From: Malus domestica
Taxonomy: Eukaryota; Streptophyta; Magnoliopsida; Rosales; Rosaceae
DNA length: 64,000 nucleotides
Reading direction: 5' to 3'
NCBI RefSeq assembly: GCF_042453785.1
Contig: NC_091674.1
Location: 21,115,001-21,179,000, forward strand
Positions 1-64,000 of the stretch are shown in pieces (within the stretch, counting starts at the first letter, position 1; each line of letters starts with the position of its first letter). Position numbers and translations under genes: made by a program. The notes below the pieces were generated by a model, which did not search any database, was not told the DNA's origin, and worked only from the letters and a program-made list of their open reading frames with translations.

Positions 1-529
1 AGTTGTGACTTTGGTAACTGGTTCTATTCAAATATTTTTCTATGATTTATTTTACAGTTTATTTTTACTCAACAATTATCGTTCATAAGATTTTACTGCT
101 AAAACTTTTTTTTATTAATTATTATTTGTTAACAACTTGATTGACATATATGAAGAATGCTAATATGATAACGGATGAATTTGTTAATATACATTGGACT
201 CGATTGTACCACATTAGAAAAATAGTGTAGTTTAAGGGGTCGTAGACACAAAATCACTTAGTACTACAGTCTAGTTGTATTTATCTTATCTTACAAGTGA
301 GAGGGCTTAAGTTGATCTCACGAAAATCAAATTTGAACCACATTATTACTCACTTATTGTGAGGCTTAGCCCACCTCTTTAAGGCTAATTTGGTATTGCT
401 ATGCTTTTTTTTAAATAAAAAAAACTAATTATGTTGTCTTATAAAAATAAAAAACTGTAAAATAAAATTGTTGAGTGTTTAGTAATTTTTTTTGTTAAAA
501 GAAAGAGTTATTACCTGCGTAAAATCATA
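1..529. other. AT-rich stretch, no gene seen
   Basis: No open frame resembling a known protein, no RNA gene and no clear transposon ends were seen here. It is probably old repeat-derived intergenic DNA. Confidence 0.5.
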
Positions 530-538
530 ATTCTTTTA

Positions 539-741
539 GGAAAATGATCCTTGCCAAATCCTTTTCCTGAGGATTCGGTGATCATGACCGTTCATCGTAC
601 ATCGTGCGGTAAAAAATCATTTTAATTTAAAATTAAATATAAATAGTACCTAACAAAAACTAACTGAACGATATACAATAAACGGTTATGATCACGGGAT
701 CCTCTGATCCCTAGAAAAAGGATCTGGCGAGGATCATTTCC
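539..741. mobile_element. Mutator-like MITE with 9-bp target duplication
   Basis: A 203-bp element whose ends are inverted copies (GGAAAATGATCCTTGCC at the left; the right end reads GGCGAGGATCATTTCC). It is flanked by perfect 9-bp duplications ATTCTTTTA at 530-538 and 742-750. A 9-bp target duplication with a long inverted repeat points to the Mutator superfamily. The inner arms carry a 'cgttcatcgtacatcgtg' motif that recurs in the elements at 21060-23336 and 23346-23518, so these are one family. No coding capacity. Confidence 0.85.
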
Positions 742-754
742 ATTCTTTTAGACT

Positions 755-833
755 AGAACAAGTTGTTCTCAGAATAATTCCAAAGCTCCTGGAAAGAACA
801 AGTTGTTCTCAGAATAATTCCAAAGCTCCTGGA
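755..833. repeat. 39-bp direct repeat, two copies
   Basis: Two identical copies of a 39-bp unit lie 40 bp apart (755-793 and 795-833). Each contains the palindrome GAACAAGTTGTTC. They lie directly beside the MITE at 539-741. Function unknown; simple local duplication is the likeliest origin. Confidence 0.8.
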
Positions 834-887
834 CACTTTCCCATAAATAAATAAAAAGCTTTAAAGGCTTTTGGAATCTCTAAAATA

Positions 888-1115
888 GAGGATAGATGAT
901 CCACTCTCCTGGGCAATGTGAGATGTTATAATTCACCCCCCTTAGGGACCCGACGTCCTCATTGGCACACTTCCGGCTAAGGATTGGCTCTAATACCAAA
1001 TTATCACATCTCGACCCGGGCCCCCACCACATCCTAGGCTCGACTATATTATAGTACGATATTGTTCGCTTTGGGCCCCGATAACGCCTTCACGGTTTTG
1101 TTTCTGGGAACTCAC
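888..1115 (-). mobile_element. Cassandra TRIM remnant
   Basis: Read on the minus strand this stretch has the end of a Cassandra 5' LTR, the primer-binding region (a degraded form of TGGTATCAGAGCC), the short internal region with 'gaggacgtcggg', the polypurine tract and the first bases of the 3' LTR. The order and most bases match the intact Cassandra at 52131-55259. The LTR parts are truncated and no target duplication was seen, so it is a dead fragment. Confidence 0.75.
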
Positions 1116-1849
1116 ACGAGAACTTTCCTTTTTACTTAGCTGCATCAATTAGCAAAAGTTGCTACATTTTCATCCTGTGTTGCTGATGCGCAACCAGCTT
1201 CCAATTCTCGGCATAAATCAGTTAAATGAAGTACATTTGGCGAGAATTGCAAGAAACGCTACAAGGCAAATGTACTTCATGGAGCTTCCATTCTTCAATG
1301 AAATGCAGAAAACACTTCTTGACTTCCTACTTTTATACAACAATAAGTAGCTCAAAAGATATTTTTTTTACATATAGGAGGAGAGAATGAGGGATGAAGA
1401 AAGTGAATAGACGAAAGAGTGAGGTAAAATACATTTTTGACTGAGATCTCATTTCTTAGAAAGAACAACCTTAAATATTGGCATGATAATTGGATAGTAA
1501 TCGGCTTGAAGAAAAGGGAATAGGATTGTTATTGGTGGATTCATGACCTTAGGCTTTCATCATATTAATTCGGTAAACCTTTATTCGTTGTGTGTTTTCT
1601 TTAATCATATTCCTCGTTTGATTATAAGTTGGAGTTTTAGTTATTTTTCATAATCAATTAATCAATCATTTGTTTCCTAGTTGAGTTAAGTTTCGTGTAA
1701 TCAGCTGGTTGAATTGGTATTAAAAGCAATCCCTGTGGGATCAACCTTGTATTTGCATATATTTTTACAATTGATTCGTGCGTTTGCGAGTTTAATTTGG
1801 TTTAAATTAATCTATTATTTAGATTAGTTTAAATACACATCAAGTTTTT
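1116..1849 (+). other. Sequence left of the gag element; 5' LTR probably ends near 1842
   Basis: No gene was recognised. The stretch ends in 'acatca' just before a primer-binding-like site, so its right part is probably the 5' LTR of the Ty3/gypsy element that follows. I could not align it with a matching 3' LTR, so its left boundary is unknown. Confidence 0.35.
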
Positions 1850-1866
1850 TGTGCCGTTGCTGGGGA
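1850..1866 (+). other. Retrotransposon primer-binding site (degraded)
   Basis: The sequence TGTGCCGTTGCTGGGGA resembles the TGGCGCCGTTGCCGGGGA site usual in Athila-type Ty3/gypsy elements. It sits a few bases after a likely LTR end (CA at 1841-1842). Confidence 0.6.
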
Positions 1867-2010
1867 TTGCCCCTTAATCCCAACTCGGCTTGTTGATTAC
1901 ACTTTACTTAATTGATTTTTTTAATCTTCTTTTTATTTTTTTATTTTTTTATTTTTACCTTTGTTTATGTTCTTTATCTTCTTTTTGTTTTCATATTATA
2001 TATATATAGA

Positions 2011-2313
2011 TCTACTAATTAATGAAACTCTCTTTGTCAACCAAAAGATGGTGAAAATATAACTTAGTTTTCTATCACAAAAAAAAAAATGATGGGCAAT
2101 AATGTAATTTCACAGGTCTAAATTTTATTGTTTTTTATTGAAGCCTCACCTACAGGTGATGTTAAAATTTCTCTAATATTTTAAATTAAAATAAAAAATA
2201 AAAAACCAAAAACGAAACCCCCCCCCATGTTCTCTCTCTCTTTCTCTCCCTCTATCCTTCTCATTTTCTAAAAACATGTGTTCATACACACAAAGTATGT
2301 AGGCAAATGCTAG
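2011..2313 (+). mobile_element. Small non-autonomous Helitron, copy 1
   Basis: A 303-bp element beginning TCTACTAATTAAT after an A and ending in CTAG before a T, as expected for Helitrons, which insert between A and T without target duplication. A 5-bp stem (CATAC/GTATG) lies about 10 bases before the terminal CTAG, matching the usual 3' hairpin. Copies with the same ends occur at 50597-50927 and, inverted, at 58880-59184. No coding capacity. It is inserted in the leader of the gag element. Confidence 0.8.
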
Positions 2314-2562
2314 TATATATAATTGCTGGTTGCATAAATCATTGAATTGTCAATTAGACTTTTCCTTGTTTGACTATTAGTGGTCAGTTATCATATTCTA
2401 GTAGGATACCTTCTTTTGTCTTTTCATTCTCCTATACCACCCCGAGTCTTCTAGTTTTCCAGTTGGAGTTTTGTTTCTACCATTAATCAACATCATTTTC
2501 TCACTAGTTTGTTCGAGTCTTTTCATTCTCCTTTAGCCAATTAAAGTCTTTTGTTTGTAGTA

Positions 2563-2919
2563 TGTTGATGCACAAAACCGGAGGTCTTGGAACAAAGTAA
2601 ATCAACCCGTGAATTTGCAAGAAATGTAAATAACACAAGATGTATCGTGGTTCACCCTAATGTTTGGGCTACGTTCACACTGATTATGTATTTATCTGTT
2701 TGTGAGGGAGAGAGATGGAGAGAGCTTCTGAAGGTGAGAGAGCCCTTCCATGGCCTAAGAAATTGGCCTCCCTTATTATGAGGGTGAGGAGTCATTTTAT
2801 AGAATAAGGGCTCCTCACTTATTACATATTTGCCCCTTCCTTTATTACATAATTACATTTGAATCCCCCGAGTATTTATACGAGATCTAAATACGGAGGC
2901 CCTAAGTATGGTACAAACA
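2563..2919. mobile_element. Probable solo LTR (357 bp)
   Basis: It begins TGTTGATGCACAAAACC and ends GGTACAAACA, with near-matching 5-bp flanks TAGTA (2558-2562) and TAGTG (2920-2924). There is no internal coding region, so it looks like a solo LTR or a short LTR-type element inserted in the gag element. The one-base mismatch in the flanks keeps this tentative. Confidence 0.5.
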
Positions 2920-3099
2920 TAGTGTAATCCGTGAGGTATTAGGAATTTGACTTCTCTAGTTTATGTTTTCTTTGTGTTCACTTAAATTAATCGCTGTTTA
3001 ATCATCATTAGTTTTTCTGCAGCGCATTTGCAAGCATATTACTGAAATCCTTCTTTGGTTCCTTGTAAGTGAATGATCGATACTCATTCCTTAGACATT

Positions 3100-4540
3100 C
3101 CGTTTGTGGAATTCGAACCAGAGATTGAACAAAAGCTTAGGCAAATTCACAAGGAATAAAGAGAAGAGAAGGCTAAGGAGAAGAGCGAACAGGAAGATAT
3201 GGCTGCAAACGACAATAATGGTGGTGTGCCTCGAACCATTCAAGATTTCTTTATGTCGCAATTTTCTTCTCAACAATCATGCATAGTTTATCCTGAACTT
3301 GATGCTATAAGATCAAAGATTATGTTATTAACATGTTGCCCAAGTTTTCTGGTGATGAGAATCAAGATGCTAGTGAACATGTAGATAACTTTCTGGATAT
3401 TTATGGGACACAAAATATTAAAGGCATCTCCGATGAGTTCATTGACCCAAAGCTTTTCCCTTCTTCTCTCACGGGTGATGCTAGAACCTGGTTCAAGACT
3501 CTGCCAGCGAGATCAATTACCTCTTGGACTCAACTTTCCAGTAAGTTCATTCAAAAGATTTACACTCAGTCTAGAACTCAGAGGTTGAAGGATCACATAT
3601 TTCACTTTAGGCAGAACAAGGGAGAACCATTTTTTCAAGCATGGCAGAGATTTAAAGCTTTGATAATTAATTGTCCACACCATCAGTTTTTACCATGGCA
3701 ACTAATTTTATACTTCTACCAACACTTGAGTGACGAATGCCGACATAGATTGGATGCTGCAACTTATGGAAATATGTTTGGTAAAGAACAAGAGCAAGCT
3801 ACTATTATCATTGAGAATGTTGTCGCAAATTCATCTCAATGGGATAGTAGAGAGTTAACTCGGAATTCTGCATATGAAGTAAGTTCTGCACTATCAAGGA
3901 AATTAGATAATGTGGTGACTATGTTATCCAAGAATGCAGAATCGTGTGGGATTTGTGCTGCTCAGACCTATCTTACTCATCTTTGTCCTCAAAGTGGTAC
4001 TTGTTAAGAAGTTGAGGAGGCTAATCAAGTCAACGCGTTTAACCGTCGAAGAAACGACCCATTCTCAAATACTTATAATCCAGGGTGGAGAGAGCATCCT
4101 AATTTAGCTTGGAATAATAATTTTAACCAAGGATCCAAGCCATGGCAACAAGGAGCAGCACCTATAAAAACCAAGAACCTTCTTGGGAAGAAGCTTTTGC
4201 TCAGATGGTTCAAGCTAATACGCAATATCAACAAACCACCTCTCAAGTTTTGCAGGCTCTCCAACAAGGGCTGCAAATAAATAGTCAAGCCATCGATAAA
4301 TTGGAAACACAAGTCAGTCAAATCGCTGCTACAATGAGTGAAAGAGAATCCAGGCATTTCCCAAGTCAACCCGAAGTTAATCCACGAGGCAAGGAGCAAG
4401 TTAATGCCATTAGAACATTAAGGAGTTGTAAACCTTATGATAGAAGAGAAGAAATTGCTCTGAATGACCAAGAAGAGAATGCCAACCAAACAGCTATCTT
4501 CTTCACCACTCGCTGCTCCCACTCCTACTCCAAAAGTTGA
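3100..4540 (+). pseudogene. Ty3/gypsy (Athila-like) gag, broken
   Basis: A retrotransposon gag polyprotein gene. The longest open part, 3333-4007, carries the Retrotrans_gag core with 'FSGDENQDASEHVDNFLDIY' near its start and 'LTGDARTWFKTLP' further on. The N-terminal part (3100-3300, 'VPRTIQDFFMSQ') lies in another frame with a stop near 3158, and the C-terminal part (4010-4540, Gln-rich) needs a further frame change. Gag normally forms the capsid of virus-like particles. With these breaks the copy is dead. Its order PBS, gag, protease, polypurine tract is that of an LTR element. Confidence 0.85.
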
Positions 4541-4689
4541 AGAATTATGATCCTCATATGCCTTTCATGCAGAGATTTCAGAGGCAAAGAAAGGATAAGC
4601 ATATTTTAGATATATTGAAGCAATTTAAAAAGGTTTAAATCAACATTCCATTACTCAATGTTATAGCGCAAATTCCATCGTACACGAAA

Positions 4690-5534
4690 TTTTTGAAGGG
4701 TCTCTGCACAAACAAGAGGAAATTTATAGACCATGAGAAGATTGAGCTTACAAATTGTTGCAGCAAGGTTTTGATAACGAAGATGCCTCCAAAATTACAA
4801 GATCTAAGGAGTTTCACTATTCCATGTGTTATTGGTAATTTTAAATTTAATAAAGCTTTCTTAGACCTGGTTCCAGTGTTAATCTCATGTCATTTTCTAT
4901 TTATGAGCAGCTAGGTATTGGAGAGCTACAAAGAACATCTGTCTCTTTGCAATTGGCTGACCGATCGGTGACTTATCCCAAGGGCCTTGTTGAGGACGTT
5001 TTGATCAAAGTAGACCAATTCATCTTGCCAACAAATTTCCTTGTGCTTGACATGAAGGAAGACCAAAACATTCCTATTTTATTTGGTCGTCATTTCCTTG
5101 CAACCGCTGGAGCTTTAATTGATGTCAAAGCAAGCACACTTAAGCTACAAGTTCAAGGAGAATCCATAGAATTCAAGATGTTTGAAGCACTAAAGTTACC
5201 AGTCGACGTAGAAGAGTGCAGTCACATCGAGCTTATTGCTCCCATTGTCAATGTCAACTTCTTGGAGAATGTGTCTACATATTTGTTAAAGACATGCATT
5301 GAGTATCCAGATTTAAATATGGAAGGAGAGGCAGCCATGGACATAATTGCAACCCTAAACTTGTCCCCTATTCATGCACCAAAGTGGAGGCAAGCATGGG
5401 AGCCTTTAGGACCAGTAGTGCATCATTGTCTTATGTCGACACCAAATTTCAAAACTACAAGGTGGAAGAAAGGGAAAACGAAGAAGATGTATGGAGTGGT
5501 TCCTCATTTGAATGATCCGCCATCCTCGATTTAA
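4690..5534 (+). pseudogene. Ty3/gypsy aspartic protease region, broken
   Basis: Downstream of gag, 4693-4914 and 4887-5534 together encode a retropepsin-like domain: a degraded DxG-type start near 4862 and a second half with 'ILFGRHFLATAGALIDVK'. The two halves are in different frames because one G is missing from the run near 4868. No reverse transcriptase, RNase H or integrase follows; the sequence runs straight into the 'cttgggaggcaacccaa' region and a polypurine tract. The element therefore lacks pol beyond the protease. Confidence 0.75.
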
Positions 5535-6053
5535 TTTTGGCAAAGTCTAGCCCATGACTATAAAGAAGCCCTTCTTGGGAGGCAACCCAAGTTTTCTAAA
5601 TTTTTCTTTTGTTTTTCGTAGTTTCATTTATGGCATTAGTTTTTAATTTCCTTCATGATTTCAGGAACGGTGGTCTGCAATGATCCAGTTTGGGGGGATT
5701 ACGTTACAAGGCATGACATCTCAAGTTCAACATTGCTTATGCATGCTCCAATGAAAAATCCCGGGAAGTTTTCATACCCTATCTTTCATTGTGTTATTCA
5801 TTATGTTTTCTTTGTTTTACACATTGAGGACAATGTTTGATTCAAGTTTGGGGGAGGATTTTGTTCTCTGTGTTTTGTGTTCTGTTTTTGTTTAGTGTTC
5901 ATGTTGTCTATGTATGCGTAAAACTGTATTAACTGGGAAGGAATTTGAACATTTTGTCCGCACTTCAATTTTTGTCCTCTTTCCAGCCATATAAAGACCA
6001 TGAAAATTGGATTTTTCTTTCAAAAGTTATGATCAAATTATATTATATTATAT
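5535..6053 (+). mobile_element. 3' end of the gag-only LTR element
   Basis: This holds 'cttcttgggaggcaacccaa', then 'cattgaggacaatg', then the polypurine tract GGGGGAGG at about 5850-5857, features usual before the 3' LTR of Athila-like elements. A 3' LTR probably starts near 5862 (TGTTCTCTG) and is cut at 6054 by the Helitron-like element that follows. Confidence 0.55.
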
Positions 6054-6057
6054 TCTA

Positions 6058-6243
6058 TATATACTAAAACCCAAACGGCTGGTTACTGTTCTAGGGCAAT
6101 GTGCTGACCAAAATGCCCCTCAATTTGTTTGTTAAGCCAATTTTTTCCCATATATACTAAAACCCAAACGGCTGGTTACTGTTCTAGGGCAATGTGCTGA
6201 CCAAAATGCCCCTCAATTTGTTTGTTAAGCCAATTTTTTCCCA
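6058..6243 (+). repeat. Perfect 93-bp tandem duplication
   Basis: Two identical 93-bp units (6058-6150, 6151-6243) start with TATATACTAAAACCC. They repeat the 5' end of the putative Helitron, so the element start is doubled. Confidence 0.9.
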
Positions 6244-7738
6244 TATTTTCTACAGTAAAATGACTTCCTTGCCCTCCCAGGCCACGCGTTCATCCTCTTT
6301 CTACATTTTTCTGTTTGTTTCCTTATGTTGTTTGACTGCTGCTCTCCCAGTTTACCCATGTATAGCTGTTGGGAAAACAAAAAAAATATTTAAAAAATGT
6401 GATTAAAACGGGGCCACGTGGTTTGTGGCACAACTAACAATAAAAATTTATACCTTCTTAATTTTTTAAACTCATGTATAGCCGGTGGGAAGACTGAAAA
6501 AATATTAAAAAATGTGATACACAGTAAATTTAACGGGGCCTCTCACATACCACGTGTTGGTCATCGTGAGGTTTGCTTTTCACTCTATACACACCCTGCT
6601 TTTTGTTTTATTTCCCATACCCATTTCTGCTTTTTTATCGTTTTCCAAGCTCTCCGTTTCTTACTTTCGAATTTCACCTTCAATCCTTCCTTTTGAATCT
6701 TGCTTTCTGTTGTTCTCACCTCTTCTTTCCTCACTCAACATCGAATCAATGTAAGGTATTTCAACTTTTTTGTTTTGTTTTGTTTCAAACTGTAAGTTTC
6801 GTTTTCTTAGATTCGAAATTATAAAAAGTTAAATATTTTTTTTGGTTAATTTTTGTTTCCACAGTTGTATTTGTTTCAAAGATAATTATATCAGTTGAGT
6901 TGGTACTATTTTTGGATTTGTTTTGCAGGTTTTGTTTATACAGAGGCGAGGCCAATTTGACTTCCGCACTCTTTCTTGCCACGTGAGGGTAAACTTTACC
7001 TGATTAGGTAATGGACTGCAAATTTGTCATAAGATGTTAAGTTTCTTTTTAATCAAAGAATTTCAAAACATTTTTATCTGTTTATTTTGTTGTATGTTAG
7101 TTCGATTGGATTTGAGGTGCTAAAAATCATAAGCTAGATTTTATTTTGGTATAGCAATTTCATTGTCTGCTGTGTTTATGATGGTTTCAACAAATTGGTT
7201 AGCTGTTTGAGTATTTTTTTGGGTCCATAATTGTATCTCTTTGAAATAAATGCTGATATTAGTAGAGTTAATGCTGTTTTTGCCTTTGGTTCTGATTGGT
7301 ATCTCTGGTTGTTTCAGATCTTAACCCTTTTTTCTGAAGAAAAAAAAGAGAGTCGATTTGCTTTCCTATTATTTTGAAGAATTGTTTTCGTTATTGCTTT
7401 CAATGCGTTTTGTTCTGATTATTATTGTTGTTGTAGTTGTGTTTTATGATATTCTAACTACATATTTTTAAAGTTTCATCAGTCATTTAATCTTAGTTAA
7501 CCAATACTGTCTTTTTGTGTCACATTGTTTTGTTAAAGTTGTGTTTGTTCTTACATTGTTATTAAATTTTGATATAAATAAGCTTACGTCTCCTTATTTA
7601 TCTAGATTACTTAGGTAAGATAATATTCTCATGCAACTAATATCTAAGAAATTATTACTTATTTAAATATTTATTTTAACATCTGTATCATAACAATTCT
7701 ATAATTTATAAAATTTATATATGGTTTGAGTAGACTAA
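6244..7738 (+). other. Leader of the RPA1-like gene region
   Basis: AT-rich sequence with a diverged internal duplication (around 6355-6410 and 6475-6530, both with 'gggaaaac/gggaagac' followed by 'aaaaatgtgat' and a CACGTG motif). Candidate splice sites occur near 6928, but I see no convincing coding exon before 7739. It is probably the promoter and untranslated leader of the RPA1-like gene. Confidence 0.4.
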
Positions 7739-10700
7739 ATGGAAAAGGTAAACGTAACTCTCATCTCTGAATTACGTCCGTATACAAAAGCTGAGAAAAT
7801 AAAAGCTCGTGTGTGTAGAATATGGAAATCAGTAATTCATGGAGCTACTCAAAAATACACATCTCTACACTGCATTTTGCTTGATGAAACGATGAGAAAA
7901 CAACCTTTTATTTTAGGGAACTTTAACGAAAAACATCCGGTACTGTTCACTTTAACGAAAAACCATATTTTTACACTAAAAAGTCAATCATGATACTATT
8001 CACTTTACCCTTTATTTTGTCCTTATCATTTAACAAATTAACATTTTTGTTTCTCATACTCTTTTATGTATTCAATATTCAATGTTAAATATATAGTGAT
8101 GATCACAACGCATGCATATATACTTTGTTATTAGTTTTACATCATTCTTTCATTCCATAAAATGAACTAGATGTTTTTTTTCCAGCAAAACCCTATAATG
8201 CATTTAGATTGGTAATCAACAAAGAAACCAAATATTTTTAAATGAACTTGATTCTGTTTATACTTTTATATAATATTTCTGTTTCTTAATTTTTTAAATA
8301 TTGCTTCAAATCACTTAACTATTTTCGTTCATTCTATCTTTTCATGTCATTGCATCTCTCCATGTTAACAATTTAAATATTTATTTGAATTTGTATATTA
8401 ATCTCTTTTTTAACTTTGTTCCTTTTTCTTTTTTTACCGTTCTCTTCATTTACATAACCAACAATAAAGAAGCATGCGGTTGAAGGTTCCACGTCAGACA
8501 TTGACTGTGAGATTGTAGCGTCAAAATTTGAACCCGGCGGTTGCTATGAAATCACAAATTTTAGGACCACTAAAATAAGAGGGCAGTACAATGTAGTACC
8601 GCATGATAATCAGCTTATATTTAGTGGTATAACAGCCTTCAAAAAGCTGTCAAATGTGTTTCCACCCATTCCTCAACATCGTTTCTTTCTACAGGATTAC
8701 AACACACTTTATCCCCGCTTGAACAATGTTGACATTCTTACAGGTGATATTATTATACATGGTATAGATATATACATATTAAAAACACTGTTTTTTTTTT
8801 TTTTTGTCTAATTAATTTTCACAACTTTTTTATATTAACCTTCTTAATTGCAAGATGTCATTGGTCATCTCACTGCACTACAACGTTTGGAACAAAAACA
8901 AATTAATCAAAGGCTAGCATATAAGTGCCACAACTAATTGTTCCATGCCATTCCAAAACTTCGGTTACGTGAGTAAAAATATTTACCGGTGTTTTCTTTA
9001 CACTTTCTTATTATTTTTTTTCAATGCACAGAAAAAATTGTGATGAACAGTACTGGCTGCTCACTTTTCTCTGTTGATCCGGATATTCCAGAAGTAAATG
9101 CATACAAATCAGTGTAAGTATTCATACGAGTCTTCAAACAAATCAATGTAGCTTTATCCAAATGTGGTTGCTGTTATAACAGCAAAAGAAATACTAATCC
9201 TATCAATTTATTCAAATAATATTACATTTTGAATTCTCTAGGTTTGCAAATTGTAAAGAGCATATAAAAATATTGGCACCCTCCACAAAACAAGTGAATG
9301 AGGTTGAAATTTTGCGCACAGCTAAAAAATTAACAATCGATGAGCTGGCTTTTCTAGATCCCGATTTGCACAAGGTATCAAATCGAACTACATCTCTTTA
9401 ACATTTCTTACAAATGTACAACTACATTTTTACGTTTCCAATAAACATTGTATACATGATTACTATTGCTCATACCAAATTGTTACAAACTATTTTACAG
9501 AATGATACATTCCTATGTAAAGCATCTATCAAGCGTTTTGACACACGTAACGAATGGTGGTACAACGCATGCCCCAACTGTGTAAAACAAATGCACAAGG
9601 ACTTGACAATTGGACAACTCATTTGTCAAAAACATCCAAACCAAACTCCAACTCCTTGGTAATATTTAACATGCACCGTTACAAGTTCATAATAATCTGT
9701 CAAAATATTTTTCACCTTCATTTTTTTTCATTGCTTATATAATATAATTATTTACCAAATCTTTTTTGTTTTCACATTTTCACATCTTTGCTCATACTTG
9801 CCTAAATGTGATTTCAATATATATTGTCTAGATGAATTGGAAACTGAATATCAGTCTTAGTGATCATCATTTTTCAGTGTTTTCTACATTTGCTATCCAA
9901 AATTTTCTTACGGATAACATTTTGCTTAAATTTTGTGATGTTAAAATGAAATTCGGGACCTTTCTCAATTTCAAATTATTTAAACTGTTTTTAAATACAT
10001 TGTGTTATACAATGCAATCTTCGTCCACATTGTAATCGTTGTTATACAAGTTTACCCATCTCTACAAAATTGATACAACTTTTAGACTCTCCACAATGTT
10101 AATTTGATTAATTGTCAACTACAATCTGGTTCTTTTCATTTGGGTTTCGTAAACTTGTTCCAATGTTGTTTATCATTAGTATTCATGCATATTCTCTGTT
10201 TCTCATATTTTCATACGGTTACCATAAATAAAAGGTGTTAATGAACTTAATAAACATAGTTATCTTTATGCATTTAACTTCTAAACAAACACCACGCTTT
10301 TTTATTTTTCTGTTTTATTTCTATTTATATATATTGAATTTCAGGTTATTTTCCCTCATATACTTTGATTTTTAATATAGGTACAAAGTCAATTTGGTTC
10401 TTGAGGATGACACCAATGAAATCAATGCTCTAATAATTGGAAAATCTAGCGAATAACTTTTTGGTATCCCATGCAAGGACTTGGTACTGAATCAAAGATT
10501 GGTTGACCAACAACTGTTGCCAAACGAGTTTCTAAGGTTGATTGGGTAGAAAAAAAAATTTCACTTGCGATTTGGGAACAGAAGAAACACTTTAAATTCA
10601 AGTGATATTCTTATTTACAATGTGTCTGAGGATACAACCATGGAACCAATCACTCCACAACCATTGATCCAAGAAGTTACAGTATCTTCCACCACCATTT

Positions 10701-11001
10701 TATCCTCCACTTCAATAGCAGAAACAAGTGGACCATCATATAAACGAAAACGAGTCCAACAGGAAAGCTCTCTTTACCGGTGATGAACACAGGTTCGTAT
10801 TATGTTCCTTTTGTAATTACCAATTTTAAATCATCATGTACCCATATATTCTAACACTAACTTCCCATTTCAAACAGTGAGTTGGAAGAAATATCAGAGA
10901 CCAACCTAAAACAATTTGATGAGGTTCCTATCAAATCATTGAAAAAAAAATCGTCTCCAACTGGTGCAAAAAGAGACATCACACCACCAATAAAAGACTA
11001 G
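7739..11001 (+). pseudogene. RPA1-like (replication protein A large subunit) gene, Helitron type, broken
   Basis: RPA1-like proteins bind single-stranded DNA through OB folds, and plant Helitrons often carry one. Visible exons: 7739-7910 ('LISELRPYTKAEKIKARVCR', first OB fold); 8469-8743 ('CYEITNFRTTKIRGQYNVVP'); about 8857-8936; about 9030-9114; 9241-9375; 9501-9660 with a zinc ribbon (C-P-N-C then C-x-x-H); 10381 onward; and 10881-11001 ending in TAG. Breaks include a stop (TAA) near 8934, stops and a frameshift at about 10450-10555, and a repeat inserted at 7914. Order and splice sites match the family, so identity is firm but the gene is dead. Confidence 0.85.
7914..8030 (+). mobile_element. 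Short dispersed repeat ('gaactttaacgaaaa' family)
   Basis: The same sequence, reverse-complemented, is at 19428-19575, with shared core 'tttttacactaaaaagtcaa' and a 'cactttaccctttatt' segment. Here it interrupts the first RPA1-like exon after the codons for MRKQPF. Probably a MITE; clean target duplications were not found. Confidence 0.65.
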
Positions 11002-13121
11002 GTAATATACTTCAGCTTTATCATTTCTTCCACTATAAACACATTTATCTAATATATTTTGTTTTCTTTTCTGTGATTAGGTTGTTTTGTTAATGATCAG
11101 CACTATTATACCAAAACTGCAGCTGCTCCACTCAAAATCATATAATATCATCTGTTAATATATGTCAAAACTGTTCCAAGTGTTTTATGACATGTAAATC
11201 TCTTTTTCCTCAGAACTTGGCAATGTTTTTTGCATGTTGATACACTAGCGTCTGTTAGTTTTTGGTATTTCATTGCTAGTTCCAGTTGAAAAGCAGATAC
11301 AACTACCAAACTATGTTAGATGACTGTAATATTTTTTGCATGTACATATAACAGCATTTTGTAATTTTTTGTACCCAAATGCTGGTTCCACTAGAAGAAC
11401 AGCTAGAACCACTACACTATAATAGATGACTGTAATATTTAAATCTCAGGTTCTCCAAATTGAACTGTTTACCTATAAAGTTTTTCTAACCTCTTTGTTA
11501 TCTACGATGTTAACATTGTATCACTATTTTTACATTATTTGTAAACTATTTGATATAAATTTTAAACACTGTTTCTCGGCCAGTGTTTTGCCTTTTTTGC
11601 CCTCGAGTTGCTCTGTAAATTTAGGTTTTTGTGTGTTTTATACAGTGAAATGGCATTTTTCACCCTGGGCGTCCAACATAAGTTTCCCGACTTCTTTTCC
11701 TCGGAAATCGCAGAGAAATCAAAAAGGAAAAAACTGTGCTCTGCACATGATCGGCGATTCGATTCCACTTCGTGAGATCTGTGCGATCTTTGCTTCAGGT
11801 TCTTCTTTTAATTGCTATGTGTGTAGCAGCTTTGTTCAATTAGATATCTAATTGTTGATTTTCAGTTAGGGTTTTGAGGATCCAAATATCAATTCTTTGT
11901 GGGTTTGATTTGTCAAGAGTTTTGCCTTCTGGGTAGTTCTACCTTCAGCTCCAGAAGAACCTTCAATGAAAAAAGTTACCAGGTTAGTGATTGCTTTCAA
12001 AAAGTTACCCAATTGGATTTTTTCTTACTGTGTTCAAGAGAAAGAAGAAAGGTAAGAACTTTCAGCTGAGATAGTGCCTAACTCTCAAGTGTACTGTAAT
12101 TTTTTATCATTTCCAAAATTACCTTCTATAACAGAGAAAAGGGTGATGAATTTGACAAAGTTTGATGCTTTTTAGGATCGGTAGGCCACCATTTCTATCT
12201 GACTCCACAGGTAGTTTTTAACTTTTTATATGTATTAAGTTTTTTTTTAATATAAATTTTGAGTGATGTTTCATTCTTAAGCGGTGGTTTTTTTTGCTTT
12301 GCAGTTTCCAGTTTCTATTTGCACAAAGAACTTTCAGACAGGGTATAACTTCTTCAGGTGCGTGCTCTATATATTTCTCGAATTTTGATATCTCAAATCG
12401 ATATTGTTTATTAGATTTTGCTTTCGATCTGATTCCAATTGAGTTCGATTTCGAACTTGAATTTATATTCGATTTTGATTTACACATGTCCTATTTTTTT
12501 TTTGAAGAAATTTAGAGATGAAGGAATTCAAGTTGGAGACTTTGAGTTCAGGTTTTTTCAAATTTGTACAACCTCTTTCTCTATTTTCGTTAAATTTCTG
12601 GAATTTTTTGTATAATTTTATGAAGCGTTTAATTTTTTTTATTAATTAAATTACAAATAAGTATCAATGGCCTTCATTTGGTACCAATCAATCAAGTGAG
12701 AGATGTGTTGTCTGAATGTTTGAATTTGCTTGAATTAGTCTCTCCAAGTAGGAGAAAGAGAAGGATCTGAATGGGAGCAAGGCACGCCATGGAACAAGCA
12801 AGCTCATGAGAATGTTAACGTTCAAGGGACTCGGGGGAGGGTGACTGATCAACTGAAAAAAACTGAGGTATATGGTTTTTCTCTTCGAATTTCATAAACA
12901 TGAATGTATTTACATCTAATATTAACGGTACAAGGAATCAAATAATTAAAATTTGACCTAGAAAAATATTAGTTAAGCAAGCCAGTTCGCAAGTGTCTGC
13001 AGTGCACATATAATATGTTCAATTTCTTGAAAACCGTCTTTATTTCGCATATTAAACTGAGAAATTTGAAAAACCCTGTTCGAGATTTTGCTTGAAATCA
13101 TGGTTTGGGATTAAATAGCAG
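11002..13121 (+). other. Exon-like pieces of unknown origin between RPA1-like and CKS1 fragments
   Basis: After a diverged tandem repeat (about 11215-11340 and 11340-11440) the sequence becomes gene-like. A GC-richer piece with an ATG at 11649 runs to a splice-donor-like site. A piece around 11940-11980 ends AG|GTTAGT. A piece around 12660-12865 could encode 'VPINQVRDVLSECLNLLELV' and then a basic stretch, ending at GAG|GTATAT. I do not recognise the source. They look like further captured exons, since the CKS1 and CCCH fragments downstream have the same form. Confidence 0.4.
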
Positions 13122-13296
13122 GGTCAGATCCAGTATTCCGAGAAGTACTTCAATGATATCTACGAGTACAGGTATGCTCCTTTCTGCTTCGTTTTCTTTC
13201 GATTTTTCTTCATTTTTTTATAAACTTTTTGTTTGTTTTCAATGTTGGTACAGGCATGTGGCTAAACTGCTCCCAAAAAATGGGCTTCTGTGCGAG
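13122..13296 (+). pseudogene. CKS1: CKS1 (cyclin-dependent kinase regulatory subunit) fragment, two exons
   Basis: CKS1 is a small (about 80-90 aa) protein that docks on cyclin-dependent kinases. Exon 1 (13122-13171) encodes GQIQYSEKYFNDIYEY and ends at AG|GTATGC. Exon 2 (13254-13296) follows a TACAG acceptor and encodes HVAKLLPKNGLLCE, ending at GAG|GTAATT. The start codon is changed (AGG before GGT CAG), about five codons of the usual 'VVLPPE' part are missing, and no downstream exon with the WRAIGVQQSRGW region was found. The kept introns show a genomic origin. It is a dead fragment within the putative Helitron. Confidence 0.85.
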
Positions 13297-14545
13297 GTAA
13301 TTTATTAGGGTTTTCACTTTTTTTTATTGTAATATGTCCTTTTGAGAAATGCTTTGAGATTTGTTTGTGTTATTTTGGGTTTTGTGTAATCTTGGAATCT
13401 TTCCTTTTTCTTCAGTGGGCTTTTCGGTTTCGTTTACAGTTCTTTTGAGTGTCCATGAATTTTCAATGCTGGATTTCTGTGGATTTTGTTATTTGAAGAG
13501 GGAAACTATGGATTGGTTTGTTACTTGGTACATACGTCGTTTATATGCATCAAATTATATACATTCCTCCCTACTCAAATGTTCAAATGTATTCATTTAT
13601 GTATGTTTGCGCATTCACTTTCGTATATGTGCGTTAACTGCCATATATACAATACACCCATTTAGATTTGGTTAAATGAATAATGTACGTATACGAATTG
13701 GTCATTTCACACGTATAGATTGATAGTTAGATTGAATCAAAATTTCGTGAATTGGTCATACACTTTACGTGATTTCTATGCGGGAATGCTGGTGAATGCC
13801 TTATTTAATTTCCAAGAAATTGAAGCTGAGAATGTGGTATTTTCCTTTTGCTATGGAGAGTAGTGGATTTTGTGGTGCAGTAAATATGAGGCCCAATAAA
13901 AGTGTTTTTTTTTCCTTCTCTTATATTCATCTGTTTTCAATATTGGATTGGATTTGCATTAAGGGTTTTGTTGATCTGATATTATTGATAAAATACTAGA
14001 AAACCCACCTGAACTTAAGCACTTTTAGGGGTTTGTTCTGCTTTTGGTTCACTTAATATTCATACCTGTTTATGTTTTTACTTTTTAAGTGTGTTTTTAA
14101 GTTTTTTTTTTTTTTTTTTTTGTTCTTTGTAAGAATGTCTCCAACATGGTTTCTTTTTCGCACATCCTTTCAATAATTTAGATTGACTTCACCCCTAGTC
14201 CATTGACAGTTACTTTGTAGACGTTAGGGATGGGTCTTCTTCTTCAGCTTAGTGGGCACCGTACCTTTAGCAGAGCGTCTAGGTAATGCGACTGAGTAAG
14301 TGCTAGCTTTTTGTTTAAGCATTAAGTTATCTTAACTTTGCTAAGGCTAATTCTTAAGTTTTTCATTATTCTCTTAACTTTATGTTTTTTATTTTTGTAA
14401 ATATCATTTAGTAATTTACTATAATCTGATTGCTTGATCATTTGATACTCAATAATTTCGCCAGGGCATCGGATGTTCAACTTAACATCACAAGTAAATT
14501 GCATTGGTTCTTTCCATTGAATTTATGCTTTGGCCTTGCTCAACT
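13297..14545 (+). other. Intron-like and unassigned sequence
   Basis: AT-rich sequence, including a long poly-T at about 14104-14122. The first part may be the remains of the CKS1 intron 2. A short piece at about 14205-14310 is less AT-rich and could be another exon scrap, but no protein was recognised. Confidence 0.35.
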
Positions 14546-14746
14546 GAAGTCCTTCCCGAGAGACCTGGAGCACCAGATTGTCCTGTAAGTAGCACTTCAA
14601 TTCTTTATTCTTTTTGCAGAAATAATGCATTAAGCACTTGAACTGTTAATTGATCCTTTTCCATTTGCATGTTGCAGTACTTTATGAAGACTCAAAGATG
14701 CAAATTTGTATACCGTGCAAGTTTAATCATCCGAAGGACAAAGTTA
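14546..14746 (+). pseudogene. CCCH-type zinc-finger protein fragment, two exons
   Basis: Exon A (14546-14584) encodes EVLPERPGAPDCP and ends at CCT|GTAAGT. Exon B (from 14678, after TTGCAG) starts YFMKTQRCKF and continues toward a C-x-F-N-H-P-K-D end. This is the start and body of a C3H1 finger of the plant ZFN/HUA1-like family, which binds RNA. A one-base shift near 14708 breaks the frame between the second and third cysteines. Only one finger remains of proteins that usually have five or six. Captured fragment inside the putative Helitron. Confidence 0.75.
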
Positions 14747-14801
14747 CTACAACTTTCCATAAAGTGGTTCCAATGATATAGTTTCATATATAATACTCTT
14801 A

Positions 14802-15836
14802 GGCCTCGTTTGTTTGACCTCCTTAGCTAGGACTGGACTGGCTAGGACTAATAACCCATGTTTGGTGCAAGTCGGGATTGAGTTTAGTGGGATTAAGTCG
14901 ACTCGTGCCGACTAAATCCTTCGTTAGCTGGGCTTAGTGAGAGCCCCCGAAAAGGAGAGGATTGCTAGTCCCGTTTCCCCGCTTCCCCGCTTCCCCTCAC
15001 TTTGCCTCACCCCACGCCTGTGAACTTGCCCTCCCACTGTCTTTCTCCCCACCTCCCTCTTGTCTGTCCATAAGATCTCTAAGTCAGAGACCCAGAAAAC
15101 CCAAAAAAAGCCAAAAACCCAGAGATCGAAAGCAGATTCATATAAAATATACCAAATTGAAGCTGGGAGTGACAAAATTACGATTCTACCTAAATCGAGG
15201 CCAAAAGGAGGTTGAATGTGGCTGGAAAATGGTATGGAAGTCTCGGCCTGTTTGGGCTTCTTCGAATCCATGACATATTCGAGCATGCAAAGCTAAGATC
15301 TTGGTCTAGGGATGGTGTGGAATTTTTTGGCAGTGCCAACTTCATCCAATTCAACGAGGGTTGGCCGAAAAACATGTCGGGAAACCTGCAACTCGTCGGG
15401 AAAAATGGAGCTGTGAGGTTCTGTTCGAACAACGCACAGCTAGAGAGGGAGGGAGGATAGAGAAATAGAGATTGGAATCGATAAGGAGCTTGACCGGGAA
15501 TGAGAGAAAGACAGGAATTGAGAGGTTTGGGAGGAAAAAAAGAGGGAGAGGGTGGGACGAAGAACTGAGAGAAGAGGGAGAAAGTGGGACGAAAATGGTA
15601 GGAAAAGATGGAGAAAATGGTAGGAAAAGATGGAGAAAAAGATAAGATCATAATAAAATATTAATAATTTATAGATTAAATAATATAATATTAGAATTTG
15701 TTATTATCCAGCTTCTTAGTCCAACATTGCACCAAACGCTTCACTAAGATAATCCGGCTTAATCTAGTCTAAGCCAGTCCAGTTTAGTCCTTGAAGCTAG
15801 TCCAGTCCGAGATAGTCTGGCGCAACAAACGCACCC
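14802..15836. mobile_element. PIF/Harbinger-like non-autonomous element (1,035 bp)
   Basis: The ends GGCCTCGTTTGTTTGACC and (inverted) GGGTGCGTTTGTTGCGCC form imperfect terminal inverted repeats, and a TTA duplication flanks both sides (14799-14801 and 15837-15839). The subterminal regions are also inverted copies ('ggactggactggctaggact' at the left; a similar inverted stretch at the right). A TTA target duplication points to PIF/Harbinger. Long frames inside are low-complexity and encode no transposase. It sits directly after the CCCH fragment. Confidence 0.7.
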
Positions 15837-15941
15837 TTACACTCTCTTTTACTAATTTTTGTTACACAATCAATCACTCACAGGGTCATACTATTCATAG
15901 AACCCTAAAACCCAAATTTCTCCAGATCATTCCAAAATTCA

Positions 15942-16061
15942 ATGGCAAACACAAAACCCAGATCCCTAAACTCACTCGATAACGTGTCAAAGGCTGGGCA
16001 TCCAGTTCTCTCATGTTGCTCCCGTTGGATCCAGTATGCTTTTGCTGCTGCCAATCTACAG
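15942..16061 (+). pseudogene. Unidentified exon-like piece with intact donor site
   Basis: An ATG at 15942 opens a 40-codon frame ending FAAANLQ at CAG. Before a SINE inserted at 16062, this exon would have ended CAG|GTAAAG, a good donor. The source gene is not recognised. It lies in line with the other captured fragments. Confidence 0.4.
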
Positions 16062-16147
16062 GTCGTACCCAGTGCACAAGGCTCCCGCTTTACGCAGGGT
16101 CTGGGAGAGATGAATGTCGGCTAGCCTTACCCCCATTTATGGAGAGA
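16062..16147 (-). mobile_element. SINE, 5'-truncated, minus strand
   Basis: An 86-bp insert that on the minus strand matches the 3' part of the SINE at 17656-17804, ending in 'tgcactgggtacgac'. It is flanked by 17-bp duplications CTGCTGCCAATCTACAG at 16045-16061 and 16148-16164. The tail 'tgcactgggtacg' resembles the Au SINE family of plants. Confidence 0.9.
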
Positions 16148-16164
16148 CTGCTGCCAATCTACAG

Positions 16165-16970
16165 GTAAAGCTTAAATTTACATACAATTTTTATTTTTAT
16201 TTTTCTTGATTGGAATTTGGGCTTTTTGTTCCTCCTTAATCCCAAAGTTCTGTAATGTATGCAACTTTGATCGAAAGACATGTTTTTTATTGCTAAAAAT
16301 TGTTAACCCCAGTTTAGGTATTCATTTGCTCATTAAAATTGCATTTTGGATTCCGTAACTGAACCTCCTTGCTCCTCTTTTAACTCTAGAATCTTCAGTA
16401 TACATGTGGGTTTTGCTTTGAATTTGATAAACCTCTCTGTGTTTGTGAGCTGATACAGGTTTTGGGTACTAAGTCAAAATTTTGTTGGATAGGAACCCAT
16501 AAACAAGTATGAGGAAGTGTGTGAATCATCACTCAGCAAGGGTGATTGGTGATAGAAATTGGGTTATTCCATTCATTACTGGCTTTATCATATTCATTAC
16601 CCTCTTTTTCTTAAAAGGGTTTTGGCTCTGGAAGGAGATGGAGATCGGTGACAATGATCGGAGTTCATCGCTGTGTGGATGATCCCAGTGTAGCGCTGGT
16701 TTTCAACTGTGGTGATTTGTAGGGTTTTGGGGGCGTGAATTTTGGGGGATTTTGTTTGGGTTTTTGGGTAAGCAATTGCCACCTCTATTCAACTTAAATT
16801 TAGTTCCCTTTTTTTGTTTCTCAAATTTGTTTGATGGAAAGATTGTTTTATCCTTTACTAAACAGTTTTTAGGATTAATGGTTTTGATTTCTTTTGAATT
16901 TATTTTTTATTTTATTTTGAAGCCCTGTAATATGTATGCTTTTGATCATGTCTTTTATTTTGGTGGCAGT
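16165..16970 (+). other. Unassigned sequence between SINE and beta-amylase fragment
   Basis: Nothing was recognised. A stretch around 16620-16750 is GC-richer and could be an untranslated leader of the captured beta-amylase piece. Confidence 0.3.
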
Positions 16971-16982
16971 TAGGTGTCACTA

Positions 16983-17112
16983 GATGGTCTACTAAAGCAG
17001 CTAAGGGTATTGAAATCAGTTATGGTTGATTGGTGGTGGGGAATTGTAGAGGGATATGGTGGATATGAGTATAATTGGAATGGATACAAGAGGCTCTTTT
17101 AGATGGTACAGG
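16983..17112 (+). pseudogene. Beta-amylase fragment
   Basis: After a GGCAG acceptor-like site the frame encodes [12 protein letters not shown], then [11 protein letters not shown], then [10 protein letters not shown]. This is the conserved N-terminal strand region of glycosyl hydrolase family 14, which releases maltose from starch. A few codons of the usual 'VDGVMVDCWWG' block are missing and a TAG stop replaces a Gln codon after KRLF. It is a single exon of a gene normally coding for about 500 residues. It is the last recognised host fragment of the putative Helitron. Confidence 0.8.
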
Positions 17113-17634
17113 CCTGTTTTATATAAATACGTTTTTTCACTTGCAGAAGCTCTTCTCTCTCAGTGGGCATATAAACACCACCTGTGGTTAATTGTTTTGC
17201 AATCTTTGTGGTCCTTTTTATTCTTTCCATGGTTTCCTGTAATGCTTGGCAAAGTTTTGAGAATTAGTCTCTACAATGTGGGAACCAAGGAACTCACTTC
17301 CCCTTCATGCTCTGAATTCACACTTAGTCTGGAGATTATATAATCATTTGGGCATGGTTTCTCTCTAGGATAAAGCTTCTGTCTGTCTATATATATGGAA
17401 TTGGGTTTGTGTAATTAATGTCAAATAATTGAGTGAAAGAGTTAAGCTCTCCTTTTACGCAACAAACAATCCCTCTCTTTTTGTAAACCAATCCAGCCAA
17501 ACCTTTCTTATATATCTTAAAAACAGTCTGTGATAGCAAAGATAAAAATGCATTTTTTTAATGAAATGATGTGGGTTAGTCAAGTTATATACAAGACTTT
17601 GTTGTTGGATTATATTATAGATGAATAATAAATA
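17113..17634. other. No feature recognised
   Basis: AT-rich sequence with weak open frames. It may still belong to the captured beta-amylase intron or the end of the Helitron, but no CTRR end with a hairpin was found. Confidence 0.3.
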
Positions 17635-17655
17635 TTATGTGGATTCAGTTGCTTT

Positions 17656-17804
17656 TTATGCGGCAAGTGCCTTCGTCCATGAGCGGTAGGTCTCGGGTTC
17701 GAGACTTGGGAGCAGCCTTTCCATAAATGGGGGTAAGGTTAGCCGACATTCACCTCTCCTAGACCTGCGTAAAGCGGGAGCCTTGTGCACTGGGTACGAC
17801 CTTT
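17656..17804 (+). mobile_element. SINE, near full length (Au-like)
   Basis: A tRNA-like head with a Pol III B-box-like GGTTCGAGACT (17696-17706) and a tail ending TGCACTGGGTACGACC plus a short T run. It is flanked by perfect 21-bp duplications (17635-17655 and 17805-17825). Truncated copies are at 16062-16147 and 43141-43238. Confidence 0.9.
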
Positions 17805-17825
17805 TTATGTGGATTCAGTTGCTTT

Positions 17826-18615
17826 CATTTATTTTTAAATAATTTACAAATGAGTGCTAAATTTTGATTACGGTTTCAAACCCGCAGCAGAGTGCGGCCT
17901 TCTTTGCTAGTCTTTGTCTAAAGGTCGAATTGCCTATGGTATTATCATATTGGGCAACCTCTGTTGGCATATGTTCTTTTCCTCTGTTTATTTGTTCTAT
18001 GTTTTGTTCTTCTATTTAAGTCTTAATGTCATAATTTTTTTTTATAAAAAATGGTGTCAAAAAGTCAAAAAAAATTTCTTTTTCTTGAGTCGTTTTCTTC
18101 TAGTTAGACCTTCCATAAGTCAATGATAATAATTCGTTTTCTTCTAGGTCACAAACTTATTTGAATTGGTTCTTCTTATGTGAAATTTCAATTGCTTGAT
18201 ATGGTTAATCCGATTCTTACGTGATCATTCTCAAGTTTATCTTATACCAATAACCAATGTCAGTATGATTATCTCTTACTTAGAGAATTGTATGTGGATT
18301 TTAAGTGAAAATTTATTGAACCCATGTGAGATTTTGAGCCTCTTGCATATTTTTTCTTGTGAGTTTCATGATAGCGTTATCATTCACTAGAACTTGCTTC
18401 AATATCTCTCGAGGCGAAATCTTAAGTCATGCAACACTAGGGAGATGATTTTGGCCATGTTTGGATCGTTTGAGCCTTTCTAACCAACCTTTTATGTTAT
18501 CTTATCCCTAGTTACCCTTTTGAAGCCAAACACTAAGCCTTTTCTTTCATCACCCACATTCATCCCTACCCATTTAGCCTATATTAGCCATTCCCTATAG
18601 CTTAAGGAATACCAA
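17826..18615. other. No gene recognised
   Basis: AT-rich intergenic sequence with no protein similarity or element ends that I can support. Confidence 0.35.
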
Positions 18616-18689
18616 GTGGACATCAAGGAAGATAAAGGTTGGGTTCTACATCAAAGATGTGGTGTATACCGAGGTACCATGTGTAGTGT

Positions 18690-18778
18690 AGGATTATTTT
18701 TATTCTTCTTTGAAGTAAAAAATAAGAAAAAAAAAAAACAGAAAGAAAAGAATCGAAAAGAGAGGAAAAGAAAAAAAA

Positions 18779-18822
<44 letters not shown>

Positions 18823-18958
18823 CAAAGAAGTTAGGATTATTTTTATTATTCTTTGAAGTAAAAAATAAGAAAGAAAAAAAACAGAAAGAAAAGAATCGAA
18901 AAGAGAGGAAAAGAAAAGAAAAAGTGTATATATATAGCAAAGAAGTTAGGAAAGAAGA
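18690..18958. repeat. Tandem duplication with (TA)n microsatellite
   Basis: A unit of about 120-140 bp starting 'ttaggattatttttatt' and running through an A/G-rich stretch occurs twice (about 18690-18830 and 18831-18950). The first copy ends in a (TA)n run at 18782-18821; the second has only a short TATATATA. The microsatellite has expanded in one copy only. Confidence 0.85.
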
Positions 18959-19427
18959 GTTTGAAATTGTTTCATCCCTACATCGTGAGTCCTGGACGCC
19001 AATAATAGAAGATCCAAGTTTCAAAGAGGACCGACTGAAAGTACATTATGAAGATACCTTGTTATTTCTTAAGTTTTAGCTACTTATGAAGACAATAACA
19101 CAATATTGTCATTTGCATAGGAATGAGAGGGAAAAATAAAATTGAGGATATGAATTAGCGGGAAAAAATAGAGGGAAAGTTTTGTTTTTTTTAATTTATT
19201 TTCAGTTTTTAATAGTTTTTAAGAGTGAAATGACTTAACTACCTTCACATGTTATGTACATGGTCTCACTTAACAAAAATTTGGATGAAATATATGATAA
19301 ACTAACGGTAAGGGGCAAATTGGCTAAAAAAAATTAGTTTGAGTCCTTAATTTTCCAATAGAAAAGTTAAAGGGGGAAATCGAAAGTTAAGTGAAAGTTC
19401 AGGGGGTAAATCGATAGTTTACTCGGA
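18959..19427. other. No gene recognised
   Basis: AT-rich sequence, with 'gtaaatcgatagtttac' near the right end. No feature supported. Confidence 0.3.
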
Positions 19428-19575
19428 AAACTAATGAAAATGGGTTGAAAACTTTGAGTTTTAACGATAAGAACAGAATAAAGGGTAAAGTAAATAGTAT
19501 CAGGATTGACTTTTTAGTGTAAAAATATGGTTTTTCATTAAAATGAACAATACCGATAGCTTTTCGTTATAGTTT
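19428..19575 (-). mobile_element. Short dispersed repeat, second copy
   Basis: Reverse-complement copy of the repeat at 7914-8030, here with the extra outer part 'gaaaactttgagttttaacg'. It is probably a MITE. Confidence 0.6.
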
Positions 19576-20007
19576 CTTTCTTTGTCTGATCATGTGGGGT
19601 CTGAAGTTTCAATCAGTTAATTTCATCTGTCATCATTTTTATTTCGTTCTTTCATTTTCTGGTGTGAACGCCAGTTGCCGGCACAAGCAATATTCCAAAA
19701 GCATAGCTGTGGACGGTGTACGTGAGCAGCTCACGGCCATTGCTTTTTACGTAGAGGACAAAACCCTAAATTGTTGAATTTAGTGTTTTCATCTAGAAGA
19801 CATTGAGTTGATAAGTAGTATCGGGATTGACCTAGGGAAATGATTTACGCAAACTCATTTTGTTCTTTTGGACACTCTTATTTGGACTTATGCAAACGTA
19901 AATTTCCTAAAACAAATATAAGTGCTGAATAAGAAAAGATGTATACGGATATCTTTCCTTTGATGTTTAATGTAATGTAATTTCACTTTCCTTTGATGTA
20001 ATCTTAT

Positions 20008-20340
20008 GAGTTATTCATGAGAACACTATATAACCTTGTGGACGAGACCAAATTGGGTGATTCACATATATCATTGAATCATTGTATCTGTCTTGATTGT
20101 GGCTCTGGCGTTTCAATTTTGACTTGATTTGTTCTATGCATCAAGAAAATATATATGTACTTTGTTACGAAACCTTATAATTTATTCATGAGTACACTCT
20201 ACAACCTCATGGACGAAGTCAAAAATGGGTGATTCACGTATATGTTTGTGTTTGTTTTGATTGTGGCTCTGGCATTTCAATTTTTACTGTTGATATGTTT
20301 CTATTCATCAATGAAACGTATATGTACTTTGTTAAGAAAC
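20008..20340. repeat. Diverged tandem duplication, about 165 bp per unit
   Basis: Two units (about 20008-20173 and 20174-20340) share 'ttattcatgagaacact', 'gggtgattcac', 'gattgtggctctggc' and 'atgtactttgtta' in the same order with scattered differences. Confidence 0.75.
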
Positions 20341-20546
20341 TTGTATTTTATTTGGCAATGCTTTTGGAATGGCTGGCATCGTTTTCAAATAAGAAGCACT
20401 TTTAGTGAATTTTGGAACAATAATTTAGCAATATTTTTGGATTATAAAAGTACTCGGGTGAACCCATGGTGTCGTTTTGGGGTTTAAACAAGTTTATAAG
20501 GTTCACGTGTCCCCCGTGTCGGAAAGAGAGGGGCGGAGGGTGGAGA

Positions 20547-20660
20547 ATGTCGAGGGCGATGGGTCTGGCGGGGCAGGGTCGCAAAGCTCTCAAACAATTC
20601 AACTTGCTCAGGGCTTTGCAGTCCGAGATACAATACGAGCTTTCCTCTAATCCCTTTCAG
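20547..20660 (+). pseudogene. Lone first exon, possibly mitochondrial glycoprotein (MAM33) family
   Basis: An ATG at 20547 opens a 38-codon exon with GRKALKQFNLLRALQSEI and ELSSNPFQ, ending at CAG|GTTCTC. It resembles the first exon of plant mitochondrial glycoprotein (MAM33/p32-like) genes, whose N-terminus has a 'LLKVLQSEI..ELSS..FQ' pattern. No downstream exon was found before the transposon block at 21051, so it is a truncated copy or a gene cut by insertions. The family call rests on pattern memory and needs a search. Confidence 0.4.
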
Positions 20661-21059
20661 GTTCTCTCTCTCTGTCTCTCTCTCAGAACACTTTCAAATA
20701 CTTTGCTAGAAAGCACTTGGATTTTCACTAATAATTTTGTTGTTCTTCTAGCAAAAGCGCTTCCAACAAAACAATTCTGAGCATTTCCAAACAAATCCTC
20801 TAGGTAGTTGAAGGTTAACAAGCAATGGCTCCACATGTCTGCAGTCCACTGAAATTATGTGGAACAGGAGCACTATAATTGATAGAGAGTAATCTTTTCA
20901 AATATAATGGAGAATCTTCTTGACTTTTATTAACCCATCATGCTCAAAAAACATCACTGTTTATTTTTCTTTTTTCTGCAGCAATCATTTTCTACTAAAT
21001 AAAGGGTGATTTGACACACAAATATACAACTAACAGATTCCCAATGGTCCAATTTAACG

Positions 21060-23336
21060 AATGATGATCCTCTCCGAATTCTCTTTGTGAGGATCTTTGG
21101 AATCTTCGAATTATGTCCGTTTATCGTACATCGTGTGATTAATTTTCGTCAGATACTATTCATATTTAACTTTAAATAGAAATGGTCCATGTGATTGAAA
21201 ATCAATAGAAATGGTCTCTGAGATTGCCCACTATCTATGACTTTGGTCATTCCGTTAAAAACTCTATGGGTAATTTTCAAAGCTTCGTAACTCAATCGAT
21301 TATTAACCAAATTCGACCCATAATATATCAAAATGAAGATAGGAAAGTGTAGAAGAAGATTATACTACGGGTGGGCAAACGGGTCCTGGACCCGCGGGTA
21401 GGGGCAGATCCTTACGGTTCGGGACGGGTCCAAAAATTATAAATACGAAACGGGACGAGGCGGGCCGGTTTTAAAAATTTGAGAAAACGGGCCCCCAGCC
21501 CAGACCGTTCTCTACCCTCTCTACTATCTCTTTTTTTTTTTGTCAAAGATACATCTCAGACCCCCACCCAATTGGGCCAATTCACTCTACTCTTCGTCTC
21601 TCCCCTCACATCACCTTCTCTTTCTATCCCGACTCCGACTCTCCTCCCTCGATCTCTCATCCTTGCATCTTCTTTCCTTTCTCGTCTCAGACCTCTCTCA
21701 AGCCCAGGCTCCCATCTCAAACCTCAATCTCGACCACTCCTTCTTCTGACATGCTGCAGATGCACTTCTACGAGACCTGTGACGATCAACACAGTCTTCA
21801 AGTTTCACAAGCTGCTGGCCGGACTCAACCTTGTTTGACTCGTTGGAGGGGTCGGCAAACATGCAGGATAAGGTGATGTTGGAGGTTTATTTGGGGAAGC
21901 AAATCTACAATCTTGGTGGCGTGCGAACGGTTGGACCAGGTGGAGAGGTACAATCACCATCGTGGCATCCTCTCCTAACTCTCCATCGTGGCATCCCTAG
22001 GTAATTTATAAATTAGGGTTTCTGATTTAGGAAATTAGGGTTTTTTATTTAGGAATTTAGGGTTTTTTATTTATGTGGGTTTCTGATTTTGTTTTGATTC
22101 ATCAACTGATGTGATTTGTAATTGCGAGGGTGGAGGTCTTGGATCCGTGGAAAGATGACGTCTTTGGTTCGATTTGCCGATTTGAACAATTTGATTATTT
22201 GTGAGATTGATTTGATGTAGTTTTGTGCGTAAGAGTAATGGGTTCTGTTTGAAACTATGGATCTAGGATTTCATGGTTTGCTTATTTCGGGACATGCATG
22301 GAAGTTAACATGTGCGGAGTATACATAAATGTTTGTAGGATTTGTTTTTTTGTGTTCTGAGTAGTGCAAATGAGGGTCTAAAATTGTTGGTTTTGCTTTT
22401 GCTTCTGCTCAGCATATCGAGGCAGTTCCAAAACCGAATAAAAATCCAAAACCGAATAAAAAAAAAAAGTAATTGGACCCGTGAACTCGTCCCGAACCGG
22501 CCCGTTTGAAACGGGCCAGGTTAGGTTCGGTTCCCAAACTCAAAACCCTTCTACCCGGCCCGGGCCGGCCCTAGATTATACCTATTTGAAAGCCCAATGA
22601 TTGCCGGAGATGGCTGGAAAATAGCCTGAAGGGTGACAAGTCCGCGGGAAAACTGGAAAACTCGTCAGAAACTGGGTAAATTTTAAATGTTCATAACTTA
22701 TTCAATACTCAACGAAATCGAGTGATTCAAAAACAAAAATCATACTTCTCGATGAGACGAAGATAATGGTACCTTTCTTGACGGCTAACTCGCCATGGTT
22801 GTCCAAAAAAGTGCTCAAAAGTGACTAACCATTTTTGAGTTAGCCACTTTCAAGCAGTTTTTCGGCCAAACCACAGAGATTTATCCGTCGATAAATGTAT
22901 CATTCTCTTCGTCTAGTCGAGAAGTATGATTTTTGTTTTTGAATCACTTGATTTTATTGAGTATTGAAGAAGTTATGAACGTTTAAAGTTTACCCAGTTT
23001 CCAGCGAGTTTTCTAGTTTTCCAGTAAACCAGTCACCTTTCAGGCTATTTTTCAGCCATCTCGGATAACCATTGGGCTTCAGAAACGATTGAGTTACGAA
23101 GCTTTGAAAATTGCCCGAAGAGTTTTTAGCGGAATGACCAAAATCATGGATGGTGGACAATCTCATAGACCATTCTATTGATTTTCAATCTCAGGGACCA
23201 TTTCTATTGATTATGCAAATCTTAGGGACCATTTTGGCTATTTAGCATTTTCTAGCCGCACGATGTACAATAAATGGATACAATTTGAGAATCCCCAGGA
23301 TCTTTACAAAGAGGATCCGGGGAGGATCCTCAATTC
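21060..23336. mobile_element. Mutator-like fold-back element, split by a hAT element
   Basis: Perfect 9-bp duplications AATTTAACG flank it (21051-21059 and 23337-23345). Outside the hAT insert the element is nearly all palindrome: the left arm (21060-21357 plus 22582 to about 22815) pairs with the right arm (about 22835-23336). Its ends carry the GGATCCTC motif of the MITEs at 539-741 and 23346-23518. Without the insert it is about 1.06 kb. No transposase. Transcripts would form a long hairpin. Confidence 0.85.
21366..22573. mobile_element. Non-autonomous hAT element (1,208 bp) in the fold-back element
   Basis: Perfect 8-bp duplications GATTATAC at 21358-21365 and 22574-22581. The ends are TACGGGTGGGCAAACGGG and, inverted, TAGGGCCGGCCCGGGCCGGG. 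The 8-bp duplication and the TAGGG..GGGC type of end indicate hAT. No transposase was recognised; the frame at 21479-21838 is Ser/Leu/Pro-rich low-complexity sequence. Confidence 0.85.
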
Positions 23337-23345
23337 AATTTAACG

Positions 23346-23518
23346 GATTAGGATTCTCACATCGTACATCGTACTGTCAAAATTTATTTTAAATTATTTA
23401 TTAAAAATTAAATATAAACATTACCTAACGAAAACTGACCGCACGATGTACGATGAATGAACACGATTAATTGATCCTCTAGATTCCCACAAAGAGGTCC
23501 GGAGAGGATCCTCATCCC
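23346..23518. mobile_element. Second Mutator-like MITE abutting the first
   Basis: A 173-bp relative of the 539-741 element with 'catcgtacatcg' in the left arm and its inverse in the right arm, ending GGATCCTCATCCC. It shares AATTTAACG (23337-23345) on the left and has AATTTAATC (23519-23527) on the right. The two elements therefore sit side by side at one target. Confidence 0.7.
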
Positions 23519-23597
23519 AATTTAATCACTTCATTTCATTGGAAGCATCCACCACTCCTACCGCCAACACTTTTGTCATAATTCATAAGGGCACATC

Positions 23598-24560
23598 TAG
23601 GGATGGGCAAATATCCACGGGTATGGGTAACTACGGTTATCCACCATTTAAAATTCACGGTTATGGTTATGGGTAACTGTTTAAACAAATAAATGGTTAT
23701 GGGTATAACCATTTACCTGTGAAATTTAAATTGACGGTTATGAGGATTATTTGCGATTATAAATGGGTACCCATTTGACCGTTTATTTTAATAAGTGTAA
23801 AATTTAAAGAAAAAACTAAAAACCCTGAAATTAATTGGGATACTAATCCAATTTACATTTATGTAGGTCTTTTTCGGTGACAATGAGTCGATGAGACTTT
23901 GTGATTAGACAGACTAAAGCATTAGAGTACTCGAAAGTTTAGCGCTATAAACTATGTGGTAATGGGAATTTGGAAAGTTTCAACATCTTTGTTTTTTGAT
24001 TAATTTTTGCTAGTTATACTTGTATGGATTAGAAAAGACTATGATACTTTACAACATTTAAGCTCAAATCCGTTGAACCGAAGCAATCATGATCGTAGGT
24101 AGTAGCCCCATTGAACATGTCCTAATCCTTACTCATACCTCTATCTCTACTTGGGTTTTGGATAGGTGATGCCCAAAGGGTTTTCACATTGTTGAGCATT
24201 GATGAATTTGAACAAACCCGTAATACTACCAGAAGCTTTGACAAACAATGTTCAAGTCTTTTCCATACATTGCTTTATCTGCATAAACTTAGTCCACAAT
24301 GGCAGCTGATGAACATTTTATTTCTATTTACCTATAAATGGGTAAAAAACAGTAAACGGGTAAATGATTAAATGAGTATCCGGTTACGGTTACATGGGTA
24401 CGCGGTTATGAGTACGGTTAACTGTTTATAAATGGTTATGGGTATGAAAATAATTGTTTATGCAATTACCGAACGGGTAAACAGTTATGCAGATAAAGAC
24501 TTAAACGGTTTTGAGTAATACCCGTGGTTACCCGTCCTTTATAACCATTGTTCATCCCTA
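23598..24560. mobile_element. Non-autonomous hAT element (963 bp)
   Basis: Begins TAGGGATGGGCAAATATCC and ends TTGTTCATCCCTA, an inverted pair of hAT type. The subterminal regions are full of 'gggta'/'taccc' repeats typical of this class. The 8-bp flanks GGCACATC and AACACACC match only in part, so the insertion is old. Confidence 0.7.
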
Positions 24561-24576
24561 AACACACCTTGTGGAA

Positions 24577-24720
24577 GAGGTGATTGGACCCACAAATCTA
24601 CAACTTACAGATTCCCAATGGTCCAATTTAACCACCTCATTTCATTGGGAGGAAATCACTAGTCCTACCCCAACACTTCTATCCTAATTCATATGGGCAC
24701 ACCTTGTGCAAGAGAAGAAA
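24577..24720. repeat. Second copy of a tandemly duplicated target segment
   Basis: This stretch ('acagattcccaatggtccaa' through 'aattcatatgggcacacc') repeats the sequence that flanks the Mutator-like elements: 21010-21055 on their left and 23519-23597 on their right. The host DNA was duplicated in tandem, and the first copy was then filled with transposons. Confidence 0.75.
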
Positions 24721-24993
24721 CATAAATAAGGTCAACGATAAGGTCAGCTAGTAAGACAAATGTCAGTGAAGCAGGATAGAGACTTACATTTCATCCTCGA
24801 CTTTTAAATAATAATATAATGTCAAGCAGAAAGTTAATATATAAAATATTGTATTATTGGTCAGGATATGCGAGAAAGTTAATATATAAAATGTCTTTGG
24901 ATGTAAGTCTTTCCCGTCAACTAGCCAAATCACGTGTCCCATAATTGTGATCAATATAGCAATTCATTTGCCTTGCTCCTAACATTTCAGAAA

Positions 24994-25190
24994 GGAATTG
25001 GATCATGTTCTGAGCTTGGGCTCAGGAGACTCCTGATCAACACATAAGAGCCATTGAATTTTGATCTAACGGCTACAAATATAAAGTCCTTTAAAAATTA
25101 TAATAATTGTAACTGCTAGATCAAAATCTAATGACCCTTATGTGTTGGTCATGAGGCTCTGACCCCAAGCTTAGGACAAGATCCAATTCC
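24994..25190. mobile_element. Mutator-like palindromic MITE (197 bp)
   Basis: Perfect 9-bp duplications TTTCAGAAA at 24985-24993 and 25191-25199. The arms are inverted copies starting GGAATTGGATC and extending through 'cttggg' and 'acacataag'. No coding capacity. Confidence 0.9.
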
Positions 25191-25275
25191 TTTCAGAAAA
25201 GTCTTTATTTATTTGGTTGGTACTTTTGCAAAGTGGTTGAAATTATATAAAAACAAAGGCCATAACCTGGGATAT

Positions 25276-26014
25276 TAGGGGTGGTTAGTATGAGATCTCA
25301 AATTGAAAATGGGATCCCGAATCTCAAACCAAAAATTTTTAGGACATGAATTTGAAGATCAATCCCGAACCGAAATTTCGGTATTCCTAATTTTCGAGAT
25401 TCCCGAAATGTTTTCGGTATTTCGGGATTGGATTTTGGGTTTTTGGGTTGAAATTTGAGATTTTTATTGGATGTGGGCTAAAATTTGGGTTTTTTTTACC
25501 TCATATTAATTTAAGTTTTTTAATTGAAATCTAGCCCACATAAAAAAAATCTCAAATTTTAGGTTTTTTTATCTCATATTAACCAAATGTGGGCTACAAT
25601 TTGGGCTTTTGGTATTTGGAAATGTTCCCCAATTTCATATTAAATGAAATTTGAGTTTTTTTATCTCATATTAATTTGAAATTTCACACCAATTGAAATG
25701 CCAACTCATTCATACTTAAGCCAAATTGATGTTCCAAACTACTTAATTTCATACTTCTATTTCTAATTAGTTTATTATCAAACCACTTAAATTCAACATT
25801 TAACATGTATGCAACCAAAATAAATATATATATTTTTCAGTTTGGTTCGGGATTCTCGAACTATTAAATATGTAATCTCAATTCTCGTGCTAAAAGGTTC
25901 GGGATCAATTCAATATTGATCCCGAAAATTTTGGTATTATCGGTTGAGGAATTTTTCAGAATGGGATTGGGATTTTGTTGGTTTGGGACTTTTCGGGAAA
26001 ATTTTCTAGCCATA
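25276..26014. mobile_element. hAT-like element upstream of the YSL gene
   Basis: Begins TAGGGGTGGTTAGTATGAG and carries many 'cgggat'/'atcccga' motifs in both orientations. The right end (TTTTCTAGCCATA) is mirrored by the copy at 35690-35812, where it reads TTTCTATCCCTA. A clean 8-bp duplication was not found. The right part is shared by both YSL blocks, so it inserted before the block was duplicated. Confidence 0.55.
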
Positions 26015-26112
26015 GATATTTCTACACTTTGTGGTTTTGGAATTTGTAGGCTTGTGAGCAGAGTAAAATGACGAGGATAGACCCGTCCAAGTACTAATTT
26101 CTGCACTTTGTG

Positions 26113-26121
26113 GGCTATATA
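26113..26121 (+). promoter_or_regulatory. TATA box of the intact YSL gene
   Basis: CTATATATA lies about 70-80 bp before the start codon. The same box with the same flanks is at 35938-35946 in the duplicated copy. Confidence 0.6.
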
Positions 26122-26189
26122 TATTCATCAAGGAAGCATCCTTTTCTTGTTCCCATTGCCTGACAAACAAGCAACAGGACTGTGAAGCC

Positions 26190-28912
26190 ATGAACATGGA
26201 GCTGGAAGCAAGGGAGAAGAAGGAGATAGAGAGGGATGACATGGAAGAAGAGACAATAGTTCAATCCGAGGGGCCGGTTGGGACAATCCTTCCATGGACA
26301 CAGCAGCTAACATTCCGAGGAGTCGTTGCGAGCATAGTGATTGGAATGGTGTACAGTGTGATAGCCATGAAGCTAAACCTCACAACTGGGATTGTTCCTA
26401 ATCTCAATGTCTCTGCTGCTCTCCTCGCGTTCGTGTTCATCCGAACGTGGACGAACCTGCTCAAGAAGGCGGGATTTAATTCGAAACCCTTCACTCGGCA
26501 GGAGAATACTATGATTCAGACTTGTGCAGTTGCTTGTTATAGTATTGCTGTGGGAGGTACTTTTATTTTTCTTTATATATTATATTAATTTGTAAATTAA
26601 TGTTTCTTAAACAGTATATAACTTTATACTTTCTTTGTTAAACAGGTGGATTTGCGTCTTATTTGTTGGGATTAAACAAGAAGACATATCTTCTGTCCGG
26701 TGTGAACACAGAAGGAAACCCTGCAACTGCTGTTAAGGAACCTGGGCTTGGTTGGATGATAGGCTTCCTTTTTCTAGTCTGTTTTGTTGGCCTTTTTGTC
26801 TTGATTCCTCTAAGAAAGGTACTGATTTTATAGTCTTTGTTTCTTTTTTTCTTATCTCGTTACTATCGAGCGATATTGGGAAGATTCAAACTCAGGACCC
26901 TTGGGTTAGGGTAAATGATGTTAATCCCTTGAGAATTCAAACTCACGATCTCCGATTCAGGAAATGAGTTAATCACTTGAGCTGTAAGCTCCTTGCCGTC
27001 TTCAGTTACTTGTTCGACTAAAGATTTCGAGGAGATGAATATGGTTTATTTTTCCTTTTAAGTAGATTTTTATATGGATTTTTTGTTTATTCACAGATTA
27101 TGATAGTTGACCTGAAGTTGACTTATCCAAGTGGTTTGGCAACTGCGGTTCTCATCAATGGCTTCCATACTCAGGGAGATAAAATGGCTAAGTAAACATC
27201 TACCAACACTTCCCCTTATCTCTCCTTTGAAAGCCATATATGTTTTTCTTAATAGAAATGATATTAAAACTAGGTGCATATGTGCTGCTCTAACCAATGT
27301 AGTTACGCCACGTCTGCTCTTAAAAAGCCGTATTAGAAGCAAAATTCAACACAAGTTATGATCATTTGCAGGAAGCAAGTACATGGCTTCATGAAGTATT
27401 TTTCTGTCAGCTTCCTGTGGGGATTCTTCAAGTGGTTTTACAGTGCTAGAGCAGAATGTGGATTCTCACAATTCCCCACGTTCGGATTGCAAGCTTGGAA
27501 AAACACGTACGAAAAATCGATCATTCATTTGTTTCTCCCTGCTTCTGCTTGCTGTTAGCGATCCTTTATAATTTGCTGCTATCTGTTGCAGGTTCTACTT
27601 CGATTTCGGCATGACCTTCGTCGGAGCAGGCATGATATGTTCACATCTAGTAAACCTGTCCTTACTTTTCGGGTCTGTGCTCTCTTTCGGTGTACTGTGG
27701 CCGCTCATAGGCCGGCGTAAAGGACATTGGTTCCCGGAGAGTTTAGACGAAAGCAACATGAAGGGTTTGTATGGTTACAAGGTTTTTCTCGCAGTTGCCC
27801 TAATCCTTGGTGACGGGCTTTACAATTTCGTCAAGATTCTGGTTTGCACCATTGTTAATATTTATGTCAGATTGAAAAACAAGAATCTCCAATTGGGTAA
27901 TAAAATCAGCCTCTTAATTTCCTTTTGTTTCATGCTGCTGTGCTGTGTTGTTTTAGTTAAAGTTTTTGCTAATCAGCTTCTTCTCGCTGCAGATGTCGAG
28001 GGCAAGGTGAAGCCGATCGAAAAAAAACAAAACGAAATCTTCCTCAGTGAAAACATCCCTACGTGGCTTGCAGTCACCGGATACGTTGTCTTTTCCATCA
28101 TTTCTGTCATCGCGATCCCGATGATGTTCCCGGAGCTCAAATGGTATTATGTTATAGTAGCCTACATAGTTGCTCCATCTCTTGCATTCTGCAACGCTTA
28201 TGGAGCTGGTCTAACCGATCTAAACATGTCCTACAACTATGGAAAAGTTGCCCTCTTTGTGCTGGCAGCAATGACGGGAAAAGAGCACGGTGTGGTGGCG
28301 GGGCTTGCGGGCTGCGGCCTCATCAAATCGGTCGTCAACGTGGCATGTATTCTGATGCAAGATCTCAAGACAGCCCATCTGACTTTCACCTCTCCCAGGG
28401 CAATGTTTGTGAGCCAAGCCCTTGGCACTGCACTAGGCTGTGTGATAGCTCCTCTCAGCTTCTTCCTATTCTATAAGGCGTTCGATGTGGGAAACCCGCA
28501 CGGAGAATTCAAGGCTCCTTTCGCCTTGATCTACAGAAACATGGCGATCCTAGGCGTGCAAGGCTTCTCGGCGCTGCCTCAGCATTGCCTCCAGCTCTGC
28601 TACGGCTTTTTTGCTTTCGCGGTGCTAGTCAACATAGTCAGAGATTTTTCACCGAAGATCGGAAAATGGATGCCACTTCCGATGGTCATGGGCGTTCCAT
28701 TTCTCGTCGGGGCATACTTTGCCATAGACATGTGCATAGGGAGTCTGATTGTGTTTGTATGGCACAAGATTAACAGCAAGAAGGCTGTGCTAATGGTTCC
28801 GGCGGTTGCTTCTGGATTGATTTGCGGGGAAGGGTTGTGGACTCTCCCCGCATCGGTTCTTGCTCTGGCCAAAGTAAAACCCCCAATGTGCATGAAATTT
28901 TTGGGTTCCTAG
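26190..28912 (+). CDS. YSL: Yellow stripe-like (YSL) metal-nicotianamine transporter
   Basis: Six exons: 26190-26556, 26646-26818, 27097-27191, 27372-27506, 27592-27896 and 27993-28912 (TAG), all with GT/AG sites and matching phases. They give 664 aa from the first ATG, or 662 aa from 26196; the duplicated copy keeps only the second ATG, so 26196 may be the ancestral start. YSL proteins of the oligopeptide transporter (OPT) family move iron, zinc or copper chelated to nicotianamine across membranes. The N-terminus is acidic and cytosolic-like; many hydrophobic segments follow from about residue 45. Family blocks seen: [79 protein letters not shown] and a C-terminal [20 protein letters not shown]. 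Length and blocks fit the YSL1/2/3 clade best. No break was seen. Confidence 0.93.
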
Positions 28913-29293
28913 AGTGAAAAGGCTTTATATATGCATATATATATCTGTGGTTAGTGAGAAATGGGTAAAAAAAACTAAAGGGCACATCATAGCAATTAGT
29001 ATTTAGTATAGGGAAGAATGGTAGCAAGTTGTATCCGATCCTACACAATAAAAATTTATTCTTGTCACCGAAAACCGAAGGAATCCGAGGTAAAACTTAA
29101 GAAGAGATACAAAAAGTGGTTCAACAGAGTGAAATCTGACTATGCAAAGAAAAATTGTATTGTTCGTGTCAAAAAATTCGTAATATACAGAGTTTATTCA
29201 AACGAGTCATTCTCAATCGTAAAATTATACATCACTCGAAGCAAAATCAAGGAACTGATGATACATTAAACGAAAAATAAAAACTACGTTAAA
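28913..29293. other. YSL 3' flank, shared by both duplicated blocks
   Basis: This contains the probable 3' untranslated region (with 'tatatatgcatatatatat') and intergenic sequence up to the HLB1-like fragment. It aligns closely with 39145-39536, so it is part of the duplication. No gene of its own. Confidence 0.7.
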
Positions 29294-29634
29294 TCAGCCT
29301 GTTACAATACCTGCCAGAACATCACTCTTACCCCGCGCATAGATAGTGTAGACTAGACAGATTGCATCAAGCCATTCATCAAGGAATTCTCATGAATCAG
29401 CAACCTGGAGGTTGAACATTCGCATTAGAATCAGTTTTCATATAGAAATGCAATGTTTTAAGTCCAGTTTTTATGCACTTGACAGACCGCCGAAAGTTTT
29501 TTATGATTTGTTGCCATCACAAAGAACAAAAGAACTTCTCTTCAAATAAAATTTTTTATCTGTTACAAGGGGCATTCCTTAGCAGATAGACGGGTCCATG
29601 AATTGTATCAATGCAGAGGCCTGGTGGTAAAGTC
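29294..29634 (-). pseudogene. HLB1-like 3' fragment (last exon and part of the one before)
   Basis: 29294-29404 copies the last exon of the TPR gene at 39537-45198 but has TGA where the intact gene has TGG in the [11 protein letters not shown] motif. 29583-29634 copies part of exon 13 with a short deletion and a lost donor site. It stops at 29634, where the copia LTR begins. It is the end of the duplicated YSL block and is not functional. Confidence 0.9.
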
Positions 29635-30034
29635 TGTTAGTGTTTGAGCTACTTTTGTGCTAAATCTCTCTATGTATTTGTAATCAATTCAACAACTAAT
29701 TGAAATGGATTCAAAGCTTGAATATCAGAGATGAACTTTTGGGGAAGAAGGAGTATGTTGCTTCCTCGAATCTATGTTGGATTTGTTGCATAAAACTCGG
29801 CTACAAACCAGCTATATAGCCATTGCCAACACACCAAAGCATCATGACTATGCTCACGTGCAACTTACATGGTTTCACTTAACATATAACAAACTGCACA
29901 TGTGTCAAGTTATACACCATTGAGATGATATAATTTTGACCATTTATTACAAATATATAAACTTAGCAAAGAACAACACTTGGACATTTTCAACCTTGAA
30001 TGCTTGATCCAGCTGCCATGCTTATGCTCCAACA
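29635..30034 (-). repeat. Copia 3' LTR
   Basis: On the minus strand it begins TGTTGGAGCATAAGC right after the polypurine tract AGAAGGGAG and ends CTAACA, as LTRs start TG and end CA. Length 400 bp. No second LTR was found, so its age cannot be read from LTR divergence. Confidence 0.75.
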
Positions 30035-30099
30035 CTCCCTTCTAAGCTAGTAACTGGTTTAACTCAAAGCTTCTCTCTGAGTGTGCAGAATCGATCTTT

Positions 30100-31690
30100 T
30101 GGCAAGGCCTTGGTGAAAATATTTGTAAGTTGATGTTCAGACTTGCAATAGATTAGCTTGATGATGTTTGACTACAATGCTTCTCGAATGTAATGATATC
30201 TTCTTCCAATGTGCTTTGTTCTTTGATAGAACACATGATTTCTTGTCATAGCAATGGCAAATGTATTGTCACAGTAGAAAGGAGTACCTTCAGTTTGTTC
30301 TTCACCAAAATCTTGAACCTCAACTACACCGCTTGAATGGTTGCTTCAGTTGCATTCATGTACTCCGCTTCAGCTGTTGACAGAGCCACATTATGTTGTT
30401 TAACCGAGGCCCAAGAGAAAACCCCACTTCCAAAAGAGAAAGCATATCTAGATGTGCTTTTCATATCGTTTCATTCCCACTCCAATCACTATCACAATAC
30501 CCTATGAGAATTGATTCTTTGCCTTTCTCATACTCAATCTCATAGTCTAATGTGCCTTGTATATATCTAAGAACCCTCTTTGCTGCTCTCAAATGCTTCT
30601 TTGATGGTCCATGCATGAATCTAGCCAGTAGACTAGCTGCAAACATAATGTCTGGTCTTGTTGCAGTTAACTACAACAGACTTTCAACCAATTGCCTATA
30701 TACATTCTCATTTGTTTTCTCACATTCATCCTCTTTCTTAAGCTTGTCACTCGCCACCAATGGAGTGCTAACAGGCTTGCAATCCTTCAATCCAAATTTT
30801 TGTAGCAAACTAACTGCATATTTCCTTTGATTAATGAAGATTCCAAATTCAAATTGTAATATTCCCATGCCAAGAAAGTGATATAACAGAAATTTGTCAT
30901 TTCATATATGTTCATCATGTTAGACTTGAACTCTTCTAACAACTCAGTGTTGCTACCTGTGTAGATAATGTCATCTACATAGATAGAGACAATAATGCTT
31001 TCACTTTCTCCCCTTGACTTCATATACAAGGTTGCCTTACTTGGACTTTTAGTGAATCTAGAATTGTGCAAATGAGTATCAGTTTCTTCATACCATGCCC
31101 TTGTGGCTTGCTTTAATCCATACAAGGCCTTTTTCAGTTTATACGCTTTGTCTTCTGCACCCTGCACTACAAATCCCTCAGGTTGATCAATGTAAACTTC
31201 CTTTTGCAACACTCCATTAAGAAAAGCTGATTTGACATCAAGTTGAAATAACTTCCACTTCTTTTGAGCTGCTAAGGCAATGAGAGTCCTAATGGTATCC
31301 AATCTTACAACAGAAGCAAATGTTTCATTGAAATCAACACCAAGCTTTTGTGTATAACCATTGGCAACAAGTCTTGCCTTGTGCTTCTGAATTGTCCCAT
31401 CCAGATTCAATTTGGTCTTGTATATCCACCTCACTCCAACAATAGGTTTGACTGATGGTCTATCAACCAAATTTCCAGGTCTTGTTTTTCTTTATCATCT
31501 TTATTTCAGCATTCATTACTTTCATCCAAGCTACATCAGTGGATGCATCAATGTAGCATTCTGGTTCAATCATGCTAACATTGCATCTAGCATATATTTC
31601 ACTTTGTGACTTTTCTTTAACTGGTGTGGTATTGGCAAAACTAGATTCACCACTCTCAGTTTGAGAATCAATGACCCTTTGAGTAATACA
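30100..31690 (-). pseudogene. Copia reverse transcriptase and RNase H region, broken
   Basis: The RVT_2 domain reads from about 31470 leftward: VRWIYKTKLNLDG, HKARLVANGYTQ, FQLDVKSAFLNG and the YVDD active-site motif. RNase H follows at about 30646-30120 with [27 protein letters not shown] and an AEAEY motif. A frameshift near 30870 and stops in the RNase H part break the frame. It copied retrotransposon RNA into DNA when intact. Confidence 0.85.
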
Positions 31691-31947
31691 TGTTGGAAAA
31701 TTAGTTATTATTTTACTATTGTTTATGATATTGTTGTGGGCCAAGGATATCAAAGTTTCTTGCCCGTCTAGGATTAGGGTTTTGCTTTAGTTTTCACTAT
31801 ATATAGGAGTGATTGTATTAGTTTATCTGATTAAGTTATTCACAATGTAACCTCTCTTGGAGTTTTGTAGCCGTTTCGGCATTTTCGTTTATTTAATAAT
31901 ATTCTTATTTTGGTAGTCTTGTTCGTTGCACACTCTGATATTCAACT
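31691..31947. mobile_element. Short solo LTR in the copia element (257 bp)
   Basis: Begins TGTTGGAAAATTAG and ends ATATTCAACT, flanked by 5-bp duplications ATACA at 31686-31690 and 31948-31952. The last base is T where A is expected. It carries a TATA-like TATATATAGGAG. It is inserted in the coding strand of the copia element. Confidence 0.7.
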
Positions 31948-32065
31948 ATACAGTCACTTCCTTCTATTTGAATGTCATCTCTCAGTGGTAATGGATCAAT
32001 CTCAGGTAAATTCAAAATGACAGGAAATGATAGTTTCTCACCATTTTTTGCATTCCAACTCCAAG

Positions 32066-33737
32066 TAGGGGTGGGCACGGTTTGGTTCGGTGCAGTTTTG
32101 AGTAAAGCCACAACCGAAACCGAAACTTTTGGCGGTGCAGTTTAGTGCGGTTTTGAAGCCAAAATCGAAATAAACCAAAATCGTTCGGTTTGTTTGGGTG
32201 CGGTTTCAAACGATTTCGGTTTGGTTTTTGAGAAAAAATGTACAGTTTAAAATTTTCACCAATCAACGCATAAGACGGTCTCATTTTTCAAACAATACAT
32301 GTTTACACCTATCTAATGCAAGTGTTAATGTATGCTGAAAATTAATAAAATAGGATCGTCTGCATGTTTTCACTTGGCCACGAAGAAGATTTGTATTTTG
32401 CAGTAGAGGCTGATTACCATAATAAGGCCTACATTGAACATGTAAATGAGGAGGATGGGAGAATTGTTTGTAAGTCAACATACTATATTTGCTTGTAACA
32501 GTTGACATATATTCCAACTCCATATATATATATTGCACCTTTAAATGTTAATTACTAATGGTAAGATACCAAAAACGTTGTATGTAAATTTGCACCAATA
32601 AAATTACATGTTAATCCTAATGCAAGTGTTAATTTGCACCATCTACATTAAATCTAAGACCATGGTTTGTTATGGAGAAGCTGGGGATGATTTTTGTTAA
32701 TCTACTGTTTAGTTTCCTAGGGAAATGCAAGATAGCTCTTTCTTTTCGAAAGGCTGCATTGATAAGTGATAATTGTTGAATAGAATAGGGGTGGAAAGGA
32801 ATGACATTCTAGTCTGGTTTAGTCCAATACTAAATGTATGGACTCTAACAAACAACCATATAAAAGATTACATTTAATTTGAGGTGCGGTTTTCAACATC
32901 CAAAACCGAAACCAAACTGTTTCCTACTTTGCAGTTCGGTTTGAAAATCGCAACCATTTCAAAACCGCAAAACCGAACCGTTTGGTGCGTGTAGACATCG
33001 AAATTTTGGTGAAATAAATGTTGACCAATGCATTAAAATTACAAACCTCCATTCATTTCACCTACATCATCCACTTACTTCACCTACAACCTCCACTCAT
33101 TTTACCTACATCATCCACTTACTTCACCAAAAAAAAAAAGGATGGTGGTGCTTCATTCTCAAAGCCTATAAATAGGCTTCTCCATCAAAGGATCAGGGAC
33201 CAATTCATATCACACCAAAACCTTGAAGCTTTGAAACTTTAAAGCTCCCAAGCAAATCCCGAAGGATCAAGAAAGCTCTATTCGTTCTTCGTCAAATCAT
33301 TCTTCAAGATCAAGCCCCAACAGCCCTTGAAGAACTTCAACCAATTCAAGATCCAGCTCTGATGGCCCTTGAAGAAAGTGTTCATCGTTCATCACCCATT
33401 CATCTTAAGATCAAGCCCCCGACGGCCCTTTGGATCAACAACATAATTCATCCACCGTTCTTCAAGATCAAGGCCAAAAGCCCTTGAAGATCTGTACACC
33501 ACTATTCATCCTAAAGATCAAGCCCCGATGGCCCTTTGGATCAGCATCCCATCCACAAATCAACACTTTACGAAGATTGAATCAGAGGATCAAATTGTAA
33601 AAGAGATTGTAACCTCAAAATCATTAATACAAAATATTATTTTGTACACGTGTTCTTGTCTCATTCATCGCAGGAATTTCCGTGTTTACAGTGCGGTTTG
33701 ATTTGATTCATGTTTCGGTTTCAAGTGCCCACCCCTA
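32066..33737. mobile_element. hAT element in the copia element (1,672 bp with insert)
   Basis: Ends TAGGGGTGGGCAC and, inverted, the same sequence at the right end (GTGCCCACCCCTA). Perfect 8-bp duplications ACTCCAAG at 32058-32065 and 33738-33745. It is rich in 'ggtttcggttt' and 'aaccgaaacc' in both orientations. The solo LTR at 32990-33690 lies inside it. No transposase. Confidence 0.9.
32990..33690 (+). mobile_element. Solo LTR in the hAT element (701 bp)
   Basis: Begins TGTAGACATCGAAATTTTGG and ends CCGTGTTTACA with 5-bp duplications GTGCG at 32985-32989 and 33691-33695. It contains a leader-like segment after a TATAAATAGG box (33169-33178) and a repeated 'gatcaagccc..ggcccttt' motif. A complete solo LTR, the innermost insertion of this nest. 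Confidence 0.88.
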
Positions 33738-33745
33738 ACTCCAAG

Positions 33746-35163
33746 TACCATTCTCATCAAATATAACACTTCTAGACAAAAATATCTTCTTGGTACTCAA
33801 ATTGTAGATTTTGTATCCTTTTTCCATCTTCCCATATCCAACAAAGATACTTTTCATAGAGGATTCATCAAGTTTTTGTCTTAATTGTCCAGGTATGTGA
33901 CCATAATAGATACACCCAAACACCTTTAAATGTTGAATACTTGGCTTCCTACCACTGAAAGCTTCAAATGGAGTTTTTTGTTCCACAACCTTGGTTGGAC
34001 ACCTATTGAGTAAGTACACAGCTGTGTTAATAGCTTCTCCCCAGAACTCATAAGGTAAATGCTTGTCATGAAGCATACTTTTAGCCATTTCAACAATGGT
34101 TATGTTCTTCCTCTCAGCAACACCATTTTGGTTTGGAGAATAAGCCATAGTTAACCGTCTCTCAAGCCCTAAGTCTTCACAGAATTGAATAAACTCATGA
34201 GAGTTGTACTCTCCACCTCTGTCACTTCTTAACTTTAGAATTTTGTAGCCACTCTGCAATTCAACCATGACTTTGAATTTCTCGAACACTTTGAACACTT
34301 CTGATTTGTGATTTAGGAGATAAACCCAACACATTCTGGTGGCATCATCAATGAATGTCAAGAAATATATGTTCCCTCCAAATGTTGTGACTTGCATTGG
34401 CCCACACACATCTGAGTGAACAAGTTTCATAGGCTTACTTGCTCTCCAAGTCAACTCTTTACTGAATGCATCTCTATGCTGTTTTCCAACAATACACCCT
34501 TCACAGACACCAGTTGATTTCTTAAGTTTGGGTAGACCCATCACCATTTCTTTATTAGACAATAATTTCAAGATGTTAAAATTCAAATGCCCTAGCCTTT
34601 TGTGCCATTCCCAAGCATCACCCTCAATACTAACCTTTAGTGCATAACCATTCATATCTTCCCTAAGTAGTGGAAAACACCTATTACTAGTCATCTGTAC
34701 TGTAACAACATGACTCTCCAAACTTCTATCTTCAAAGATTGCAACCTGATCATCTCCAAATAATAAGAAATAACCATGCTGCATCATTTGCCCCACACTT
34801 ATAAGATTTTTATCCAGTCCTGGCACTAGCATTACTTCTTTAATATGTTTGGTACCATTCTTGGTTTCAATCGCCAAGGTTCCTTTTGCACTAGCTTGAA
34901 CAATCTGTCCATTCCCCATTTTGATTCTTGTTGAAACACTTATGTCCAAATTAATCAACATAGACTCATGTGAAATCATGTGGTTGCTGCATCCACTGTC
35001 AATATACCAAACATGCTCACTTTTGACTGTTGCAGCAGAATTACAAGTAAATAACATAGAGGTTTTCTCCTCCATTCGTTGTGCCACTTGAACCTGTTTA
35101 ACTGGTTTACTTCTGCAATCTCTGGCAAAGTGATTGAATCTGCAATCTCGTGGATTATCATAG
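33746..35163 (-). pseudogene. Copia gag knuckle, protease and integrase region
   Basis: From 35163 leftward: a zinc-knuckle remnant (CRFNHFARDC), the protease start VWYIDSGCSNHM, a GAG-pre-integrase block (WHKRLGHLNF and a C-x2-C), and the integrase core with HSDVCGP, FLTFIDDATR and the NGVAERKN motif, running to SVIFDENGTWS at 33735. A long frame (35087-33735) is still open. It is cut off from the RT half by the hAT insertion. Confidence 0.88.
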
Positions 35164-35264
35164 AGTGATGAGCATCTAATTTTATTATGTTGTTGCCAAT
35201 ATGTAGTGATTTTGGATTATTTTTTTATTTAATGTTGATTTACATTTGACTTCATACTTATATG

Positions 35265-35673
35265 TAGTATGATTTCCTGGAAACTATACAGGTAGTGCAG
35301 CAAGGGGTTATATCGTTTAGAAGGTCTTTATTAAAGCTTTATACTCAGACCCACTCACTTTTTTTTTTATCCCTCCAGGTTCTAGTAGCAGAGTTTTCCA
35401 ATTGATGAGGGTTCGTGGCAAGTCTTGGTATTAGATATTACCTTCGACAATATGATTTTCAATCCACTCTACTATACTTTACTTATGCTCTGACGTCACG
35501 TGTGAAATGGGTTCATTTCCGCTCACAGCGTACTCTCTTGTTTAGGCACTTTTAAGTTTAAATTTATTCACATATTCCACATCACCACACTTTATGGCTT
35601 CATCACCTTCCAGGTGGGGGCCAGCACAACTCAATTTGAAGTCCTAGTGGACAATCCAGGTTGGGATGTGTCA
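35265..35673 (+). mobile_element. 3' part of a Ty3-type LTR
   Basis: It matches the last 450 bases of the solo LTR at 52265-54751: the 'ttatgctctgacgtcacgtg' stretch, the CACCACACTTTATGGCTTC stretch and the end GGTTGGGATGTGTCA. It lies between the copia remnant and the second YSL block and cuts the hAT sequence at 35674. Confidence 0.8.
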
Positions 35674-36292
35674 ATTGCCGTACCAAAAGGTTGATCAATT
35701 CAATATTGATCCCAAAATTTTCAGAATTATCAGTTGGGGAATTTTTCGGTATGTGATTGGGATTTTTTTGGTTTGGTTTGGAACTTTTCGGGAAAAATTT
35801 CTATCCCTAGATATTTCTAAGTCTGAAATTTCTAGTGATAAGATATATTCATGTGGTTTTGGAATTTGTAGGCTTGTGAGCAGAGAAAAATGAAGAGGAT
35901 AGACCCGTTCAAGTACTAATTTCTGCACTTTGTGGGCTATATATATTCATCAAGGAAGCATCCTTTCTCTCTGTCTAGTTCACTGCAATAGGCAGCACCA
36001 AATATTTTCATCCACTTTTCAAGATTATGTAATTTCATAGCCACGCTAGTCCAGTCTAGTCTCATCCATTGTAGCTGAGCTCGAGGAACGGAAAAAGAGA
36101 GGACTAAAACAAAACAACTCGAAGGTACGTTCATGCATGAGTGATCTCCTAAGAAGTTCTTGTGTTGCATCTTCTTCTTTCTATTCGTTAAAAAAAAAAA
36201 AAAAAGGTAATTTCATGCATGGATTCCCTTTGAAACTCTTTTTTTGTTCCCATTGCCTGACAAACAAGCAACAGGACTTTGAAGCCATTAAC
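35674..36292 (+). promoter_or_regulatory. Upstream region of the YSL pseudogene
   Basis: Starts with the truncated hAT end (35690-35812), then the shared promoter with the TATA box at 35938-35946. After 'aaggaagcatcc' it carries about 290 bp (about 35967-36246, with a long A run at 36190-36205) that is absent from the intact copy, before the shared 'tgttcccattgcctgac'. Confidence 0.7.
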
Positions 36293-39144
36293 ATGGAGCT
36301 GGAAGCAAGGGAGAAGAAGGAGATAGAGAGGGATGACATGGAAGAAGAGACAATAGTTCAATCCGAGGGGCCGGTTGGGACAATCCTTCCATGGACACAG
36401 CAGCTAACATTCCAAGGAGTCGTTGCGAGCATAGTGATCGGAATGGCGTACAGTGTGATAGCTATGAAGCTAAACCTCACAACTTGGGATTGTTCCTCAT
36501 CTCAATGTCTCTGCTGCTCTCCTCGCGTTCGTGATCATCCGAACCTGGACGAACCTGCTCAAGAAGGCAGAATTTAATTCTAAACCCTTCACTCGGCGGG
36601 AGAATACTATGATTCAGACTTGTGCAGTTGCTGGTTATAGTATTGCTGTGGGAGGTACTTTTAAGTTTCTCTGTATGTTATATTAATTTGTAAATTAATG
36701 TTTCTTAAACATTATATAACTTTATACTTTGTTTTGTTAACAGGTGGATTTTCGTTTTATTTGTTGGGATTAAACAAGAAGACATTTCTGCTGTCAGGTG
36801 TGAACACAGAAGGAAACCCTTTAACTGCCGTTAAGGAGCCTGGGCTTGGTTGGATGACTGGCTTCCTTTTTCTAGTCTGTTTTGTTGGCCTTTTTGTCTT
36901 GATTCCTCTAAGAAAGGTACTGATTTTATAGTCATTGTTTATTTTTTAATCTCGTTATTATACTAGAGATATTTGGGAAGATTCAAACTCAGGAACCTTC
37001 AGGTTAGGGTAAATGATGTTACTCACTTGAGGATTTGAGCTCAAGATCTCCAGCTCAGGATAAATGATGTTAATCACTTAAGTTGTAAGCTCCTTACCGT
37101 CTTCAGTTACTTGTTCAACTGAAGACTTTGAGGAGATAAATATGGTTTCTTTTTCCTTTTAAGTAGATTTTTATATGGATTTTTTGTTTATTCACAGATT
37201 ATGATAGTTGACTTGAAGTTGACTTATCTAAGTGGTTTGGCAACTGCGGTTCTCATCAATGGCCTCCATACTCAGGGAGATAAAATGGCTAAGTAAACAT
37301 CTGCCAACACTTCCCTTTATCTCTCCTTTGAAAGCCATATATGTATTTTTTTTTAATAGAAACGATATTAAAACTCGGTGCATATGGGAGAGCTGATCCG
37401 TTCTAACCAATGTAGTTACGCCACATCTGCTCTTAAAAAACCGTATTAGATGCAAAACTCAACACAAGTTATGATCATTTGCAGGAAGCAAGTACACGGC
37501 TTCATGAAGTATTTTTCTGTCAGCTTCCTGTGGGGATTCTTCAAGTGGTTTTACAGTGCTAGAGCAGAATGTGGATTCTCACAATTCCCCACGTTCGGAT
37601 TGCAAGCTTGGAAAAACACGTAGAAAAAATCGATCACTCATTTGTTTCTCCCTGCTTCTGCTTGCTGTTAGTGATCCTTTATAAGTTTGCTGCTATCTGT
37701 TGCAGGTTCTACTTCGATTTCGGCATGACCTTCGTCGGAGCAGGCATGATATGTTCACATCTAATAAACCTGTCCTTACTTTTCGGGTCTGTGCTCTCTT
37801 TCGGTGTACTATGGCCGCTCATAGGCCGGCGTAAAGGACATTGGTTCCCGGAGAGTTTAGACGAAAATGACATGAAGAGTTTATACGGTTACAAGGTTTT
37901 TCTCGCAGTTGCCCTAATACTTGGTGACGGTCTTTACAATTTCGTCAAGATTCTGGTTTGCACTGTTATGATCCCACATCGGCTACACTAGAAATGGTGT
38001 AGTGATACTTAAGTCCTTGGGGTCCTCCCACCTATCAGGCTAGTCTTTTGGATTGAGCTCTTCCTTTGGGCTTGAGTACCTAACATGCACCATTGTTAAT
38101 ATTCATGTCGGATTGAAAAACAAGAATCTCCAATTGGGTAATAAAATCAACCTCTTAATGCTTTTGTTTCATGCTGCTGTGTTATTTTAGTTAAAAGTTT
38201 TGCTAATCAGCTTCTTCTCCCTGCAGATGTTGAGGGCAAGGTGAAGCCGATCGAAAAAAAACAAAACGAAATCTTCCTCCGCGAAAACATCCCTACGCGG
38301 CTTGCAGTAGCCGGATACGTTGTCTTTTCCATCATTTCCGTAATCGCGATCCCGATGATGTTCCCGGAGCTCAAATGGTATTATGTTATAGTAGCCTACC
38401 TGCTTGCTCCATCTCTTGCATTCTGCAATGCTTATGGAGCTGGTCTAACCGATCTAAACATGTCCTACAACTATGGAAAAGTTGCCCTCTTTGTGCTGGC
38501 AGCAATGACTGGAAAAGAGCATGGTGTGGTGGCGGGGCTTGCGGGCTGCGGCCTCATCAAATCGGTCGTCTCCGTGGCATGTATTCTGATGCAAGATCTC
38601 AAGACAGCCCATCTAACCTTCACCTCTCCCAGGGCAATGTTTGTGAGCCAAGCCCTTGAAACTGCACTAGGCTGTGTGACAGCTCTCAGCTTCTTCCTAT
38701 TCTACAAGGCGTTCGATGTGGGAAACCCGCACGGAGAATTCTAGGCTCCTTACGCCTTGATCTACAGAAACATGGCGATCCTAGGCGTGCAAGGCTTCTC
38801 GGCGCTGCCTCAGCATTGCCTCCAGCTTCTGCTACGGCTTTTTAGCTTTCGCGGTGATAGTCAACATAGTCAGAGATTTTTTACCAAAGATCGGAAAATG
38901 GATGCCACTTCCGATGGTCATGGGCGTTCCATTTCTCGTCGGGGCATACTTTGCCATAGACATGTGCATAGGGAGTCTGATTGTGTTTGTATGGCACAAG
39001 ATTAACAGCAAGAAGGCTGTGCTGATGGTTCCAGCAGTTGCTTCCGGGTTGATTTGCGGGGAAGGGTTGTGGACTCTCCCCGCATCGGTTCTTGCTCTGG
39101 CCAAAGTAAAACCCCCAATGTGCATGAAATTTTTGGGTTCCTAG
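36293..39144 (+). pseudogene. YSL transporter pseudogene (tandem copy)
   Basis: It aligns exon by exon with the intact gene: 36293-36654, 36744-36916, 37198-37292, 37485-37619, 37706-38137 and 38227-39144, with splice sites kept. Breaks: one extra T at about 36485 in exon 1; a 122-bp solo LTR in exon 5; an in-frame 3-base loss near 38682; a TAG at 38742-38744 where the intact gene has AAG; and one extra base near 38827. Several amino-acid changes also occur, such as TYPSG to TYLSG. The close match elsewhere suggests a recent duplication. Confidence 0.95.
37964..38085 (+). mobile_element. 122-bp solo LTR of a TRIM-like element in YSL exon 5
   Basis: Begins TGTTATGATCCCACATCGG and ends GTACCTAACA. 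Perfect 5-bp duplications TGCAC at 37959-37963 and 38086-38090. The start resembles the TRIM/Cassandra-type 'cccacatcg' LTR start. It interrupts the coding frame of the second YSL copy. Confidence 0.88.
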
Positions 39145-39536
39145 AGTGAAAGGGCTTTATATATACATACATATATATATGTGTGTGTGTGAGGTTAGTG
39201 AGAAATGGGTAAAAAAACTAAGGGGCACATCATAGCAATTAATATTTAGTATAGGGAAGAATGGTAGCAAGTTGTATCCGATCTTACACAATAAAAATTT
39301 CATCTTGTCACCGAAAACCGAAGGAATCTGAGGTAAAACTTAAGAAGAGATGCAAAAACTGGTTCAACAGAGTGAAATCTGACCATGCAAAGGAAAATTG
39401 TATTGGTCGTGTCAAAAAATGCGTAATTTACAGAGTTTATTCAAACAAGTCATTCTCAATCGGAAAATTATACATCACTCGAAAAAAAATCAAGGAACTG
39501 ATGATACATTAAAAGAAAAATAAAAACTACGTTAAA
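39145..39536. other. Spacer between YSL pseudogene and HLB1-like gene
   Basis: Convergent 3' ends of the two genes, about 390 bp apart. The stretch matches 28913-29293. No further gene. Confidence 0.7.
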
Positions 39537-42500
39537 TCAGCCTGTTACTATACCTGCCAGAACATCACTCTTACCCCGAGCATAGATGGTGTAAACTAGA
39601 CGGATTGCATCAAGCCATCCATCAAGGAGTTCCCATGAATCAGCAACCTGGAGGTTGGACATTCACATTAGAATCAGTTTTTCATATATATATGCAATGT
39701 TTTTAGTTCACTTTATATATATACGGTCGAAAAAAATTCTATGATTTGTAAGTTGTAACCACCACAAAGAACAAAAGAACTTCTCTTCATATAAAGAATT
39801 TTATCTGTTATGAAGGGCATTCCTTACCAGATAGACGGGTCCATGAATTGTATCAATGCAAAGGCCTGCACCAGGTGGTAAAGTCAGATCACCACATGCT
39901 GAAACAGAAACGATATCTGGAACGTCAACTTTTATAGCTGCTTCTACTGATCTGCCTGAGATGCCTTGGGGTACATGCTTTGCCTCACTTTTGCTAACCT
40001 GCTGAAAGGAAGTAGATGAACAGAAGGAACACAAATAAGTAACAAATAGATAAAGAATATATTTGTGGCACAAGCAAGGAAAGTTACTACAACTAATTCA
40101 GTTATCGAATCAGCAGATGATTTTTCTTCGCTTAATATACACTAGAAAATGATAAAGATTACCTGTTGAAGCCCTTCATTATTCAAAATAAACTCCGATC
40201 GTTTCCAATCACTATGAGGTGCAATTGGTTTTCCCGCTGGCGGTGCAGTAAGATATCCAACTTTAAGATATGGTAAGGGAAGCTGTAAAGATTAGAAATC
40301 GTCATGTAAGCAAACCAAAAAAAAATAAATATCTCAACCAACTAGATTAAGCAGACATCAAGGTATGACAACTGAAAGATTTGGGAGAATTAAGTCTTGA
40401 ATATCAGGGAATAATCAAGAAAGCACATCATGTACGGTTCTGTCATAAGTCCCGCAATGGAGAACGGGTAGAGACCCAATCTCATAACTGACCAAAAGTA
40501 TTTATACAGAAGCCTAAAGGGTTTATTGAAATTGGTATTAGTTCTTACCATGGATCGCACCAGCCTCAAGGCACTACTGTAAACCTGTAAATAATTAATC
40601 ACACAAAAACTTAGCATACACAAATCAAAATGAATATCCTTCAACCTAAAAGGAAAAATAAAACCAAGTAAATTTTATGTATCACTTAAGTGTTGTCCTT
40701 TTCTCCAAATAAATATTAAATCAAATTGATTGAGAAAGAAAACTATGGGAACCTTACATTGTAATTTGGTTTCAAAGCATGTGCAGCTGCAATGTAGATA
40801 GCCGATTGACTATACAACTCATTAGGTGAAACTTCTTTGGGATGTCCAGATCCCCCAGTTCTTAGTGTGTCCTCAGCTAATCCATACTGCAAGAAAGAAA
40901 AAACCAAGTTTTGATAATTCAAGCTACAAGGGACTAGTAAATAAGAGAACCAGTGGTTTCTTGATCCACTATAGAGGAAGCTGAGAATCCATTTAAATTA
41001 TGAATGGAGTACCAGATTATCCTAAATTATTAAAATAAGTAACAAACTAACCAATACGGTTCCAAGGTTGTAAATTGCTCTATGAAAATCAAACTGCAGC
41101 TGAATAGCTGCACGGAACTGCACCAGAAGAAAGTGACACGAGTCATGACAGTATAAATGAGAAACAAACACTTCAAAGATGAAAATAAGTTTCTGGTTTC
41201 CCTTCACATTCATCCAATCATTCTGATATCTCCAGAAAATTATTATATGGTACCTTACTTATTGCAGATCTTACAATTGTTTGCTTTTCTCTTGCAGGAA
41301 CGATTGCGCTGAGTTCCTAAATTGCAAAATTGTTTTATACAAAAAAATTAATTTGGAGTTGATGACATGTAACATAAATATGCCGAGCAAGGAGAAAATT
41401 CAAAAAGATATTATTTCTTCTAAAATAAGTTAAATCAAAGTCAAATACTAATACAATTTAAGATACCTGCAGAGCAAGCCCCCAGTTGTTAAGTGCCTGA
41501 AATATATGACATGGATTTAGTGATAGGAAACAAAGGAGACAACGCAAATAAGTACATTTTTCCTTTCATCAAGTCAGAAGGTTTCATAATGTTGGGTTTT
41601 TGGCTCAATATTAGGATGATGCAATAAATTAGGTTTGTGTTACCTATTTGGTTTTGGTGTCCTATTTGGGTTTGGTTTTGACTTCTTAGTTTCCTTGGTG
41701 GAGAGATTTTGTTAATTACCTATTTGATTAGGATTTGGATTTATTTCCTATTAGGATTCTTATTGTAACCCAAGTCCTATGCACTATAATTAGGACCTTA
41801 GGGTTAGTGTATTTAGTGTGGCTCATTCGTGTGGCAATTTGGTGAGAGTCAATTTGTGAGTTAGAGAGCAATTTGAGAGAATCTTCTCCGTTAGTTTTGG
41901 GTTCTCTACTCACTATGCCAATTTAGAGGAGACCAAGTTTTCTTTATTTGCTTTTGGGGTTCTCCAAAATTTTATTTTATTTTTGGGTTTTGGGTTTTGG
42001 GTTTTGGGTTACAGAGAGGGAAACACACACTCTCTCCCTCTTGTTTGGTTTAGGGTTTGTAATTTGTGGGATTTGGGTTGTGAGAGTTTAAACACTCTTT
42101 TGTAATCTCCATTTGTTTAGTGAAATTCCTCGCCGTGCTTCACTCGTGGACGTAGGCTTTACGCCGAACCACGTAAATCTCTTGTGTTAGTTTGAGATTG
42201 TTTGTTTTAGCTTTCACCTATGACGTTGATATTGGTACTTTGTTAGAATTCGATTCCATTTGCACATAAAAGTACAACATATAATCTGTTTCTCTTTAAG
42301 TAACTGTATATAACGTTGGTTTTTGTAAAATATCATAAGAAACAGGAATAAGCCTACTACAACAATTTCTTGAGTCATACCTGGGGACTGTTCCAGTTGA
42401 GCAACACCGCTTTTTCATAATTTTTTGTAGCCTGCAAATCAAATCAAGGGGTGGTAAAAATCACTTCATTTATTTGACTATGTTTTTCTTTAGAAATTAA

Positions 42501-45198
42501 AAATCAAACTGGTTATGATTTGACAAGAAATAAATGACAGCTATTGCCACTTGATGCCAGCACCACCACATCTAAGGAGAAGCAAAATTGATTTACGAAG
42601 CAAACTCCTAATTTCCTAAAACCTCCAAAAGATCACCTAGTCCAAAGGCCTTTTTTTTTAACAAAAGAATAAAACTAAAAATCAGCAATTGCTCATGTTT
42701 CTGTGCTATTGTATTTTGAATATTAAAGTCATGTCCAGCTTCCAAGTGTCAGAATACAGCTGCCAAGTGTAAGGCTGCCACAACAGCAGCAGAAGGAGAA
42801 ATTAACACGAGCAGCAACTTTTCTTAAGAGTTAAGACACAGAAAAAAGAAAGTAAATTCTATCTTGCAAGGCTGAAGCCCTGAAATTATGGTCTAACCTG
42901 CTTCCATAGTTCTTCAGCTTCCTTTGTACGACCACGCATTTTTGCCCGATCAGAGATTGCAATAGCCCAATTATAGAAAGCCTGGCAAGTAATAATCACG
43001 CATTATTTTCACTCTCACAAGTGAGATAATTAATCAGAAATTATAGAAAGATCATCAACAAACATATAGACACCTTCTGAAGTGCCCTATCATAGCACTT
43101 TCAAGATTACTAATTTCACTAGCTATTTGATGAGATTATATTGGGAGCAGCCTCTCCATAAAATGGGGGTAAGGCTAGCCGACATTCACCTCTCCCAGAC
43201 CCTGCGTAAAGCGGGAGCCTTGTGCACTGGGTACGACCATTTGATGAGATTATAATGGAAAAGGATATGTAAACATACATCATGAAGTGTTGGGCACAGA
43301 CGGGTAGCCTCATCATACTTTCTGCAAGCCTCCTCAAGCAAAGCATCCTTAGAAGGATTAGTAGAATCTGGACTAACATTATCTGCACTTTCCTGCATTC
43401 CAAATGAGGATCATTTAGATAGTAAAATGATTTGACACTAGTGCACCTAAGAGGAAGACAAAATGTCCTTAAAAAAATATTCAAGTGACAGTTCACATTA
43501 TGTAATCATTTATAAAGAAGCTGAAACATCTAAAGGTACATAACTGGAGGAAAGAGCTAACATAATGAAGGTACTTATAGCTTTTTTCATACCACGCATC
43601 TGACCCAAGTGGAAAATATTGACTAATGTAGAGACTATAGGGAGTTGGAAAAAGTTGGCTACTGTAGAATGGGTTATTTAGCGTAAAAAACACATAGGGT
43701 AGACAAAGTTTCAGTGCGTTATTCTTACTACCATTAAAGCCATATAAACTAAAACCATTCTCACAGTTGCATTGCTAAGAAATAGTTAATATCAGAGAAA
43801 CCCATCTGGTTGAAATTTGATAACCAGAAACCATAATTAAATGCAACCAAATATCAAACAGGACAGTATCTCAAACCTGAAGAACCAGCGCCCAATTGTA
43901 AAGTGCATCATAATCATCTGGATTTCTCTCTATTGTACTAGCATACCTACCAAATTTAAGTACAAATAAGAATTCCAGGAAAGCAACACCCATTAGACAT
44001 TATGCGGTTGCAAACTTCGCATAGTTCTGAAAAGAAATATAAGAAAAGAGAAGTATGACCATGCATATTGCAAACAACTTAAACTTTGTTTCAGTACTAA
44101 AATATAGGATTATACTATTACCTACGAGCTGACAAGTAAGAAGGAAGGACAAAGAATACAATACCTCTTAGCAGCAAAAGTAAGAACCCGTTGGCGAGAC
44201 CGACCGTCATCATCGGTACCAGTAACACTGTTGATCAACTCCATTGCAGCATTGTTCTGCTCTGAGTGTTGCTCCTGTGGGCTCTCCTCACTGATACAAT
44301 TCAAACCCACAAATTGGCACAACTAGCAGATAAACGATTAATAAAGTATAAAGGTAATCCATAACAAAGACAATCCATAATTAAAACTGATCATTTTCAT
44401 CGAAAGCAGAGACATGCAAATCGACCTACCCAATTTAATGTTGCAATTTTCATCATTAACCCATTACAATGACCATACAAAACTTACATTTTTACCGCCC
44501 CCAACACAAATTCCATTCGCTAATAATATGATCTACAACTAAAACTGATTAATTTCGTCGAAATAGATACATGTTAATCCACCATAACCAATCCAAAATT
44601 CAAATTTATATCCTTCTTCATGTGAATTCCAGTATTCGAAAACCCCGAAAGTGGGAATTGCAGAAAAAAGATCATCAATTGAACTAATTCTCCACATTAA
44701 ACGAAATTCAAGCACAACAAACAGAATTTTGCACAATAACACCACCAAAAAAAATCAAAATTTAAAATTCAAATTAAGGAATGCAAACCTGTAACCGTAA
44801 GGGGAGCTGGAATCATTTACGACGTCGTTTGATTGGTCATTTTTCAAGCCACTAAGCAGCTCTCTCATCGTGAATGTACGGCTCCCTTCGTCTTTCTTCA
44901 GCTCCGGATGCGCAGCTCCTGGGCTGTGTGATTGGATCGAGGCTTCGACCACTTCGTTCACCTTCGGATCCGCGGCATCGGCCACCACCAGTTCGTGTTC
45001 GGGTAGAGGTTCCGGTCTAGCTTCGGCCTCCGGCACTGGCTCGGGTTTAGCTTCCGGTTCCGGTTTCATTTCGGGCTCCGGCGCTGGTGCTGGTTCAGTT
45101 TCGAGTTCAGGCTCTGATTCGGATTCTGGTTTGGGATTTGTTGTCGGATCTGGTACGAGTCCGTTCTGGACGTGCAGTTGTTCGGTGGCGGTGGACAT
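39537..45198 (-). CDS. HLB1: Plant TPR protein, HLB1-like
   Basis: Fourteen exons, 5' to 3': 44789-45198, 44165-44290, 43877-43946, 43279-43392, 42898-42981, 42381-42431, 41467-41496, 41254-41316, 41052-41117, 40758-40886, 40549-40584, 40163-40282, 39828-39998 and 39537-39647 (TGA). All phases match; 526 aa. The N-terminus (about 20-100) is a Pro/Glu repeat (PEPE type). TPR-like helices follow: [50 protein letters not shown]. The C-terminus has [15 protein letters not shown] and [15 protein letters not shown], which look like a small PH-like end. The plan fits HLB1, a TPR protein of the trans-Golgi/early endosome linked to actin; the name rests on pattern memory. A solo LTR and a SINE sit in introns. 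Start: first in-frame ATG, followed by STATEQLH. Confidence 0.85.
41590..42264 (+). mobile_element. 675-bp solo LTR in an HLB1-like intron
   Basis: Begins TGTTGGGTTTTTGGC and ends GATTCCATTTGCA. Perfect 5-bp duplications CATAA at 41585-41589 and 42265-42269. A late 'cactcgtggacgtaggc' segment is common in copia LTRs. It lies in the intron between exons 6 and 7, opposite in strand to the gene. Confidence 0.88.
43141..43238 (+). mobile_element. SINE, 5'-truncated, in an HLB1-like intron
   Basis: It matches the 3' two-thirds of the SINE at 17656-17804 and ends TGCACTGGGTACGACC. Perfect 16-bp duplications ATTTGATGAGATTATA at 43125-43140 and 43239-43254. It is 40 bp from the donor of exon 4 and opposite to the gene. 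Confidence 0.9.
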
Positions 45199-46246
45199 TG
45201 TGGGAGATCGGAGGAGGGCTCGGATTTGGAAGAGTGATCTGACCGTGAAGTTACAGAGAGGTTGTAGAGAGAGAGAGATCCGTTGTTCAAAGTTAACTTT
45301 TGAGCAAAGCAAAAATTAAGCGGCCGTACGGATCCCGGAGGAGTTAAATTGAAGCGACCAACTCAAAACACATTAAAATTTTGTATTTTGGTAAGTTGCA
45401 ACGTTTTCTTCGGATCACTCTTTCAAATTCAAATCAGAAAAAAAAATAATAATAATTCAACCGTACATATGAATGGCTATATGTTATTATAAATTAGATT
45501 GTGTTGTTCACACATTCTATTCTGTCTTCCACACACTCGTACTAATTTTTGTTTTTATCATCTTCAATTCATTCGGATTAATTTTTGTTTTTTAATCATC
45601 TTCAATTCATTCAATCTAATTAATTTTTGTTTTTTAATCATCTTCAATTCGTTCAATCTAACGGCCTGAAATTGAAAAAGTGAGAAAAAATAAAATTGTG
45701 TGTGTGAATAGTACCACCGTTTGTGAGGGCTTCCCTAAGAATGGGAGGAGACTTACTTGAAATAAGAATGTCAAGGTGGCATTTCATACCCATCACATGT
45801 AACCATGTATGTCAACTTTTGCACATAGCGTCTTCATTTCAGATAACTCCTCCGGTAAGTTATGTCCTACTCAAAATTTTATCTGAACAAACCATAAACT
45901 CTGAGTTTGAAGTATCTAAAGTATCTATGGATTTTATTGACAACTGCAAGGCTATAGCATTGCAAAATTGACCTGAATTATGAGTGGTATAAGAGGGTAA
46001 CACCCATAGCTTTGCAAGAATCAGATGCCAATGGCAAGATTTAAATTTGACGAAACATCTCAACTCAAAGAGAATCTGCCTTCTAACCGGTTGTTTCTCT
46101 TGTGTCTGTATCTCATTGCGTGATGAGAAAGATGCAACAAAATATACAACCGAGGTCAGATTGTAACTCCATTACTCGCTACCATCTGATTGTCAACCAC
46201 TGCCACCAAAAACACAATTTACTCAAGGAGAAAGTTCGTTCATAAA
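45199..46246 (-). promoter_or_regulatory. HLB1-like promoter and spacer to the TBC gene
   Basis: The leader just upstream of the ATG has a pyrimidine-rich CTCTCTCTC stretch on the gene strand. Further up is the triple repeat at 45541-45661. No other gene is supported; the small frame at 45723-45971 has no recognisable features. Confidence 0.5.
45541..45661. repeat. About 40-bp tandem repeat, three copies
   Basis: Three units of 'taatttttgtttttt..atcatcttcaattc' with small differences, in the upstream region of the HLB1-like gene. Confidence 0.85.
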
Positions 46247-46563
46247 TCAAAGTAAGGTTGTCGATCTGAATTTACTAATTTCTGAATTGCTGCCAGTCAC
46301 TCTGAAGGGCAACAGAGTGCGAGCAATACATTTTATATATATATATAAATCCCATAATTTACTCCAATACAGAATTTGCCTATCAGATGCTTGTTTCAAG
46401 CAAGTGCGAAACTCATCCCAAAGATCCCTTGCTTTCAAAGGGATCCCCACCAGGTGCAACAACAACACAAAAAAAAAGGAAAAAGGAAAAAAAAAGGAAA
46501 ACAAGAATCGGAGGGTGGGCGAGAGAGCAAAAGATCAAAGCCTAGCATTAGCATTGGGTGTTT

Positions 46564-49500
46564 CTAAATCTTGTCATGAAGGGTCACCACCAAGTCATGG
46601 GCATCATCTAAAAGCTTCCACACATCCAGACGGCCCGTCATGCTGTTGCACTCCCTCATGATCTCTTCCATGCTGCTGTACTTCTCTATGATAGTCTTCC
46701 TTCTTTGTAGCACAGAAGCCGCTATTGCATAGAGCAAGAGATCATCGGTAGGAGGGGCTCTCTGCCTAATCCTTCCCCAAGCAGACTTGGCAATACCTGC
46801 CCTGATTGCAGCCTGATCTGCCCACATTACCTCCCAGAGGCAAAGCGTATCCTCAAAGCTCAACTCTCTCCTGAAGAGAACCACCACCATTCTGTACACA
46901 AAAAAGCAATCCTCCGCTTGAAGCTTCTCCAGGTGTCTGTAAAGAGGAACATCTTTGCACTTGATAATCTTCGAAACAAGGCCAAGTTGCCTCCGGATTC
47001 CTGCCTCATCCAGTCGGAAATTATGCCGTGCCTTTTTCATAAAACCCACAAAGCACCCGAAGGCTTCATGGTCCTCTTCCAGCACTGAGATAATAGGAGA
47101 GAGTAGATCACTCATCCCCTGGCAGTACCCAATCTCAGGATCATACAGAGCATAGGCTTCCAGGATTCCAACCAGGCGAGAGGCATGAAAAATCCTGCAT
47201 GGCTCCAAGTGATCATAATCCTTTAACCCGACACTTTCAGCTAGTCTTTGTGCCTTCATCTCTGATGCATCAGCCTGTGATGGTGAGTAAATAATCCATT
47301 CATCATTTGCGCGAACGGCATCAAGGCGGATGATCCTCTGCCATGTGGCAAAATCTTCTGCTGAGTGGACTTTGGGCTTGTTTTCAATATTGGAGAGACA
47401 GGAGCTCTCCTTAGGCTTGTCATCAACATAGTTTTCTTCAGTAACATCAGTGGATAGTAATGGTCGAGTGATATCAGTTTCTTCAGAGGAATCAGAATCA
47501 GTTGATTCCGTATCGGCAGCATAAGGATCATCACAGGTGACTCCACTTTTCTCTCCATCTCCTTCAAGTGATTCAGAAGTCTGAACAGCTTGATTGCCTA
47601 CAGGGTTATCTGAATCCTTGGGTAATTGGTCTCCTCCCTCAGTTGAAATGTACCTCCTGGCACTTGTAACATCCCCTTGGTCAGAAGAATCTAAAACTTG
47701 ACTGAAATCCCCGCTGCTCTCAGTGCTACTGTTACCAGAAGTTTCCTTCAACTTCGAGCTCTTATCACTTTGTGTTAAAATTCTGCGACACTGTCTCCGC
47801 AAGTTTTCATATTCTTTTCTGCATTGCAAGTGATTAAGAAAGTGTGAACACCTTGAAGAAGAAGAAGAAGAAGAACATGCACATATAAAGTAAATGTGAG
47901 AGATAGGGAACCGTGACAAGGAAATATGCCATATGAAATTTACGTACAGGAAGAGGGCAAAGAACAGAAAGACAATACCTTTTCTGGTTTTTTACAGTCT
48001 CTCTTTCTTCCTTGGAACTGTTCACATCATAGCTGTTGAGAAAGAACAAATCAATGTTAAATCAGCCAGTACCAAAATCCACAGGTAAATTTTTTTCAGC
48101 ATCCAAAAAAGGGAAAAAAGCATTTTATAAGTTCATTTTTCTTGTGAGACTACAAGGCAACTGAGATTAGGTTCCATATTTCATTATGCCATACTAGAAT
48201 CAAAAGTCCAACCTTCACCTCCAGAAAGCAAATTGGGCTGGATAAATAATGAAAAAGAAACTACATATACAAATACAAGTTCCTTATCATAATTTAACAC
48301 CATGCACCCAGATGCAGGTTCCCATGTTAATCGCGACTAAAACATCCATAAAAACAGAAAGTACCATGCATGAGGGTCCAGGCTTAAATAACTATTGGAA
48401 CTTAAAACAAACACATTGAGGTTTTTCATCCCTCCTCATTGTACCAAATCTTAGTCACTAGGAAAATCACAGAGGAAGTACATAAAGACCAAGAAAAAAT
48501 CAAACAATACGTGAATGTATTCAAAGCACTCAGAAAACGCAGCATAGAGACACACCAGAAAGGACAAAGTACATCTGGGTAGATGAAAAAATTCATCATA
48601 ATTCATAGCAGACACCTGCAAGGCTCCCTGGACCAAGCATTCCCCAGGACCAGGCAACCAAACAGTCATCAATGCAACAAGTTTGAAATCATACACTAAC
48701 TAATTTCCATATATCAGATACACAACTTGAAGCATTAAAGCAATTGCATAGAGAAGAAAATACTCACATTCCAAGAAGAAATGGCCACACTTCAGCTCGA
48801 ATACTTGGATCAACACCCTGCATGAGAAACTAAGTGATTAATATCCAACAGCTGTAAAACATACATTGATAAAAAAAATCAACAACTAACACAATTAGAC
48901 GGAAATTAGAAGATAGTTCTGACAAAAGTCAATAACATACTCCACTGCGAACTTTCTTCAAAAATTTGAGACCACCATCAGTGAGTTTCCCATCCGGTGT
49001 AAATAAACTTTTCCATTGTTTTGGTAGAAGGGCGTGTTTTTTTCTCCTACGGGACCAAGGTGATTTAAGACTGCCCCTGAAGAAAGAGACAAATACAAGT
49101 GATCAGATTTCACTGCGGGAAGCATAAGTAAAACAAACATAACTAAAAAGCCAAAGTGGTATACAAATGACAAACGAAGATATCAAGAAAGAACAATGTG
49201 CAAATCACCTATAAAAAATACGGTCAACTACGAAAGGACAAACAGAACTATTGCCACCGAAGTAGAGAGAATAATTTTGATGGACAGTACAAGGTTTATG
49301 ACTAAACACGAAACCCACAAAGAAGATTTTTCTTTCAATGAATCAGAGACAACAAAAGAGCTGGACCTCTAAATTTGTGACACAAAAAGCCTAATCGAAC
49401 CCAATTTCATTTCCAACAGTCCACATCTAATGCATGGAAACAATATTCAGAATCCGAATCCTACAGGAGAGTAGTAAAGGAAGACTAGGGAATAAGTACT

Positions 49501-49902
49501 TGAACAGGACAATTTCCGCAACACAAGAATCAATTGGATTACATATCAAATTTATAAAAGATGAGAAAAACCCCACCTTTGGTGCTTACAAAAATGTGAA
49601 ATGAAACAGAAAAATCCCAGCTTTTCTTCCTATTCATACAACTTCTAAGTAACCAAGTAGACTGAAAGGGACCAAATTTAAGGGACAGAAATATGGGGGA
49701 GAACAGGAACAGTGAAAACTCACCGATCAGTGGAAACTGGTGAGGAAGATGAGGAAGCAACGACTAACAAAACCGATCGTAGATGAATCCACGATGACGA
49801 CGACGGTGAAGATGTGGAATTTGACGACGGTGGAGGTGGATTAAAAGAAGTGTGAATCCGCCGTAGGGCTTTCATTAATGGTTGTTTCTGATGCGTAATC
49901 AT
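46564..49902 (-). CDS. TBC-domain Rab GTPase-activating protein
   Basis: Five exons: 49724-49902, 48941-49076, 48768-48817, 47979-48032 and 46564-47818 (TAG), in phase, 557 aa. TBC proteins switch off Rab GTPases by speeding GTP hydrolysis and so control vesicle traffic. IRAEVWPFLLG marks the start of the domain; an acidic Ser/Thr-rich insert follows (about residues 150-280); then the arginine-finger motif IIRLDAVR (near 300) and the glutamine-finger motif YCQGMSD (near 370), both catalytic residues present. The insert between the two halves is usual in plant GYP7/TBC1D15-like members. The start used is MITHQKQP; an in-frame ATG (MKALRR) lies at 49875. An alternative first exon is at 50037-50263. 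Confidence 0.9.
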
Positions 49903-50036
49903 CTTTGTGTGTTTTTTTGTCTACCTATCAATCTGTCAAGCTATTGAAGAATCTAGGGTTTTGCACTCACAACGAATTTAGGGATTTCGATTTCGATTCA
50001 GTAAATTCTTTGGGAATTTTTGTTTGTTTGCTTTAC

Positions 50037-50263
50037 CTACGAGAGTAGACGACTGTGGCGGCCAAGGCGATACCGGCCATGGCCGTGACGGCGACGGCTA
50101 AGCCGACATTGGAGGAAGCAGTCCAAGACCAGAAGCCGCTTCCGCCACCGACGCCGCCGCCGATGAGCGAACCGCTTCTCCCCCCACCACCGCCGCCGCC
50201 GCCGGTGCTAGCCTCCGCGAACACGATCCATTTCCAACCATCAGCTCCACCGCCGAAGAGCAT
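50037..50263 (-). CDS. Candidate alternative first exon of the TBC gene
   Basis: ATG at 50261-50263 opens MLFGGGADGWKWIVFAEAS, then a Gly-rich run, then a hydrophobic segment (VGLAVAVTAMAGIALAATVV) and YSR, ending at AG|GTAAAG. Its phase is identical to that of the other first exon, so splicing to 49076 gives SRRGSLKSPW and a 573-aa protein. Without splicing the frame stops at once. I infer a membrane-anchored isoform. The alternative is a separate 76-aa protein. The overlapping plus-strand proline-rich frame is its shadow. Confidence 0.6.
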
Positions 50264-50299
50264 CAATGAAAAAACTCACCCTCGATTCCTATGAGCAAC

Positions 50300-50545
50300 T
50301 TCTCAAATTATACGTATCCCCCTCGCCAATTAGGGTTCTTCGCCTTCTGTCGCTCAGGCGCTGCAGGGCGTCTAAATCACCAGAACAAGCAGAAAACCCT
50401 CAGCAGTCTCTCTCTCTAGCTTTCTCTCTCTAAACTGCCTTTGGTTTTCACAGTTTTTTAGAGATTTCGCTCTCTTTCCATGAATTGAAAGGCAGGAATT
50501 ATATAAATTAAAAGGGTTTTTTATATTAGCATCCCTCCCATATTA
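50300..50545 (-). promoter_or_regulatory. Probable leader and promoter of the TBC gene
   Basis: On the gene strand it carries GAGAGAGAGA runs (50407-50432), common in plant 5' leaders, and lies directly upstream of the candidate first exon. Confidence 0.4.
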
Positions 50546-50596
50546 AAATTTAATATTAAATAATTTATTTATGGCTTATTATATTAATATTCTATA

Positions 50597-50927
50597 TCTA
50601 CTAATTAATAAATTCTTCTTTGTCAAACAAAAGATGATGAAAGACAAATTAGTCTTCTATCACACAAAAAAAATCATGAGTAATAATGTAATTTCACATA
50701 TTCAAATTTTACTATTTTTTATTAAAATCTCACATACAGGTAGTATTAAAATACCTCCAATATTATTATAAAAAATATAAAAAAATCCAAAAACAAAAAC
50801 CTCTAACTCCCCCATGCTCTCTCCCCCCCCCCCCATTCACATTTTCTAAAAAAATGTGTTCATACACACAAAGCTCATTTTCTAAAAAAATGTGTTCATA
50901 CACACAAAGTGTATAGGCAAATGCTAG
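50597..50927 (+). mobile_element. Small non-autonomous Helitron, copy 2
   Basis: Starts TCTACTAATTAATAAA after an A and ends ATGCTAG before a T. The terminal stem is ATACAC/GTGTAT. A segment of about 38 bp holding the first hairpin strand ('tgttcatacacacaaag') is repeated in tandem (50837-50909), so the 3' signal region is partly doubled. Confidence 0.8.
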
Positions 50928-52264
50928 TAAATTATTGAAAAAATCTCACATGCTAAATACACCCCACATTCTTAATATATACCTTACATTTTCTACATGC
51001 ACCCCATCTTTTATATACACCCCACATTTCTCAAATCTTATAAAGCTTTTAATTTGGACAAAAAATGCTGACTGGAATTTTGACAAAAAATACTGCATGG
51101 GATTTAAAGCATATGTGGGTTGTTTTCAATTTCACCATTAAAACTCATGTCGTTTGTTTTTAATATTTGATGGTAATTTTAGGTGTTTAATTCTTCATGT
51201 AATCCCTGTGATCTCTAAAAGATGAATACGAACATAGAAGCTTGAATAACGCAGCAAAAGCAAGATTAAATCATTATTGAAGTCGTCAAAATCACTAAAA
51301 CAATATAAAAAATATGAAGTCTTACCTCATGTGAAGCTTCCGAAACATCGATTTCGTGTTTCATTAGTCAAAAATAATTTTTTTCAATCAACATATTTGT
51401 AGTTTCATTGGTTAGAGGGATTTTGATAGATGAAGAAAATAAATAATACATTAAAAGTAATTTGAGGTGTATTTCGAAATTTTTTATTTTTTTTTAAACC
51501 TAATTAAGTCAAAATTGTCATTGCATTGTAGGGTAAATAAAGACTTTTTATATTAGAACCCCATAAAATGTTGAATGCACCTCATATTAAAATTTAATAT
51601 TAAATGATTTATTTACTCTACTATGCAATGACAATTTTGACCTTATTAGGTTTAAAAAAATAAAAAAATTCTAAATACACCTCAGATCACTTTTAATATA
51701 TTATTTATTTTCTTCAACTATCAAAATCCCTCCAACCAATGAAACTACAAACATGTTGATTGAAAAAAAAAAATTTGATGAATGAAACACGAAATCGATG
51801 TTTAGGAAGCTTCACATAAGGTAAGACTTCATATTTTTTTATCGTTTTAGTGATTTTGATGACATCAATAATGATTTAATCTTACTTTTTCTGCGCTATT
51901 CAAGCATTTATATTCGTATTCATCTTTTAGAGATCACAAGGATTACATAAAGAATTAAACACCTAAAATTACCATCAAATATTCAAAAATAAACGACATG
52001 AGTTTTAATGATGGAATTGAAAACAACCCTCATATGCTTTAAATCCCAAGCAGCATCTTTTGTCAAATTTCAGTTAGCATTTTTTGTCCAAATTAAAAAC
52101 TTTATAAGATTTAAGAAAAGATGGGGTGCATGTAACATCCCACATCGCCCAGGGGAGTGATCCTTAAATGTATATTCTCATCCCTACCTAGCACGAGGCA
52201 TTTTGGGAGCTCATTGGCTTCGGGTTCTGTAGGAATTTCGAAGTTAAGCGAGAAGGAGGCCAGA

Positions 52265-54751
52265 TGTGACAACCCGTCCCAAATTTTACATTTCTATTAA
52301 TTTTAAAAGCGTGATTTTACAAAAAATGCCCTTAGAAGAGGAACTGTAAACTCGAGAAATACTTTTGTTTCAGTCACTAATTATATTTTTATATATTTTT
52401 AAATGTGGATATTATTTAGTAATTAATTATTTAAAGAGGAAGATGAAGAAAATGAGGGGAAAAAGAAAAGAAAAACGGAAACAGAAAAAGGATGAGGGAA
52501 GGGCAAAGCTGCCCAATCGGAACAGGAGAGAGGGAGGAGTTGGGCCAACCAGAAAGAAGAGAAAGTGGAGGACCAATCAAAGGAAGAAGAAATGAGGGGA
52601 AGGAGGAAGAGTGATGAACAGGGGAAAAGGAGGAAACGGGTCATCCTTGACCCGTGCGACCCATGCCTTTAAACCGGCGGTTTCTCGCCATTCTCGTTCA
52701 ATTTTCCGACGAATTGGACCTATGAACCACTTCCAATCATCCCCTTCACCTTTCTCTTTTTCTTTCACCAAAAATTAGAAGGAAATTGATAGTATTTTGG
52801 TAACAAAATGGGTGCCGCGGGAGACTTTGCTCAAAATCGATCAATTGTGAAACCATCCCCTTTAATTACCATCATCAAAACACTCCTCTAGAACCCAGGA
52901 ACAAAGCCCAGGCAATGGTTGAGGCGTCAGAGTTGCTATGGAGCCAAATTGAAGACACCTAAAACTAGGGTTTCCGACGGGTTTTGATGAAATTAGAGCA
53001 TTTCCAGGCCAAATTGGCCTTGGTCATAGGCGCTGATCGTTTATGACACCTCAATGTTCGTGCTAAGAAGTTGTAGCGTGGACTCCAGGTGAGTGGATCT
53101 TTCCTTGCTCATCTTATGTTTCATGATTGATAATTCTATAAATGCTTTTAAATAAAACTAAGAAACTTATGCCATGACATATATATATTTATATGTTATA
53201 AAATACTATCAGATGGTTAAGTTAGATTTCATCGTGATCTATCCATATGCGTATTACTATAAATGATTATTGTGAACTACGAATGGCTTGATCCCTGCTT
53301 AGGGTACGTAGGCAGTCTAACGAGACGTTAGATGCAGCCATATAAGAAATTAGATTAAATAATTGTGACCACGGCCTTGTTTAAGGAAATGAGCAATGTG
53401 CGTGGGCTTTTGGTTTTAAGTATATATGTATACGCTCGATGTTTTCCCAGAAAATGCAATTAAATGAATTATGCTCTAAAAATGCCATGCCTATTAAATA
53501 ATGCGTAAACGATGAGATGAATTGTTTGCATATATATATATATATATAATTGTGGTGCTGTGAACGCTCTGAAGTGCAAAGGTGAACGCAGGACATTCGG
53601 GTAAGTTCATGTAAGTTTAGGTAAGTTCAAGTAAGTATACGGTATTAGTTGATTGATGAGATATGTGATGAGATATGAATATGTCGTACAGGTCACTAGA
53701 GGTGACTCCAACTATTATATGCTAGCCATAACTGATGAGATATGTGATGAGATAGCAATATGTCGTATAGGTCACTAGAGGTGACTCCGACTATTATATG
53801 CTAGCCATGATTGATGAGATATGAATATGCCGTATAGGTCACTAGAGGTGACTCCGACTATTATATGCTAGCCATAACTTATGAGATATGTGATGAGATA
53901 TGAATATGTCGTATAGGTCACTAGAGGTGACTTCGACTATTATATGCTAGCCATGATTGATGAGATATGTGATGAGATATGAATAGGTCGTATATGTCAC
54001 TAGAGGTGACTCCGACTTATATGCTAGCCATGATTGATGAGATATGTGATGAGATATCAAAATGTCGTATAGGTCACTAGAGATGACTTCGACTATTATA
54101 TGCTAGCCATAACTGATGAGATATATGATGAAATATCAATATGTCGTATAGGTCACTAGAGGTGACTCCAACTTACATGCTAGTATATATAATGAATATA
54201 TGTGATGAACTAACATATGTGGTGAATACGTGATGGGCTAGTAGATGTGATGAATATGCAATAAGTTAACATATGATTATAAATATGTGAAGCATGACTT
54301 GAATCAATATACGTATATAAAGATGTATATTTTTATATTCTAAGTCTGCAAAATTATACAGGTATTGTAGTGAGGGGTTATAGCAATTTATATGATTTCT
54401 ATTAAAATTTTAATTACTGGGCCACTCACCTTTGTCTTATCTTCACCCCGCCTCTAGGTCTTCTTAGCTGAGTTTTCTTATCATTGAGGAATGATGGCGA
54501 TTCTTAGTATTGAAGATTATTCGAGGGTACGATTCTTAATTCACTATTTTGTACTTGCTTATGCTCTAACGTCACGTGTGAAGTGGGTTCATTCCCGCTC
54601 ACCAGTGCACTCTGGTATTTAGGCACTCTTAGGTTTAAATTTATTCACAATTTTCCACATCATCACACTTTATGGCTTCGTCACCTTCCATGTGTCGCCC
54701 AGCACAGCTTGATTCGGAGTCTTAATGGACATTCCGGGTCGGGGTGTGTCA
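52265..54751 (+). mobile_element. 2,487-bp solo LTR of a Ty3-type element
   Basis: Begins TGTGACAACCCGTCCC and ends GGGTCGGGGTGTGTCA; 5-bp duplications CCAGA at 52260-52264 and 54752-54756. The end matches the LTR piece at 35265-35673. It holds no gag or pol, so it is a solo LTR. It includes the minisatellite at 53654-54190. Confidence 0.9.
53654..54190. repeat. Minisatellite of about 79 bp, about seven units
   Basis: Units read 'gatgagatat..gaatatgtcgtat', then 'aggtcactagaggtgactcc', then 'ctattatatgctagccat'. Some units lack one of the two 'gatgagatat' boxes. It lies inside the solo LTR. Confidence 0.9.
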
Positions 54752-55061
54752 CCAGAGCACTCCTAGGATGGGTGACCCACTGGGAAGTTGCTCGTGAGTT
54801 CCCAAAAATAAAACCGTGAGGGAATGATAAGCCCAAAGCGAACAATATCGTGCTACAGTGGTAGAGTGGGCCCGGGATGTGGTGGACATGGGCCAGGATG
54901 TGACAAAATGGTATCAGAGCCAATCCTTGGGCGGAAGTGTGCCGACGAGGACGTCGGGCCCTTAAGGGGGGTGGATTGTAACATCCCACATCGCCCAGGG
55001 GAGTGATCCTTGAATGTATATTCTCATCCCTACCTAACACGAGGCATTTTGGGAGCTCACT

Positions 55062-55160
55062 GGTTTTGGGTTCCGTAGGAACTCCGAAGTTAAGCGAGAA
55101 GGAGGCCAGAGCACTCCCAGGATGGGTAACCCATTGGGAAGTTGCTCGTGAGTTCCCAAA
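55062..55160 (+). promoter_or_regulatory. 5S rRNA-like Pol III promoter region in Cassandra 3' LTR
   Basis: The stretch GAACTCCGAAGTTAAGCG matches the A-box area of plant 5S rRNA, and 'aggatgggtaacccattggg' followed by AAGTT matches the C-box area. Presence of a 5S-like promoter is the known mark of Cassandra. Confidence 0.8.
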
Positions 55161-55440
55161 AACAAAACCGTGAGGGAATTGTAAGCCCAAAGCGGACAAT
55201 ATCATGCGACGGTGGTAGAGCAGGCCCGGGATGTGGTAGACCCGGGCCAGGATGTGACAGTGCATGTAGAAAATGTAAGGTGTGTATTGAGAATGTAAGG
55301 TGTGAGGATATTATGTATAAGTATGTGGGGTGTATTAAGATACTTTTTCATTGAATAAGCAAATGTAGAGTGTATTTAGTATGTGAGGTTTATTCTTCAA
55401 TTTGTGGGAAGTTAATATAATAAGCTAATTAAAAATTATT

Positions 55441-56960
55441 ATATTATTATATCCATATATATCTATCTCTAGTCTTTATGTTGGTATGCGAATCTTTTTC
55501 TCTTTGTATCTCTCTCCTCTCTCCGTTGATGAGAGAGAGTGAGTGGGACATGATAAAAGGTAGATCGGAGACTTGGAGGGTCGGACTCTCGGAGCGTGGG
55601 CAACGGATGGGAAATTAAGATTGGTCCGGCCCAATTTGGCCCAATTTTACTCGGTTGGTTTGCGAGAAAAACAATAACGTAGGCCTGTGATGCGTCGGTA
55701 ATTTCATTTTGTTCAGAACAAACAAATGATGTAGTAGTACATACGCTTAATTTCACAATAAGGTAGCAATAATGTGATTCAAAATCATTTTTTACAAGAA
55801 TTGAATCTAAGAATTAAATTTGCCTTATAAATAAAGAAGAATATCACTATACCGTAGTACTTAGTGAAAACAATAAATACTATTAAAAACATGTTATATC
55901 TACAATGTTCCTAATTTGAATAGAGTAAATCTATAATTTGATAAAGATCTATTTTCTATCACTTTTGTGGACTAAATTTTGATAAACATTTACTATAATT
56001 ATCTTATTAAAGCATTAATCTATAGATTTAGTCGCGATGTTGCGTTGGTTGTTCACCTGTATAGACTGATTGACCGACTAATTATATATCATACTGCTTA
56101 GTGCAACCTCTTTTGATAGGAGTTACAATATTTACATGTATTTAATACAATCATCATCTCGACGGTCATATGGTGATTGAATTAAACACATACATTCACA
56201 TGAATTATAATTGACCATCAGATAATAAGTATATTAAATACATGTAAATATTATAGTCAACCCCCCATTTTGATTATATTTTTTCCTCAAAATTTTGATC
56301 ACATCTTATCGTGGTTGTTTCTTCTAGAGTATAGAATAACCCTATGAATTATAGCTTAGTTTTTGAATTTTAACTCAAATCTTTATCTTTGTCAATCAAC
56401 TGGCACTACCAAATATTCTTTGTAAATTGATATTTTGGTCGTCTACATCAGTATCACTATGAAAGGCTGGACATTAACGTGCAAATAAGAGAAAGAACAA
56501 AAGAATACAAATGATCGAACTTCCCCTGCCCTTAATGTAAAAATATCGATGCACTAAAAAAAATACAAATGGACAACCAACTTGATAGATGATAGAACTT
56601 TAATCTTATAATTATGACCTTATTCCCTGGCTTTATACTCTTCCCACAATCACTATGATCTGCATAATTGAGATGTTTCATCATAACATGCCTCTTAAAA
56701 GTGATTTACTTCCATAAGCATATGCAAAAGTCAAAAAGACAAGTTGTGATTATTATTATAATTAAGTGGGATTATTGAAGATGGAATTAGCTCACATGGC
56801 ACACAATTTACAAATACAAATTAGATGTGGGATTTTAATTATATATTGGTGCACATTTTGCAGAGACAATGGGGGAGACAAAAGCACTCAAGTGTTGCCG
56901 GACCACATGCCTCGGCTTATTTCTTAAAGTATCAACACATGAAGCATGGGATACTCTGGT
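55441..56960. other. No gene recognised
   Basis: AT-rich intergenic sequence. The frames at 55469-55756 and 56825-57040 show no family motif. No element ends were found. Confidence 0.4.
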
Positions 56961-56992
56961 GTTTCCTAATTTACTTGAGTAAATTAGGAAAC
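56961..56992. repeat. Near-perfect 32-bp palindrome
   Basis: GTTTCCTAATTTACT pairs with AGTAAATTAGGAAAC around a 2-base centre, a 15-bp stem. Isolated from the MITEs on either side. Confidence 0.85.
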
Positions 56993-57158
56993 TCCATTGT
57001 AAAGGAGATGAATTTGGTGATCTTTTGGGTTCTTTCTTGAAGATCTGGAACGTGAGTCTTTTGGTTAGAGGCGAATTAGGAGTTTTTGTTGCAATCCAAA
57101 TGAAGTCGGAAGGGATAGAGGAAGAAGAAAGTTTCAAAACAAATGATGTTTATACATT

Positions 57159-57291
57159 GGAGTAGGATTCTCTCCTATCTTTTTTCCCTTCCCTTCCCTC
57201 ATCTCCTATTTGAACAGTCACGGTTAAAATAGATAATGTGAGAAGAGGGGACGGAAGGGGATGAAAAAAGGAGGGGAGAGAATCCTAGTCC
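57159..57291. mobile_element. Mutator-like MITE (133 bp)
   Basis: Inverted ends GGAGTAGGATTCTCTCC and (inverted) GGACTAGGATTCTCTCC, with perfect 9-bp duplications TTATACATT at 57150-57158 and 57292-57300. Confidence 0.9.
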
Positions 57292-57764
57292 TTATACATT
57301 TGCCTATGGACCTTGAATTAATCTCACGATCCGCTCACAAACTTTTTTCAATTTGTATTTATAATTTCTCGTATGGCTTTGGTATTTATTACTTGCTTTG
57401 TATAGTAGCGAAATGTTAAGAGCAAATCATATCATTTATTATTTGCTGTCTATTTTGAGCGTGTGGAGTGTATTTGTGGGCTTAAGACCGGCTGAACTAA
57501 ATTATACAATCAATTACTTTAATGTCATGCTTGGACCGTCTCTAACCAAAGAGTGGAAAAAAAAAATCAAATATTGGAGAAATTCTATATATATATTTTT
57601 TTGGAAACTAGGAGAAATTCTATAGTTTAGTTGCTGGATCATGTAATTCCTACGCCCCAGACACAAACATAACCACCCTACCCCACCAACATACTTTGAG
57701 ACCCACACTCTACCAATGTTTTGACCTCACCCTCTCTCGCACATCCCCCACTTCACCCCAGGAG

Positions 57765-57955
57765 ACGGGTCATTTCCGAATTCTTTCCACCTAATATTTT
57801 TTATCAAACAATTTGGGTTTTTGAAATTTGATTCAACGGCTAAAGTTATTATAACTTTTAAAATGGGCCAGTGTTTTTAGTCGTTGAATTAAATTTTAAG
57901 GACCCAGATTGTTTGATGAGGAGGATTAGGTGGAAGGGATCCGGAGATGATCCCA
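57765..57955. mobile_element. Palindromic MITE, target duplication not found
   Basis: The left end GGGTCATTTCCGAATTC is mirrored by the right end GGGATCATCTCCGGATCC (inverted), with inner pairs 'ttccacctaat' / 'attaggtggaa' and 'atcaaacaattt' / 'gattgtttgat'. About 190 bp. Confidence 0.7.
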
Positions 57956-58149
57956 TTCCGCCACTCCCCCCCCCCGGGGGCACTGAAAAATGCCTCCAGA
58001 TTTTGTGTCCAAATCATCTCCAAGGGATGTTTTAATATTTTTTTTTTCAATTTGTTTCAGCCCTCAAACGATATAGAAAAACACTTTACAGAAATTAACA
58101 CCAAAATTGATAACCACCATACTAAATAACCAATTACACCCAACACCTA

Positions 58150-58360
58150 ATTTATTAATTAAATTAAATATTTTTAATATTTGCAATTCGGTTCGATTTC
58201 GTTTTGGTTCTAGATGTTAAGAACCTAAACCAAACTGTTAGTTTAGCTTTAGGTTTGGTCTCAAACCGAAATTGTTTTAATTTGCAAAAATCGAAACATT
58301 TGATGGGATCCGAATTAAGCTGTATTTCAATTTCAGTTTTCGATCCCAAGTGCTTTCCTA
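58150..58360. mobile_element. hAT-like remnant
   Basis: 'ttcggttcgatttcg' motifs and their inverse ('ctcaaaccgaaattg') resemble the subterminal repeats of the hAT element at 32066-33737. No clear ends. Confidence 0.35.
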
Positions 58361-58879
58361 AGAGATAGTTTTAGTTACAAGCTCACGATATTAAACTCTT
58401 CTTATGACCTTGGTATTAGTCTTTGCTACTTTGTAATGACAATTGAGTACATGTGTCCTTTACAACATGAATATATATAATTTTGAAATCCTAAAGCTTT
58501 ATTATAATCTTGAAAAGAAAATCAACCATATATATAACTACAAATACACTAAAAATATCTTGTGGGAACCAGAGACACTTCTGTGAAATTCTAAGGGATT
58601 TTATAATTTACTAGTCCCTTAGCACATGCCTACGTGTGTGCTAATTGGTTTTTTATTTATTATGTTTATGTATTAGTATTTTTTTTGTCAAATATATTAG
58701 TATTAATTTTATCAAGTAACTACGCACGTAGTGGGTGCTTTGTTTGTAATCTTTAAAATGATGTGGTTTACCATTTTACCCTTATTAATTAAATTGTTTT
58801 GTTTTGAAATTCTTAATTAGGTAGGGACATTTCTTGTCATTTTGAATTTTTCACTTTTTTTGCCTTCTCACTTTATATA
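58361..58879. other. No gene recognised
   Basis: AT-rich intergenic sequence. Nothing supported. Confidence 0.4.
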
Positions 58880-59184
58880 CTAGCATATGGGCACACACAA
58901 AGTGTGAGAAATTTTTTTTTTTTTTTTTTTTTTTTGAAATAGAAGGAGAGATGAAAAGAGTAATAGAAAATGTGGGAGTGGGAAGTCTTTATTTATTTAT
59001 TTAATTAGAGATATATTATAATTACATGTAGGTGAGATTTTGAAAAAAAAAAACAACAAAATTTGGTTTTGTGAAATTATATTTCTGCCCCATATTTCTT
59101 ATTCATGTTTTGTTTTAATTAGACGATTAAACTGGTAGTTTTATAAAATTTTGATTGACAATGAGTGTTTTATTAATTAGTAGA
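58880..59184 (-). mobile_element. Small non-autonomous Helitron, copy 3
   Basis: On the minus strand it starts TCTACTAATTAATAAAAC and ends ATGCTAG before a T, with a CACAC/GTGTG stem just before the end. A long A/T run at 58912-58935 lies inside. About 305 bp. Confidence 0.78.
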
Positions 59185-59705
59185 AATATAGATGAGATTT
59201 AGTTTGTCAAAGCAAGTTTCGAGTGACCAAGGGTCCAGATTTCACAATGACCAAACTCGTGATCAACTAAGGGCCCCGCTAGTAGTTATTGGTGGTACCC
59301 ATTCTGAATCATCAAGTCGGGCAAGGGAGATTCCGAGACAACCACCCCACTCCCTTTACTATCAATATCCATGAGTTTCTTTGAATTATATTTTAGACAG
59401 TAGTTCCAACTTCCGATAAGAAACCTTTTGATTCATGTTTAAGCCGAGTAGCGCAGACTTGTAATTAAACAGCGTAAAAAATTACTTGTAATTAAAAGTG
59501 TTCTAGTATGCGCACAATCTTCTAGTGTATGTAGTCTCATTGAGCACATCATAAACTCTTAGGAATAGTAGTGTTTTAGTATGCACACAACCGTTTGGTG
59601 TACGTGGCTGCACTAAACACGTCATAAATTATTTAGATTAATAAGGCACATCACTCGCTATAGTTGAGTAGGATTATATATTTGAACATAAAGCATTCTA
59701 TTGTT
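59185..59705. other. No gene recognised
   Basis: It contains a GC-richer stretch at 59215-59370 without recognised motifs and a repeated 'ttctagtgtatgtagtctc' / 'tttggtgtacgtggctgc' pair (about 59505-59625), a diverged direct repeat. Confidence 0.35.
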
Positions 59706-60190
59706 CTTGGCAAGGTTCTAACAGAATTAAGCGCTAGTCGAGCGAACGGCTAGAGCCTAACGTCTAGAAGGCTAGGCAAGGCCTAGCATACTAGGCAAAT
59801 AAGTAAATTTATTATATATTATATAAATAAGTGTCTGATTGTATTTTATTATATATTGTATAAATAAGTGTATGTTGTACTTAAAATATATAGTTTTATT
59901 GCGATACATAAACTACAAAAATATAATGGCATATAAATTATAAAGTATTAGAACATAATGAAAACATAAGGAACAAACATATAATGTGTGTTCATGTAAG
60001 TATTCAACAAGTCTCTTCCAAGTTATTAAAAAAAATTAAAAAAATGAAAGTTATAAGTTTTCTGTCTAAGCGAGAGATGAAACCTAGTCGGGTGCCTGAG
60101 TAGGTTTAAGCACATGTTCTTAATTTTCAAACATCAAAAGATTAATCGGGATGGTGACCATCCGATTGCGCCTAAATGAGAATTTTTAGA
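59706..60190. repeat. Dispersed-repeat-like segment rich in 'ctag' motifs
   Basis: The left side is full of 'gctag..cctag' repeats ('gcgctagtcgagcg', 'aaggctaggcaaggcctagc') and the right side has 'cctagtcgggtgcctgag'. It looks like the two ends of an old transposon around an AT-rich core; the superfamily cannot be assigned. Confidence 0.4.
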
Positions 60191-61480
60191 ATAGTGTTTC
60201 TTGGTCATTAAAGTGTTTGCGAAATGAACAAGTGATAATAATTTTTTTCTTTCTTCATACAATATGAGTCAAACTATGAGATCGATCATTCTGAATTCGT
60301 TCATTGACGAATATAAATATAGTTGAATTTATATCTAATAAGAAGTTAATTTGTGAATGATTACATGTATTAAGAGTTTATTTTAAAACACAAGTAGCTG
60401 CGTTTTGAGAGAAATATGATTAACTAGCCAAAAAATATTGCTTGAAAATATTATTTCTTGTGATTAATCATGATGGTAGGGAAAGTGTGGCTTTAAAAAG
60501 GGAAAAAGAGAGATCTTGTGAGACAAGAAAGAACCAAAGTTTGGTGCGGTCAGTGTGGTGGGAATTTGGATAATATTGATAGCCCCAAAACTAAAGCCAT
60601 TGATTCCGAACCGTTATCATCACGACCCCATTTCTTTGGGAAGATTTTACACGTTAGGTTTCTTAGTGCAAGTCTTCCTTGACTTTTTTTAGAAACTCTA
60701 GATTCTTCCTTATATTCATTTCCCGTCGTATGGATTCGATTTTAATGAGGCAAAATGAGAAACACACTCTTTTTAGTCTAATTTGATAGTTATTTTTGTT
60801 TATTCAATCTGATAGTTTGAATCTCTGAGAAACTAACAAGAGTGTGTGGAAATCACAAGCAACGAAGGTTGGTTGAGTATGTAAAGATCGTTTTTTTCGC
60901 TAGACCAAAGTCTAAATTCAAGTTCCACAGACGACAATCCCTCTTGGTGGGGATCTTAAAAAAAAAAAAAAAAAAAGCTAAGATCCCCTCTCTAATTCCT
61001 CAAAGTGGCTTGTGATATGTCCAGGATCGGGGGATGGGGTGACCTCCCCTCCCGCTAAACTTTTCTCAACCAAAAAAAAAGAAAGAAAGAAAAAGAAATT
61101 ACATCCCTATATATAGACGAGCTGTGGACCCATACGTCGACAATTTTGAATTCCTTCCCGCTCAACAAGTTATGACTTGAATGGTACATGTGTTGGATGC
61201 TATGAGCTTTGGTAGAGCAAGAAATACCCTCAGAATACCCGAACTATTTATAAAAACGTGTGACAAAAACATAAAAATGCTCATATATTCAAAGGAACTT
61301 CATTTGGTTTCAATCGAAGCTTCTAGCTTCTTCAATATGTCCTTCATATTAGTTTTTCAAAATGCACTTGATTTACAAAATCGCTCACTAGCACAAGTGC
61401 TTTCTCCATAAGCATTTTCAAGTGGGAACCAAAGGTTGCCAAGAACAAATTGAGAGGATTGAAAACACAACCAAGGGCAG
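60191..61480. other. No gene recognised
   Basis: AT-rich, with an A run at 60959-60976. The frame at 61181-61411 has no family motif. Confidence 0.4.
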
Positions 61481-61484
61481 TTGG

Positions 61485-61574
61485 ACCTTCAAATTAGTCC
61501 ATGCAAATATCAAGACAGCCCAACGACTTGTTGGCCCTTCAAATTAGTCCATGCAAATATCAAGACAGCCCAAA
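61485..61574. repeat. Direct repeat, two copies of about 38 bp
   Basis: 'ccttcaaattagtccatg' and the following 'caaatatcaagacagccca' occur at about 61485-61522 and 61537-61574, just upstream of the leader of the small membrane protein gene. Confidence 0.85.
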
Positions 61575-61589
61575 ATCCATATTTTAACT

Positions 61590-61748
61590 TGATCCGGAAC
61601 CTTCGTTGCTGACGCTCTCTCTCTCTCTCTCTCAGAAAATCCCTCTACACCTTCGCCGCCACCACGCACCGCCGTCTCTGTTTCCCGCGAAGCCACCCGC
61701 CCAGGAGCAGCTCCAAGTTTCCCACTTCACCGCCCGAACTTCTCTTCG
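61590..61748 (+). promoter_or_regulatory. Leader exon of the small membrane protein gene
   Basis: A GC-rich stretch with a (CT)n run (61613-61634) and no ATG-started frame of note ends at TTCG|GTAATC. An acceptor near 62302 (TTGCAAG or the ACTAG before it) would join it to the coding exon, giving a roughly 550-bp leader intron. Confidence 0.5.
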
Positions 61749-62323
61749 GTAATCTCCAGCCACTATCATATTTAATTTCTGTTTTTATATTCACAATTGA
61801 TTTTCTGAATCCAATTTTGCATTGTAGTGCTGATTTATGGCGTTTTTGTGATTTGATTCAGATTAAGATTGTATTAAGATAATAATATTAATTACTCAGC
61901 GGCCATGGCTACTGACCCAGTTGAGATGAGGCTTTTGCTTCCCTGTTTGAATAGTTGGGAAGCTAATTTAAGTTTCAAAATTTTGAATTATTGATTTGAA
62001 TATTTGATGTTGCTTGAATTGAACTAATGTTCCGATGAACTCTGGACTTTGATTTTAATTAATCCTCACTTGGGTTTTATTTCCTGAGCTTTTTCGGCAA
62101 TAAATATGACGAATTTTCTACATAGTCGTATCATTTTGTAAGATAGTGTTCATGGCACACGAGAAGATAGCGATAATCGCAATGTTCTGCGAATGAATAT
62201 CCATCCTTTTGCTTAAGTTAGCTAAAACTTTGGTTTTATGTTTGAACTGCATTTACTGGATTGAATGCGGAATAATTTATTTCATCGTCGCGGAACTAGG
62301 TTTTGCAAGAAGCAGAAAGAAGT

Positions 62324-63362
62324 ATGGCTTTGACAAACTTCATACTGACAGTCGCTGGTGTAGGCGCGGTGATTCTTATGCTGAGGGGTGATGTGCGACA
62401 ATCAGCTACCATCTTCAAGCGCAATGTCAAACATATTCGCACATGGCTCGAGGAAGAATCCCCCAAGTAATCCTCTTCTCCTTCTTTTGTCGTTTTGTTT
62501 TTCTGTAAAATATGTTCACTATGAAATTGTTTATATGTTTGCAAGTTGGGGCTCAATTTTGTCAAAATTTTAATTTGGCAGTTCATTTGAATTCTATATG
62601 TTTCTTGAAAATGGTTCTGTACTGTGCTAGTGTCACTCTTAACATGGATTAGAGTTAACGTTCCGCAGATTGCTACATGCTTTATATTCAGATTGGGTGA
62701 AGATTTCTGATGTTATCATGAACCGTTTTCATTGTTTTGTCTTGATGTTGGAAAAGAGGAAGGTTTAGTAAGTTAGCAAGTAATGGTGTGAAATTGGTTT
62801 CTTGTGTGAGAGATGTTAGTTTGATGTGGGTTTGAAGGGTTTAATTTTCAAATCCTTAGCTGTACTGTATTACCTAAACGAGTAGGCATGCCTTTTCTCT
62901 TTTATCTTAGCTTTTCGGTTTTACCCTAGTCTTGATTCTTTGGTTGGAGTAGGGCATTAGTTTCTATATTTTGGAATCAGCCCTCAAATAGAAGGGCAGC
63001 TCGTAAGAGACTTTCATTATTGTATTACTTGGTTCTATTCTTCGCGTCCATAGTTTTTAAGATAAACCAAGATTGATTTGTTATCAAACAGTGGTGCGGT
63101 GTACAAAATTTTGTCCAGCCAAACCTGGACGGTGGACATTGATTATTGTGTAAGATACCATTTCAGTGTGATCTCGAGGAATCGATGAATTGTGACATGT
63201 CGTTTTATGTTTATTTGGAAACAATTTACTCTGCTTTCATATATTTTTTGTTAGTGGTCTTGCATCTTAATACAACTTAATGGATTCTCTCTTAGAATCA
63301 CCAAGGAACTGGAATCAAAGGTTCCACCGAAGGATATTCCAAAGGACAAGGAAAAGCACTAG
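62324..63362 (+). CDS. Small single-pass membrane protein, 69 aa, conserved type
   Basis: Two coding exons, 62324-62466 and 63296-63362 (TAG), joined in phase. The protein starts MALTNFILTVAGVGAVILML, a hydrophobic N-terminal segment (about 5-20), then an amphipathic part with RNVKHIRTWLEEES and a charged tail (KVPPKDIPKDKEKH). I recall similar short plant proteins without a settled function. A single N-terminal membrane anchor with a basic flank would suit a mitochondrial or ER membrane, but this is a guess. No frame breaks. Confidence 0.75.
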
Positions 63363-64000
63363 TGTTGATATGAGCTTCTTGTGTTGTTCACAACAGTTTA
63401 CTACTCGTTTATTTCTCTCTTCTAAGGAAAAGTTCATTATATGATGGCATTTCTTTAGGAATAAGACTTGACCTGGATTTTCTGTTCATAAAATGTCTTA
63501 TCTTGTTTATCGTAGTTGATTTTTGGTCTTTAGATATGCATATATGTAACTATTAACCGCGAAGAAAGCTATCGCCTGTTAATTGGAGGTTTCTTGTTCT
63601 TATGAGTGTAATTTTGTAGCTAGTAATGCTCGTAGTTGTTGTACCACGGAATATCCACTGCGTAAGATCATCAAACCTTGTCAAGTTTTGTGTTGTTTTA
63701 CTCCGATCTTTTACCTAATTTTCAGCTGTGAACGTTGTACGCTTGGCAGAATTGAACCTATTCTTGCATTTCTGTTTAAAATTCATTCAAACAAATTTAC
63801 ACCTAAAAGTTTCTCAACTTCTAGTCACCAGCAGATATTACCAGAGTGAGATGACATGCATTATATGCTCGTTTGAAAATGCAAGCACGAGTTTGAAAAC
63901 GTAAGTCTGGTAAGAAAACATTACAACGTAACATTCTTTGATATTATAGTGATTGGAAAGATCTTATAATGGATTTGTTAAGATCAGTCGGACACGCGCT
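63363..64000. other. 3' flank of the small membrane protein gene
   Basis: Probable 3' untranslated region followed by AT-rich sequence. No second gene was recognised; the frame at 63583-63849 has no motif. Confidence 0.4.

Follow-up and report, generated by a model that had tools for sequence, protein, structure and literature searches.

In the parts of the report drawn on here (PMC5148889), composite or chimeric Helitrons formed by self-insertion were proposed for the FoHeli elements of Fusarium oxysporum, one FoHeli4 having inserted 2 bp upstream of the 5' terminal partial sequence of another. Nested Helitrons of maize, as presented in an excerpt of PMC3288121, have multiple termini and acquired genes stepwise. 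The mother element of the rice Mothra family, in the portion of PMC4683698 that concerns it, is 6.5 kb long and encodes a PHRPA but no RepHel; the family has a hairpin followed by CTAG.

The locus described here lies in a window of 64,000 nucleotides of Malus domestica DNA (NC_091674.1, positions 21,115,001 to 21,179,000). It is very probably a composite made from two plant Helitrons, H1 and H2, both non-autonomous and arranged head-to-tail in the same orientation inside an LTR retrotransposon, with the inner termini erased from a stacked pair, wherever that erasure happened. As in FoHeli, one Helitron lies beside or inside another, short 5' duplications are present, and inner termini are lost while the outer ones are kept, the loss or mutation of inner termini having been proposed for FoHeli. 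Unlike the elements in those parts of the FoHeli report (PMC5148889), the window displays a junction resolved to the base with microhomology, host-gene pieces in one partner and unfused stacks in the same genome. The maize elements share insertion near or in other Helitrons and several gene pieces per element, whereas here the inner terminus is removed rather than retained as a pseudo-terminus and the upstream partner has an RPA-like gene (PMC3288121, same excerpt). H1 resembles the Mothra mother element in its RPA-like gene, lack of RepHel and size (about 5.5 kb versus 6.5 kb), a likeness drawn without terminal sequences; in contrast to the portion describing Mothra (PMC4683698), its hairpin and CTAG have been lost. 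Composite Helitrons have already been proposed in print; the present locus is a base-level case together with its likely precursor state. Literature searches outside subscription journals turned up no title or abstract describing the H1-H2 composite.

Boundaries of the insert

The insert was located through empty sites in relatives of the retrotransposon that hosts it, a copy at C14:21.12 Mb.

3303..6037, + strand: host LTR-retrotransposon copy to the left of the insert, with gag at 3303-4004 and the last host base, A, at 6037
6038..17910, + strand: whole insert, two Helitrons plus later nested insertions, from the empty-site comparison
17911..19085, + strand: the same retrotransposon copy to the right of the insert, from comparison of the flank with relatives

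The host gag matches Pfam Retrotrans_gag (E 4.5e-19). In the host-repeat relatives the left flank runs straight on into the right flank. Five of the nine relatives fetched contain an A/T empty site (the slash marks the point of insertion) with the sequence GATCAAA/TCTTTG or a close variant, while one has a small deletion there and three a larger gap. The insert, 11,873 bp in length, thus entered between A and T without target duplication. A single empty site is bounded by the 5' end of H1 on the left and the 3' end of H2 on the right. The initial annotation had inferred a chimeric element at least 11 kb long, which holds for the overall size, but its coordinates, 6054..17112, were too short, as the 3' end is located some 800 bases further on.

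H1, the RPA-type Helitron

6038..6052, + strand: 15 bases, all A or T, separating the A of the empty site from the point where H1 usually begins, from the start sites of H1 relatives
6053..11567, + strand: H1, an RPA-type Helitron with its 5' terminus present and its 3' hairpin and CTAG gone
6057..6252, + strand: H1 5' terminus duplicated in tandem, copies 6057-6159 and 6150-6252, 98% identical
7740..10675, + strand: decayed RPA-like gene with exon pieces, in-frame stops and weak domain matches
7915..8033, + strand: short multi-copy repeat within H1, with a second, inverted copy at 19460-19574

H1 is ~5.5 kb long, and genome sequence comparison revealed relatives on C4, C7, C8, C11, C5 and C9. 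Its 5'-end sequence has relatives elsewhere in the genome and is tandemly duplicated in the window. TC is found at 6054, yet the empty site sets the boundary at 6038 (TTATATT...); relatives begin with TTC, TC or TTAT, their starts including A/TTCTATATATACT on C6 and A/TCTATATATACT on C17. The 15 AT-only bases are either H1's own tip or a displaced H2 tip.

The exon pieces of the RPA-like gene, with borders set by eye, are at about 7740-7890, 8458-8742, 8854-8934, 9032-9114, 9243-9374, 9501-9659 and 10378-10675. When joined they match the PDB entry 'Replication factor A' with E values between 6e-6 and 2e-5, and the match to Pfam DUF223 (E 1.5e-4) is under the cut-off of that family. These similarities point to an RPA-like single-strand-binding gene of the PHRPA kind. 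No PF14214 (RepHel) match is listed in the window, and the element is accordingly classed as non-autonomous; outside the window there are at least 142 RepHel-N matches (150 of 177 candidates were scored), several of them with open frames of >1,000 aa. H1-type elements elsewhere in the genome keep a complete 3' hairpin and CTAG/T.

H2, the gene-fragment Helitron

11564..17910, + strand: H2, a Helitron with host-gene fragments, its first bases gone, defined by copies elsewhere without H1
11797..12564, + strand: pieces of other loci, from sequence matches elsewhere in the genome
13119..13296, + strand: CKS piece, two exons with intron, from Pfam CKS
about 14536..14744, + strand: CCCH zinc-finger piece with intron, from Pfam and a match to a C10 locus
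14799..15839, no strand assigned: MITE at 14802-15836 with a 3-bp TTA target duplication, missing from the C14 and C17 H2 copies
15898..17434, + strand: beta-amylase-related piece, Pfam GH14 E 2.8e-7
16045..16166, - strand: truncated SINE at 16064-16147 with a 19-bp target duplication, missing from L050, L051 and L054
17635..17825, + strand: SINE at 17656-17804 with a 21-bp target duplication, missing from L050
17874..17910, + strand: H2 3' terminus, inverted repeat CCGCA...TGCGG and then CTAG, the next base, T, being host

Copies of H2 without H1 are located at C14:15.01-15.02 Mb and C17:33.80/33.82 Mb. The C14 copy, which retains a 5' tip of its own and lacks H1 within roughly 0.7 kb upstream, shares the 3' end of the window, providing the additional copy that the initial annotation had suggested looking for. 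The RPA-like, CKS, CCCH and beta-amylase pieces that it listed in one orientation are all present on the + strand (Pfam, PDB and genome matches). Its view of the gene pieces as cargo of an RPA Helitron fails, however, as they belong to H2 and occur on C14 and C17 with no RPA Helitron alongside.

Close to the start of H2, 11797-11924 and 12203-12564 match one type of locus (C7:12.154 Mb and three others) and the intervening 11917-12200 matches C7:35.709 Mb; two translations from 12.2-12.9 kb gave no match in a Pfam search. The joined CKS exon pieces are just over the Pfam cut-off (E 1.3e-6). CKS loci exist at C11:13.7218 Mb and C3:12.1541 Mb, window 13022-13322 being 80% identical to C11:13722332-13722642. 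The CCCH piece, which is cut inside exons, is 91.5% identical, intron included, to C10:33719535-33719746, where a second finger is encoded alongside. Two typed versions of the piece gave Pfam E values of 9e-4 (under the cut-off) and 3e-4 (just over it, with two reading frames joined). The beta-amylase piece is 92-97% identical to a C3 copy, has a related copy on C14, and is short by 179 bp and about 275 bp compared with other copies. The C3 amylase copies were dropped as donors and are more probably sister fragments, since at that place and on that strand the family search lists nothing beyond this one small exon. Window 13876-14113 also has a match at C16:10.826 Mb, which was not counted as a host donor because a stack-pattern site is ~2.2 kb away. 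The pieces of host genes with introns, and the related genes elsewhere, argue for gene capture. The MITE, which we take to be Tourist-like, and the two SINEs entered the composite later.

The 3' end of H2 was pinpointed through its relatives. CTAG occupies 17907-17910 and the empty site places the host T directly after it, while the flank of the C14 copy diverges from the window past CTAGT. In a 3'-end search 10 of 11 other matches reach CTAG/T, although the query stopped two bases past CTAG and this search cannot alone fix the end. The inverted repeat, of five pairs, lies at the expected place, with 4/21 mismatches to the 3'-end consensus of the relatives; when the final 41 bases are folded, the minimum-energy structure has another pairing. 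A strict scan of 10-22 kb for a hairpin, CTRR and T came up with no 3' end, since the assigned stem is just five pairs long.

The H1/H2 junction

11564..11567, + strand: H1/H2 junction, a 4-bp microhomology AAAC at which matches of relatives end or start

The H1 relative on C4 aligns through 11567 and H2 relatives on C14 and C15 align from 11564, the overlap being AAAC. H1-type relatives continue to their own 3' end at the point where the window switches to H2, and each half has relatives that lack the other. The inner ends of both Helitrons are gone, H1 having lost its 3' hairpin and CTAG and H2 its 5' tip. The proposal that all pieces belong to one element is borne out by the outer ends (one A/T empty site, with a Helitron 5' and 3' end) but not by the interior, where two Helitrons are joined at 11564-11567. 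Nesting of H2 in the tail of H1 was excluded, as host sequence picks up directly after the CTAG of H2. In a genome search the window was the sole place spanning both sides of the fused junction, with no second copy in the assembly, and no unfused precursor of the H1-H2 pair itself was found in this genome.

Unfused stacks elsewhere in the genome

The sequence CTAGTATATACTAAAA occurs 32 times in the genome, and a Helitron 3' end is present at 17 of the 20 sites read: this number of the sampled CTAG/TATATACTAAAA sites is preceded by such an end with <=6 mismatches to a 21-nt consensus, which was picked by eye after the 20 sites had been seen. L062, L076 and L079 fail the consensus. As a control, one of the 105 CTAGT sites in the window passes, namely H2's own end at 17907. 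When the window is taken together with all larger loci, counting those that overlap, 16 of 438 CTAGT sites do so, and these are ends of RPA Helitrons, H2 and the C6 element. A simple stem rule passed 8/20 stack sites versus 17/105 control CTAGT sites. Exact abutment of the 3' end of one Helitron on the 5' tip of another thus recurs, and the unfused stacks at C9 and C17 adjoin H2-type tips. Sorting the 17 stack sites gives 12 groups upstream and 12 downstream, several of which pair with more than one partner. The head-to-tail order is like that of replication concatemers, but varied partner combinations, here compared between groups rather than families, are not expected from simple concatemers of one element.

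Origin of the composite

Most likely, H1 and H2 once formed an unfused stack from which a short deletion took the inner termini. H2, with the host-gene pieces already aboard, would have inserted in the retrotransposon, and its AT-rich 5' tip would next have received an H1-type Helitron. We infer this order from the excluded nesting of H2 in H1 and from the 15 AT-only bases, which are possibly H1's own. Two AAAC repeats would then have bounded a short deletion that removed the 3' hairpin and terminator of H1 together with the 5' tip of H2. As a single 5' end and a single 3' end survive, RepHel acting in trans could in principle mobilise the RPA gene and the gene pieces together, and such joint movement would proceed by rolling-circle replication ending at the 3' end of H2.

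The composite could instead have been built elsewhere and have arrived in one rolling-circle transposition, with read-through from a hairpin-less H1 to the 3' end of H2. This is compatible with an origin by stacking and erasure, and we regard it as unlikely but worth weighing. The single clean A/T empty site extends from the H1 5' end to the H2 3' end, and the missing part of H1 is exactly its terminator. In the Helraiser assay, 3'-end read-through rose when the hairpin was lost (PMC4778049). A pair built in place, however, predicts the same empty site, and a search of this genome yielded neither a donor nor a sister copy of the junction. A template switch while a Helitron intermediate was replicating, leading from H1's 3' subterminal part into the 5' subterminal part of an H2 located far away, fits the 4-base microhomology and the loss of both inner termini, but is improbable: adjacent head-to-tail pairs recur here, making a distant switch unneeded, and a short deletion is simpler. 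That one RPA Helitron itself captured the CKS, CCCH and amylase pieces, as first proposed, would account for their common orientation, the common outer ends and the one empty site. It is nevertheless very improbable, given the same pieces in H2 without RPA on C14 and C17, the separate 5' tip on C14 and the H1-type relatives that go on to a 3' end of their own at the point where the window turns to H2; these H2-only copies and junction data contradict it unless those copies lost the H1 part. Least credible of all is that these are host genes still at their original positions, or side-by-side insertions with no relation to each other; several nested insertions do occur and speak for such a reading, but it conflicts with the single empty site, which does not resolve into separate insertions, the related host loci elsewhere (CCCH on C10, CKS on C11 and C3) and the CCCH piece cut within exons.

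Beyond the stack-and-deletion origin preferred for this pair, it is conceivable, at somewhat less than an even chance, that the plant Helitron 5' tip is a preferred landing site for other Helitrons, being rich in A/T steps or nicked by RepHel. Head-to-tail chains would then form across families, and deletion of an inner terminator between short repeats would merge a chain into a single mobile element of larger size; the window would be the finished product and the unfused pairs its precursors. Helitron growth and the pickup of several genes have often been argued from single elements. The genome examined here contains the partners on their own, repeated cases of head-to-tail pairs that have not fused, and a single erased junction complete with its empty site. 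A stepwise route to composite Helitrons can thereby be tested by counting. It also accounts for an RPA gene lying with captured host exons between one pair of termini when the RPA element itself captured nothing.

Insertion site and boundaries of the insert

The gene pieces lie in one insert within an LTR retrotransposon copy (the host), recognized as such because its left flank contains a retrotransposon gag (E 4.5e-19). The features of the window are as follows.

6038-17910, insert, with A before and T after and without target duplication
to 11567, H1, the RPA-type Helitron forming the left half of the insert
about 7740 to 10675, RPA-like exon pieces, placed by translation
11564-17910, H2, the Helitron with the CKS, CCCH and beta-amylase pieces
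14802-15836, MITE in H2, with a TTA duplication
17874-17910, 3' end of the insert: five-pair inverted repeat and CTAG, then the host T
21210-23174, nested inverted repeats, MITE-like (arms 22590-22800/22869-23079 and 21210-21306/23078-23174)
25903-29623 and 35693-39868, copies of a direct duplication (87-98%, measured piecewise) with an OPT/YSL-like transporter gene
27572-28909, OPT/YSL-like gene (Pfam OPT, E 1.5e-82)
30790-35216, minus strand, Copia-like reading frame between the duplication copies, identified by eye
46567-47991, minus strand, probable host gene: a long reading frame encoding a Rab-GAP TBC domain (5.7e-28)
51020-52125, possible foldback element: a large, imperfect inverted repeat (~1.1 kb) with several pairs of arms that are 89-92% complementary
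53636-54172, tandem repeat, unit ~79 bases

Genome searches covered one assembly (651 Mb, 19 contigs; C1-C17 denote its contigs), in which the window occupies C14:21115001-21179000. The right flank of the insert is itself a repeat, and the match starts exactly at 17911 in seven of its listed copies. Among nine relatives of the host repeat, five join the left flank to the right in an empty site (GATCAAA/TCTTTG or a close variant) and one carries a small deletion across the insertion site, while in three the site itself is missing (left match ending at 5857-6006, right starting at 18055). Matches to the final 105 bases of the insert occur at 11 other places, and ten of them reach CTAG/T, the query having stopped two bases past CTAG; the flanking DNA of the C14 copy of H2 differs from the window beyond CTAGT. 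The 3' end escaped a strict hairpin scan, and a different pairing is favoured when the final 41 bases are folded at minimum energy; the 3' hairpin is assigned from likeness to relatives.

Two Helitrons fused at AAAC

The initial annotation had inferred a single element for all of the pieces. They do share one insert with a single A/T empty site, but that insert comprises two fused Helitrons, with the captured gene pieces in H2. Five near-identical RPA Helitrons, on C7, C8 and C5 (5.66 kb, 99.6%) and two on C11 (~99%), all end in a strong hairpin followed by CTAG/T. The best relative of H1 is on C4 (81-86% over long stretches), and homology of H1 to the RPA type ends at AAAC, 11567, just short of the hairpin; the bases that follow are similar to the subterminal 5' part of Helitrons. 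From 11564 on, the window is matched by the C14 copy of H2, which, indels aside, includes the CKS, CCCH and amylase parts and reaches the window's 3' end; this copy has a 5' tip of its own, and the ~0.7 kb read upstream of it contained no H1 sequence. Two C17 copies share with the window 12563-14801, together with the beginning of the amylase part. When a junction-spanning query was searched against the genome, both sides were matched in the window only; the C4 match ended at 11567, those on C14 and C15 started at 11564, and those on C9 and C6 started later. As relatives of each half stop or start at 11567/11564, sequence comparison indicates fusion of H1 to H2 at AAAC, with loss of H1's inner 3' end and H2's inner 5' end. 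Movement of the two as one unit is unproven, since the fused junction was found once in the genome.

The window's H2 differs from other copies by K2P distances of 0.042-0.048 in the longer comparisons and 0.012 in one 170-base stretch. The MITE and two SINEs (19-bp and 21-bp duplications) are later insertions, each missing from the other H2 copies read across its site.

Gene pieces in the insert

The Helitron-like 5' end, RPA1-like gene and CKS1, CCCH and beta-amylase pieces originally reported were all recovered in a single orientation. Joined, the RPA-like pieces matched Replication factor A sequences in PDB (E 6e-6 to 2e-5) and Pfam DUF223 at E 1.5e-4, under the DUF223 cut-off. The CKS piece matched Pfam CKS (E 1.3e-6), the amylase piece GH14 (E 2.8e-7) and the CCCH piece zf-CCCH (E 3e-4 and 9e-4 in two typed versions). 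Part of a two-finger C10 locus (801 bases of C10 read) shares 91.5% identity, intron included, with the CCCH piece (14536-14744); as the piece is cut within exons on both sides and keeps the intron, genomic DNA was captured. CKS loci over the cut-off lie at C11:13.7218 Mb and C3:12.1541 Mb, and window 13022-13322 is 80% identical to DNA adjoining the former. At C11:16.68-16.90 Mb, a cluster of sequences that partly match H2 from CKS to CCCH (79-92%) may represent older relatives of the element.

Close sisters of the amylase piece (93-97% in the longer matches) occur on C3, where the family search lists, on that strand, only the same small exon; fuller amylase loci, which include C1:16.59 Mb and C7:20.22 Mb, are 70-78% identical to the piece. 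Several of the sisters fall within C3:23.4-24.6 Mb, a region dense in partial matches to beta-amylase on either strand. Nearer the junction, 11797-11924 and 12203-12564 match one locus kind at four places, and are split by 11917-12200 from another locus kind.

Proposed origin of the composite

Insertion of H2 into the tail of H1 is excluded, as host sequence restarts directly after the CTAG of H2. The data match a landing of H1 at the AT-rich tip of H2, which could account for the additional 15 AT-only bases ahead of H1's usual start. Subsequent deletion from the AAAC preceding H1's hairpin to the AAAC in the 5' region of H2 would give the observed junction, leaving a single 5' and a single 3' terminus. 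Helitron insertion near or into other Helitrons has been described (PMC3288121; PMC5148889), and composites from nested Helitrons have been proposed in maize (PMC3288121) and, with inner termini deleted, in Fusarium (PMC5148889). The 3' hairpin acted as terminator in the Helraiser assay reported in PMC4778049, where a downstream cassette was captured in ~11.7% of events with the hairpin and at least 36% without it. No RepHel match was listed within the window; mobilization of the composite in trans would be possible because 142 RepHel-N matches are listed elsewhere in the genome, several with open frames >1,000 aa.

Head-to-tail stacks elsewhere in the genome

Six H2-type 5' ends were read. 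Those on C9 and at the C17 pair are directly touched at the tip by the 3' end (CTAG) of another Helitron, the window's is fused to one, the flanks are ordinary for those on C14 and C15, and the C6 tip is missing. The exact pattern CTAGTATATACTAAAA occurs 32 times in the assembly, against three for the reversed pattern. Of these 32 sites 20 were read, and in 17 a correctly spaced Helitron 3' end is present, by a consensus picked by eye after viewing those sites; among control CTAGT sites in the window the figure is 1/105, namely H2's own end at 17907. A simpler stem rule discriminates less (8/20 stack sites vs 17/105 control sites). A broader pattern (hairpin arm, CTAG, T, four bases, ACTRAAA) was matched 31 times and its reversed control never; the four bases are ATAT in 16 of the matches. 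Helitron 3' ends abutting another Helitron's 5' tip in the same orientation are found at many genome places, the 17 sampled sites plus C9 and C17. Grouping by short ungapped stretches sorts the 17 sites into 12 groups on the upstream side and 12 on the downstream side; because several groups are paired with more than one partner, at least several stack pairs, taken together and judged on this grouping, must combine different families.
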